Assembly: GCA_021234155.1 (NCBI GenBank)
Contig: JAJEKV010000008.1
Span: forward strand, 1,066,508-1,130,507
Reading direction: 5' to 3'
Length of the DNA stretch: 64,000 bases
Origin: Isoetes taiwanensis
Taxonomy: Eukaryota; Streptophyta; Lycopodiopsida; Isoetales; Isoetaceae
Shown here in pieces: positions 1-64,000 of the stretch. How positions within the stretch are numbered: the first letter of the stretch is position 1; each line of letters opens with the position of its first letter. The position numbers and the translations under genes were made by a program. The notes under the pieces were generated by a model that was given only the letters and a program-made list of their open reading frames with translations, was not told the DNA's origin and did not search any database.

Positions 1-326
1 CATCTGAGCCACTCAAATGTTATTGAGTAGTTAGAGTGAATATTCCTAACCCCAACACTAGCTAACAAGAAATTTTATACTCAAGCAGGCAAACCCATTA
101 TTAGGCAGAAAAATAGAAAGTTCTGTGACTTTAACCAACTCAAGTTGAGCTTGTTTCTGACCTATTTAACTTTTTATATCTTCTTAAGATACTAAAACAT
201 TAAATCGTGGGGAGGTGCTAGACAATGAAAGAAGCATAATTATAAAGGGTTGCAATTGACAAATGACGGGGAAATTAGAGGAGAACAAACTATGACGAAA
301 ACTAGACCAATTAAACCCCAAAATAC

Positions 327-3300
327 CTCTTGAGCTTCCACACAATTTTTCCAAGAGAATCCCTGACTTGTGCTTTCTTCCTTGCCATAAACACAATCAA
401 TGAAGACGATTGCTCTATCTTCATTTGGCCAGTGATATCTGTAATGCATCAATCAATACGAACGTGACAAAATGGCACATAGATTTTCACATTTTGAAAT
501 GCCAGCATAAGCATGCAACACAGTTGGCTTACTATGGTTAATAAATCTGAGGAAAATGAGGAACATTATCAAAACTAGAAAATTTGCATCATTTGAAGAA
601 ACTCCCAAGGTAATTTTGCCATCCTTAGGCCCATGCACTCTTGCAACATGGATAGATCTCTGGTTTAAGTACTATTTCAATTACCCTTTGGGTGCTGGGC
701 GTTCCATAGGTGATGGGTATGAAAGTAGGTTCCCTTCATAGAACATATTCGAAGGAAACTCTGCCAAAGCAGGATGCATCCTGTTGAATTTACAATTCTC
801 TGAGGTTTGTGCACATGGTAAACTAACGATAACAAAGGAGAAACCTGTATTGCATATTCAGTAAGAGTGTGGTTAAGCCACATTGCTGCAGACGTTCAAA
901 AAGACTTATCCCCAATCCAGCCTGTCGCACCAAAAGATTTATTGATCAACTTCAAATATTTTAGATCCGAGGGAAAAACACATTAAAAAAAGCAAGATCT
1001 AACCGACATTTGTTATATTGGTAAATTAGGTTAAATATTTACTACATATTGCAGTTGAAATCAATTATTGTTCTGGCATCTCGAAGGGAAAATAAGACCA
1101 CTACTGAGATGGAGAAGTCTAATCGTTTTATTTCCTTACAGCCCATTCAACTGTTGCCATGACCAAACGTAGTGTGTAGCAAGAGTTGTATGCACTTTCG
1201 CACATAAAGGCAAAGAAATTTTGTTGGTGTAGCTTAATTACCAAATCAATGAATATTGGTCATATTTTCATTACGCCATGTCTCAGCTTATTGCAACCGT
1301 TACCCTACCTCCAGAGCATCTTTAGAGACCACAGTTGGTGGAAGCTGGGCTTGATCTCCAACCAGAATAAGACTGTTAGCACCACTGTTCAATATTGGAA
1401 TAAGGCTCATGGTTCAGTTGCCTAGAAACGTGAGAAAGAGAACCCCAGAACACGCCAAAATAAATAACAATAGCTCATACCAGGATAGCTGAGCCAGATT
1501 ACAGATGAGAATGATGTTTTAGGAACCAAGCAATGCTCCTAAATGACATTCTTACTGGAAGGATGCTGATGCATATGTTTCAGTGAAAGTGACCTGTGAG
1601 GCTTCATCAATGACACACAGAGTAAACCGACATCCTTCCAATCTTTCATCTCCTACACCCACACAGGTTGAAGCCACGACCTCTGCTCTAAAAAGCGTAA
1701 GTCTAAATTAGAGCTGGATAAAATCAACCACAATAGCCATGTTAAAACCAAAATCTGCTGCTATTCTAATACTACACAGACAATAACATACCTTTCCAGC
1801 ACAGACTTGATTGCTTGACGTTCAAGGTCAACTGCATTGTCCCACTTCAGACTTGCTTCTTTTTGCAATGGTACTTTTTTTAGACCCATTCATCATCCTA
1901 GATTCCGCTCTTTGAGACTTAGATTCTCTTTTTAAGTTGTAAAGATCTTTTTCATCAGTGGATGGACAACCACCTGTGCTTCAAGAGTTGCTTGTCTCAA
2001 TTCTTCCTTCACCTTAATTATAAAAAAACCATGTTATCGAGACATCACATACATCAATCATTTTAACCCCACAAAAGGCGCCCAAACACCTACGGCATAC
2101 ATGAACCATGTTCTTCAACCATCATAATAGACGCTCTTATGTGCCCATTAAATACAATGAAGCATCTGATGTTAAAACTCCCCGTGATGGTGTCAGGACC
2201 AACAACCATAGACACATCACCAGGATCTTAAGGTATCGGGTGAAGATGCATGAATCTCCTGGCAGCAACTCCAGTCCAGAAAAGTGTTAACCCTTGATCT
2301 TCTGCTCTTGTACCAATTGTCACATTTCTTGACATTTTGTGGGTACAACAAATACATAGATAGTGAGATATATAATATATTCACAATCTCTTACCGTCAC
2401 TCATCCATTTGGCAATGCATGCGCTGACTAACGCAAATGTGTCCTATTGCCAGCCAGCAGTAACATGTGCTTATCTACCTGTTATTATTCAATTGTAATT
2501 TGAATGCTCAAATATAGAGTCATTTAGTGCCCAGCTCCAGCTTTTCTCTTATTAAAGTTCTCCAGTATTGCTTTCTGTGTACTCCAGCATTACTTTTTGT
2601 ATTCTCATCTCTGATTATTAATCACGCAGATCTTTGGCATTCCCATGATACTGATGCCATCCTAATGGATAGAAGAATGGAACGACCCTCTATTGTTGTT
2701 TGCAGGAAGGAAATTCGATTTTAAATCAACTGAAAGTCAGCAGAATTTAATGAGCCAAAGCCCATCAGCAACATCCCACAATCCTTGGAGTACTCTAACA
2801 GTGCAAAATCAGAGGTGTGAAATGAAGTGTGGGCGTTAAAATTCAAGAAGAGCACATTATTTAGCACAAAAAAATCTCTGAAAGAAGAGGATTTGAAGAA
2901 AGTCCAGTCCTTTAGGAGCATCAGATTTACATCTCCAACGAAGTTCTGAAGAAGTAGGTGGAAGAACTCAACTCTTTGTGGATAACGAGAATTTTTTAAT
3001 CGCATTGGAGTTTGTCCACCACATTATGCAAAATCACAATATCAGCCATGTCAAAACTTAACAAGTGCCTCCCATTCAACTCTCTCAAGATGGTATCCCG
3101 CCACTAGAATCTTGTAATCTAGTAATTATTGTCTATTAGAAACAATATCAACAGATGCATCAATAATTTGCCATCTGGGAGCATTATCAATGTGCTACGC
3201 AAAGCTAGTCAACATGAAAAACACAAAAGATATGGATAGTAGTTTTTGAATTATATGGATAGTAGTGTTTGAAATGCTCAATTTGCTGAATAAGACAAAA

Positions 3301-6300
3301 ATGACAGAATCAAAATACTTCACATGTATAAGCCTTAACCTTTCACCTATAAGACCAGGATTAAGATATTGAAGCTTTGCTATCCATCAAGACATTCTAG
3401 GGTTACGCGGGTATGAGACAAAGCCTACTCTACAATAAGTAATAAATGCTGATCTCCTCATTAATGCATTCAAAATATGATTATTTAATTGGGTGCTACA
3501 AAGTTGATGAGCAACTTCATAACCATGACTAACTGCTTTGTGGGCAGTATGACCTTATAGGTGGATGGTAGACATGAACGGTGTTCCTAGCAGCTTGACT
3601 AACTTTTTCAATGTTTCCACTTGAATAATACAGCCAACATGTGGGGCTTTATCTGTAAGTGATTTTGCAGGAAATTAAGGCTAAAAAAGGTGTATGGCTT
3701 TAACTGTGAGGGATTTTGCTGAAAAAAGGGGTGCAAAGAACACCTTGACAGGCTGCCCAATACGTACGATCCTTAATCCATATGCCAGTAGTCCTTCTAC
3801 AAGGTTGTCAACTGCGACATTGCTGAATCATATAAAAAAGTTCAGTGGAGACAAGAAGCCAATGACATGTTTGAAACATGGCCCAGAAAAATTACCTGTC
3901 AGCACATGCAAGTACTTTTCCCTGACCAGTTTTGCAATAGATGTTGATAAGCTCTACAAGAGTTCTAGTTTTTCCTGTCCCAGGAGGGCCCTGCCATAGT
4001 GTTACTTTGCGACACAAAGCGTCCTGTATTGCCCTGCATTGACTGGAGTTGAGTTGTCCCTCTACATCTTTGAGGTGAGCACGGCGCATTCTTGAATGCA
4101 CTCAATGTCTTCCCAATCTGCAAGGGAGGCTAGAAGCTGCAATAACATGCTCTGTCTTTGACAAGTCCATTTTATTGCTGCCAGCCAACTGCATTGGCGG
4201 TTCCTCAAGCTTCTCTATTAAAATCTTTACAGTTGAAGCAGCCTCCCCAAATAAATGAGAGTTATCTGCTTCCAATCTATTTTTTGCATTCCTGTTGTCA
4301 AGTGAGTTTTCCATTTCAAACTTGGGAGATGAAATCTGCTCAATAGCCGACAGGCAACGGTCATGAGCAATACGATTCGCCCACAGATCCAAACGCCATT
4401 TGTGGTCTATGTTAAGGCTTTTGGCAACACTCTTCTGAACTGCAACACGCAAAAATCTGTTTAACAAAGACTCAACGTTAATAATGGCTACAGACATGAA
4501 TCACCAATAAAGCATAATTGTTGCCGGTAATCCTTATTGCCACTGGTATAGGTCTTTTGGTGGCCAGCAGATTTAAGAGACTCATCTCTCATCAAGTTAA
4601 AATTTAAAAGCAAACCCACTCCCAAAAAACTAGAGTTTATTTGATGACAATTAGCATACCCACAATATTAACATTAATCTGCAGGAGAATTTTTGCAGCA
4701 GGTACGAGGTTAGACCAACCATTTTTCCTTTTGGTGGACCACTAATGATTTTCAATACATTCCCTTAAATTACTCGCTATCATTCCTATTCCCCCAGTCA
4801 TTTCTACGGTCACTGTGCCTGGTTCTGCACAGCCTGAGTTGCTTGCAATGACTCCAGAGATGTTAAAGTGACATGTTGCACAGCTAATAGCTATCATTCC
4901 TAGAAGGGTCTCCTTTGTCATACAGGGAGGAAGGACTTATTGATGTCTTAGGTTCTACAAGACCAAACAAGAATATCCATTCTATCACCCCCTAGCTTTG
5001 AATACACTGCGCAAAGAAAACAAGAATGCGATAGAAAACATGGTACAAAAGCCAGTCTTGGTCTAACTGTCAAAACCAAAGTATATTCACAACCTGTAAC
5101 TAATGAGGTAAAGGGTCCCAGAACCTCAGAAGCACTTGTTGACACTTGAGGAAGGAGAGATGCAGGAAGACTTTGCTGTTAAAGTTTTTGGATGGATTTC
5201 AGCCCCTCTGTTCGAAAAAGCAGGAGCCTTCTAGGGACTACACTTCATAGTTGACAGTGCATCCAGGGAGCATTTCATGATGTAAAACTAAGCTTACTCT
5301 TTGGTCAAGCTTTTGAGCATCTGACCTTAAGGAAGATAAATGGACCCAATGTTGTATACAATGATAGAAGGCAAATCTTTCATATGTCATGGCATAATGC
5401 TAGCAGAATTTGCTGCCAAACCTCTGTAACTTGAACTGTTAGTCCTCCCTAGTTATAAAGGCAGAACCATAACGAGTTTTTTCAAAAGAACAGGGTAAAC
5501 AGGACATAGTACCCAACTATAACTCGAGGAAGCAAGAGATATCTGGAATATTTTATGCCTCAAACTACGTCCACAGAATCAATGGATCATGCTCAATGTT
5601 GCATAGAAAGGTAAAAGAACATTCCCTAACCTTTGGGACCTTTCCATAACAACACCTTCCAGTGCTTCCCTCGATTCATCGAGAGGCTTTTCCTGCTAAT
5701 TAACACCATGTCCCCTGTGAAAAGGCATTTGCCAGTAAAACCCCAATTATGTTTATCCTTCATTTTCCATTTACTAATTTGTCAGAAATAGAGTTACTGG
5801 CATTCTAAGGCCTATAAAGAATACTACCTGTCGGAACTGATGATTTAGAGGTAAGACTCCATTCCCGTGTTTATGATGAAAACGAAAAACTGGGTCCCTG
5901 CATTACAGAAGACACATTTAGTGCATATTGATGCATTATCTCTCCTTTAAAAAGAATGCTTCAGTTTGAAAACCATGGTTGTTAGGTTGTTCATGTTCAT
6001 GGACTCCACAGGTACCTTACTTTTTATTCAACAAGTAACATGGTTGCAAGGCTACCTATAAAGGTAGGTATCAAAAGAAGCTGACAAGTTAAACAGTGCA
6101 AAGCCCTCATTCTCTAGCCTTTGCCTAGACCAGTTCCTCATCCTATCCTCCATTGCTTGCATTTCCTCCAACTGATTGAATCATTCGACAAATCAGATAT
6201 GAATGAGAAAAGAAACAAGGACCCATCTATGAAATTATAGAACATAACGTATTTTTTTAACCTAGATTTCCTTAACTAACAACATTGCTTCTGAACTCTA

Positions 6301-7446
6301 ACAAGGGGATTTGATAAGTCAACGACAATTTTATACATTATCCAAGAGTTCTTGAGCTCTATCTGCAGCATGAAGTGAGATGCAATCACTTTATTATAAG
6401 AAAATGTGATTGTAAAATGAGGGCACAGTGTATGGGCACAAGAAATAAATAGCATAATTGAGCCACTCCATTTGTTTGATGTATGCATGGATGAGTCGGA
6501 GAGCTTCACTACATCATGCTAAATAAAAAGTGATGGTGTTCAACATGTCATAGGAATGCATGAGATGCAACATGCTCCAATTTCACAACTAACCAGTCTT
6601 TGTGTTTGTATTTGAGAAGCCAGTAGTAATTGATTGCTGTTAAAAGGTTTTACTCTAATATTCAATACTCTCCAATTTCCACCAGTCAATTAAACTTCTT
6701 AGTGAGATTACCATTCTCATAATCTTTTCCACACTGATCAAGTTATTGATGGTTGATGTAAGCTTATTTTCAAAGTATTTCCCACAGAAACCCATCTCTT
6801 CATAATATGGTTAAGGTAGCTACTTTATATGGAGCTAAATATGGGAATGGGCTTCATAGCCAAATACAATGCATTTCAAAGATGTGACAAGCAAATCAAT
6901 CCTGCATTGAATCATTTTGCTGAGTTTGCAGATTCTCAACTGCAATTTATCATGGCATTCCAAGTGATATCAATTATACAACAAATGATTTAGTTAGAAA
7001 ACTTGAATAATAAGAGGGTTCCTGGCTAGATTTAAAATCCTTGAAAGGGTGTTAAAGACTTCTAGTTATAGGTTGCCTAGAACAGCTTCCTCCTCACAAA
7101 TGTCTGGCTTTATTTTTAGACCGAAAATAAAATGAAGACATTATGCTTCCAAAGGCCATATATCGGAAAAATGATCATTTCATCTAGAAAGAAATAGATT
7201 GTCTACAAAAGTAAAATATCGGGAATGTACCAGCTCTGCACGCACAGCCTTGGTGAAACGAGTCCGATAGGATTCCATTGCCTCATACTTGAGCTGACGC
7301 TTTCGAGCACGTTGTCTAGTAGGCGCATTATCAAAATCTCTGTTTTTACAGCGAATTCTGAAACCCACGTTGCCAGTGATGAACTTCTCTGAGAAGCTAA
7401 ATTTTGGCCTAGCGAGTATGAACTGCCCCGAGGAGCATAGCTCCAT
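327..7446 (-). CDS. UPF1/SMUBP2-like superfamily 1 helicase gene, partial, multi-exon
   Basis: The gene enters at ATG 7446 and runs off the left edge. Exons joined by frame and GT-AG borders are 7446-7231, 6171-6056, 5897-5828, 5714-5631, about 4450-3896, 3822-3744, 2012-1792, 1687-1594, 1421-1309, 921-845, 780-685 and 438-327. SF1 motifs appear in order: GPPGTGKT (3990-3967), DSNVAVDNL across the 3896/3822 junction, DEAS (1608-1597), VGDQAQLPPT (about 1362-1333) and QYRMHP across the 845/780 junction. STCVGVGDERL, SLFERL and ALAEFPSN fit UPF1-type ATP-dependent RNA/DNA helicases. The N terminus is basic and might be an organelle targeting peptide (inference). Exons 5714-5631, 4450-3896, 2012-1792 (stop at 1934-1932) and 1421-1309 need single-base corrections to stay open. 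Either the assembly has deletions or the gene decayed recently. Exon 4450-3896 has an uncertain 5' border, and an exon between 5631 and 4450 may be missing. Confidence 0.88.
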
Positions 7447-7780
7447 CAAGTTCAACGGAAAGCAAAACTTTCAGCCAGATCACAATTTGGCCACATATTT
7501 GTATCCTACCCCGTTATCAGCCCAGCCTTCGGAATGAAATCTTCCATTGAAAAATGAAGGGGAGGTCTTTCTTTTGGGTTGCCACTAGGGGGTCGCTCAT
7601 GTGGTTTTTTGGTATATTCTAAGTATATGCCTAGAATATGCCAAAAATCTCTGGCTGTTGCCAGTGAACTGTCGGTCACCTATATTGGCGGTCGTGAGAG
7701 TGTTCGAAGAGAGTGTTCAAAGCAGTCTTAGACACTCCCAATAAGATGGGGCACAACTATATCACCCCTGATTAAATCAA
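7447..7780. other. upstream region of the helicase gene with a hairpin
   Basis: This non-coding stretch lies 5' of the helicase start and probably holds its promoter and leader. It contains an inverted repeat: 7606-7621 and 7632-7647 are complementary over 16 bp with one mismatch, around a 10-base loop. No clear TATA box was found. The hairpin could be a chance structure or a remnant of a small element. Confidence 0.4.
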
Positions 7781-7798
7781 ATGGGAGTTATTAAACCA

Positions 7799-8250
7799 GA
7801 TTTGATTTTATTACTGGCTATGCCCGACACGGTGATGGCAAAGAGCCACTTAGGCTTCATGAAAATGAGAGGAAGGTATGAAGTCAAGTGGTGCTACTTT
7901 TATCTCTGTCTTAACTGGATGCAATCATGCCAAACTTGTGCAATAAGGATGCTGTTATTTCATGTTGATGAGTCATGGTATATAATCTCATCAAGTGTTG
8001 ATCATTATGCTTGTATGATTGATGTATTTGGTCGCGGCCACTTGCAAGAGACATAAGGTCCCATGAAGATGCCGCCATTTCTACCAAATGCACACGAACA
8101 TGAAGATCGCGACGCTTATAACATGTTAGAAGCGTAATTCTCGATTGCCAATACAAATGGTGCTCGAACCGTCTCCGACAAAATGATGAGGCTTCTTATA
8201 GTTGGAATTTGTTTGACCTTAGCCTCGGGCGAACATCATTAGCTTCACAA
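7799..8250 (+). pseudogene. pentatricopeptide-repeat (PPR) protein remnant
   Basis: Three overlapping frames give one collinear PPR-like protein. ITGYARHGDGKEPLRL (about 7806-7860) matches the usual MISGY-QNG-EAL repeat start. SSGATFISVLTGCNHAKLV (about 7885-7940) matches the T-F-VLxAC-H-GLV repeat. VDHYACMIDVFGRGHLQE (about 7997-8050) is the typical VEHYACMVDLLGRAG-L-EA unit near the E domain. MKMPP follows, and a weak tail reaches about 8250. PPR proteins bind organelle RNA. Only about three repeats are left, with no start and frame changes of one base, so this is a gene fragment. Confidence 0.8.
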
Positions 8251-11200
8251 AATGCCGTAAAGGTATGTTCAAAATCATCAATAACGAAAAGCTAAGCGGC
8301 ATTGCAAGGTGGTTAGCACTATTACCGCTTTGAAAGACCTTCTAGTGACCATGCCGCTATCATGTCCGGGCCGCCTACCTACCGCCGATGCTTGAAGAAT
8401 ATTATATCTTGTGATCAAATATCGTGAACTTATAAAGAACTCAACAATGATGCATCGTTATTTCATTGCAATCAGGTTTATATGGAGTTGCCTTTATATC
8501 CTTGTCGCCTAAGCTTCGTCTCAACTTGAAGGTACCTCATAGTACTATTGTTAGTCCTTTAATCCTAATATTGTACATGCTTATACAAAGAACCGGATGC
8601 TAGTGTTTCATAATTGCTTGCCCCCAGATTCACAAGACAATTGGATGTAGAAAGTTACAGCATGTTGTTACCGCAAATTAGGATGATGCAATGGGATTAT
8701 GATGTTGTATGATGCCTCCATTTATTGATGAACAAGTTAGGCCCCTCATACCACCATCAAAGAGTAATATAGGAGTCTTGTCTACAACATGTTAATTAGA
8801 TTCGTATTCATAATTCCATGAATTACAACTTTTTTAGAACTTGTAAACCGTATATCCTAATGTTTCAAAGATTCCATTTTTTACAAAGTTGTTCTAATGC
8901 TCCTTAAATTTGTAGGATGTCTCACCACCACTATAGAACCGGGTCCTCAAGAGATGGCTTGGATTAAGGTAAATGATATTAGTCTAATATAAAATGCACT
9001 TTTAGGTTTAGTATGGCATGTATGCTTATGATCTCATACTTCATTTACGTGATACTTACGAGCATATGAAATCAATTGATATTATGTGTTACAGAAACCA
9101 CTTGCCTAAGAGAGTTTCTGAATGATGAGGTTTGTCAATTCGACATGTAGCTTTCATTTTCAACCAATTACGAATTGAAGGAATTGATTCATGATTTGGT
9201 CAATAAGATCAATATGAAGCCGGTAAATAAAGGGAAGGAATATCATAGTTTAGGGATTTAAAAATGTTGATCAAAGATGATGTAAGCTTCATGGTCATGC
9301 AGATTATTCATGAAGATAATTGGGTGTAATTTCTATATATACTAGTTTAAGTGGTCTCCACAACATTGGAGAGAGTAAGGTTTTGAAGGGGTCGAAGCTA
9401 TAAATCCAATCAGATATGCTAGTCAATGGTGGTGAATTAGAATTTGTATGTTTTAGTGTAACTGCAGTGATGGAGAATATAAATCATAGTTATCTTCTAA
9501 TATACAATGGATGGCTGAGTATTCACTTCATCTTTCCATGTGGATTTTCAAGTGCTTAACTAGGAAGTATGCAATAGTGCTAATTTGAGTTCACAGCCTA
9601 TTTTAGTTGTCCCTAATGTCCATCCTTTTTTTTTAGCACGCCAAACCAAAACCAAAGCCTACCGCCTTTCTTGCAATTCTAAGCTATTCACGTCGCACCT
9701 CCAACTCAAAGAAAAATTGACATGGCATAAGTTCCTGCCATTGTATCGCCATTTTTTTCTAGATGAACGGCTAAGAAAATTAGAAAATTGCCTAAAAATT
9801 GAATATGGAGATATGGAAAAGTATGTCGTCTTCCTCCCACGCCGGCCGCCTCAGAGTCTCAATGTGTAATGAGGCAACTAACATGGTTTTACATTAGAGG
9901 AGGGTGCCCTCCTTCCGCCAGCGCTCTTCTTTGCCCACTTTTTCCCCCTTCTTCGCCAATAAGACCCTATCCCAATTCAATGTTTGCCAGATCGATGAGG
10001 ATATACTCAGCAGAGGTTATGAGGCTTGGTGCTCACGTAAAATCGCTAATGGATGTCCTAAGAACCCAAGTATAAATTTTGGTAGAGGAAGAACTGAGAA
10101 AGCACAGAATTCCGCCCCATTGCATCGGTTATCACGCCTACAAATGCCTTGAAATTTTTTTCCTAATTTAACTCTTATCTAAGATCTTTAATATCATTGA
10201 AGATGGTAGCATTGCAAAGAGTCTTGTTGCGTAAAAGACGGCTGTATTGTATGTTGATTCAACTTGTTTTGGCCCTTCATTTTGTGTAGTTGCTTTTTTA
10301 AGTTCTTTTCTTTAGCTTTGACACTTTGTACATAATGCCATGGATCTTATCGAAAGTTGTTGTTGACATGCGTTTTATGACACATTTAAATAGTTGAAAA
10401 GCATAATAAAATGTTTGGATTTAAAAGTACCATTCTGATAGAACTTTACCTTGTATCAAACTAAAACTCTCCTTTAGTGGCTAATATCACATGCTTCCGC
10501 TTTAAGAAATATCACGCTGGTGCGTGCACTAGTAATGCGTGTAAGTCTTTGCTCTTTTGAAGTTCTCGCTTTTCACTATTTTGTTGATCTAAGATTATCT
10601 AACGATTCCTATATAGGCCCTTTTTTAAGTCCGGTAATAACCGCACTAATTATTGCGTAATCAATAGACAATTGCATTAAAATTGTGAGTTGAATGCTAC
10701 CGCTAGTTATTTACGCAAAGATTTAAACGCTAAATGCTTAAATGCTTCTTAAGATAGTGTTGGCTACTAACTATTACTACTAACTGTATTGTCAAATGGA
10801 ACAAATAGCATGCTTACCAAATCAAACACGTAACATGCAACATCAACATCTTCCTCGAAATGTGTGCCTCTTCCTCGCATCTTGCTCCCCGCTCAATCTC
10901 TACCCGTATGTGCTATTCTATATCGGATGTATTACATCATTATATCTCAATGTACGTGTGTTTGCTGCAGCTTTTCATTTAATTGTATTGTCCATTTATC
11001 CCCGACCTTATAAATAAATGGCATTCTTTCCGTGGCGTAAATATGCGCTGGTTCCGGATAAAAGAGCAAGTTGTTCATATAGCACATTGTTGTGACGAAA
11101 TTCGAGTCTTGGCGCATTTGATAACGTGGTTGTCCCAAACGCTTTTATGCGTATGTGAAAAATAATGCATGCATAATGCTTTTACAAGTATGTATCAATA

Positions 11201-11408
11201 CAAACGTATTTTTACAAAAACTTTTTTTCTTTTTTTTTTTGGGGTGTGTGTGAAGGTTTCTAAATTACTCGGACATTCACCGACAAACATAAAATCATGA
11301 AAGTAGCATCTAAATTCATTTTGGGCACCCTAATCAATAAACTATTTCGCTTTTGGGCAAAAGCTTTAAGTAGATGAACAAAAATTAGAAATCTACCTCC
11401 TTGATGAG
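8251..11408. other. intergenic DNA, no gene recognised
   Basis: Mostly AT-rich. ORFs here are under 100 codons and show no recognisable domain. A T-rich run lies at about 11221-11241. The stretch ends at the ATGAG target duplication (11404-11408) of the LTR retrotransposon. Confidence 0.5.
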
Positions 11409-13017
11409 TGTGGACGGTCCAGGGAATATACACATAAATACGTATATTCCTCGGATCCAATCACCATACAAGTCTATCTTCATAGCCTTGTATACCATAG
11501 ATTGTGGCACTAGGGGCATGGCCAAGTTATTCTCATAACTTAGCCAACCATAGGTTAGAACCATTATCCACGCGGCCTTAACCTATTGGGCACCCGCCAC
11601 ACAGACTCACCCAATTGGTGCCACGTGGCATCCTAGGTGGACCTAACTTATTTAGGCCTAAACCCTAACCCTAGGCCTCTTTTCCAGCCCTAACACCCAG
11701 ACTCACCTACTGCTCAAAACCCCGCTTCAACATCGCTTGTTGGCATAGATCGGTGCAAAGAAAGCCCCGAGGGAGGTAGACTCGCTCTTGAGCAAGACCA
11801 GCATCGCGAGAGCTCCGGAGACCATGGAGGCACACCTGATCTGGAGGGAGAGCTTCAGAGCGTGTATGTAGGATAGTAGTTGTGATAGCTCATCCGAATT
11901 AGCATTCCAGCTGTGCTAGTATCTTGTATCTAGAGTAGAGCCATCCTAGAACCCGTGATTTAACATCTTGAACCCTAATCAACTAACCCTAACCATTAGT
12001 TAGATTGTATGATTAGGTTAAGATGTTCTTCTTATGATTATTCTCATGATATGATGATTATGTGATGATGGTTGATCATGTTTGCTCCTCTTGTATTGGG
12101 AAGGGGGTAGAGACCTAGGGCCATATGTAGTATGTTCCTAGAGTAGATCCCTTAGTTCCCCATTAGTTGCGGCCGTGCATTAGGAGCCCACCGGGCTATC
12201 GAGGCTATGACATGACTCCAAAGACCATACAACGGGGCCAGAGGGAATGTGGGAGGGAGATCCCCCGCCGAAAGTGGGGGCTTCGGGGATCCCATAGTGA
12301 GCTAGGCTTATGGTCGGTCACTTGTGTGGGCCGGCATGGGTCCCACCTTCCGGGCAATGGTGTCGCCTGAGTCGCAAGTGTTGGCTTGGCTCTCGCTTTG
12401 GGGGTTAAGTCGGGTACGAATCGTGGTGTCGCCACGATTCTCTAGCCACCCACGGAACCTCTAGACCACGAAAGGGAGATGCAACCCTTCCCGCCTCATC
12501 CACTGTGGAGATGCAACCCGAGTAGTCCCCCATGGGTGACGCCATGGGATTGCGTATCCTAAGGCTAGAGTCATGCCAGAGCCCGATTTAGCCCATCTGC
12601 AAAGTATGCACAGGGAGGGGCGGATGGAGTGGTCAACCCCAGCCATTGTTCTATGCCAGCCCCTTTCGCCATTGCCATGACTCGGTCTGCTTCTATCCTC
12701 GAGGCCTAGCCCTGGTCAGCCATCCTCCCCCGAAGTCCGGAAATGGGTAGGGAGCTCTCATGTTTTACGGTTTGTGGTTATCATCTTTGTATTGGTATAT
12801 GGGTGATGCACTACCCTTCGAGGTAGTATTTGTATATGTTTGATGCTAGTTCTCATGTTATCGCCTCACGTTATAGGAGCCCATAGGGGAAGGGCGCAAG
12901 ACACCTTCTCAGATATTCCCTCCCGCACTAGGGATCACCTCGGGTAGACGGCGGCCGGACGGGGGATTTCCGCCCGAGTGTACTGGCCAAGCCCCGATGT
13001 TTAGCAGGAGCGCCACA
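11409..13017 (+). repeat. 5' LTR of the chromovirus
   Basis: About 1609 bp, near-identical in layout to 22838-24473. It begins TGTGGACGG (TGTGACGG in the other copy) and ends GCCACA. It holds a G-box CACGTG (11632-11637) and a plant telo-box AAACCCTAA (11660-11668) followed by CCCTAGG. No convincing TATA box was seen near these motifs. A block rich in direct repeats of AGATGCAACCC lies at about 12477-12515. Confidence 0.93.
11632..11668 (+). promoter_or_regulatory. G-box plus telo-box in the LTR
   Basis: CACGTG at 11632-11637 is the core of the plant G-box bound by bZIP/bHLH factors. AAACCCTAA at 11660-11668 is a telo-box, bound by TRB-type Myb proteins and linked to Polycomb recruitment in plants. 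Both are conserved in the right LTR (23044-23049 and 23082-23090). Their use by this element is inferred. Confidence 0.55.
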
Positions 13018-13018
13018 A

Positions 13019-13034
13019 TGGTATCGTAGCAATG
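13019..13034 (+). promoter_or_regulatory. primer binding site, initiator-tRNA-Met type
   Basis: TGGTATCGTAGCAATG starts two bases after the LTR end. Plant LTR elements commonly use TGGTATCAGAGC, complementary to the 3' end of initiator tRNA-Met. The first seven bases match, and the rest matches with changes. It would prime minus-strand DNA synthesis. Confidence 0.75.
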
Positions 13035-13596
13035 TTCTTGGTTGACCAAGAACTAGCACCACCATAACCATGAAAGTAGTCTAACAAGCCTATAGGAGGT
13101 GTGAAATAAACATTTCCACCGGATGAACCAAAAAAATAGGGGAAAAATTTTTCTCCTAGGTAGTGGGGTCGACTTAGGTTAAGTGATGTATCTAAGGAAT
13201 AAGTAAGTCAAATTCATCTTCTAGTAAATTTGGGGTGAAAATTATGCATCTGCATCAAATTTCACCTAAAATGGGTCAAGAATCATACCAATCTGGACCC
13301 GAGTGAAAAAAAATGGTGCAAATCCATAATTAGCACTTCAAACCATTAGAAAATTCGAAAAATTTTAGGTATAATACGAATTAATACAGGATTAATACAT
13401 ATCTTAATAATTAAATAATTACTAAATATGGTGTAATTAATAAGGGGGGGCTAATAGATAGGGGTAATTATGGTGGGAGAATATTCCTAGGGACCCTCCT
13501 TTTTAAATATTTGACACCTCATTCTCTCTCTCCAACCTTCCACCTCCACCTCTCTCTTGCTCAGCCTTACGTCACCCATTTCCTGAACCGCAAGAC
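13035..13596 (+). other. retrotransposon leader ahead of the H3-like ORF
   Basis: Non-coding. The last about 95 bases before ATG 13597 are a CT-rich tract of the kind often seen as plant 5' leaders, and a TTTAAATATTT stretch (about 13502-13512) lies just upstream. It could be a subgenomic promoter, or the leader of a captured host gene. No ORF is supported here. Confidence 0.4.
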
Positions 13597-14680
13597 ATGG
13601 CTCGCACCAAGCAAACCTACAGGAAGACTGGCCCTAGGCCCACCCTCTCCATGGCGCAGGCAGCAGGGCGGCACGTCAAGAAGGTCCCCGAGCACCTTCG
13701 GCCGAGGCCAGGCGACGAGGAGTCCCCCGCCAGCAAAGAGCAGAAGCCAAGGCCTCCTTCCATGATACACCGAAAGCCCCCAGCAGCTAGCCCTGCCGGT
13801 GTACTCAGAGAACCGGGCGAAGTTCATTTCTGGCCCCTGAACCAAGCGGGAAGAAGAGGTGGAAGAACAACAACAAATGTAGGGGAAGCTGGTCCTTCAA
13901 GACTAAAGAAGAAGGGCAAGGAGAAAGTCGCTGAAAGTGGCTCTGAGGAGAGGGCCGCCAGGGAAGAAGAGGGAGCCGAGCTGAGTTGAGGCAGCAGGAA
14001 AGGAGAACTAAGAGGAAGAACGATAGGGCCTCACCGGACCGGGCCATAGAGGAGCCCCCTGAGGAAGAGGAGGCACAGGAGGGCTGGTAGTGGAGAAGAG
14101 GAGGAGGAGCAAAGATCAGACCCCGACAGCCACCCTACCCTAAGTGGGCCGAACCACCAAAAAGTGGTGAAGAAGCAGTAGGGAGGCATTCAAGGCCCGG
14201 ACAGATCGCGAATCTGCCAAAAATGGCGTATACAAGGAGTACTCCCTCCGCTGGGACGAGGTACAACGATTGGTATTGCCGCCGGAGGTGCACGGTTGTG
14301 GAGGGCGGCAGTCAAGAAGAACCAGCCCAAGCCACCCCCACCTAGACCGAAAACCCAAGAGGGTTCACCACGGGCCGAAAAAGACGCGACGCCCGTGTTT
14401 AGGGAGATTAAGCACTTCCGTGATGTGCACAAATCTCCTGATAAGGAAGGCTCTTCGAGCCGCCTCCTTAGGGAAGTAATGCGGGAGTTTCCGACCCGAT
14501 TATAGGGTTACCCCTCTAATGACCCGGCCCCCAAGAGGTCAGCCGGGCGTAGCTGGTGCAGCTCTTCGAGGAAGGAACCTCTCAGGTAATCCATGCTACC
14601 GTTAGTCACCCTCATCCAAGGACATTCACTTAGCAATGAGGATCTCAGCAGGGAGAGGCCCTAGGCCTCAAATTTTGTAA
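13597..14680 (+). pseudogene. histone H3-like protein carried by the retrotransposon
   Basis: ATG 13597 opens a frame starting MARTKQTYRKTG. Residues 1-6 of histone H3 (ARTKQT) are exact, lysine 9 is kept in an RK pair, and an HVKK...RPRPG segment mirrors H3 VKKPHRYRPG. The frame stays open to 13989 through a Lys/Glu/Pro-rich linker. Core: 14398-14502 encodes FREIKHF...SRLLREVMREFPTRL, which aligns without gaps with H3 LREIRKY...QRLVREIAQDFKTDL. One base out of frame, 14532-14606 gives QEVSRA-stop-LVQLFEE...IHA, matching QEAAEAYLVGLFED...IHA. One further base out of frame, 14618-14665 gives KDIHLAMRI, matching KDIQLARRI. Alpha-N, alpha-1, alpha-2 and alpha-3 are therefore all present in order with native spacing. 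Two deletions and two stops break it. Loop 1 has canonical H3 length, which argues against a CENH3 origin. Confidence 0.85.
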
Positions 14681-15947
14681 ATTTTGTTAGAAAAGTTAAA
14701 ATTGCATGTAATCAAGTTTTTCTTATTAATATAAAAGTTATTTTCCCTCGTAATTAGAAAAGTGTTGGATGCTTGAAATTTAGGAAATAGAACCCAATTG
14801 TGGTAGAACTCTTCATAGCATGCTTAGGAATACCCTAGAAATCATAACTACAACGGTAAATTTGGCAAAAATCATCAAAAAGCAAAAATTAGGCAACCGG
14901 GGTGAGACCGCCAATGGCCTCTGCAAGGTGACGCTGGATGCTTCCAGCGCGGATTTACCCTCGGACGCCCCTAAAACATGCTTTTAGATGTCGGGCTTTG
15001 CTCAAAATAAGTTGCTAGTTAGCTTAGAATCGCCCAATTAGCCATGTTAGCATCTTGAAATTCCCAAAATCACCAAAAATGGCTCCAAAATAGGCCAACC
15101 GGGTGAGACTGGCGCCAAACGCTGTCTCAAGGTCCGACGCTGAGGCCATCCGCATATGATTCACCCGGGTCAGCCCATTTTTGACCCAAATTAGCCAAAT
15201 TTGATCCAACAAATTGCCATGTAATGTTTCTTGCTTTGTTTTGCTTAAGTTTGCACTTCATGGTAGTTCATTTGGACACCTGCAGCCATAGAACCAAGGC
15301 CGCCTTAGGTAGGTACCTTTTTGCACTAACCCCCGAGGTCACCCATAGTCTATAAAAATAGGTCTCATTTGCCATTTTTCCTTCTACAGAATCAAGCCCC
15401 AGCCCTTTAGGCTTATTTTCTCTCAAACCCCACCATCCTTGCAAGCCATTTTCGCACCCCCTTTCCTACTCAATGGCTTCAAAGAACTTTGAGAGGTGGT
15501 ACAATGTCGCAAGCCATATCCATCAGTTTCCTCAGATCAAGCCTTCTCTGTTCACACCACTTGTTTGATCTCAGATGCAACTCACTAGAACACCCTACTA
15601 CACGCATATTATGTGCCAATATGACCAGCAAGTCCCCGCCTTGGGAAGTTAGGATCCCCTCAGGGGAGGGAATTGGGTTTCTCTTGAGTCACTCACCCAA
15701 GCCTTAAGTCGAGAGTTGGGAGGATCCAAGGGCAAGAAGCAACTATGGGATAGGACTAGGACCATGCCCGACATATGACCTGCGACATAATAGGCATAGG
15801 TACCTTTCGGCCCGCATGCAGCCCTGCCCTTTTCATGCACTATAAGTCAATCAACAAAGTAGGGGAACCTTCGTTCAGCCCTTAGACTTAGCCACTTGAT
15901 ACCTCGTAGGGCCCGTGATCAAATCCTCAATATAGAGTCCTCCTCCT
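14681..15947 (+). other. spacer with two diverged repeat copies and a TATA-like site
   Basis: 14880-14940 and 15085-15145 are diverged copies of one unit (AGGCAACCGGG-TGAGAC...CAAGGT...GACGCTG), about 200 bp apart. A TATAAAAATA site at 15351-15360 is followed by a pyrimidine-rich leader, so a second transcript could start ahead of the ORFs at 15.9 kb. ORF 15489-15707 (72 codons) has no recognisable domain. Confidence 0.4.
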
Positions 15948-16383
15948 ATGAATACCATGGCACGACGCCGTGGGCACCATCTCTCGCAGATCTACTGGTA
16001 CTACGAAAGCAAATTAGGGGAGCAAAACCCGCAATGGGAGAACAGGGAGGCAACAAGGATGCAGAGGTACATGTCGAGGCACGACGACGACATCGAAGAG
16101 CTACCGAGCCTCCCGCCGCGGCATCACAAATTGGCCGATAGTCATCGACGGGGAGGAGTACATTTTGCAAACAACATCCTCAACTTGTCGTGATTGCCGT
16201 GAATGTGGTCTTCGAATCGACGAACTCTTAGGCATGATAGCACATGGCAAGAGCGCAGACTTCATCGACTACTCATACCAGGAGATTCCAAGGGAGCTAG
16301 CGGAGAGACACTCTTATGCTGGGGAGACAATGTCGGACATAGCAGCCTATCGCCAGATAAGGGAGATCTATCGACAAAGATGA
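15948..16383 (+). CDS. unidentified retrotransposon ORF, pre-gag, frame-broken
   Basis: Two open stretches in different frames (15948-16193, 16165-16383) read like one protein. The first is basic (MARRRGHH and an HDDDIEEL segment), and the second holds RIDELLGMIAHGKSADFIDY. I do not recognise it. It sits between the H3-like module and gag, where some Ty3/gypsy lineages carry extra ORFs. It could be the N-terminal part of a long gag or an accessory protein. Confidence 0.4.
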
Positions 16384-16395
16384 ACCTATCATCTC

Positions 16396-16866
16396 GTGAG
16401 GAGGAGTTCCAAAGCAGATACAGAGCACACTCTACAAGCCGTGGAGGGGCCCAAGCTCAAGCCGACCCGGGCCGAGCCAGAGTATGAGGGAAGGGTCCAA
16501 AGAAGATCAACTTGGACAACGCAACCAAAGATGTGGAGAGATCATGAAGATCTTATGGCAGTGGATGCCTACGGCAAAGCAGCTCAAAGGAAGGGCACTG
16601 GATCGCGAGGTATAGGGAAGGGCACGGCACTTCGCTACTATCTTCCAGCCCTCAGCCAAGGGCAAATGATAGTTTTCCACAAGGAGTTCAGCCCAAGGGG
16701 AAGAATCCGTGGCACTTCTCATAGCGCCTTCGGGCTTGAGATTCAAGATATACCCCATGCCGACCACATTATCCTTTTCAACAGGGCCGTCAAGGCCCAT
16801 TGCCTCGACTTTTTTGCGAGAGGGCACCTTAGGGATGCAACACTTTCAGTGGGTAGCAAAGAATAA
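16396..16866 (+). CDS. unidentified 156-codon retrotransposon ORF
   Basis: Open from ATG 16396 to 16866. Its second half contains RGIGKGTALRYYLPALSQG and DIPHADHIILFNRAVKAH. No domain is recognised. Length and position suggest it continues the product of 15948-16383 after a frameshift. The minus-strand ORF over the same bases is probably a shadow. Confidence 0.4.
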   Translation: MRRSSKADTEHTLQAVEGPKLKPTRAEPEYEGRVQRRSTWTTQPKMWRDHEDLMAVDAYGKAAQRKGTGSRGIGKGTALRYYLPALSQGQMIVFHKEFSPRGRIRGTSHSAFGLEIQDIPHADHIILFNRAVKAHCLDFFARGHLRDATLSVGSKE

Positions 16867-17640
16867 AGACCAGAACTTCCGTTTAACCTGAGATGGCCCG
16901 AAAGCACTTGAAGGAAGATCGACAAGGAACATCTTATAAAACCCCAAGCAAAGGCCTCCGATTCGTGGATGTCAAGAACTTCTTCGTGCTTTCGAGGCCA
17001 TTGAATAGTTGTAAAATTTTCTTAAGTTGTGTGCTAAATGTTTTCTTATACCCATTGTGCTAAGACATATCTACCCTATCATGTAATCCTTATGTATTAA
17101 TGGCTATTAACCTGCTTTTAAAATGCAAAGTTTTGTATGATTTCTTTATAACTAATAAAGATAATTCAATTACAAGTAAGATTGATCAACATCTAACCCA
17201 AATAACATGCATTGATGATCAATCCTTGCAGCAAGGAACTCAAGTGCAGGATCTCAAGACCAGCACCGACAACGCAATTGGGTACCAAGGAATTTGTTTG
17301 GCAGAGAACAAGAAGACTTCGAGCAGGATATGTCACCAGAGGCAGTCAACGCAAGGTTGGTGCAGATGAGGAACCAGATGCAACACCTCATCAACTGGGC
17401 GACACCCCTGATGAACGCACATAAAGATGGTCCTCCACCTCCACCTTGTGTTCCCGAGAGGTGACCAAGGCCCCAGCAGAAGGGGAGGGCAAACTGTGGG
17501 GAACGCCGTGGATAGGAGAAGGAAGAGAAGAACCAGAGCCCATCATCATCTAGCTCCAGCCATCGACATTGTTCTTCCAGTGGGGACAGCTTCTAGTCTC
17601 GACAACAACCACACATCTAGAGTAAGGAAAAGGGCAAGAA
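16867..17640 (+). other. pre-gag spacer
   Basis: An AT-rich tract at about 17000-17180 separates the preceding ORF from gag. ORFs 17100-17369 and 17427-17786 overlap in separate frames; only the end of the second (from about 17690) looks like gag. Confidence 0.35.
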
Positions 17641-17689
17641 AGACTGATGACTATCGAGAAAAGGTGGATAGTGCTATGAGCAACGATGG

Positions 17690-18460
17690 GAAGACAAGGA
17701 AGTCGGGCCAGTTCTCGGGAAAGACAGATCGCATGGAGGCTGAAGCATGGCTTGATGAAATGGAAGAATTTGGTAACTCCTACTGATGAAAGACAAGGAC
17801 ATAGGGAAAGTTGCTACAAATAACCTTATTGGACCGGCAAGGATCCGTGGAAGGGATATGCTAAGTCTAACAAGCTGAAGAGGAACAATTGCGTTTTAAG
17901 ACCTTCAAAGAAGGCTTTCTCCCGCAGCAACTATGTGCCAAGGTCTCATACTAGTAGATCCGATCCAGCTTTTACAAAGTGAATCGGTAGCTTATCGCTG
18001 GCTAAGTATACCGAAGAATTCATGAGGCTTAGGCCCATGTTCCCCGAGTCTCGTAAAGGCAAGCAAAGGATACCTACATTGAGGGGTTGAACAACAATAT
18101 CAAGAGGCTTGTGAGAGAGCAATCAACCCAAGGTCAGTTGCAGGGCAAGATAAAGCTATAAGTTTGGAGGAGGCACCAAAGAACTCCAAAGCAGAGAAGC
18201 AAATAACCTTCGGGGGTAAGAGTTCGATTAAAATATCGGGGTAAGCAATCAGCGCCACACCATCGAGGCCAAAGCAGAAGGTAAGAGTCGAACAAAGCTT
18301 TTGGGGACCGTGAAGCCACGTAATGCATCGGGGCAGTGCTTTAAGCGCCTCCTAGATAGTCTGCGGGCCAAGGAGAAGAGACAAGAATGCATTGAGAAAA
18401 AGTTATGCTTCAGTGCTTCCAGCCGTGGCACCGAACACATGATTGTCCATTCGGCCATGC
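17690..18460 (+). pseudogene. gag: gag: capsid remnant and CCHC zinc knuckle
   Basis: RKSGQFSGKTDRMEAEAWLDEMEE (about 17698-17766) matches the start of Ty3/gypsy retrotransposon gag (FSG-d-AE-WL-ME). SLAKYTEEFMRL (about 17998-18030) matches the L-x-eF-x-L capsid segment. After one base of frame correction, 18407-18452 gives a CX2CX4HX4C nucleocapsid knuckle (CFQCFQPWHRTHDC) with Trp where Gly usually precedes the His. Gag packages element RNA. At least three frame breaks are present. Confidence 0.75.
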
Positions 18461-18639
18461 AAGCCTTGGCCAGTGTAACTTATGGATTGGGATTCCCAAC
18501 AGAAGTTTTATCAAGACGACGACCAAAGCAGAGGCCCGTGACTTCATAGATGGTGAGTGCCACATATGTGCAAACATTGAGTCGTGATATTGAGAGTCAC
18601 CGATCATCATCATAGGGCCGATGGGATCATAGATAGTAA

Positions 18640-18710
18640 TCCATATGTAGTCCTCATAGATACAGTAGCTCTCACAATTTTGCATCTCCTAGGCTTGGTC
18701 TGCCTTAATG
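18640..18710 (+). pseudogene. retropepsin-like protease active-site remnant
   Basis: At 18650-18690 the bases read VLIDT, then after one missing base SSHNFAS, reproducing the aspartic protease motif (VLIDTGSSHNF-type) of Ty3/gypsy elements. It would cut the gag-pol polyprotein. The flanks are too broken to outline the domain. Confidence 0.6.
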
Positions 18711-19259
18711 AAGAACAAGGTATTGAAGTCTAAGCCAAGGCCAAAGAGTTATGGCAAACCACGCCATTCTACACACAAAGGGCGTGAGAATCATCTTTGA
18801 CATAGACCTTAGTGGGGCTAAGGGCCGATGGGAGCGAAGTCATGGATATCGAAATACGATCTTATAGTGGGATGGAATTTTGAAGCCAGCCCAAAGCCAT
18901 GATTGATTGGGCGACCGAACGAAAGTCACCATGACGGCACCGCATCGGCAAAGAAATTGATAGTGAAAGGTAAGAAGCTAGATTCTCCCATGCAAAGGTA
19001 TCTCTTTGAAGCAGCCTAAGGAAGAGTATAGAAAGGAATAAGGTGGACTACATCTTGAGGATGGAATTAGTTGAGCCGGGCAAGGTGATGGAAGTGACCC
19101 AAAGGGAAATCAATTGCCCGTGCAAATAGCAAGGCTTATTTCCTCATTCAAGGATGTATTCCCTGATGAAATCCGCAGCCGCCACCTTATAGGGTGTGGA
19201 ATGTGAGATCACGCTGGCTCCGTGATGGCCTACCAAGAAGGCGCATATAGAATGAGCAC

Positions 19260-19720
19260 CCCGTAATTGATTGAGCTCAAGAAGCGCCTTCCGGAATTGC
19301 TTGAGCTTGGCTTTATAAGAGCAAGTGTGTCTCCTTTCGAGCACCTATACTCTTTTGTGAAGAAGAAAGATGGGAGCTTAAGAATGTGCATAGACTATCG
19401 CCACCAATAAGCGCATTTATAAAGAACAAATATGCATTGCCAAGGGCGATGACCTAATGGACCAGCCACAAGGAGCAAAGGTATTCTAAAATTGATTTGA
19501 GGTCGATACCATCGATAAGAATAAAAGAAGAGGATATCCATAAGACCGCTTTCAGAACGCTGCAGATGGTCATTTTGAGTTTACAAGAATGGCCTTTGAC
19601 TATCGAACGCCCAAAGAACGCTTATGCGCCTCATGAACGACATCTTCGTGAGACTTCTTGGATGAGTTTGTTATTGTCTTCTTCGATGACATTCTAATCT
19701 ACAAAGAAGTCCCTCAAGGA
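19260..19720 (+). pseudogene. pol: Ty3/gypsy reverse transcriptase remnant
   Basis: [16 protein letters not shown]...[17 protein letters not shown] (about 19290-19410) is the standard fingers region. FSKIDLRS-type sequence with RIKEEDIHKTAF follows at about 19483-19555. The catalytic box is FVIVFFDDILIYKE (19664-19707), with FFDD in place of the usual YxDD. The order and spacing are those of Ty3/gypsy RT, with frame breaks at about 19410 and 19560. Confidence 0.85.
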
Positions 19721-20089
19721 GCATTGTCAACATCTCGTGAAAGTGTTGGAGAAGTTGAGACGCCATCTTGCATGGGAAGCTCTCCAAATGCCACTTTGCA
19801 ACAGTCCGAAAGTGGAATATTTGGGGCATGTTGTAACATCCGAGGGAATTTCCACAGATCCATCTAAGATAGAGGCAATAGTTGATTGGCCACCCAAGGA
19901 ATGTGGCGTAAGTGAGAAGCTTTCAAGCGGATATTACGTAAAGTTCGTGGAAGGACTTTGCTAAGGGGCGCCCCTTTGCCTGACCTCACCAAGGCCAAGA
20001 AGATTAAGGATTGACTAGTCATTGGTTAGAAAGTCCAAGCTTCCTTCGAGAAGCTTAAGGAGGCCTTAACAACAAAAAGACAGTGCTTG

Positions 20090-20470
20090 TTCTCCTGATC
20101 CGAGTAAAGATAAATTGGTGGCAACAGATGCAAGTAAGATAGCAAATGCAGAGCAGCCTTGATGCAAGAAGGAAGGGTAGTCACCACGACCGAAGAAGAT
20201 GAACGACGCCGAAAGCAACGCTACCCAACCCATGATCGAGCTGCTAGCCATTGTCGTGGCATTAAGGATATGGAGGCATTATTTGTCGGGAGGAAGTTTC
20301 AGCTTGGATATCGATCACCGAGTCCGCAGATCTTTTACCCAGCCACCCTCAATTTAAGGCAAAGGAGGTGGATGGAATGTCTTGAGGAGTATGATTTTGA
20401 TATTGTATATAAGCCCGGCAAGCTTAATGTTGTAGCAGATGCCCTCTCCAGGAGACCATTTCAGACAAGA
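20090..20470 (+). pseudogene. RNase H domain remnant of pol
   Basis: DKLVATDAS (about 20105-20140) holds the first RNase H aspartate. ELLAIV-type sequence, then LNLRQRRWMECLEEYDFDIVYKPGKLNVVADALSRR (about 20350-20456) is the well-known end of the Ty3/gypsy RNase H domain, with the last Asp in ADALSR. It would degrade RNA in the hybrid during reverse transcription. Confidence 0.85.
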
Positions 20471-20639
20471 ACGCATTGTAATGCGATTTCCACTCTTTCG
20501 AGTGAGTTTGGCAAGAAGATTGGGGAGTCCTTGCCAACCGATGTGGACTTCAAGGAGGTGTGGGAAAGCCTCTCCAAGGAAGCCAGAACAGATAAAGAGC
20601 GGGAAGCCTTCAAGCATTATAAGAAGGAAGGCAACCTGT

Positions 20640-21790
20640 TGTATCACAAGCATAAGTTGTGTGTGCCCGAATCATCAGGAATAAGGAAGCTAATTCTTCA
20701 TGACACACATAACAGCCCAATAGCAGGGCATGCTGGCTTCATGAAGACCTATTTCAAGATTCGGTAGTTACTTCGCCAGGAATGAAGAGGCGATAACCCA
20801 GCATATATTCGATTGCCGCTATGTCGCAGACCAAAGCGAGCAAAACTCGGATTCCGTGTGCTTTAGAGCCATTGGGGTGCCAAATGCGGCGGGAGGTCAT
20901 AAGCATGGATTTCATTACAGGTTCCCTAGAACTCTTCGAGGCAAGGATGCATTGATGGTTGTCGTGACAAGTTATCTAAGATGGCACATTTTGTGCCTTG
21001 CAAGACCACCGACACCGCATTAGATAATCGCCAAGTTATTTGTAAGAGAGATTTTTAGACTCCATGGCATGCCTCGGAGATAATATCCGATAGAGATTCT
21101 AAGTTTATGAGTGCCTTTTAAGCAGATCTCTTTAGCACCATTCAGATCTAAGCTCTCCATGAGCACGGCATATCATCCCCAAAACAGATGGCCGACGGAG
21201 GACGAATCTGGATCATTGAAGACATGCTTCAAGCTATGTGTGGAATAAAGCAATCCAAGCGGGATGAGTACATCCACTTGGTGGAATTCGCCACAATAGT
21301 GCTGCCAAGCAAGAGTCATCTCGATGTCTCCGCTTATGGTAAATTACGTACCAAAGGCTTAACCCCTGACACCGCACAACTCGTCGAAGGTGGAAGTATC
21401 CCAGCAGATGTTAGGGGATATGCAAAGCAGCTTAGTGGAAGAAGTAAGGGGTTACTTATTGGCAAGCAAGAAGCCTGCGTAGAGTGTAGCCGACAAGCAC
21501 AGGACCGTAAGAGAGTTCAAGGTAGGCGAGATAGCTTTGGTTGAAGATCAAGGTGAAGCAAGCCAAGCTTCGGATTGGGAGTTGTAAGAAGCTTGCCCCT
21601 AGGTGGGCTGGTCCGCTCAAGATTTTGGAGAGAGGGCTCAAGCCTACAAGTTGGATCTTCCTACCATCTCAAAGTTCACAAGGTCTTCCACGTAAGTTTA
21701 TTAAAAAGGCACAATCCTAACCCCGAGGAGGTTTTGGATACTCCAACCTTGTTGGAAATGACTGAGGAGCAAGTAGAAATAGTACCCTAA
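20640..21790 (+). pseudogene. integrase: zinc-binding, catalytic core and C-terminal remnants
   Basis: ILHDTHNSPIAGHAGFMKTY (about 20693-20752) is the HHCC finger start. MDFITG (20909-20926), a frame-broken DRDSKF box (about 21090-21110) and AYHPQ (about 21170) are core motifs around the D,D,E triad. VHKVFHVSLLKRHNPNP (about 21670-21720) is the usual C-terminal strand of gypsy integrases. It would insert the cDNA. Several one-base breaks disrupt it. Confidence 0.82.
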
Positions 21791-21833
21791 TTACTTCTGA
21801 TAAGTCATTCAAGAAGACTAGGAGGTCTCAGCC

Positions 21834-21900
21834 TCCCAATATTTGGTTAAGTGGAAGCACTTGCCCGTGGAAGATGCATACGGGTATTGAAGCAAGATTT
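21834..21900 (+). pseudogene. integrase C-terminal chromodomain remnant
   Basis: SQYLVKWKHLPVEDA (21834-21878) matches the YLVKWKG-LP-x-EDATWE segment of retrotransposon chromodomains. After one base of correction the next residues read TW and LKQDLEKQYP. Chromodomains of chromovirus integrases bind methylated histone tails and steer insertion. This one lies in the same element as the H3-like module. Confidence 0.7.
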
Positions 21901-22059
21901 GGAGAAGCAATACCCGTGAGTTTATGAAGGAGTTTGATGGGCGAAGTCGCCTCCGACTTGGTCGACCTCGACTTTGCCGTGGTTAGCTAGTATGTTGTTA
22001 GTTAGTTTTAAGCCCCGGGCGATGCATTCTAGTTAATAGGGTGCATGTGCCGTAACCTT

Positions 22060-22390
22060 GATCGTGGTGGGCGGCGATGGGATACGCTTTTAGGCATTCT
22101 CTAGGCCACACGCATTAAGAGGTGCACATGACCATTAGGGTCATGTGAGTGAGGAATGAGGCATGGTGGGCGATGATGGGACATCGACGGATGATCTCTA
22201 TGCCACGATGCGGGTACGCACACCCGGCCGTAGGAGGGTCATGGTGAAGGTTAAAGTGATCATGCGGCGATGGGATCGTGGAGACGCCCCAGCTTCAAAA
22301 CCCGTGGGGCATGATGCACTAGGGGTACTTTTCACCGTAACCGAAAGTACAAGGTAGCACTGATCATGGGCGGCGATGGGAGCATCTTAA
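22060..22390 (+). repeat. about 97-bp tandem repeat, four diverged units
   Basis: A core close to GGGCGGCGATGGGA recurs at about 22072, 22168, 22263 and 22365, spaced about 96-101 bp apart, with weaker similarity between the cores. It lies in the 3' untranslated part of the retrotransposon, upstream of the polypurine tract. Confidence 0.6.
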
Positions 22391-22827
22391 TGATCCTTAA
22401 GCTCAAACCGAAAGGGCCATGATCTTGGGCAAGGTAGTAGGACAACCTTGAGTCAAAGAGTTCTACTCAAGGAGGTAAGGGGGGTGGTCCCCTAAACCAC
22501 AAATTATTAACTAAACTAACGTAATGTGCTCCTTTTGCGTGCAAGTAGAAGGTGGACTTCAACTAGGAGCGATTACAAGAAGATAGGGGAGCCATAATTT
22601 AGATTATGAACCCTAATAACTCTTACAATAATGTTTTGAATTATCGTAAGAAATAACCGCGGTTAAGGCTATATAATTTTGTATAAGTACAAATATAGCC
22701 TAAATTTTGACTTGAACTAATAAAACTTGATTACTATAATAAACTAAAGGTTATGACATGTTGTTGCTTGTGCAGTGCATAAGGTAGGTTCGTCACCTTA
22801 GCGCAATGCCGGGACAAAGATTGTCCT
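22391..22827 (+). other. 3' untranslated part of the retrotransposon
   Basis: Non-coding and increasingly AT-rich towards the 3' LTR. Nothing recognised beyond the purine tract that follows. Confidence 0.4.
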
Positions 22828-22837
22828 ATGGGGAGAA
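22828..22837 (+). promoter_or_regulatory. polypurine tract
   Basis: ATGGGGAGAA directly abuts the 3' LTR start TGTGACGG. A purine run in this place primes plus-strand DNA synthesis in LTR retrotransposons. Confidence 0.8.
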
Positions 22838-24473
22838 TGTGACGGCCCAGGAATATACGCCCGTCACGATATTCCCCGATCCGGCACCATACAAGTCTAT
22901 CTTCATAGCCTTGTATACCATAGATTGTGGCACTAGGGGGCATGGCCAAGTTATTCTCATAACTTAGCCAACCATAGGTTAGACCATTATCCACGGCCTT
23001 AACCTATTGGGCACCCGCCACACGTGACTCACCCAATTGGTGCCACGTGGCATCCTAGGTGGACCTAACTTATTTAGGCCTAAACCCTAACCCTAGGCCT
23101 CTTTTCCAGCCTCTAACACCCGAGACTCACCTACTGCTCGAAACCCCATTTCAACATCGCTTTTGTCGTGGCATAGACTCAAAGAGCCCCAGGGGTAGAC
23201 TCGCTCTTGGAGCAAGACCAAAGATCGCGAGAGCTCCGAGACCATGGAGGCACACCTGATCCGGAGGGAGAGCTTCGTGAGCAGGTATGTAGGATAGTAG
23301 TTGTGATAGCTCATCCGAATTAGCATTCCACCGTGTGCTAGTATCTTGTATCTAGAGTAGAGCCATCCTAGAACCCCTCAGATTAACATCTTGAACCCTA
23401 ATCAACTAACCCTAACCATTAGTTAGATTGTATGATTAGGTTAAGATGTTCTTCTTATGATTATTCTCATGATATGATGATTATGTGATGATGGTTGATC
23501 ATGTTTGCTCCTCTTGTATTGGGAAGGGGGGTAGAGACCTAGGGCCATATGTAGTATGTTCCTAGAGTAGATCCCTTTAGTTCCTATTAGTTGCGGCTCA
23601 GGCATAGGAGCCCACCAGTGCTATCGAGGCTATGACATGACTCAAAGACCATACAACGGGGCCGAGAGGGAATGTGGAGGGAGGATCCCCGCCGAGTGGG
23701 GGCTTCGGGATCCCATAATGAGCTAGGCTTATGGTCGGGTCACTGCAGGGGTCGGCATGGGTCCGACCTCCCCGGGGCAATGGTGTCGCCCAGCCTCTGA
23801 GCCGCAAGTGTTGGCTTGGCTCTCGCTTTTGGGGTTAAGTCGGGTACGAATCGTGGTGTCGCCCACGATTCTCTAGCCACCCACCTGAACCTCTAGACCA
23901 CGGGAGGGGAGATGCAACCCTTCCCGCCTCATCGGACCCGGGAGATGCAACCCGAGTAGTCCCGATGGGTGACGCCATGGGATTGCGTGATCCCGAAGGC
24001 TAGAGTCATGCCAGAGCCCCGATTTAGCCCATCTGCAAAGTATGCACAGGAGGGGCGGATGGAGTGGTCAACCCTAGCCATTGTTCTATGCCACCCCTCG
24101 CCATTGCCATGACTCGGTTCGCTTCTATCCTGAGGCCTAGCCGGTCAGGTCATCCTCCCTACGAACCCGGAGCCGGGTAGGAGCTCTCATGTTTTACTTG
24201 CTTGTGTTTATCATCTTTGTATTGGTATATGGGTGATGCACTACCCTTCGAGGTAGTATTTGTATATGTTTGATGCTAGTTCTTACGACGTGTTATCGCC
24301 TACTGCTATAGGAGCCCATAGGGGAAGGGCGCGCAAGACACCTTTCAGATTCCCTCCCCGCACTAGGGATCACCTCGGAAAGCGGGGTAGACGAAGGGCC
24401 CGTAGGCCGATGTTGAGCCTGGACGGGGATTTCTGCCGAGTGTACGGGCGCCGATGTTTAGCGTGGAGCCACA
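22838..24473 (+). repeat. 3' LTR of the chromovirus
   Basis: About 1636 bp, collinear with 11409-13017. It begins TGTGACGGCCCAGG and ends GCCACA, followed by the ATGAG duplication at 24474-24478. It keeps the G-box (23044-23049) and telo-box (23082-23090). It differs from the 5' LTR by many one- to few-base indels, often in runs of G or C. Confidence 0.93.
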
Positions 24474-26700
24474 ATGAGCCTATTATTTGCCTATCTGTGG
24501 AGGATGCTATCCAAGATCATTAGGTGGCTAAGAAGCATTCAAGGAAGCAAGCAAGACAACCGAACATGATTTGGGGTCTTCACCTTGTCATCTCAGGCCA
24601 TGATCGCCTACTCCGTCCGAGCGGCATTTAGGGCAAATGAGAAACGTATGAATGGAAGAAAAAAGAAGACTTACCTAAGATATTAACAAATATAATATGT
24701 TATATTAAAAAAAAAAAAAGCAAGGATAAAAAAACTACTAAATGTTTGACCAACGTTTTTATCATACATATATAATATGTTTGTTACGTAAAATACGTTT
24801 GGTATATGTAAAATACGCGTATTTATACAACACTGGATTTGAGTCTTGACAACTCATATGGATTAAGGGGTTGTAAGCTGCCTTCAGCCGCATTTGACAC
24901 TGACTTCAACCTTATGTTGGTAGAAGGTTCAAGATCATTTTCATATCTCCAACTTATCTAACTCATGTAATTATTATTGGCAAGATGCTTTGGCATATTC
25001 TGTGTTTCGGGGGGCAAAAAATAGCACTGTTAAAAAAAGGAAAAAAATTCACTCAGCGCCAGCGCCACATTCTTTCTCTGATCTATCTTATGGATATGTG
25101 CAGACAGGTGGTAGGATCACAAACAGCCAGAACATTTTATGGAGTAGCATTAGAGAGCGGGGCAATCAATAAATTGCAATTGAATCTTCACCAATTAGGC
25201 ATTCCCAAGTTTAATAAAGTACTTTTATCAAGATTGGAATTAAGTCCTCTTAATAGGTAATCGCAAGTGTGAGAAGTTTTTAATTGAGTCGGGTTGAGTT
25301 ACGTGAGTTGCTATATGCCCATTAATATAATTTGCTTAGAAACGGAGCAAAATATTCATATAATTTCTTAAGTGCCATGCTCGTAAAAATTGATCCGTAA
25401 GCTCTTTGGTCAAATTAATGGACAAGATTTCATTTATCAATTCGGCAGTCCAATCCGTTGCACCATTGCTTTGTAAGTGATGCCCGAGGTTGAGTGAACA
25501 TAGCTCCAAAAAACATAAGAACAACAAAAATAGTTGCACTATGGCCAAATTGTTTGCATGCATTCCCAGAACTTGCTTTATGCCACCATTTATTTGTTGG
25601 ATTGGAGACAATTGAATAAGGGCATTGATGGAGTAGTCAAACACGTCATAGTCAGAAGCTCAATAGTACATTGCCGTTAATGTAGTAAGTGCAAAAAATC
25701 CATGCCTGGATGAATAAGAGGCGCCACATTTGTGATCCATGCCTCCTTTGTGATTATGTTATGCTCTGTAAGGGATCTGAAAAAGGTGCTTTGGTTTTGA
25801 ACTTGGGTATGGATACTCATAAGCTTTCTCTATCTTGGACTCCATGTTCGCATGATGCACACAAAGATTGTATCCTATATTCACAATTCTTTAGTCTATG
25901 TTATTCAATCTATATTTTATCATCTACTTTTGTGTACAGCGGTTTGAGGCTGTTGATCGATGGCAAGAACACGCAAAAATGGTATGTGTAGTAAATCTAT
26001 ACTCATGCAGGTTTCAAAAAGCTAGACCACCTTTTTACTCGTCTCTAGCACAAAAGGTATGGGCCTGATGCTTGAGATAAGCCTCATCTGTGATCTTGCA
26101 TCCTCTCATATGGTTTTTTTCACGAGGGGCGGTGTATTATAATTTGTTTAGAAATTAAAGCAGTCATGCAAGATAGTTCAGACATGCTAGCACAGAAGGT
26201 ATGGACCAGCAACAAAATGACCAGATAACATTATATCATACCTTCTGGTCATCATGATCAAATTTTATCATTTTGTTGGTTATATGTTGGCAGCCTGCTG
26301 TCACAGGTGGAAGTAGATAACTCATTAGAACCCCTTTGAAGCGAGGGTATGCATTGGGGGTGGTGTGGAGATTATAGAATGCCAATGACAAACCCAATGA
26401 TACTATGGCAGGTTGAGATTTGGTTGCAATTTGTTAAACCAATTAATAAATCTGCTCAGAATATGATCAATTGTTTGAAATGGCATTTCAATTCAATAAA
26501 AGATCCTTCTATACGATTGAATTTGATTCTCAATTGAAAATAAAGATCCATGTGGATAGGGGTGGATATGAAATTTATGTGAGATGAAAGATATGGTCAA
26601 TGCATGATATCACAACTTAAATCTGGATGTTGAACTGGTAATGGTCTCATAATGTTGTATAGTAAGGCTGGACAATCTCATAACATTATATGGTAAAGCT
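24474..26700. other. intergenic DNA, no gene recognised
   Basis: AT-rich, with an A run at about 24707-24719. ORFs 24985-25260 and 25689-25991 show no domain. An imperfect inverted repeat (AACAAAATGA near 26212 with TCATTTTGTT near 26269) encloses about 50 bp. Confidence 0.45.
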
Positions 26701-27260
26701 GGACATAACTATCTCTGATACATGTTCAGGGCTTGAAAACCTTATTGGGCAAGAGAAAACATGAAGCAACCGTACTGGGCAAGAGATAAAAAGAAGCCCC
26801 TTGCTGAGAGCATACTTGAAGCCATCACTTGATGGCTTGGAGATAGATATTTTTGTTGGTGCTGCGCTCACAAATATGTATAGTAGATGTGGAAATTTAA
26901 AGTATGCTGAGACATGCACAAAGTTCCTTTTCAAGAAATTCTTATAGAAAGTATAGTTCGAACAGAACCAACTTACATTGAACCAATTTACACGGTCAGA
27001 AAGTACAGCTCCAACAGAACCAACTTACATTGAACCAATTTAGATGGTCATGCTTGATTCATGATTGCTTAAGAGCGATATGACTTTTGGTGAACTCAAA
27101 TGCTTCATAGCTAGAAGGAGCTAAACTCATGAATGGATAGCTTTAATTCGGGATATACTGAAGATGGTTCGAGACATGAAGCATTGAAATGCTTTGCACA
27201 GATATAGCACAACCATATGAAGCATTGAAATGCTTTGCACTTTGATATGTGATGTAACAT
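26700..27260 (+). pseudogene. second PPR protein remnant
   Basis: DTCSGLENL (about 26717) then GLEIDIFVGAALTNMYSRCGNLKYAE (about 26834-26915) is the classic PPR pattern (SG-ESDIFVGSALVDMYAKCG-LEYA). After an insertion-like stretch, NSGYTEDGSRHEALKCFAQ (about 27137-27200) resumes the next repeat. Stops lie between the parts. 26950-27050 has a direct duplication (AGAACCAACTTACATTGAACCAATTTA), and GAAGCATTGAAATGCTTTGCAC recurs at about 27178 and 27219. Not the same segment as 7799-8250. Confidence 0.75.
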
Positions 27261-30200
27261 AACCAAATGATGTTGTTTCATAAATATGTTACAAGATTAA
27301 ATGAACTTAACCATTTGGTGAAAATTCCTCAAATATTTCCTAAATATTTATTATGGGTAATTTTAGGTTTATGGGTCTTGATGGCGCCGCTGACATTACC
27401 GCCATAACTTCCTCTGCAGCGATCGGCCGTTCAAATCCGGTAGGGTCTTTCCTACTTCTGCAGTAGCTATGTTCTGATCTAGTGATTTCCTGCTTCAATC
27501 TCCATGTACAACACTCAAGATTTTGCTCCAGATGTCCTGAATGCATGTTTTCATGCTCTTCATAGCAAAGCTCCCCTGCTCTGCTCTGTTTTCATTCCGG
27601 ATGTCTTAAATAGCATGTTTGCTGACTATGGTGCCCTGTTTGCTTCATGCCCAGACCATTCCTGAGACATTCCTACCCAGACCATAGCCACCAAAGCTTC
27701 AGAGCTTCGGAGCTTGTTGCCGGACAAAGCTTCCTTTGTATCCATGTCTTAAACATTGCGTGGCTGCATAAGTTTGTTTTGGCTTTCGTTTTGGCTGCAT
27801 AAGATTGTTTTGGTTCTACTCTGATACTCCAGCTCAACAATTGCATATTGAAACAGGCATGATTTAGGCCTTGTCTTCAGCAAACAATAGGTAGAAACGG
27901 GCAGATCAAGAAGCAAAATTCCTTTCTGCTTGCAAAATCAGCATAGGAACATCTCCCCGCTTGCAAGAATCATCGCCAACAATCAAGGTAAAAAATTTCA
28001 CCAAGCGTTGGCTTTTCGTTTGGTAGCCATATCAGATTTCGATGTTTCCGGCCGATAACCGGCGGTCGGTCGGCAGCCCAGCGGCTAACACCACTTCCGC
28101 AGAGAGCCACAATTAGTTTACGGCTAGAAACCCCTCAATCTGGCCGGTTACCTAGTACATAACGTACCATAAAGGATAAAATAATTATTTGGACATAGAA
28201 AAACAATAGAAGTGGCAGAACACATAAAAAGAAAGATAAATCATTTACATAAATTTATTTCACGTCCATTTAGATCAAGCCATTTTCAAATTCATCTTTT
28301 TCATCGATCGTAGAACGACAATATTGTTTTCCGATTGGTTGCAATACATAATGTTTTCACCTATACAACCTCTCATTGTTTTGTATTAGACCTAGTAAAT
28401 GTAACTTAGGTCCTATAATTCTACCAATGTTTAATTAAATGAGAACTTTCTAAATTTAGGCAATTTAATGCACACAGTTTGTATTGTCAAAGTTGCTTTA
28501 AACATGCAATAGCAACACGTAATCAAGGATTGAATAAATGGGAGGGTTACCCACAAAAAAAAAAAAAAAAAAAAATTGAACTAGCCAATACTAGCACAAA
28601 CATCAAGATTGGTCAATCCCTTTGGCGCCTTATCCGCCATACGAGAACCTGTTAAGTCCTAGATGGTACCATCCTTTCCCTCGTGTAATGCGTGATCAAT
28701 GTTATCATATAAACGAGAACAAACTATATTCCAAATTCTCTGATCATTGTCGAATGACTTATTGAAACATATCTTATGCATGGCGTAAAGCATAAGTTTC
28801 AAATAATATCAGCCCCAATTTAAACCTAAAGATTAATAGGTTTGACATAAAAAATATGTTGGGTCAAATTCTGTATTCATATTCATATGTTTAACAAGGA
28901 TTCAGATCCGTTCTTATCACTGTTATGTTCAATATAAATATTCAAAGTAGCACAAGAAAGCAAACTAGCTAACATAATCATTATGCTTTAACCGTATTGG
29001 TCATATTTTTTTTTCTGCAACCTCCTTGAAAGTATCAACGTCATGAACTCTTGCATTTCTCCATCATCCTTGAAGCCAAATCCAACCTACAAAGCAAAAA
29101 GGAACAATGGGAAGAAAATCCCATTACTGCAATGTCAATCAAGACTGTTAGCGTGAAAACGGTATCAGGGCAAGGGCCAAAAGTACATTGGGATTTTCGG
29201 TTCATCACCGATTACCCATTGTGCCTTTTGCCCCGAAGTTAGAATTAGCAAAAGAAATGAAAGGAGAATATGTTAGCAATTGCCATTATCCATGTCTATG
29301 AATCATGTAAAAGTACCCTCCGTAAACACCTTTAAAATCAATGTTATTACTTTGTTTTATGTCAATAATGCAAAGTCTCTAATGTTACAGATCAACTAGT
29401 CCGAAGTAATTATGCATTTGCATTCTTCTGAGAGTTAAGCTAGAGTTAAGCTAGAAGCAGGTGTCCTTTATTGCCATTATGCATAGACCAATTTCTTGTT
29501 TGATAACCAGATACAGAGAGCCAAAACCTTAACCTTAAGGACGTTTCTAAAGTGAAGATCCAAGCATAGATGGCTTTCTTGGGATAAACATACAGCCCTT
29601 AAGCATTTGGGACCCATGGACATAATCTTTTGAAAAATATGAACGCATATCATTTCAACTAATTCATTCAGAAAAAAAATGGTAAGAACCCGGTTATTTA
29701 CGGGTCGCCCCTCATTTTGCACCGATATATACTCTGAATGAGAGGTATTTATGAGATCTTCCCGTGCTTTTTGCAATCAAGCTAATCGCCTTCACGAAAT
29801 GCTCTTCTTCTTATATCTCTCGGTATTTCATATCTTGCCCATCTAAATCCTCCTCACTCTGGTTACAAATAGCATCTACAACCAGCTCTGCATTCGCCGC
29901 TACCAATGGCAACTGCCGTCTTCCAAGCCTTTTGCATTGATCATTGCTACATAAGGCATCGGCTAAGTTTTCCTCGCCTTAGCCATTTTGCTTTACCATT
30001 TACCGACATCCCGTGCAACTAGGTATTTTTTATGTATCGGCTCCCCGAACAGAGGTAGAATAGAGGTAGCCGCTCGAGCAGCTCAAGGGCATGCTTTTTA
30101 GGGCAACCCGAAAAGCCCTAAATGTTAGTCTTCTAATAAGCTGAATGTATTCTGCAATACGAACCATGGATTTTGACATTTGTAGATATTCACTTCATAT

Positions 30201-31560
30201 ACGAACCATGGATTTGATATTCACTTCATATGGGACCATTGCCCTCGCTATTCTCTAAAGATGAGCCCTTGAAGATTATGTGCGTGAGCTCAAATAATGC
30301 TGCTTAAACCTCACCGATGTATGACCGTTTTTACAAACATATCATAATTGCACAAGCATATCATAATTGCACAACCTGCATCATTGCCATAATGCCTCCT
30401 AGTGGATATGTATCTTGCTCAGTTGCTTTCAGTTGCACACTTATCTACTGGGTATACCAAGTATAAGATAATGTATATGTATATGTATTTGAGCTTAACA
30501 AGCAACATGCAATTAAAAAAACAAGTATAAGATAATGTATATGTATATGTATTTGAGCTTAACAAGCAACATGCAAATAAAAAAAAAAAAAAAAGTTTAC
30601 ATGTAAACTCCAAAATTTCAACTTTACCACAAGAAATTCGGTATACACCAATATACATGGGAAAACTTATGGGTATACCTCAAACATTCTTCTGAACTGA
30701 TCTAAGAAGGTCATTGCATCATAGGAAGGTCAATTTCATCACAAAGCAATATCTTGCATGAATTATAATTTCGACACATAATATACATAAATATCTTCCT
30801 ACACAAAAATTCTCTACATAACGCCCAACTCCACGAGTTAATTCAATAATTACTGTAAATTCCACACTTCAGGCAAACTGAAACAATTTGACATGCATAT
30901 TGCAGATAAAATAGCTTGCGCGGCACACTCCACATTCAAGTCACCTTATCTTACTCCTGAGTCTTCGCACGACAAGTCAAGATACAAAGATAATCATGAG
31001 AACAAAAGAAATTCTATGGGTGTGTAATGGCAAAAAGTTACAATCCAAGACATTATTCCAATACGATACATACACAAATCAAAGATTTTGTTAAACAAAA
31101 AAAAACACTACACCATCAAGTCTTACCATCCTTAAAAACATTACATACTTCCAACGGTTCCAATATATATTTACATGTATTGCAACATGTGAATATATCC
31201 TATATTGCTATGTGGCAATACCCCATATGAGCCATTTATCCCATTAGACCCTAACCTAAAAGCGTAGACATAAAGAAGCGGAACCCTAAAAATGTTCCCT
31301 TTTAGCATTTCACTTCCTTGAGCCATTCCGCCAAGCCAAAATAAATATTCGATTGCCGGATGTTGAGTCAAATCGACTTTGCTGTAAAACAGATCTCCAA
31401 GATTCTTAGCCTTCACCTTGAACAAAAGCATGGACGCATTCCGAGGAGCTGGGGCAAGCCAAGGTTCAAGTAAACAACAATTCTGTTATGCAATGCCGAC
31501 TTTTAGTCTGGCAATGAGCTGGTTTAGCATGTTAGTTCAGCCTTAGAGGCCTTATAGATT
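27261..31560. other. intergenic DNA with poly-A tracts and short tandem duplications
   Basis: No gene recognised. It holds an A run at about 28555-28575, probably an old retroposon tail, a 64-bp tandem duplication with an A-rich end (30459-30594), and short duplications near 30160-30230 and 30346-30380. The minus ORF 31171-31431 has no known domain. Confidence 0.4.
30459..30594. repeat. 64-bp tandem duplication, each unit ending in an A-rich run
   Basis: 30459-30522 and 30523-30586 are almost identical. The first ends in 7 A bases, the second in about 16. Each unit contains the TATG repeat TGTATATGTATATGTA. Confidence 0.8.
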
Positions 31561-31599
31561 CTGAGATCACAAGCTCTAACAAAGAACCTAACCATGTAT

Positions 31600-32578
31600 G
31601 TTTCTCGTAGATAGATTAGATGTTATTCTATGTTTTTAGTTCTATGTATGATGATGTTCTATTCTATGCACACTCACATTATATTGGGAAGGGGGGTAGA
31701 GACCAAAAACCTCAAGAATGATGTATCTAGATAGCCTCATTAATTCCCAATTAATGAGGCACGTGCATAAGAGTCCACTGGCTATGAGTGGCGGGACTAG
31801 ACCCGACAGATAAGGGGGACTTGTCCCATTGCAAATTGATCCATGTAAAGCTACCGGGGATCTTAGCGGACTAGGCCTGATGGTTTGCCCTTTGCGTGTA
31901 AGCAAGGCATGGGCTCCGACACCTCTGGTGACGTGTCACCTTCCATGGGGTTCAAGTCAGATGGGTATTGGCCCTCTAGCCGTCATTGTGATGGGCATGC
32001 ATGCCTTTGGAGGGAGTGATTTCCTCCCGCTTCGGAGGGATCGGGAAGATGCAACCCGGGAGTAGTCCCCTTGGCTATGCATCCCGGGCAAACGCCGAAG
32101 TCTCAAGACTTATCAGCCCATTCTGCAAAAAGTATGCACTGGAGGGGCGGATGGAGCGGACTACCCAACGGCCATGTTCTTATGCCAGCCCAATCCATTT
32201 GCCATGAATTCTATCTGCATTGACTTCTGGAGATCCAAGCGGTCGGTCGATCCCCATGAGCACGAGACTTGGATAGGATTCCCCTTATGTTGATGTTACC
32301 GATGTTGTTGTTACAGATGTTATGTTATGGTGAGCCACACTTCGAGCTGGATATATATGCTATTTGATGCTATGTGCTCATGTTTGATGTGCTTCCATAG
32401 TTAGGTAGGTCCCGAGGGAGACGGGATGAATGGCATGTCCATTCTTCCCCATTGGCTTCTTGGATCGTTAGCAACGATCGATGTTAGTTGACGGCCTCAT
32501 ATCGAAGAAGGCGTTGATTGTGAGGGATGAACTCCGTTCTGTCTAAATGGGAGCATCGTTAATGGAAGGGGCGCCACA
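31600..32578 (+). repeat. solo-LTR-like segment related to the chromovirus LTR
   Basis: 31681-32270 aligns in order with the LTR middle: TTGGGAAGGGGGGTAGAGACC, AGATGCAACCCGGGAGTAGT, CAAAAAGTATGCACTGGAGG and GGGCGGATGGAG all have partners at about 12097-12630. The segment ends GCGCCACA at 32578 like the other LTRs. No interior genes adjoin it and it cuts a minus-strand LINE, so it looks like a solo LTR of a sister family. The left end and target duplication were not found. Confidence 0.65.
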
Positions 32579-34170
32579 CCAATCGCCTCAATCTTTTGCA
32601 AATCTTTTCAGGCATAATGAAAGGCCTTTGCAAAATCAACAAAGCAACAAGATAGATCCCGTGGGCGATTCTTGTTATCTTCAAATAAGGTCTGTAGTCT
32701 ATAAATAGTTGAGCATCAAGACCAAAATTATGTCTGTATGAGGGCCCGCATACGCCTCCTCCATCCATATTGTCAACCGTTGCTTTCGAGAATGCCGGCC
32801 AATAGTTTTGCAAATAACGAACTAATTATGATTGTTCCGTGAATTGGTCTTCCAGCTGAGGGTCATCTACTTGTAGATGGGAACAATTCTGCTAGTTGTC
32901 CATTGTGGAGGAAAGCATTTATGTAATGCTCTGTGGAACAATGGAGTTAGGTTGGGTACTATGGGTGGCCACTAGCTGTAGCTCGCCTACATGCCATCTA
33001 AATTTGTTGCCTTTCCATGGCACGACATTATAAGCCCTATGTGACCTCCTGCCTTTGTGATTACTAGCAATCGGGCTCATCTGCGGGGTGTTGATGCTCG
33101 AACACCTAGAGGATCATAGAGCTACTACAAGTGTTGTATGCATTGCATGGAAATGATGCTCCTCATAGGCTACAGAGGCTTCCTTAGTACCATTTGCTAG
33201 AAGTTGTTGAGATGATGGTCCAAGAGATAGAATATTTCTCTCTGTTGCCTTGCAATGTATTTGGCTTTCTTTTCCTTGAGAAAAATGTGCTACTGTCTAA
33301 TCGCATATGGGTGCAAATTGAGATCAGTGACCTATCAAAGACAACATTTAAGTTCTTTCCATTCAGCATCAAACCACTAGTTAGGGGGGGAAGATTGTTA
33401 CCACTAAGATTCTCCGTATGTGGCTTCTCCCAAAGAACCTCTCAATAGCAGTCATAAGCACATCAACTAACAAGCCAGTCTATTGCTATAGCTCATGCTA
33501 GATCATTTGTGAGCATCCGGATATAAGCTCTGCATGATCGTGCTCAAACATAATGAGGCATACGAGGAGTTGTAGCACAAGGGATCCGAATAGTCTGCCA
33601 AGCCAGTTGCAGAAAAAGAGGTTGGTGATATGAGTCCACTTCTTCATCCCTATTGTTTATTCCAATGCGAAGGTAGATAGCCAGATGCATATCATGTTCA
33701 GCTATGAGCATGTAATCCATAACACCGAGCTGCCCCACGGTTCTTCTCGCCTACAAGTATAGCCGGCAAAGGATGGCCATTGGCGCTAAACTATTAACCA
33801 AGTCAAAGATGTTGCACATCCGGAGCAATTGTCCGCCATAGCATGGACCGGTGTGGTCACCGGCTATCCGGCGCTTGACTAAGTAGGGCGGATTGTAATG
33901 TGTCCTCTCGCCAATGCATTAAACTTTGCTAGTTGTTAAAGCCTCCAAGTAATATAACCCGACCCATTTGTCTTTGTTGTTGTATGTCATCATATAGATC
34001 AATATAGGAATCCAGCTATCGACATCTGAGTGGCAGTGATAAAAGTTATATCCTGTATGTGGAAAGTAGCATGCTGCCACAAAGAGGGGGATGAACAATG
34101 GAAATTGACAAAAGGTGTATGTATCTTCCACTTTATTACATTTAAATTGACCATCAGAATGCCTTTTCAA
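32579..34170 (-). mobile_element. LINE remnant: endonuclease and start of RT
   Basis: On the minus strand, FVAACYFPHT (about 34060), VDYMLIAEHDMHL-type sequence (about 33700) and EEVDSYHQPLFLQLAWQ (about 33590-33645) match an APE-type endonuclease. Further on, LSCCFVDFAKAF (about 32650-32612) is the RT domain 2 motif, followed by IEAIGV where the LTR at 32578 cuts in. It shares detailed wording with the nested LINE at 51715-55150, so it belongs to the same family. Confidence 0.75.
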
Positions 34171-34229
34171 AGCTTTAAGTCAAGATAATTCAAATAACAA
34201 TAGAATGTGGAGTTGCCCTGGGCACTGTT

Positions 34230-35362
34230 GTATGGTCTCCGGCCTTTCCCATGTGCATCCCCTTTTCTCACACGAGTGTTATGGGCTTGGGATCATGTTA
34301 AATGTGTGCTCTTCCAGCTAGATTATGCCCTCAGTTTATCACCACTCTTCTCCTTTCTTGTGGGTTCCTCTACCCCCTAGCACTTGCCCCTTGGTCGCCA
34401 TGCATGCTGGAGACGCAGAGCCGTTGGAGGCGAGCTGCTGTGGCTCACCTTGGAGGATTGGTATTGGGGTGGTCAGCTAGCTTCGTGGGAGTTCTTTTCG
34501 AGATCGCTTTACCGAGGGCGCAGGACCGGGCTATCTCGGGAACATGTGGCGGGAGTATTCGCCACACATACCTATAGTCCCTCGGGATGATGTGGTGGTG
34601 CGTTTGGAAGGCTCATCCGATGTTGTGTCTTCTTGCTTTGTGTGGTCTTCTTTACCGGGTGCGGCTATTCATGACACGCTGCCCCCTTCGTGCAAGTGGT
34701 CTCTGCAGCTTCGGGTTCTCGATGGCGCTTCGGTTTGGGCGTGGACATGGAGCTCACTTCCCCAATCGGGTTAGGTGCTTCGTGGCGGTGGTGCACCGGC
34801 CGTATCGGGTGAATGCCCTTGTGAGTCGGTTTAGGCTGGGGTGTGAGCCCTCTGCCCCTTGTTGTGGCCTTCATCGTGAGAGATCGGAGCGTTGTGGTTC
34901 CTCGCCCCTCACTTGCGGTGTCAGGATTGGGTTGGGGCTCGCTTGGTGAGATTGACTAGCCGCCATTCTGTCGCTTCATGTATCTCGGTGCTTGGCCAGC
35001 TCTTGCGGCGCGCCAACCTTGCATTTGTGCGTGGCTTGGTTTGGTGTGGGCGATTTGGAAGGCGGTTGTGGATCTTCGGGGAGGGTTAACTGCGGCCTCT
35101 CCCCGATTCCTCGACTTCGGTACAAGCTATTTCAAAGCTTCGGTGTTCCCTGAGTATTAGAGCGGAAGTTTGCAATTTGACTTCTTGGGTGTTGTAGTGG
35201 TCTGGTTTGGCTGGCCAAAGAGAGTTGCGCTTTTCTTGTGAGTTTGTTGTGGAGTGTCGAGGTATCATTTGTCTCTTTGGGGCAATTCTCCTTCCTCCTC
35301 ACTTGCTTTGTAACATTACCATTCTTTTAATATATTGATGACACGCTTCTTCAAAAAAAAAG
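34230..35362 (+). mobile_element. GC-rich 3' end of a LINE with a poly-A tail
   Basis: WLGLVWAIWKA (about 35028-35065) and LLRRANLAFVRGLVW (about 35003-35045), in alternate frames, resemble the final zinc-finger/tail part of plant LINE ORF2. A 3' untranslated stretch then ends in a nine-A run (35354-35362). GC content is much higher than the flanks. Target duplications were not identified, and the 5' border is approximate. Confidence 0.5.
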
Positions 35363-35363
35363 G

Positions 35364-35475
35364 TTTAGTGGTAAGACCTTAAACCACCATCTCAAGCTCA
35401 TGGGTTTGAAGATGATAAATATTCATTTATTAAAGAAGACCTTTGAGTTCTATCATTGCAAGATCATTTTATTTT
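35364..35475 (+). mobile_element. tRNA-derived SINE head, truncated
   Basis: GGTTTAGTGGTAAGAC (35363 on) resembles an A box and GGGTTTGAAG (about 35401) a B box, about 30 bp apart as in RNA polymerase III promoters of plant SINEs. No cloverleaf can be drawn. Confidence 0.4.
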
Positions 35476-37529
35476 AGAAAATAACTACACATGCAGGTCT
35501 ATCACATACAATGCACATACATGGAGCATAAAATCTAACAATTTATCAATCTGAACTAATTTCATATTGTCTCAAGTTGGTAAGCTGACGTATGAGTAAT
35601 AAACTTTTTCTGTATCTCATCTCCGATTCAATTTTGTTCTCTCACTTTGAAGTATAATAGAGCACATTATAGAACGTGGAACATTTCCAAGTTGCATTGG
35701 AATTTATGCTTTCCATGTGCTCATTTTAGACTTGCCAACTACAACCTTGAACACTTGGGGAGATGAAATAAATGCATCTATGTGTCCACAAAGAGACGGT
35801 AGCCAACGTGATTAATGGCAAGCAAGATACAATATATGGTGCGGGATATATGGCTATATGGACATACTAAAAGTTTGGTTTGTCATAAGTTATGTCCTTG
35901 ATTCCCTTAAAAAAATGGGGATGAGATTTAACATTCAAAATGAAACAAAATATGGAATGAACATTATAAAAGAACGAGAGAATTTTATTCAACTATCCGA
36001 GGGTCGATATAGACAGTGTTTCTTACCAAGCAACAAGACAAATTGCCAGACTGTAGCAGGTTGGAGAACAAGGGTAAAAATTGTCATGAAGGGAACATAT
36101 CTATAATTTTATAGAGGGCCCATGGTGCAATGCAAATATGCCCATCAAGGGGATGCCCCCACATGAAAGGGGAAGAGTGATTGGTTTAATAAAATCAAGA
36201 CTGACCACATATATTTGGCCCACAAAATTGGATGTTGAATGGGCAAATGTCGACGTCTTGAGCTGGGGCCAAAAAAAATTCAGATCTGCAAAGACAGAGT
36301 TTTGAGCCTTTTTGCACAGATGTTTATGATGGCATTTGCATTAATATGTAGAAGGATTGATTAGCAAATGGGGGCCATTCTATAATGGCTGTCATAAACT
36401 GGCGTCATAGAGAATATGTCATATGTAGCACGTCCTCTCCGAAAATCACTCTCCCAGATCCTAACCTTGACCTCCGAAAAAAGCCTATCACCGACCTGCT
36501 ATATACACATTGTATCCTATATGGCTGACAATTGACGTAATATTGGTCTTTGTGATGTTCCTTTCGCCTTACAACACTTATACACATGGGCTATATTTAA
36601 TGTTTTATTTTTTTCTTCACTGCTATAATGTCCTCAACCATATTTGTTTCAAAACATTAGGAAAAAATAATAGATTTGATCACTAATTCTAATATAAAAC
36701 TAAGCAAAATGCTGATGTGAAATTTTCCATTCTAAAATGATTAGAAAACTTCTAGTGGGGTAGATTACCTTTTGAACTTTAAATAGTGGTTCTTGCTATA
36801 TAGTACAATAAAATTAATGTTTTCTCGGCTGATATGTCACTACGTATTTGCATCAAGTATCCCTATCAATATAATTTTCTTCATTTTATTCAAGTGAAAC
36901 ATGCAATATTGGATTAATTTGTCTTTCACCTTGTTACCAATTCAAGTATGTTACGTGAATTTCACCATAAATTATGACATGAAGGAAAGAAATAGACCAT
37001 TAGATTTCTTTCACCATTCTATTCCAAATGGGTACTTTTCGATGTTGAATAGATGCGTCATCCTAAGTATACTCCGTATCACTAGAAGATAATTTATTAT
37101 GGTGATACACGACCCTCAATTATATGCCAAGTTGTGGCATGCAAGACCAAGTTATATGCCAAGTTGTGGCATGCAAGGCCAAGTTGGGTGACATGGGGGT
37201 ATTTACCTACAAACTATTCATTTCTTCAAATACACAAATATGGAACTTATTTACAATCTTAATACATTCTATTAAATCTTATGAGCTATTAGTAAATTCG
37301 GATCATGACTGCGAAACTCAGATCCGAATTAAGTTAAGGAAACCTTAAACCAGATCCGAAACTGAGTTAAGGATGAGAAAGTTTGAAACCTTATTACATT
37401 CTATTAAATCTCGTGAGCTATTAGTTAGTTTGGATTATGAGTATTTAGTTTGGTTAGTTTGGATTATGAGTATTTAGTTTGGATTATGAGTATTGAATTC
37501 AAATTCTTATTTTACTTTATCACTATCTT
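35476..37529. other. AT-rich intergenic DNA with short tandem duplications
   Basis: No gene recognised. Direct duplications lie at 37118-37180 (TATATGCCAAGTTGTGGCATG twice) and 37430-37495 (TTTGGATTATGAGTAT three times). Confidence 0.4.
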
Positions 37530-37730
37530 ACCTTCTCCACAAATTTTTTTAATAGAAAACACACACATACATGATATTTTTACTCACACACCGAATGATA
37601 TTAGTGGGCACACCATAGATGATAGACTTGCATTCGCCCACCGAATGGTAGTCAGTGGATTTTGAACCCCAATGAGGAACACCCCAAGCCAAAAGCTTAA
37701 CCACTAAGTCATCAGCGCAATGTACAAGAG
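37530..37730 (-). mobile_element. tRNA-derived SINE
   Basis: Read on the minus strand from about 37725: GACTTAGTGGTTAAGC (A box), then GGGGTTCAAAATCC (B box) about 30 bp later, then a body with CACTGACTACCATTCGGTGGG and an A-rich end (ATTAAAAAAATTTG, about 37540). This is the usual layout of plant SINEs transcribed by RNA polymerase III. A 29-bp duplication (about 37705-37760) lies at its head. Confidence 0.6.
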
Positions 37731-38119
37731 AATATAAGTCATCAGCGTAATGTACAAAAGAATCTCCATCTGAAATACTTAATCTGAATTAACTTGAAGG
37801 CTAATTCGATAACCCTGGGATTTCACTTATACCTATGGGAGGCATGCCATTTGCATGCAAAGGGGGTCAGCATAAAGCCCCTTGTACTTGCCTTAGATAT
37901 GCTTGATTAAAAAGTGCCCTTAAAAGTGCCATCTAATGACTAGAAAAAAACCCAAAGAAGTATCCAGTACTAATACTGCAAAACTATGTCTCAACAAATA
38001 TTAAGTTTAAGAATTAATACATACTTTTACGTCTCTATTAATTTTGTCTTTCACCTTTAACTTTGAAGCTTAACATGTCCTCCTAGTCTTTGCAGCAAAT
38101 TTTCATCATTTATATAACT

Positions 38120-39190
38120 CTATGTCTCATCATAATCTACGACTCTTATCTAATAATGTGGCTAGCTGTCACATACCAATCATAACTTATTTCAAGCTTA
38201 ATATCAAACATTTGGAGGACGATGAGTTTAAAGTTTATTGTAATCAGATTTGGTCTCGCGCTTTTGCGCTTTGTAGGGGCATGTCTAGGAGAGTTGCAGT
38301 ATTGTCCACATTAAAGTCATTTGCAAAGAGTGGGGTTAGTCAAGACTGTAGAAGGTAGAAGACCATCTTCATTGTATCAAGAATTAGAGGTCCATTGTGC
38401 TCTCACCTCCACCAATGGAGTTATTAAAAAGGAGTTGCTATCTCAGATTAAGGCTATGGAAACTGTGAAAGTCATTGAAGCTAAGACAAAGGCATAGTTT
38501 TAGTAGTTCAAGAATGGAGATAAATGTACACGCTTCGTCTTTGCTGGTGAGGAAAAGGAAACTCGCTATATGTTTGCATTCTTTGGTATTGCCACATGGT
38601 TCCCTCTGATCATGTGCATCTTAAGCAGTATCTTCATTGGTGGAGTTGCCCTGCTTTTGAGATAGTCCGGAATCATTTTTTGACCTTGGCATTCCATTCC
38701 ACGCTTCCACAACTTCTCAGAGCACCATCTGTGCATGACTTGGCATTATACATACTTGAGGTTCTAGATAAACGTCTGCAATTACTGAGCCCTCAGTAGT
38801 CATTATCTCCGCTTGTCTAGTATCATCATTACTGCAAAGGTTTTTCCCTTGAAAACCTTTCGAGGCAGGGGTTTTTTAATCCTAGTAGTAATGATTGTAC
38901 TAGCCCATTGTATGGGTCCCATGGCCTATTGGTCTCCGTGGACGTTAAAAAAAACTATTCTATTCTATTCTATTCATCAGTATTTTTCTTCATTTTTTGC
39001 ATGGCGATAGCCCTTGCCTTTTCAAGAGGACATGCAATCTGCTGTGTTGATTAAGATGCGTTGCATTATATTTGAAGAGCGAGTTGTTTCTTGAGTCTAG
39101 TATAGTGAAGACGGATTTGAAAGCAACCTACGCTCTCTCGAAAAAGGATAAATGTCATGGTCTAGATGGTTGGAGGATCAATCAAGGATG
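38120..39190 (+). mobile_element. LINE ORF2 remnant between endonuclease and RT, interrupted
   Basis: ITYFKLNIKHLEDDEFKVYCNQIW (38180-38255), FKNGDKCTRFVFAGEE (38504-38550) and LKATYALSKKDKCHGLDGW (39119-39170) are, in order, the linker and early RT parts of plant LINE ORF2 (W-GD-CT-FF; K-S-G-DG). A foreign LINE tail at about 38590-38985 splits it. Stops are frequent. The matching RT box may be the piece starting at 43285. Confidence 0.65.
38590..38985 (+). mobile_element. 5'-truncated LINE 3' end with a (TTCTA)n tail
   Basis: 38865-38945 (GGTTTTTTAATCC..., GGGTCCCATGG, TTGGTCTCCGTGGACG) is a close relative of 55030-55110, the 3' end of another LINE here. The tail is a TTCTA/CTATT microsatellite (about 38957-38982). 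CATTCTTT near 38577 and CATTTTTT near 38992 may be its target duplication. Confidence 0.7.
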
Positions 39191-40039
39191 ATATATATTT
39201 ATATTGGCATCATCCAAGGTTTGCCAATGGTTGATGGTTTTAAGAAGTATATAAATAATAATATGATTAAATCGAGCTTCTTAAGACCCAAAAGGGCATA
39301 AAGTCTGAAATACAAAAAAAAAAAAAAAAAAAAAGTATCAAGTATTGTGCGAGTTTTTACATAAGATGATGCTTATCTATATCGATATGAATGCTCCTAG
39401 ATCGGAGAGGATCCATCCGCCACGAGAGAAAAAGGTTAGAGTGTTCAGCCTCATATCTCGCTCTTATTGGATCGTATTGTGTGCATCGAAGAAGGGTATG
39501 TTCTTCATCTTCAATCTGGCCGTCTTCACAAAACAGGCAAATTCTTTCTTCCCTTGGGATTTTCATCCATCGACTGCTTTGATCCTTAGGTGATGAGAGC
39601 TGAGCCTATATCCGCAATGACTTTCCCGACACGTGGAGATGTTTTCGATAATCTTTTTCTCGCAGATATTAACATTGGGTTAATCTCTCGACCGATAAAA
39701 CTCCATCTTTGTACCCTTTTCTTGCCACGGTTTTCAACGACCTTGGCCTGAACCGGATCGCGAATCCCTTCGTGCCCGGTAGGCCAATTACTCTCTTCCA
39801 AATTCCCATTTATGTAACCACTCCTTTACTTCTTGGAACCACCCTTGGCTGCTCGAGGTTTGCATTGCAAGGTGAGGGAGCCGACTCTCCTCTAGATTGC
39901 TGATCCCGTTGACATATGACAATGTTTGGCACAAAGCTTCAAACGTAAGGGAAGCATCCCCGCTCCTCCGCTAAAATCATTGCATAGGGTACTTGTTTTT
40001 ATCCCAAGTTCTTCTCAAGGAAGAGTTTGAGCACTCCTT

Positions 40040-41700
40040 CTATCTTCTCCCACATTTTGCTTGATAGAGATGGCTTCCCCAAATTGGGCAGCCATATAGC
40101 ACTACGCTTGCACTGTGGTACGAAAGAGCATTTTTCTGAGCTTCCATCCCCGCTAAACCAGCTTTATGGCATCTTTGCAACATGTCAGACAGGCACGCTT
40201 TGCCTCCCCGCAATCGCTTTTTCAATGCAAATCTTCCAAATTTGTAATTTGAGCGTAATTCCAATCCTAGATATTTGTAAACATTAACCAATTCCAACTG
40301 TTCATTCGATAAAAGAAATCTGGTTTTGAGAACGTGCCACTTACCATGCATTTAGACTTGGATAAGTTCACCTTCATACATTTGTTTGTGCAAAAAGGGC
40401 CAGGTTGTCTAGATGTGTTTGTAACCCTTTGTGAAGTTTCTCGAGAGAAGGACCACGCCATCCGCATATATATTAAGAGTTGGATAAGAAAGTTTCCGAG
40501 CAATGTTCCAAAATTGTCCTTTGGATCTCATCCATTCTTCTAGGGAGTCAATGTAAAGCCCAAGAGCGTGGGGAGATAAGGGGCAGCCTTGTTTCACGCC
40601 CACCGTCTTTGTGGAACCTCATCCGTAGCTTACGTGAAAGTTTAGCAATTACCTCTTCATACAATTTGGCCACTTTGCTCCACGTGTATGTTCTCTCGGG
40701 AGGCCTAACTCTTCCATCCTCTCTTCTAAGCCTCGCCTGGGGGGATCTGAGTCGAAAGCCTTCTCGAAAATCAATGAAAGCCATGTGCAACGATTTTTCG
40801 GGACGCTTAGCTCTCTCCATTAAGACTCGAGTGATAAAATGTGATCATAAGTGCTATGATCTTTCCGAATCCAGCTTGTGTGATGGCCCTCTTATCCGCA
40901 GAATCAGCCCATGCAGCAATTTTTCTTCGAGAATGCCTCCAAAGATTTTGGAAAAGATGCCCTACTAAGATTGTTCTATAGCTTCGCATCCTCGCCTGCG
41001 CTCTGCTTTGTAAATAGGTACTACTCTGCATGTTTGCCATTGTCTAGGGAGACCCTCCTTTGCCGCATCATTAAGAACCTTCGTGAGATATGGAATCAGC
41101 CCATCTCCTCCCCATTTTATCAGTTCAGCCGAAAGCCCTTCTAAATCGACTGCCTTTCCATTTGCCAATGATTGAGTGTACTCTTCAACCTCTGCCTCAG
41201 TGAAAAGATCTTCTAAAATGGTGCAACCGTTCATCCTTGAGGCCTGTGGGGCATAATACAGTTCCTTGACAAATTCTAGCAGCTTTGAAGTCTCCAAATT
41301 ATGCCCTGTGGTGGGCATGGCCAACTTAGACCAAAAGCTTCTTGGCTTTTCTTCAAAAAGCGCACTGAGGCCAGCCTGTCGAGTCTTGTAAAATGCTGCC
41401 TTCTTCTTCTTTAAGGCTTTTTTGTACCACTTAGGTTTTCATTTTTCAGACTGACGGCAATGACCTTCTCGAGTTCACGAGCATTCTTGGTCCCACCAAG
41501 ACTTGATTTCCCACGGTGGACAAGCTCGGGTTTCTCCAAAGCTTTTTCGGGTGCATTCGGATAACTTGGGATAAGGATTGAGCATTTGGGCAGTTATCTT
41601 CCCTTACATTTTCGAGCAATTCAGACAAAGCTTGTTGGTAGGCATCTCTTTTCACATAATCCAGTTTGATTTTTGGGACAAATTCCTTTTCCACTCTGCA
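40040..41700 (-). pseudogene. LINE reverse transcriptase domain
   Basis: ANGKAVDLEGLSAELIKWGG (about 41165-41105) precedes RT. LHMAFIDFREGF (40790-40755), GVKQGCPLSPHALGLYID (40600-40548), NIYADGVVLLS (about 40475-40440; ADG instead of ADD) and YKYLGLEL (40275-40250) follow in the right order for non-LTR RT. Several one-base shifts and stops break it, and the catalytic second Asp is replaced. Confidence 0.88.
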
Positions 41701-41749
41701 TTTTTAAAACTCATATCCAAAGCAAAAAGGATAGGCACATGGTCCGATT

Positions 41750-42512
41750 CGGTTGCTTGTCAATCAGCTTGAGATAAGGAACTGGATTACGTGACCGCGC
41801 TAGCAGATAATCAATCAGATCTTGTCTCCTTGCCAAGTAAAACATGTTGACTTGTTAGAGCAAGGATATTTCAAATGCCATTGAGTATTTTTTAGATTGC
41901 GATAGAGCCAAGCTCTAACAAAGCGCGCACTCCATTTGGTTTTTATTCGGGTCACCGAAGCTTCATCAAATTGGGGGTCATAGACTTCTTCTAACATCCG
42001 ATTATCCTCGTATATATTTGATACATTGCATATTTTGTGTCCTAGCATTAAAATCCCCTACTAGCATGACCTCGTCCTTTATCCCGAAAATCCCCGACCG
42101 CAATGTAAGAGCATGGTATGGATGGTCCGAGTCCATTCCTTCCTGTTTATACACCTTCATATTCAACGGCGCATAATAGCAAGCAGCCAGGAATATTGGG
42201 TGAGATGTTCCTACTTTTATCCACATAAATTGACTATGTGTGTCTTTTTGTGCCACTGAGATGCTACCTGTAACTTGACTTCGGGCATACAATGCTATGC
42301 CTCCAAAACCACGACCCATGCACGAGTCTTTCATATTCCATACTGCATCAACAAAGGCAAAACACAGTCAAATCTGGTAATGAACTTGACTGGTGCTGCC
42401 ATGTTTCCAGGAAAATTATAACATCTGCATTTTCCCAGATGTGTACTGTTGCATCTATTTTAGCCTGGTGTAAACCATGGATATTCCAGCACATGACCTT
42501 TAGGGTCTCGTT
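41750..42512 (-). pseudogene. LINE endonuclease domain (APE type)
   Basis: VMCWNIHGLHQAKID (about 42495) and IIFLETWQHQ (about 42410) open the fold. FGGIALYARS (42310-42280), ACYYAP (about 42190) and VGDFNART (about 42075-42050) carry the usual APE motifs. The domain nicks target DNA to prime reverse transcription. Frame breaks occur near 42335 and 42010. Confidence 0.85.
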
Positions 42513-42515
42513 TCC

Positions 42516-43211
42516 CTATTCTGATTTTCTTCTCTTTGTTACGATTGCTCTTCCAGAACGGTCCAGGTAAGCGACAAACCCTTCATCTCTAGCTTCTTTT
42601 ATTTTGGCTAATTCCTTCTTCCTTTGTTCCAGCTGTGATGGGGTAAGATCATAATCCAACCAGATCTTGTGTCCTTTCAGGACAGCTCGATTTTGCAAAA
42701 TTCTATCCCTGGCTTCTTTGTCTTTGAGTTTCACCATGATTGCCCTTGAAAAACTAGTTGGCTTGCCCTAATCTTCTCGCTATGCACTACACCTGGATCA
42801 TGTAAATGCATGACATCTTTAAAGAAAAGACTTACCGTTTGATTGATATCTTCGTCATCTTCTTCCTTCAGACCTGATATCTTGAGATTTCGTGCTCTAT
42901 TCTCTTGATCCTAGGACTCAGCAGATATTTCTTCATTATGCTTGTCCATTGTTTGTTTTGTTGCTTCCGCAACCACATTTGTGATGGCATCCATATCCCG
43001 AACCCCGGATTCATGGTGTTTTAAGAAGAACCTCTTTCAATTACGTGTTTTGATTGCTCAAAATTTTTCCTGGGCAATGACTTCTCCCATCAATCTCTTG
43101 ATTCGCCATCTCGATTTCATCTCTAGCACCAAATTATCAAATTGTCTCCATCAGATTCAAAAGGGTCGGCCTTTTACTTGGAGATCCGGCTGGCTTTTTG
43201 CTTTTCCCCAT
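42516..43211 (-). pseudogene. LINE ORF1 (RNA-binding protein, L1 type)
   Basis: It starts MGKSKKPAGSPSKRP at 43211. NRARNLKISGLKEEDDED (about 42910-42850) is the start of the RRM-like domain of L1 ORF1 proteins. The open part 42737-42516 (RDRILQNRAVLKGHKIWLDY, then RAIVTKRRKS) is the C-terminal domain. The protein coats LINE RNA. At least two frame breaks lie between 43150 and 42760. Confidence 0.75.
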
Positions 43212-43284
43212 CTCGGGGGACCTACGATTCCCAAAAGGCTAGGCGCTACCAAACCGCCTAGGCGCTTTGGAGCCCCTCGAACTA

Positions 43285-44860
43285 TTAGTATGTTTGATGA
43301 TACCTTTCTATTTGTAACTACTGAGGTTGAGAATCTTCAAAGTGCTAAGCTATTATTGGACACTTTCTTCTTAGCATCGAGGGTTCTTGTAAGATGGAAA
43401 AAAGTGCACTACTTTTATGGATGTTGGAAGTCCGGTTCCCTCCTCAGATTTTGGACTACCCATGGAAGGTATTTCTACATGGCAAAACCGGGTGAGGTTA
43501 CTCGATATTCCGTTAAAACAACTCCCCTAACACACCAAAACAAAAACAATTTCCCAATACAACATCACAAAAATAAAGTGCAGCCACCATAACATCATCT
43601 CTCAAAGTAAGAAATGAAAGAGGCCCAAAAAAGTAACTGGCCAATCTACTTGTCTTAGTTTTAATATCTTCATAAAAGCTTTTTGCACTACAATGATCTT
43701 TCACATATAGTTTGCAATGTTGTCTTTTGCAGGTCTTCTGACTTGTTCAGCCATGGTTAAGCTCTGGAAGTAAACAATTCTCTCTCATTCATCTCCTCTT
43801 TCCAGTTCTCTTGCATGAATCCACAAGTGATCCTAAATTTTGGGAAAGCTAGATAAAATCAGTTTATGGCCAATTCAACACAATCTGCCGGTGAACCATC
43901 AAAATTTATATTCTACAATCAAGCACAAGCACAAGCTCAAACACAGGGAAGCTCAAGCTTATTAGGATCAAGCAAATCCCTGAGTCTAGGAATTACATCA
44001 TCCCCTGCAATAGTACGATTGGGTTAGGTAGGTTGCCTGGCCCATCTGGGCATCCACCGACATGCAAGCGACAGTCCAACAAAAACTCTTAACTGCCTTT
44101 GCGTTTGTGGGTTTTAAAATATTAAGGCTTTAAAAAGATAAAACGAAAATGTTCTTAAAAATCTTGTTAGATTTTAAAATAACAAGCCCTTAAAAAGATA
44201 AACCAAAAATAATATAAGCCCTTAAAATATTATAGGCTTCTTTATTTCCGTTTTTCATTTTTAGCTACATCTTTTCCTTTATATTTCTATGAACTCTCAA
44301 TGGTTCAACGGAGAAAAAACCCCTATTTTTGAATAAACGTTTTTAGCCCAATATTGATTTCCCCTCCTTTAGTTACTTAGATATTTCAATTAACTACGGT
44401 TTGTTTGGTGCGTAATTACATATAGTTTCCCATTGGAGAGCCATGGATCACGGAGGATTCTCCTCATGGCCTTTCGAATTTGTTTGAGCGCCCTTCTCAA
44501 AGCCAAACCATCCATTTAGTGCATTAATGGCATTCATGTTTCGCTTCGAGATTCTTGGGATGAAATTATTAAAAGGTCGAGAAGCACTTAATTTTGTGGA
44601 ATACACTAAACTATTCATGCTTGGAAGAATCATTATAACTAAATGTGTACTTAGTAATACTAATATTTACATGGCATCTGCTCTATTAGCTCCTCAGTGA
44701 TGGAGGAGATTGTTCGTATTGTCAGGAATTTCATTTGAGGTGGAAAGGATTTTTACCTCCAAAGTAAAGTGATAATCTCGAAGTTTATTTAGAATCTTCT
44801 TGCACGACAAAGATGATTCTCCAAGTTTGAGATTGGTGACACAGTCAAGTCGACATTGTC
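43285..44860 (+). mobile_element. LINE RT second half, plus strand
   Basis: MFDDTFLFVTTEVENLQSAK (43291-43350) is the MFADDT box of plant LINE RT with one residue lost. LASRVLVRWKK and PGEVTRY (43480-43510) match the following segment. 44510-44700, in alternate frames, gives LFMLGRIIITKCVLS (the LS-AGR-LI-VL block) and ASALLAPQ. 44830-44860 is the end. 43515-44440 between the blocks is AT-rich without LINE similarity and may be another insertion. Confidence 0.65.
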
Positions 44861-45239
44861 TCCATTTCATAAGGCAACCACCAAGTCCCTCCTTCCTTGG
44901 CCTTTGTTTTATCAACTGCATCCATATCCAAATGCTTCTCCCTTCCTAAAGGGATTGCTTACTGCTTATGCTTTTGGGTATAGTAGGGGCTTCGGAAGCA
45001 TCTCCCATTTCATCTCCCTTTTTTTCCTTCGAGCTGGTGCTCTTACTCTTGTTCTGTATTATGGTCTGACAAAGTGTCCTTTCTAGCAATTTGAATCCAA
45101 CGCTTTTGGATTGACCCTGTCTAGTCAGCATTGGTTTCCTATATTCTATCCATTAGTTACGAGCATGCCGCAATTGCTCTATATAGGGACTGCAAAAAAT
45201 AAATTTGTTAGTTCCAGGTTAACGACAAATTGCGTCTAT
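44861..45239. other. spacer, no gene recognised
   Basis: Short ORFs on both strands (44856-45086, 44946-45131) show no domain. This may be the 3' part of the preceding LINE. Confidence 0.35.
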
Positions 45240-45525
45240 TTTGAAAAGAGACTGCTTTGATTGATTGAAGCACTCCCATTTTCTGAATATGCAAATCGCG
45301 CATAGCGTGATTTCAAAATGGAAGGGATTGCTTATTCTGAAAAGAGAATGCTTTCACTGGTTGAAGCACTCTCGTTTCTAAATATGCAAATCGCGCCTGG
45401 CCGATTTCAAAATGGAAGGGAAATCGTGCCAGGCACGATTTGACTAATCAGAAACCGGTCAACTGGTTCTATTTAGTTAAACGTATCGAGTTTTTGAATA
45501 TGCAAATCACGCCTAGCGCAACCAA
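45240..45525. repeat. repeat cluster with four AAATCGCGCC palindromes
   Basis: Two tandem units of about 95 bp (45240-45337, 45338-45422) share GAAAAGAGA-TGCTTT, TTGAAGCACTC and ATATGCAAATCGCGC, then GATTTCAAAATGGAAGGG. Palindromes lie at 45293-45313, 45388-45407, 45421-45441 and 45504-45520. The third is a perfect inverted repeat (AAATCGTGCC, A, GGCACGATTT). Two more copies are at 47355-47375 and 47429-47449. They precede ORFs and may be regulatory. Confidence 0.75.
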
Positions 45526-45702
45526 AACAAAAGGCATAGGAAAAAAGAGTTACCTTTTGTACAGATACATTTTTTTCATATTGTTAAGAAGTGCACTGAT
45601 TTCGGCTAGCTCAGCAGGAGTTGCTGAGCCGCTTAGGAACCGACAGTTTTTGACCGAGTTGTCTGATTCACAAGGCAAATATTCGATCTCCATGTCACAG
45701 AG

Positions 45703-46448
45703 ATGAGGAAGGCCCATCGATTAGACGATGAAGAACTGATCTCGGTTTTGGACAGGTGCATCAGAAAGGAAGTCTTTTACAAGAAAAGTTTTGTAGCAAA
45801 GAACAGAGTATCATTTGAAGATGCCTGCGACCAACTGAAAAATATTCGAGCACTCAAGAAGGCAGTTGGAGAGGAATTACAAAGGCTTACAGGGGGGTGA
45901 TCATTGTTGGAGCTAGGACTAATGCAAAAATACAATGTCTCCAACGATGATCTCAAGAAGTATATTTTTTGGTTGAAAGAGTTTGTCAAACAGCAAAAAT
46001 TGAAAAACGTTACACACCTACGTGGGCTTCACATGAAAGTGGCATCCGACTTGAAAAGAAAAGTTGCATTGGTGAAGCAGACCCCGGAAGAAAAATCCAC
46101 TTTCTTTTACCAAGTGTCCACTGGTTTTAAGTGTGCAATGCCAGACGTGTGTAAAGAACCCCCGATATCATTCTCTTCGCGCTTGATAGCTGAGGTACCA
46201 GATGGTCGCTTGATGACTATAAGGCCTTTTACAATACATGCAGTGGTTTTACGACAGAAATGCATTATACCATTGTCACAATTTGCCCCTCCGACATGTC
46301 CTATGCATATGCTCTATCTGCTACAAAGGATTTAGAGGTTAAAGTGATACGACAAGCAATACCGATAGATGAAAACAGGGATGGTGAGTTTAGTATAGAA
46401 AGTAAAATCTCACATGTGTTAATCATTATGATAGCCATGCATGGATGA
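45703..46448 (+). pseudogene. unidentified protein gene, two frame-shifted parts
   Basis: Open stretches 45703-45900 (DDEELISVLDRCIRKEVFYK) and 45904-46335 (LKKYIFWLKEFVKQQKLKN, then FYQVSTGFKCAMPDVCKEP) are separated by one stop codon with only one other codon between them. ORF 46260-46448 continues in another frame (HYTIVTICPSDMSYAYAL). Charged helices dominate the first 200 residues. I do not recognise it. The palindrome cluster lies directly upstream. The long open frames with coding-like composition argue for a real gene. Confidence 0.5.
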
Positions 46449-46659
46449 TAAGGAATATGAAAGGCTTAAGGGAAAACCGTAGGCTTAAAAACTTGCATGG
46501 CGTCTATCACGATGAACCTCTCCTCGCAAAATGTCTTCTCTTGAGCAAGCTAACGAGGATAAGGGAAGGGTGTGCTAGACTTGTAACAAATAGAACTTGA
46601 AGAGGAAGATGAGGAAGAAAACCGGGGGACCTTCTTGTGGGAGCACATAAAGTATGCGC

Positions 46660-47203
46660 CCTAACGCCATATAAGGGGAGGTTAAACAAGAACGGGTTTT
46701 CTATGGCTCTTTCTCATTATCTCATTGAAGTATTTTGCCCATTGGGGACAACTTGTTGGGAGCTTCTCGACGGTAGGGGAAGCTTTGAAGTTAGCAAGGA
46801 AATGCCGAACATCATCTTCGCGATCGAGCCAAGCATTTCTTGAGCTCTTTTTGAGAAAGTGCTAGAAGAAGCACCTAGGGATCCAATCGGCAGTAAAAAA
46901 GCAAAAGCTTCGAGCTCTAAGGTCAAATACTTGCAGATTTGGATAAAGAACAAGAGGCTATGAGATGGCACTTTGGTTAGCATTAATATGGATATCACAA
47001 ATGAGCAGCCGAACCGATCCCGCCGAATGTTCGACATGCCCCGTGGAACATCCTTTGTAGATGAAGATAAAGAACGGGATGAAAATAACAAGGATGAAGC
47101 TAATGACGTGGATCGAGAGTCAAAATCTGAAAGCTCTAGCCAAGTTAGCGTAAAAGTAATGAACTATCGACCATATAGTTCAGTCTATACGCACACTAAG
47201 TGA
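46660..47203 (+). pseudogene. unidentified ORF, possibly methyltransferase-like
   Basis: GFSMALSHYLIEVFCPLGTT, then WELLDGRGSFEVSKEMPN and IIFAIEPS (46697-46840), loosely resembles the C-terminal SAM-binding block of adenine/cytosine-N DNA methyltransferases (F-P-G-x-V-D-F-G-GS, then IGIE). No DPPY/DPPW catalytic motif was found, so this is only a hint. A frame-shifted acidic tail (46973-47203, rich in Asp/Glu/Ser) follows. Confidence 0.3.
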
Positions 47204-47520
47204 TGTGGTTGATGCTTCTAGCGAGCCGAGGCAACTCTCGTAATAAGGAAGCAATGTAAGAAGACACCACTGTGATTGATGAAGAAGAAAGGTATTGTGA
47301 CCAAGCTCGTTGTCTTGTGATATCGGTCGCTTTTACTAACGATGCAAGATATGGAAATCGCGCCTCGCGCGATTTAGAGTTTCCTTTGGTTTCATAATTT
47401 TAGAATTTCTTGATATGCTTCTTTATATAAATCGCGCCAGACGCAATTTCTTGTTCCATTTCTTTCTTCTCATGCGACTGCGCTTATTCTACGATATAAT
47501 TCTCGGCTTCCCCAAAAATA

Positions 47521-48090
47521 CTGGTATGCGATTTGAATGGTGTGCTATGCAGAATGTTACAGAACGGAAGTTTTGATAAGTCATGGTATGCGCAGAAACC
47601 ATTTGAAACGTGTACCAAATATGCTTACCCATGCCCTTATATGAAGTAGATGTTGGACGAGGCCTTTAGTTTATTTCATTGTGCAATTTGGTCATCTATG
47701 GAACATAGAAATATACAAAAAGTTTTAAGAGTAGTGCCTGAGCTAAATAGAGATTGGGCGTTCGTCTGGGATCAAAACAAATGTACTTCATTCACAAACC
47801 CTAAGGATCCGACAGGTAAAAAGATATTTGTGAAATACTTGCACACCATGATGGATGGTCTAGGTATTGAGGAAAAGGAAGGCATAATCATGGTTGTTGA
47901 TGACGCCCTCAAGTGTACTTGCTTCAATCATTCATAGTCATTAAATCCGCCATCCTATCATCCTGATATGTTTAGCACAGATGATTTTCTACTTCGTTTT
48001 ATCAGTGTCTTGCAAGAAATATCATCAGGAAAATCGGTCAAAGACATACAAACACTATACCCGCAACTTGATCGGACGTGCAAAAATTGA
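47521..48090 (+). pseudogene. FCP1/NIF-like HAD phosphatase remnant, intronless
   Basis: LVCDLNGVLCR at 47521-47553 fits HAD motif I of plant FCP1/NLI-interacting-factor proteins (DLNG form). CAIWSSMEHRN (47677-47710) is motif II, KKIFVKYL (about 47818-47842) supplies the motif III Lys, and IIMVVDDAL (about 47885-47912) is the motif IV DD. FSTDDFLLRFISVLQEI (about 47971-48021) is the usual C-terminal helix. Family members dephosphorylate proteins such as the RNA polymerase II C-terminal repeat. One continuous frame from motif I to the TGA at 48088-48090 has only two internal stops (47648-47650 and 47936-47938). It has no introns, suggesting a retrocopy or element cargo. Confidence 0.75.
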
Positions 48091-48400
48091 CAGGGACCTT
48101 GAGAAAATTGTTCTAGAAAGGGAACTATTTTGATATATATCTATACCAGAAATATACTTTGCAGAAATGTTTTGAATTCCAGTATATAGGGTTCAAGCCA
48201 TTTAGAGTAGTAGAAGCAATGCACAGAGAGTCAAAAGAATTGGTATCAAGTCTGGGATTCCATTTTAGAAAAGAAATTTGATAATTTTCAAAAACCAGAG
48301 GACCATGATTCAGAAAGAAATTTGCTGATCTTTTATTTTCACACTTAATCATGATAAAAGGATAGTTTAGCCAATAAATAGCTTTGATGAGAACCCCTTT

Positions 48401-49480
48401 CATGTTATGGCCGTTGGCGCGTTTCTTGGCGCCTGGAACTAGGGCGGCGGCAGAGAGGGAAGGCCGCCCTTCTCCCTCTTCCTTCCGGCACTGCTCCAAT
48501 CTTCTTGAAGATCAGAGTCCCATTTGATTTGCTGCTAGAGGGGTTTTGCACAATTTTCTCTTTGGATTTCGTTTATTCAAAGGTGGGTCGGATTCTTCAA
48601 TCAGAATTGCTTCAAGGCGGTCCTTTCATTTCATGCCAGTTTGCCATTAACTTCCGGTTCTTTCTGTCAAATAAGTTCTCTTGTTTGAGTAAAAAGCACC
48701 GAAAGATTCAGATTTTAAGCAGAAATGTGAGGAGAGCAATTGAGTTGTATGATTTCTGGGCTGCCTCATCAAACAACGGATCCTCCGAAGTTCTTGGCTT
48801 TTTCCCTTCCTCTTGCTCTTTCTTTCTAGCGGAAAGATCTAAGAATGTTGTTCCTAAGGAGTCGTGGTAAATTCTTGATTTTGATTTTACGTTTTAGAAA
48901 CAGGATGCTTAATTTTTCTGAGATTGCCGAGCTAGGGAGATAACTATGTCCAGGAAGATGCTTCCATATCGATCAAGATATCATAAACCAAAATTTAGGG
49001 AGGTTTTGGTGTCATCGAGGTTACCGACCGCACATCCCGACAATGCAAAGATCTCCTTTTAATTTCGCAGATTCTCAGAAAAAATTGCAGAATTAGATCA
49101 TAGTTTGAAGCAGTTGGGCTTCTCTGAGCAGTGCGGGAGAATTGGTCCGATTACTCTTCAGCTCTTTTCTCTTCATTTTTAGTTCTGCAAGAAGACTTTT
49201 GAATTTTTGGAGCATTCATGACTTATCTGTAGTTTCTGGAAAGCTTGTACTAAGCTCTTGTAGTATTTTATCTAAACAGGAAGATTGGTTTTAATCATGT
49301 AGTACTGGATAGATAGAAGAAGATGTTGAGAAAGGCAGATCAGTACAGAAATTATGGATATAAAATCTGATCTGCATGTGATCTTTGTGCTTAAACTATA
49401 TCTGGTCTATGTGAGACCTATGCTGTAATTCTTCCTATCTTTTAATAAAGATTTTCTTTCCTTCAAAAAAAAAAAAAAAA
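48401..49480 (+). mobile_element. 1.08-kb retroposed mRNA-like insertion with TSD and poly-A
   Basis: GAACCCCTTT is found at 48391-48400 and 49481-49490, directly flanking the insert. The insert ends in a run of 16 A bases (about 49465-49480), preceded by an AATAAA signal (49444-49449) about 16 bases upstream. This is the signature of a processed transcript copied by LINE machinery. Its flanks join to restore the DUF4283 reading frame. The parent gene is unknown. Confidence 0.88.
48505..48870 (+). CDS. 121-codon ORF inside the retrocopy, unidentified
   Basis: Open from ATG 48505 to TAA 48868-48870, starting MKIRVPFDLLLEGFCTIFSL and ending ERSKNVVPKESW. It is hydrophobic at the N terminus and Ser/Lys-rich later. 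No domain is recognised. It lies near the 5' end of the retroposed transcript with a long 3' untranslated part. It could be a small protein or a chance ORF of a non-coding RNA. Confidence 0.35.
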   Translation: MKIRVPFDLLLEGFCTIFSLDFVYSKVGRILQSELLQGGPFISCQFAINFRFFLSNKFSCLSKKHRKIQILSRNVRRAIELYDFWAASSNNGSSEVLGFFPSSCSFFLAERSKNVVPKESW

Positions 49481-49560
49481 GAACCCCTTTCTGGAGATTT
49501 TGGCAAAAAGTCCATAATTTCCCTAAGTTTATGCCACTTTTGTTGACGAACTTTATTTGG

Positions 49561-50389
49561 CTCCATTGGCACTTACATTTCCACTGAATATTATCCTGAG
49601 AGACCACCCCGTGCTTTCATTCAACTTGACCTTTCCAAAGCTATTCCAATCCAAATCCCGATGCTTTTGGACAGAAGTCAACTCTATCACTAAGGTGGTC
49701 AGGTTTGCCTCCTCAATGTCAAGTATGTAATAACAAGCACTTTTGGTATGACAACTGCAAATCATACCGCAAAAATCAGGCAGATATGGTAATAAACACA
49801 ATTCCCCCAAAGGAATTGAGTCAGGTTGAGAAAGTTGTGGCCCCAAATGATACAATGGTAACCAAAAAATACCGCGTATCCCGATGACGTAAATGAAACA
49901 ATCAGAATGACATTACCGGCTAATGCAAAAAATGCTAATAAGCATTATGATTTCACCCTGAAAAAAAGTTAATGGTTCTCAAAGGAGAATCCTTAAGAAT
50001 AGGTTGGAGAAGGAGAAGTTAAAGCAAAATCAGGGCCTTCATATATCTGCAACAACTTCAAATAGAAGTGCTTTGACAGGAATATATAAAAAACCTGCAG
50101 AAATAAAGGTGATACGTAAATATGGTGAATTTATTGGAAAAGGAAAGCTCCTATGAATCAAATTGAGAACATCAAATGTAAGAACTACACTCAACTCTAG
50201 ACGTATTATTATTCAAGATGCAAGAATTTTGAATAATTCCAAACTATCAACAAATTTGGATCTTGATAAAAGCAAAGAAGAGAGATCCATTAATTAGGGA
50301 AAGCCATACTAAAAAATCTCAACTCCCCGGTTACTCCACCAATTCATGAGAAACAAGTAGAGAAACATGTGGAAATCTCTAATTCTAGA
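49561..50389 (+). pseudogene. LINE ORF1 C-terminal half with a zinc knuckle
   Basis: GTYISTEYYPERPPRAFIQL then LDLSKAIPIQIP (49570-49660) ends DUF4283. After a frame break, LPPQCQVCNNKHFWYDNC (49702-49755) is a degenerate CCHC knuckle. A lysine- and serine-rich tail continues to the insertion at 50390 and resumes at 51377. ORF1 binds LINE RNA. Confidence 0.7.
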
Positions 50390-50398
50390 ATGGGACTC

Positions 50399-51367
50399 GC
50401 ATGAAACCAACAAACCGCTTGCTTCTCATTCATCTCAACAGATTTTCTACAATGGTGGATAGTGGGTAGCCGCACACATGCGAACTACCCATAAAAAATA
50501 AAGGGAAAATCCAATTATATCATTTGGACCCCAACAAAATACAATGCTAATAGAGATCTAGTGTACCAAATGTAAAGCTTATCACCGGATTAAAAAAGCC
50601 CTCACCTTCGGTTTTCGAGGAAAACCCTAGTGATAAGCCTTCGGGAGGGGCTTTGGACAAACGTAAGGCATAAAAATCGCCTCCCAAAACCCACGAATGG
50701 AAAGTCGAAACAGATGCCGCCGCTAAAACGTGACCGCACATCACCAACAAAACAACAAGACAAAACAAACCCCCGAGTGGAGGGGTTGATTCTTGCTGCG
50801 TTAACGCCGATAAAAATACAATAACAAAGAAGGGGAGGGTGGGTTCAAAGAGAATAAGGTACCGCCAGAGAAGAGGAAGCATGAGAAGTCGGCCGTAAAA
50901 CGCTGGCCAAAATAGCTTACTCCCCAACCAGAAGCTGGCATGATGCGCTCCGCATGCATGCAAAACATGCATGCTCGCCCCATTCTAGAATGGCGATCCG
51001 ATGTCTCGATCGATGGGATTCTAGAATGGGACTCGCATGAAACCAACAAACCGCCCAATACCAAAGGACTTCTTAACAAACTAGGATCGAGGACTTAAGG
51101 TTACACGGGATGAAGGCTAAAGGCCGAGAAAGGACTGTATGAAAGAAACGCCAATTGGCAAACCAGGCGTGAAGAAGCCCTCCCCCTGCCTGAAACAATT
51201 CAAAGAGAATAAGGTATCACGAGAGAGAAGAGGAAGCCTGATGAGAAGTCGAGGCGTAAACGCCTAAAATAGCTTAACTCCCAACTGAAGGGCATGCGCG
51301 CCAAGATGCATGCAAAACATGCATGCTCGTCCCCATTCTAGAATGGCGATCCGATGTCTCTTGATCG
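50399..51367. mobile_element. GC-richer insertion with 9-bp TSD and an internal duplication
   Basis: ATGGGACTC flanks it at 50390-50398 and 51368-51376. Inside are two related units: about 50382-51016 and a shorter 51017-51367. The first 35 bases (TCTAGAATGGGACTCGCATG and on) recur exactly at 51019, and 50845-51010 resembles 51198-51375. A hairpin GCATGCATG-CAAAA-CATGCATGC lies at about 50952-50974, 10 bases before CTAG. No transposase is present. The element class is not settled. Confidence 0.55.
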
Positions 51368-51376
51368 ATGGGACTC

Positions 51377-51714
51377 TCAAAGAAAGTAAAAGAGTAGCAA
51401 AGGATAAATGCCTAAATGCTTCATCAACTCTACCTCAATCCGATCTGGTCAACTTTGACAAGCAAGCTCCATTGGTGACTTCAAACAAACTTGACCAAGA
51501 AAATATGGTTCTCTGCTCCAATCAATTTCAGGTACTTGCAGATTTAAATACTAACCATGATGATCAATTGTTGTCTGCTGGAAATCCTGACATCCCCGCT
51601 TCACTCCATGCTTCTCTCTCAAATATTCATAATGATGTCCCCTTATCCCCCCATCCTCCATGTTCATTTCCACCTCTTATAGATTTTGAAATATCCCACA
51701 GTCTGAACTCCGTG
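51377..51714 (+). pseudogene. LINE ORF1 C-terminal tail, middle piece
   Basis: The open frame ESKRVAKDKCLNASSTLP, then NQFQVLADLNTN and PPCSFPPLIDFEISHS continues the plus-strand ORF1 after the 50399-51367 insertion. It is Ser/Asn/Pro-rich and low in structure, as in plant LINE ORF1 tails. The frame is cut by the second LINE at about 51715. Confidence 0.55.
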
Positions 51715-51729
51715 GCAGCCGATATGGAT

Positions 51730-52470
51730 CTCATCTTTCTCATGGAGACATGGGAGCATCTTCAAGTACGTGCTACCCGACTGCCCGGGTTACCAACATT
51801 TCTGGTCTTCAATACCACTGTGTGATGAGGGTCATGGTGGAGTGGCTTGCTACTACCGGACAACCTTGGCACATTCGTTACCCTCCGAGGAAGACGACAG
51901 TGCACAACCGGTACTTGTGGGTTCGTGTGCATAATACCAATGGCAACCCTCTTTTTTAAAGCTGTTATTTCCCTCACGTAGAGAGCACCTTCTATCGCAG
52001 CCACCCGGATGCGGATAGGATGGACCCTTATGTCGATCTATATGATGACATACGGCCCGTACCCAGCCGTTGGGTAGGGTCAGCCCTTCTTGGAGACTTC
52101 AATGCACGGGACAGGAGTAGAGCAGCCCATGCGACTTGACCCCCGCCGACGATGTCCTCCGCATCGCCCGAAAAACCTGGCCACGGGATCGGATGACAGC
52201 CCGAGTCACTCGCGCTTTGGCGGACGTTATACGCTATGTGGTATTTTTGACTTGATAATTTGCAATGGCACATCCGCGGTCTGATTCTCGCAAGTGCACA
52301 TGCGCAGGACAATCGGGGAGGGTCTAGTGTGGTGGACTATGTGCTCAGAAGTTGCGCCGAAGATATGCATCTCATCGATCGCTTTAGGGTGGGCACAGAC
52401 AATTCGGGATGATGAGGAGGTCGACTCAGATCACCTCCCACTTTATTTGGACTTGGTTTGGCAAACCGCC
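51730..52470 (+). pseudogene. endonuclease domain of the nested LINE
   Basis: DLIFLMETWEH (51727-51760) opens the domain. HNRYLWVRVHNTNGNPLF (51903-51956), CYFPH (about 51963), LLGDFNARDRS (about 52086-52115), SVVDYVLRSCAEDMHLIDR (about 52329-52384) and EEVDSDHLPLYLDLVWQ (about 52414-52463) follow in the order of an APE-type nuclease. At least four one-base shifts occur. Confidence 0.82.
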
Positions 52471-53079
52471 CGGGAACCCCCACTATGCCCGGCCCCTCGC
52501 GCTCGGTTGAGACTAGATTATGGCGGTGAGAGGACTACGCCGAGATGCTCATGGGCGCCCCCCGGTAATTACTGGGACCTCCACACTAGAGCGGCGAGCC
52601 GGACCGGTGACTTCGCTATTGCGGGATCACGGCCGACGGTGCTTTTAGCGAACCCCGCGTCGCCGTCGGGATTAGCAACATTCCGCGATAACCGGGATGG
52701 TTTGATGCGAGTGTAAAGAATAGCGGCGGCACCGTCCCACGATGCGGATCCAGTACCCGCTTAGGGGCCACCACAATACCGCCCATCCGAAGGGAGACAA
52801 AGGCCGGTTACCTTCCGAACATCGGGGGAGATGTTCTACCTGCTGGACACTTATCCTCGAACCTTTTGACGCGGAGAGTGTTGAGAAGATAGCCAGCCTA
52901 CAGGGGACATCACACCGAGGGGAACAAGAGACCCGCACGGCTGACTCTATGACCCGCCCGGGGGCAGCGTCACGCCCATACCCCCCACAGGGATGGCCCC
53001 CATTGGTTCCTGGGAGGAGGATGTTGAGGAGGGCCCCAAGAATCCACCGGGCTAATGGAAGGTACCGACCTCTGATAAT

Positions 53080-54130
53080 TATGCAAAGGCCGAAGTTACT
53101 CAAATGGGCAAGGGGCGGCTTTGTAGAATCCCCTCACTACCCCGTTCAACGAGGCATTGCGGAAGGTCTCCCTCCGACAATGGACCTGGCGGTTGTTCCC
53201 ATTCCTAAGGTGGGCGATTTCACACCGTCCGGGCCCAATTACCGAGACCCGATCATGGTCGATTCGATTATTTGCCAAACCGCTATCGCATTCTCGAAGC
53301 AAAGAAGTTGACCGGCTAGGCGAAGGTAAAGTCGCGAGGAGCGAGCCCTCACACGTAGGCGCTTTTGGCCCCGCCACTCAGCGATTGACCATATCTTTTA
53401 CAACTGCGGGCCGATTGAAGACGGCCCGGAATCATCGGCGGGACTTGTATTGTTGCTTTGTGGACCAGCGAAGGCTTTTTGATCTGATTTCGGGGAAAAG
53501 TCAGGCTGGGATCTGCGTCAACCCCGGGGCTCGGGCTTTTGTCGCGAGAATGCCATATACGAGTTGTATGAGAGTTGTTTTAGCGGGGATGCACGGCCGC
53601 GGGCGGGCATTCACCAATAGTATCGAGTCCCGCAGGGTTGCCCCTCTACGCCAATGCTTTTGGCCTCTACATTATTCGATTCAGAGCCCGGCTTCGCGAG
53701 CATGGGGGATGGCATACGACTTTTGCACCACGGTCATCGCCCGGATCATCTATGCGGGCGATGTTGGCTGTTGGCCCCACCCCAGAAGCTATCTGCGGTC
53801 TCACAGATGCCCTAGACACATTTTGTCGGGCCCTGCATGCTGCGTGAATCGGCCAAGACGGGGTGGTTCTCATATCCTCTTCCGCCACCCCATGCCTCCC
53901 GCACTCACATATCGGGGATGGCCAGGAAGTCACGCCCACCTACAAGTACCTAGGGGTGGAGTTCCCCTCCTGCAGCTCTGGCGGGAGGCATCTATCCACT
54001 TATGCGTGTGGCCAGGCCGGAAAGCTTTATGCCATCTGAGAACAACGATCACCGTGCCGAGCTCATGATTAAGGCCATCCGGTCACATCTGTTCCGCACG
54101 TCGAGCCCATCGGCCCTTCAGACGAAGGTC
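53080..54130 (+). pseudogene. reverse transcriptase domain of the nested LINE
   Basis: FVESPHYPVQRGIAEGLP and AVVPIPKVGDF (about 53122-53225) mark the start. RRDLYCCFVDQRRLFDLI (about 53438-53490) is motif A with altered residues. A GV-QGCPL-type box sits near 53634, and IIYAGDVG (about 53746-53770) is the YADD box with one changed residue. YKYLGVEF (about 53942-53965) follows. The long open frame 53157-54068 covers only parts of it. Confidence 0.8.
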
Positions 54131-55169
54131 GAGGTTTGGGGCCCTCGTCTCTTTTGGCGACATGGAATGACTTGGAGCAGGTCAGAGAAGGCATTTTTGC
54201 TGCGGAGCACTTGGGGTGAAACCTTGATCCCCTATCGGTCTGTCTGCGCGAAACCGGATTCTTGCCCTTCGGTAGCCCCTTGATGTACACATCGTCTATT
54301 TTCGGAAAGTGGTTACTATGGGTGATGCTGGGCTCCCTTTAGGGCTTACATGCGGCAATGAGTCCCTTGCGTTTAGCCCGTGGAGGGGTAAAGCCCGGAT
54401 GGAACGTCGCAGAACCTGAGATCGTGCAATTGACACCACGTGACCCGATCGTGGCGCCACCATGGAGTACCTAGATGCTTGTTTCCTCGCAAGCTCTCGG
54501 GACCCGGCAGCTTTAAAGTGAGGCCAAACGCGGCCCATTATAAGGGCACATCAACCCGTGTTAGCCCGGCCCACAAATTTACCTGCGTTCCCTACCCATG
54601 GGCTTGAACTCATTGCCTCCGATCGGCACGGTGCCCACCATCTTCGCATTGAGGCAGGGCAGTGGATTGGGAGCCCCGCCAGATGTGCCTGTCGGCCGCC
54701 AAAGCGGGTGCCATTGAGGATGAGTCTCACACTTTCGAGGAGTTGCCCGGCCGTTGGTCGGTCCGGGCGGATACACTTCTTTAGTGCGGCGGACTTGCCC
54801 TTACCCATTTCCGATGAACACACCGCCAATACGTGCCCTCGGGTCGTACATTCGGAGGTATCTTGACCTCGAGGGTCACCTTTGCCCCCCGCTTTGCTGC
54901 TTTCGGTGATTAGGCACTACGGGTGGGGCATGATCAGATATATTTGGGTGTTTTACGCATTTTATATATTAGGGCGGTTTGTCGGCAGCGTGATTGTCGC
55001 CACGGTTTTTCCCTCAAACCCTTCGGGCGGGGTTTTTAATCCGGGCAGTAATCCGCTTGTTTGCTTTTATCAATGGGTCCCATAGACCGATTGGTCTCCG
55101 TGGACGATAAAAGTACCTTCCTTCCTTCCTTCCTTCCTTCCTTCCTTCCCTTGTGAACCCGTAAGAGAC

Positions 55170-55715
55170 AATCCATTTCAGCAGATATTGAGCAACAAAT
55201 GGCCATTCTTCAGGAGGAGTTAGTTAGTATGAATTCAACTCAAATTAACTCTCAGGTTCATGATGTGGGAAAGGTTGACTGCTATTCAGGCTGTCCTTCA
55301 GAGAATGCAATGGTTTTAGATACTCCAGATCGAAAAAACTCCAAATTGTTCATGAAACTCCTCCAAGTCTCAGTCCCGAGATCTGCATCAACTCTCACAA
55401 TTCTCCTATGGATGATCAAATAATTCAACTAATAAATGCTTGTTTGATAACTCAGTAAACAAAATGTTTGAGTTTATTCCAGGGGGTGCTTCTGATAGTG
55501 AGGTTGAGTTAGATCTAGATTCTGATAAGGAAAATATAGGGAAAAATGTATGGGGAGATGATGAACTCTTGAGAGATTCTTTCTTAAAGACTAAGCCTCA
55601 TCCCAAAGCTTTATTAAAAATGGTGGATGCTAACACCCCAGCCAATAATACTAGGAGCAAAAAAACGAAACAGAGCTATAAAAAGGCTGGTAAAAATTTA
55701 GGGAGATCTAAATAA
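55170..55715 (+). pseudogene. LINE ORF1 C-terminal end of the outer element
   Basis: After the nested LINE, SISADIEQQMAILQEELVSM (about 55173) and on to 55423, then FIPGGASDSEVELDLDSDK and RSKKTKQSYKKAGKNL (55440-55715), end in TAA. An acidic stretch followed by a lysine-rich C terminus is common in plant LINE ORF1. The endonuclease ATG follows 33 bases later at 55749. Confidence 0.5.
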
Positions 55716-55748
55716 GTTTCCTCTTTCTAATTCTTCTCTTGTCTAAAA

Positions 55749-56640
55749 ATGAAGATAGTTAGTTGGAATTTGAGAGGTATCAAAGGTTCCCTAAAGAGAA
55801 AGAGAGCAATTTCCCAAGTAAGACAGTATGATGCAGATATTGTCTTGCTCCAGGAACTCAAGCTTCCTAAATTTGAAGCTTCCAACTGGGAGACTGGATT
55901 TATCCAGGCTCTTCATCAATCTCGATTGAAGCAAATGGTACTAGAGGAGGGATGGCCATTATATGGAAAAACCTGCAGCATATCTCTTTCTGCAATAGTT
56001 CTTCTAAAATGTGGCAGGCTGTCACCTTCTCTGTGAACAATACTTCATTTGGAGTCATAAATGTGTATGCTTCCACTTGTCCAAAAGAGAGAGAGAAACT
56101 TTGGCCTAGTATTAATTCTTGGATCATAAACAACTCCACTGTTGACTGGATTCTAGCAGGAGATTTTAATAATACCCCTACTTGGGATATGAAGTTGGGA
56201 AATAAAATCAACATGTCCATGGCTGAGAGGGTAAGTTGGGATAAACTTATTGCTGACTCTTCTCTCATATACATTCCTTCTTCTACCTCTATTTATACAT
56301 GGTCCAATAAACAAAAAACACTTGATAGAGTTTACTGTGCTCTAGATAGATTTTATGTCTCTAATCCAAATTCTGATTTTTGGGACAACTGCTATGTCAC
56401 AAGTGATGAAGGTACATCCATCTCGGACCACCAGCCTCAATTTCTTTGTACTAAGCATCTGCTTAATCCTCTCAGAGAGAGAAATATTCCCTTCAAATTT
56501 AATTGTTCTCTTCTTCAAAGCACTTCTTTTCAAAAGGAGTTCTCTGATTTCTACTTGTCCTTTAATTCCATGCTTCCTAATTTATCCATGAAGAATTTCT
56601 ATCTCAAAATAAAAAAGGCTAAAGATTAGATAAAGGCTTG
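55749..56640 (+). pseudogene. endonuclease domain of the outer LINE ORF2
   Basis: MKIVSWNLRGIKGSLKRKRA and DIVLLQELKLPKFE (55749-55880) begin an APE-type nuclease. In a second frame, SVNNTSFGVINVYAS (56030-56075) and WILAGDFNNTP (about 56150-56180) lead to STSIYTWSNK and ISDHQPQ (about 56420-56440), which carries the catalytic SDH. One frameshift near 55935 breaks it. Confidence 0.88.
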
Positions 56641-57056
56641 GGCAAAGATTCAAAGTAAGAAACTCTTTGCATAAGATGAAAGAGGTGAGATCCCTGCTTT
56701 AAATTGATCCCTATAATTCTAGTCTTCATATTGCAGAGGAATTAATTGAGAGACACCTTAAAAGCATTGAGGAAAAGGAAGCCAGATTTTCAGCAATTAA
56801 ATGCAAAATTAAATATAATAGTGAAATTGACTATGGAGCTCTAAATTCTTCTTCAGAGTGGCTAAGTGCAGACTGCTCAAGAATTCTATAAATCATGTAA
56901 ACAATGCAATGGTTCTATGGCAACATAGAACCATCATTCTTGGAGAAGACGGGCCTTTTTGAACGTCTATTTTTCCATAAGATCTTTTTTACAGGTTATA
57001 TATCTCATCAGTTCTAGGTTTTCATCATCGGCCTTCCTCTTGAGCGTTCCACCTTT

Positions 57057-58900
57057 TTGTGTTTTGTCTTCCTACTTTCCCACCCTCCCATGCCCTTTTG
57101 CAATATACTCTGCACTACAAATCATGAGATCAAAAATTATTTTTATGACAGTTACTCATCTCTATTCAAGGTCAATGATCTCTCTGCTGCTGATATTCTA
57201 AACAGGGATAAATTTCTTGCTAGACTGGATGCTATTATTCCTAATCCTATTGATTCTATGGATATTTCTTTAACTACTATTTCTGGGGAAGAGGAAATTT
57301 ATAAAACCTTGTTGAGCTTCTCTAAGAACAAATCTCCACTGATGGATTTCCTCCAGAATTTTATGCTCAATTTTGGGACATTATGATATCTGACATTATT
57401 GGCCTTGTGCATGGGTTTTGGAATTCTAATCATTTACACTCATCTATTTCTGCTGGTTTCATTACTTTAGTGCCAAAGGTTGAAAATCCTACATCCTTAA
57501 ATGAATGGAGGCCAATCTCTCTGACTAATTCTACATACAAAACTCGTACAAAATTATTGCAAGAAAGAATTTAGGGCTTATCTCCGAAAAATATAAGTGT
57601 CAATCAATCCGCCTTTTTGCCAAATAGGTTTATTCTAGACAACTATATTAGTGCTATGGAAGGCTTACATTGGAATAGAATTTCTCATCAATCTTGCATT
57701 CCTATCCTCAAGATTTTAAGAGAGCTTTTGACTCTGAAGTTGGGATTTCATTGACATATCATTTAAAAGATGGGTTTTCATACCAAGCTCAATATCTCTT
57801 ATTCATGGTTTAAATTCTATGTCCAACTCTTTGTCTTGATCAATGGATCTCCCTCAAATTTCTTCCCTTTGGCAAAAGGTGTTAAATTTGCCCTTTTAGC
57901 CCTTTATCTTTTTCTCATTGTTGCTGAAATGCTCACTCTATGTGTTCTTCATTTGCAAAATTCGGATGCAAAAATCTTTTATCTCTTCCTAATAATTTGG
58001 ATATGCTTTGGAGAACAATCTTGGGAAATACTTTTGCTTTCTTGGATTTCAATCCCGGTATCAATATCTTCCCTAGATCTCATTAAGGAATTCTTATCCG
58101 GCATGGACATCCATCTTAATCTTGATAAAAGTCTCGATCATAGGGGATGTCTCTGGACTTATATTTGTGACATTCCAATCTTTGAATCCCAATCAAGCTT
58201 CCAAATTATTAGGTATGCCTCTCTCTCGGTCCCCAATTTAAAAGGTCTATGGGATCCTATCCTCCAAAGAATCAAGAGGAAATTGAATAATTATAGGAAC
58301 TGTCTATCATTTTTTTGGTAGGACAATCACAAAGAAATTCAGTTCTAGCTTCCTCACATGTGTACTTCTCCTCTCAGCACTTATTGCTCTAAATCAATTT
58401 ATTCTGATTTGGAGAAGATTATTAAATTTCATCTGGAATGGCTCTCATCTTGTTAAACGGAATTGTCTCTAGGCCTAAAAATTTTGGAGGGCTTGGATGC
58501 AAAAATCTTCACCTCCCTTGTTCTTTGGCGAGGAAAATATATCATAGGAGAACTATCATGGGAAACAATTCTCCAAGGTCCCCACTTTGCTCTTATCCCT
58601 TGATTACATCCCTCTCTTAAGCATTCTCTCCCAAATGCTGCTTTTGTGGATATTCATCCTCAATCCCAATACTTCTCCTTTGATGAGAAATCTGAAATGG
58701 CCCCGAATAAAATTCATCCCGGTTGCACCCCTAGACAATTTTCTTCAAGCCACTATGAGCACTAATCTATTTTGGTCACCAATTTTCTCTCGATCAATTT
58801 TCCAACATTATGGCCATTAAGCATCCTAAGATTTATAGTAAATGGTCTAGTAAGGGTATCAATTTCGCCATTAAAGATCTTAGAGCAACAATACTTTCAT
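57057..58900 (+). pseudogene. reverse transcriptase domain of the outer LINE ORF2
   Basis: LSFSKNKSPLMDFLQNF (about 57315-57365), FITLVPKVENPTSLNEWRPISL (57457-57525), SAFLPNRFILDN (about 57607-57645), the weakened KGVKFALLALYLFLIVAE (about 57875-57930) and FGGLGCKNLHLPCSLARK (58483-58535) are in the order of plant LINE RT. The D-D catalytic box cannot be read clearly. Stops and shifts occur throughout. Confidence 0.8.
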
Positions 58901-59205
58901 AAATTTGACCTTTGAAGATTCTTTAGGGGGTACCTCCAGTCACAAGAAGCTTTTGTGCACTTCAAGAATATTTTGGCTTCCTTTAATAATTTTTGACTTC
59001 AATAATGGTTGCTCCATAAAAGGAAAGAATATTTTCTAACAAAGAAATTTATTCCTTGATTAATGTGGCATTTCGAATCAAGGCCATCTGCGAAATGGTC
59101 CTTAGATCAATCCCAAGTTAAACCTCTTTTAAAATGTTTGAACTCTTAATGCACCCCTAAAATTTGCTTCTTTATTGAAGCCATTGCAATGTCATAAAAG
59201 AAAAT
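58901..59205 (+). other. decayed 3' part of LINE ORF2
   Basis: AT-rich, with no frame open beyond short stretches. It lies between the last readable LINE residues and the open frame at 59206. Confidence 0.35.
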
Positions 59206-59799
59206 TTGGAGACAGATATAATAGTTGCTGGAATTCCATTGGGCTATACAGGGGCCATTTTGAATTATTTGTATCTTCTCTCAATGTTATTGATTCTAAT
59301 GCTCCATATTCTGACTGTGACAGAATATCTAATGTTTCTTAAGGGGGAAGGTGCCACAAAAAATTTGGACCGGAACATTGACAGTTATGAGATAGCCCTG
59401 CATCAAAGTCAGCAAGTTGGTAAAAAATTAACATTGAAGCAATTATGTGAGATGACAGACGAGTTCTTAAAAGAGGTGGAAAGTTCTAGAACAAGAGAAG
59501 CAGTATGGGCAGAAAGTTATACCCGAGAGTTCATGCAAATGCACATTCTGTTCGAGTTTCTTTTTAATACTCACTTCAACATGACAGAAACACAGTTAAG
59601 TAGGTACAGGAAAATGTATTACATCCATAAGCTTCTGACAGACTTATATGGTACCTTACTTCTACTGATGGGGAAGGAAAGTTTAGCAATGCTACTTATG
59701 CAAAATGACAAAGGCAAAGGCAGCTACATTCAGGGTTCTACAACAGAATTCTATCAGCACTATGAATGGTTCAACAACAATCTTGACAGCCATAACTAA
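59206..59799 (+). CDS. 197-codon intact ORF of unknown function
   Basis: An unbroken frame from ATG 59206 to TAA. Residues about 8-46 are hydrophobic (AGIPLGYTGAILNYLYLLSM), then a charged helical region (KKLTLKQLCEMTDEFLKEVE, RYRKMYYIHKLLTDLYGTLL) ends GSTTEFYQHYEWFNNN. It does not look like the RNase H or zinc tail expected at the end of LINE ORF2. An intact frame in a badly broken element is odd. It may be a separately inserted gene fragment, with only the part from about 59340 being truly coding. I do not recognise the family. Confidence 0.45.
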   Translation: METDIIVAGIPLGYTGAILNYLYLLSMLLILMLHILTVTEYLMFLKGEGATKNLDRNIDSYEIALHQSQQVGKKLTLKQLCEMTDEFLKEVESSRTREAVWAESYTREFMQMHILFEFLFNTHFNMTETQLSRYRKMYYIHKLLTDLYGTLLLLMGKESLAMLLMQNDKGKGSYIQGSTTEFYQHYEWFNNNLDSHN

Positions 59800-60236
59800 A
59801 CCATCAATCCTTTATTATAGCCTTCCATTTTGTCCTTCATATACTCTCATTCCATCAACCATGCTCATCCCCATGATTTCCAGAAATCAACTTTTGAAGA
59901 TCATGGTTGGTTATTTTGTTTGCTTTTACAGGAATTCGAGGACAGAGACTTGAAGAATTCTTATTGAATTCGTGCTTCCAAGAATCAGAACTCCACTTAG
60001 GAATTTCAGAGTTACAATTTGGATTTTGTTAAACTTTTTATCCCACAATCGACTGCTATCTCTATCTGCATACTATTATTATTACTTCTTTTTGATGCTC
60101 ATGAAGAGTATCAAATTTTCTCCTCTTGTCATGCCTTTTAATAGTGTGACAAAAAGGATTGTATGGCTTTATCTAATTAATGGAAAAATCTACCCTTATT
60201 CTAAAAAAAAAAAAAAAAAAAAAAAAATTTGAATAT
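59800..60236 (+). other. LINE 3' untranslated region and poly-A run
   Basis: AT-rich tail with GGAAAAATCTACCCTTATTC before 25 A bases (60203-60227), then nine bases up to the target duplication at 60237. Confidence 0.6.
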
Positions 60237-60248
60237 GAAATATACTTT

Positions 60249-61164
60249 ACACAAAAGCTTTGAATATATATTGTGTTATTGTAAAATAACTTTTTTTTTG
60301 TTTTATGGCATTCATCTTGTCGATTATTAGAGACAAAATACAAGCATGCTTGACATTATTGGTTCTAGATAAAAGTGTTGTATTATTCTATTATGTATAT
60401 GATTTGCTATATTAAGTCCAATAATTTGTATGTATATACCAGTCAATAATTTTAGTGGGTACAAATAGATATGCATCAAATTGCGCCATTGACTTTGGCC
60501 TCCTTTTGCTTCTTCTTGTTATGGTACATTACGCTTCCAATCGCCATTCGATTACACTGTAAGATGAACCATGAGGACCTCTGTAAGGTGCTTTGTCGGT
60601 CGCGGCATAGAACGTGGTTGCTATGAATCCGTCCCCGCTTCTATCCTAATCCCGCCGATGTTGTGATCCATATTCTATGGAATCCGAGCATGGTTTGTTC
60701 ATGATCGAAAAGGATCTCCTCGGAGCCTGCTGATGGCGATGAATCATAATAGTTTTGGCATTTATGTTGTTTGATCATGCTATATTTATGCCAACAAAAT
60801 GCGCTGATGCGATTTGTACTACGAAAATCTTTGTTTTGTAACCACTTGCTTGCCATTATTTATTGAAACATGCTTCTTATTTTGTTCTATAAATTTCGTA
60901 GTCGTCCATGATGGTATAAAATAATATGCAATTTTCTACTTTTGTATCGCCAACTTTCATTCATAATATGGGCATTTGCATCATTATTTTTGAATGTCCT
61001 TCAATTTCAACACAAAATGCATATTCCCAGTACAAAAGTATGGTTAAATCAATACAAAGGTAAATAATCGGCTTCTACACCGCGATTTTGGAATAGACAT
61101 AATCTCAATTTAATTGAATGATGGTTTGAAGGATACACTTGCATCAACTACAATAGAAAAAGAA
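60249..61164. other. AT-rich intergenic DNA
   Basis: No gene recognised. The minus ORF 60641-60856 has no domain. Confidence 0.4.
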
Positions 61165-61961
61165 AGAATGGCAATCAGGGAGCAATTTGCAGATTACCAA
61201 TCAGACCAAATATCATGTAGACAGTTGTATTGGCAGTGGAGAACATTTTTCCAGATGTAGCCTGATAGATTAATTCATGATAAGATGGACCAACACAAGA
61301 CTTTCTTGCCAAAGCTAGATCCTTTGCCCAAGCGTTGTCGAAATGCTTTTCAGATGAAAGTAAACTTGGCGGGTGTCTTGTTTGGGCATGGAACTGGCAC
61401 CTATGATCATATTGTGCTTGATATATGGAGAGATGATCTGAATTTCCATGTGAGTTCTATTTTCAAGCGCTTGAGAACACTAGAGAGAGGATCGATAGAA
61501 GGAAGGAGGTATTCTCCCTCAGCCCCCATTTTTTAGGAGAACTTGGGATGAGTTCCCCGTATTTAAGAAACAACGGCCAGAGGAGCTATGTGTTCAATTG
61601 GACAACTGTTAGAAAGGAAACAAGAATAGATGGATGTTTGGGGCAATGTCATACTTGATAGCAGTAGGAGTATTCAAGATTCTGAAGGTGGGGTTCATGA
61701 TGGTTGGGCATACACATGATGATATAGATATATTCTTCGAAACTTTCTCTACCAAGCTCAAGAGAGAAAATGTGACTAGTCTCCTTGAACCAATTGGATA
61801 TGTTTGAGAGCTACATTGACCCCAACCCAATGGCTTTCTTGATGGATGAGGTTGCAGATTGGAAATCATTTGTCGAGGGATACATACTAGATGGTAAGGA
61901 TAAGTTGACAGGGCGCACAAAGCCACTTCAGTTCAAGTTTTGGGTGAGGGATGTGTTATGA
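61165..61961 (+). pseudogene. transposase-like protein remnant (DUF7869 type)
   Basis: MAIREQFADYQSDQISCRQL (about 61168) precedes KMDQHKTFLPKLDPL (61282 on), then LAGVLFGHGTGTYD (about 61363-61404). ELCVQLDNC (about 61583-61609), a stop, NKNRWMFG, VGFMMVGHTHDDIDIFFETFS (61690-61752) and KPLQFKFWVRD (61921-61953) follow. The order MDQ-KT-LP, QLDNC-ENKN, GHTH-DID-FSRFS, KPLQFKF is that of a family of unknown function in plants, algae and animals (DUF7869, number from memory), thought to be transposon-related. The acidic residues in LDN, HDDID and the region between could form an RNase H-like core (inference). There are three frame breaks and one stop. Confidence 0.7.
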
Positions 61962-63350
61962 ATATGGTAGCTTCGGGAGTGGTCCTGGATGTTAGTCTTG
62001 GTGGACTAGCATGGATGTGTAAGAATGGCAAATTATGGGCAAAGCAAGGCAAATTAATGGCAAGGAAACCTTATAATAGTTATCCTATATTATAATGTTA
62101 TAGGATGTTATATCCCGCCCTAATTTGCACGACGCAGATTATTCCAGCTCAACGGCCCAGATTACGCTAAGAATACGAAGGGCTTGGGCACATTAGGGGG
62201 CTCACATTAGGGTGGTAAGTACTTTGCACATCGGCAATCCTTGGAGCTCCGTGAGAAGGCCAGGGCACCAAGTCAAAGAGGGCCGAAAATCTTGTGGGTT
62301 GCACTAACTATATGCAGCTCGACCATGGTGCCCATGGAGCAACTCTACAAGCCGGTTCCTTTGCTTTTTGCTATCAGGCAGTTCTTATACAAATCAAGAT
62401 ATGCTCAAGCAAAAACTGCGTGGAAGCTTTATTTTACTTCCATTTAGCTTCGCAAGTTTTGCGGTATTTTATTGCATCTGCTTGAGCTTGGTTAGGTGAA
62501 TCTGCGAAGTTTTGTTCTTGATTTAGAAGCCATTTATTTTTCTTGCTTTGGGACATGGCTTTGGGATGACAAAACTTCTTCTTTGGCAAAACCTCTTCTT
62601 TGGCGGCAGATTATAGGGACGACACGGTGAAGCAAGATGACAAAGGGCCATGTGGAATGTCTTTCCTGTTTTACTTTGTTCTGTATCTTTTATTGAGCTT
62701 CAAATCCCTAACTTTTTGAGTCGATTTTACCGCCAATTTGAGCTATGTAGGCTTCTTTGCTGCAGGCAGATGGGAACCGAATAGATTAGATAAGTTCCTC
62801 CTTTCCTCTTTTTTTTAGACTTCAGGGTTAGCTTTTACGGGCCCCGGATCGAGCTTTGACATGATTTAACACACATTTTATTGGCGACATCTATATATTC
62901 CATTTAAACATGAACCGCAATATGGTTCTACAAATGAGCTCTCGAGGTAATCAAAGCTTTTATACCTATTAATATTTCTATTACATTTTTTCATATTACC
63001 CCTATTTGAAGCGGAGGTCATATCCAACATCTCTCGAAGTTTCACGCCCTTGAACATGGCTCCTAGTGCGACACTTAAAACCCATTAAAGCATCAAGTTT
63101 AAGTTCATGCATTTGCTAAAGTTGTTCATTCACAACCCTGCATCATTCAAGTAATTTATGCAACTCGCATTGATGCTACACATAGACGCGGTTTTAAACT
63201 AAGCCTAGGACTCAAGTTTGATTGTTATCCTTACATCTTGGTTCTACATTGGTTGTTGGTTGATTGGTTGGTAACATCATTCATCCGGGCTTGCGGGCCT
63301 TTGTCATTCACAAGCGGCTTTATCATTCTGATATTGAGGCAACATAACTT
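61962..63350. other. intergenic DNA, no gene recognised
   Basis: Only short ORFs, with no recognised domain or repeat. Confidence 0.4.
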
Positions 63351-63423
63351 TTAAAATTGGGGGATAATAACCATGGTGAGGCGCTTCGGATGGGCGCCAT
63401 GGTGATGACGGCAGCGGCGGTTT

Positions 63424-63894
63424 GTGGAATCCCTCATAACTTGCATCCCGACTCCGTTTTCAGCGATCTTTGGTTGCTGGAAAGCTCTTTTCAGTGATCC
63501 TTCTTTTGCACATATTTTTCTTCGGTTTTTGCTGTGTTTGGGGGCCGGATTTGATCCCCTGTTGCGGCCTTTTTGCTGTAAACCCCGAGGCATGGTGATG
63601 GCGGGTAATTACGACCGAGTTTGGGCTGGAGAAGGTGGGGCGAGGATTAGATGTCGAGATGCTGCGAGAGGAAAGAAAGGGAGGCAAGGATATATCCAAA
63701 CCTCTGCGTCGCCTTGGCACTGGATCTTCAAGAGCCAATTCTTAGCCGGGGATGTATCCAATGGCGGCCGGTGGATTCCTGGGTGGAGTCGCTTTTTGGG
63801 AATCCGAGGTAGGATGGAGGATAGAGGTGGTGCCCAGCTCAATGCCACCTTTGGAGTCTGTAACTTTGCCATCCTTGGTTGGTGTGAATGGTGA
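63424..63894 (+). CDS. 156-codon GC-rich ORF of unknown function
   Basis: Open from ATG 63424 to a TGA. The N terminus is hydrophobic and cysteine-containing (FSAIFGCWKALFSDP), and the rest is Gly/Arg-rich (GMVMAGNYDRVWAGEGGARI; GRWIPGWSRFLGIRGRMEDR). It lies at the right edge in a GC-rich stretch (63360-64000) that looks like the 5' part of a plant LINE or of a gene continuing beyond the window. ORFs on the other strand are equally long, so coding status is uncertain. Confidence 0.3.
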   Translation: MESLITCIPTPFSAIFGCWKALFSDPSFAHIFLRFLLCLGAGFDPLLRPFCCKPRGMVMAGNYDRVWAGEGGARIRCRDAARGKKGRQGYIQTSASPWHWIFKSQFLAGDVSNGGRWIPGWSRFLGIRGRMEDRGGAQLNATFGVCNFAILGWCEW

Positions 63895-64000
63895 TGTGCT
63901 GCCCAGAGGACCCCTTTTCGGATGCTCTGCAGAGCTCCCAGAGGTGGTGCCTCAAGCGACCCACGAGCCCCAACTCCTCATGCATGGAAAGGTAATGACA

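Follow-up and report, generated by a model that had tools for sequence, protein, structure and literature searches.

A predicted histone H3-derived protein is encoded ahead of gag in an abundant chromovirus family of the quillwort Isoetes taiwanensis

Chromoviruses of grasses (Poaceae) offer the closest described parallel to the locus reported here: Steinbauerova et al. (Genetica, 2011) reportedly found extra 5' open reading frames (ORFs) in these elements that are partly similar to histone H3. By that account the grass elements share with the quillwort element its chromovirus type, an extra ORF in the 5' region and the H3 similarity itself. The quillwort case differs in its lycophyte host, in whole tail-linker-fold proteins with open copies and measured dN/dS, and in having a second family whose N-terminus is different. 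H3 similarity in chromovirus 5' ORFs is reportedly, then, already known, and the statement in a preliminary description of this locus that no plant retrotransposon with such a cargo had been described was too strong. What is new here is a full tail-linker-fold protein, evidently under selection, in a quillwort, plus a second family of H3-bearing elements.

Fungal hAT DNA transposons also carry H3-like genes, in tens to hundreds of copies (PMC3538342, PMC6710886), and the N-terminal tail insertions of the Pyrenophora proteins are a further likeness to the quillwort protein (PMC3538342). The fungal elements are DNA transposons whose copies in Pseudocercospora fijiensis were inactivated by RIP (PMC6710886), whereas the quillwort element is an LTR retrotransposon with an ORF apparently under purifying selection. 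Orchid Ty3/Gypsy elements carry an AlkB m6A demethylase ORF for which a role against host control has been suggested; these too are Gypsy elements of plants that have retained an extra ORF of host origin, but one encoding an RNA demethylase, and they have Tat features. In the same publication, the section on 121 angiosperm genomes describes no histone among the added domains, of which it does not name all 15 (PMC9289625). In the REXdb survey, plant LTR elements often bear extra ORFs, which are of heterogeneous kinds, and tRNA-Met primes most chromoviruses (PMC6317226), and according to a Selaginella chromodomain survey lycophyte elements can bear type II chromodomains (PMC3350952); the quillwort element shares all three traits, and a histone ORF goes without mention in the accessible portions of both surveys. 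The paper describing the Isoetes genome does not use the word 'histone' in its main text (PMC8566536), and a literature search of titles and abstract openings among the matches listed, with few subscription papers covered, returned no plant retrotransposon with a histone ORF.

The window analysed here is a 64-kb stretch of the I. taiwanensis genome, of which positions 11409-24473 are an LTR retrotransposon with TG...CA LTRs (Table 1). By tblastn its parts run 5' LTR, H3L (the H3-like ORF), ORF-B (a second extra ORF), gag/protease, reverse transcriptase, RNase H, integrase, chromodomain, 3' LTR, and Pfam searches over sister copies likewise give the order gag-PR-RT-RH-IN with a chromodomain at the C-terminus of integrase. 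A public protein search with the RNase H-integrase piece of the window found 633 relatives, the best of them 74% identical over 63% of the query; nothing was found in the viral contigs or in the prokaryote contigs searched. Elsewhere in the window, 55877-56629 has a weak match (22 bits, cut-off 24.5) to a non-LTR retrotransposon endonuclease domain, and 52000-54900 is GC-rich (57% at 52-54 kb) and holds long open frames, with no Rfam match and, in two pieces tried, no Pfam match.

Table 1. Coordinates of the retrotransposon and its parts within the window.
Feature	Position	Strand	Evidence or remark
Target-site duplication ATGAG, left	11404..11408	.	read directly
5' LTR (TG...CA)	11409..13017	+	pairs with 22838-24473, 90.6% identity over 1546 columns; ends by comparison
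Primer binding site, imperfect initiator-tRNA-Met type	13019..13030	+	TGGTATCAGAGC at this place in three sister copies
H3L: H3-like tail, linker, H3 histone fold; frame broken in window copy	13597..14668	+	
H3 histone-fold part of H3L	14380..14656	+	frameshift-aware score 113 vs shuffle maximum 50 (1000 shuffles)
ORF-B, second extra ORF, without known domain	15473..16852	+	tblastn with sister copy, E 6e-64
Gag and protease	17219..19013	+	tblastn with L037, E 4e-68; PF03732 and RVP_2 in L037
Reverse transcriptase	19078..19925	+	tblastn with L036, E 1e-38
RNase H and integrase	20030..21403	+	tblastn with L032, E 4e-142
Integrase C-terminus, SH3 and chromodomain	21324..21975	+	tblastn with L038, E 4e-27; PF00385 44 bits in L038
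Polypurine tract GGGGAGAA	22830..22837	+	read directly
3' LTR	22838..24473	+	paired with 5' LTR
Target-site duplication ATGAG, right	24474..24478	.	read directly

The H3-like ORF that the preliminary description had placed at 13597..14680 is real. It opens with MARTKQTYRK, and a collinear H3 core runs onward to ~14656. When H3 was compared by tblastn with all 64 kb, the top three HSPs fell here in H3 order (13597-13704, 14368-14502 and 14532-14597), at modest E values of 0.03-0.04 against 1.1 for the next-best HSP in the window. Frameshift-aware alignment of the core (40/93 residues identical) scored 113, more than twice the shuffle maximum (dinucleotide shuffles) and well over 56, the highest score elsewhere in the window (708 pieces, both strands); the tail of the window copy, at 58 against a shuffle maximum of 54, is weak by itself. 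A second H3-like match at 45.2 kb (score 56), barely above shuffles and in a seemingly repetitive stretch, was judged to be chance. The histone profile search that the preliminary description had set as a test did not refute it, although the window core passes only when read through: single-frame hmmscan and PDB searches of the window ORF pieces returned no histone match, but the core pieces joined by X, in frames picked with H3 in view, reached PF00125 at 27.9 bits (cut-off 26.4, E 3e-6) and H3 chains in the PDB at E 4e-11. Two public protein searches with the broken H3L sequence of the window found no relatives. Independent proof of the likeness is provided by the 15 open sister copies elsewhere in the genome.

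That the frame of the window copy is broken was correctly described, but not as three frames separated by two single-base shifts. Aligned in a frameshift-aware manner with the open copy L003, it has 284/360 residues identical, 1 stop and 35 frame shifts, a number affected by the frame-shift penalty, and its first frame departs from the family sequence after ~45 codons. In 4/4 LTR pairs (window, L031/L032, L033/L034 and L037/L038) the differences between partners, counting gaps, are concentrated no more than 2 bases from CG/CHG sites; per column, the rate is 0.26 near such sites vs 0.04 elsewhere in the window pair, and 0.15-0.21 vs 0.015-0.028 in the three others. The many shifts and few stops, together with this clustering, suggest that the small shifts of the window copy are largely consensus errors at methylated cytosines in a nanopore assembly. 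We infer that the clustering fits such errors better than deamination alone, with the cause not proven, since the difference rate rises with local GC too. The assembly was made from Illumina, Nanopore and Bionano data (PMC8566536). Real decay surely contributes to the broken frame. Both LTR dating and frame-break calls may be unsafe in this assembly, and LTR divergence was left unused as a date.

Hundreds of H3L copies are present in the I. taiwanensis genome (1,658,258,908 bases in 1110 contigs searched), whose Rubisco small-subunit exons look unlike those of grasses. With residues 1-130 encoded by the window ORF as query, the best 150 of 1804 candidate places all had E <1e-15, and an exact back-translated MARTKQTYRK pattern matched 275 times, its reversed control 0 times; both counts are lower bounds for the family. 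The 30 best-scoring loci were fetched, one of them being the window copy, and 15 of the 29 others contain an open H3L ORF of 360-369 aa, a share biased upward by drawing on the best-scoring loci. The predicted protein of ~365 residues consists of the H3-like start MARTKQTYRK, a charged linker of ~230 residues and a histone fold with H3 spacing.

The H3 derivation of this cargo, as originally described, is clear from the open copies: PF00125 is matched at 93-103 bits (cut-off 26.4) in 5/5 tested, and a PDB search with L003 returns H3 at E 9e-31. Within the fold, L003 shares 59/86 residues with host H3 and L015 shares 58/86, and both keep 11/11 of what we take to be the DNA-contact residues and 10/11 of what we take to be the H3-H3' residues. 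CENH3 is the familiar case of a divergent H3 fold whose function differs despite the kept fold. H3L resembles plant CENH3 in its divergent H3 fold and long variable N-terminus; unlike CENH3, however, the H3L family has H3 loop-1 spacing and a MARTKQT start, with no CENH3-type loop 1 insertion in the 15 open copies, and the window copy is nearer to canonical H3 (score 118) than to CENP-A (90) or AtCENH3 (78). Descent from CENH3 was rejected on these scores and on the H3 loop spacing. In the tail, A1-R2-T3-K4-Q5-T6 and R8-K9 are kept, and residue 7 is Y in 29/30 loci. The K14-K27 stretch is missing, and a VKK resembling K36-K37 comes next; the canonical pattern ARTKQTARKS...KAARKS is therefore not found in H3L, even though K4 and K9 are retained. 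The one exception at residue 7, L028, has A and a canonical MARTKQTARK start instead of YRK, perhaps a more ancestral tail or a reversal.

The sequences indicate that an abundant Ty3/gypsy chromovirus family has the gene for this H3-derived protein as its first ORF after the 5' LTR. H3L starts ~570 bases past the 5' LTR end in each of four sister copies examined at length; integrase or reverse transcriptase domains lie downstream in 4/4, gag is found by Pfam in 2/2 tested, and every pairwise DNA alignment among the four continues across the gag region. The domain Chromo (PF00385), matched at 29 and 44 bits in two of them, upholds the original assignment to the chromoviruses. LTR pairs, 5-bp duplications (TGGTG, GCTTG, AGAGA) and tRNA-Met primer sites could be read in 3/4 sister copies, and only part of the LTR pair aligns in the fourth (L035/L036). 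Both the cage aromatics of a chromodomain and A7 of the H3 tail matter for H3K9me binding. The chromodomain of this element keeps 1/3 cage aromatics, judged by eye against the HP1 motif, and in three copies the primer site is of the tRNA-Met kind rather than Tcn1-like self-priming, so that it does not qualify as a type I (H3K9me-binding) chromodomain. With 1/3 of the cage and A7 replaced by Y, it is unlikely that an H3K9me-marked tail docks in the classical way on the chromodomain of the element itself; of the ideas in the preliminary description, this is the least likely version.

That description had also supposed that a genuine module would recur in other family copies with dN/dS below 1, and both are found. 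An integrase-chromodomain query was used to draw the best 150 of 22,193 candidates in the genome, and these were compared with 215 H3L starts (the 150 scored places plus 100 of the 275 exact matches, overlaps removed). A listed start lies 5-15.5 kb upstream on the same strand in 29/150 (the query's own element included), 22 of these 29 at 7.5-7.9 kb, against 1/150 at the same distance downstream and 0/150 on the opposite strand. Restricted to contigs up to C1007, for which every exact-pattern match is listed, the figure is 10/44 integrase matches with an H3L start upstream. The H3L lists being incomplete, sequence was fetched from where H3L would be expected for the first eight integrase matches lacking a listed start, and 7/8 hold H3L sequence, mostly in several frames. 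No full-length open H3L occurs in the fetched stretches of these eight: L053, which is partly covered, shows the last 90 H3L residues only; L051 is rearranged, with H3L residues 73-359 behind ORF-B sequence and a 408-residue open frame that begins in ORF-B; and the fetched stretch of L055 has no H3L. H3L appears, on these sequences, to be a regular part of the chromovirus family, often broken.

Purifying selection evidently acted on H3L during the spread of the family: pooled over 105 pairs of the 15 open copies, dN/dS amounts to 0.117 across the whole ORF (residues 1-40, 0.062; linker, 0.135; fold, 0.081). Taken over copies, this ratio reflects selection that lineages experienced in the past, when they were active. 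One of the open copies, L030, has a locally aberrant stretch ahead of the fold. Low dN/dS at high synonymous divergence is not explained by the choice of best hits. For the pair L033/L037 the values are 0.095 for H3L, 0.072 for ORF-B, 0.178 for gag and 0.336 for the integrase end. ORF-B, of ~460-505 residues between H3L and gag (6365-7879 in L033, 6404-7786 in L037), thus looks to be under strong purifying selection in this one pair; it has no Pfam match in two open versions and no NCBIfam or significant PDB match in one. The 5' cassette of this pair (H3L and ORF-B, 4271-7870) is 57-78% identical per 400-base window with dS 1.4-2.8, and gag (8271-9870) is 90-97% identical with dS 0.13, as if 5' cassettes had been swapped between elements. 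There is no such step in L031/L037, and the tendency is opposite in L033/L035.

A canonical H3 query revealed a second family of H3-bearing elements. The best 150 of 9022 candidates comprise 15 host H3 genes (96-98% identity) and 135 others (71-86%), many of the latter within open frames at least 400 residues long. The four of these 135 that were read (L045-L048) have in common an N-terminal region that is unlike that of the first family and has no Pfam match. Their H3 fold agrees with host H3 at 86-89% (74-76 of 86 residues) and matches PF00125 at 139-141 bits in the three tested. One of these ORFs is traced into a chromovirus: at L046/L050 it is followed downstream by another ORF, gag, protease, reverse transcriptase, integrase and a chromodomain (33.7 bits), with no LTR repeat inside the two stretches fetched. 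Compared with host H3, the L046/L050 H3 has saturated synonymous sites and dN of 0.105-0.117, which speaks for long purifying selection. In a tree of 24 H3 cores, family 1 forms a clade (100/98), as does family 2 (88/92). Since the MARTKQT start is absent from the four family-2 proteins read, a role based on the tail cannot be common to both families; the fold, not the tail, is their common denominator.

We hypothesize that H3L is a selected, element-encoded H3 that joins chromatin on element DNA, softening silencing or guiding integration, a reading that in our estimate has about an even chance of being right. The protein would be made from element RNA and then enter the nucleus, where its partners would be host H4 and either a second H3L or a host H3, and where it would bind DNA as nucleosomal H3 does, most likely forming or joining chromatin on element DNA, be it incoming cDNA or new insertions. 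Given the reader and writer chemistry of H3 tails, a histone with A7 replaced and K14-K27 lost may be poorly handled by the H3K9 and H3K27 systems. Neither silencing mark would be readily placed on the altered tail, which would still look like a K4-type tail free of modification, and a histone of its own could let the element soften or delay silencing, or guide integration. In a bolder form, possible but doubtful, element DNA would be packed with H4 and its own K4-end H3 so as to be unreadable as K9/K27 heterochromatin, and the 5' cassette of H3L plus ORF-B would be an exchangeable chromatin module of several chromovirus families.

The first 40 residues, the most constrained part of the protein, are N-terminal and separated by a long linker from the fold, as might be expected of a soluble decoy that stays outside nucleosomes and occupies H3-tail readers, writers or histone chaperones, thereby protecting the element against silencing. 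The DNA-contact and H3-H3' residues, which are kept, would be of no use to a decoy, no such tail exists in the four family-2 proteins read, and we think this role unlikely. Less likely still is that H3L helps integration or nuclear entry by travelling with the cDNA-integrase complex, its fold binding DNA and steering the complex to chromatin, perhaps via the type II chromodomain. H3L-type ORFs do occur with chromodomain elements of two families, and a chromodomain without two of three cage aromatics (by eye) makes another partner plausible, but synonymous divergence of 1.42 vs 0.13 in one pair implies that the coupling of H3L to gag-pol is loose.

Gene capture by plant LTR elements is documented (PMC7264820), and transposon-borne H3 copies have been inactivated in P. 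fijiensis (PMC6710886), so H3L might have been a captured host H3 message carried without function; this is highly improbable and already contradicted by a dN/dS close to 0.1 in both the fold and the tail, with synonymous divergence high, by the presence of H3L in most sampled copies and by the keeping of an H3 fold in two families. Finally, although no single frame of the window reaches the histone model and its shifts are many, the chance that its resemblance to H3 is accidental or comes from a nested H3 pseudogene is negligible, being refuted by a score far over shuffles and by open homologues at the same place in sister elements.

Retrotransposons are usually regarded as targets of histone marks; here an H3-like protein, full-length and apparently selected, belongs to the regular equipment of one family, and elsewhere in this genome an almost canonical H3 fold is joined to a different N-terminus in other elements. 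With H3L as a chromatin protein, a retrotransposon may contribute to making, or masking, the chromatin around it. The finding opens to direct test whether a mobile element can construct, imitate or alter chromatin of its own, and by what means the plant distinguishes the histone of the element from its own.
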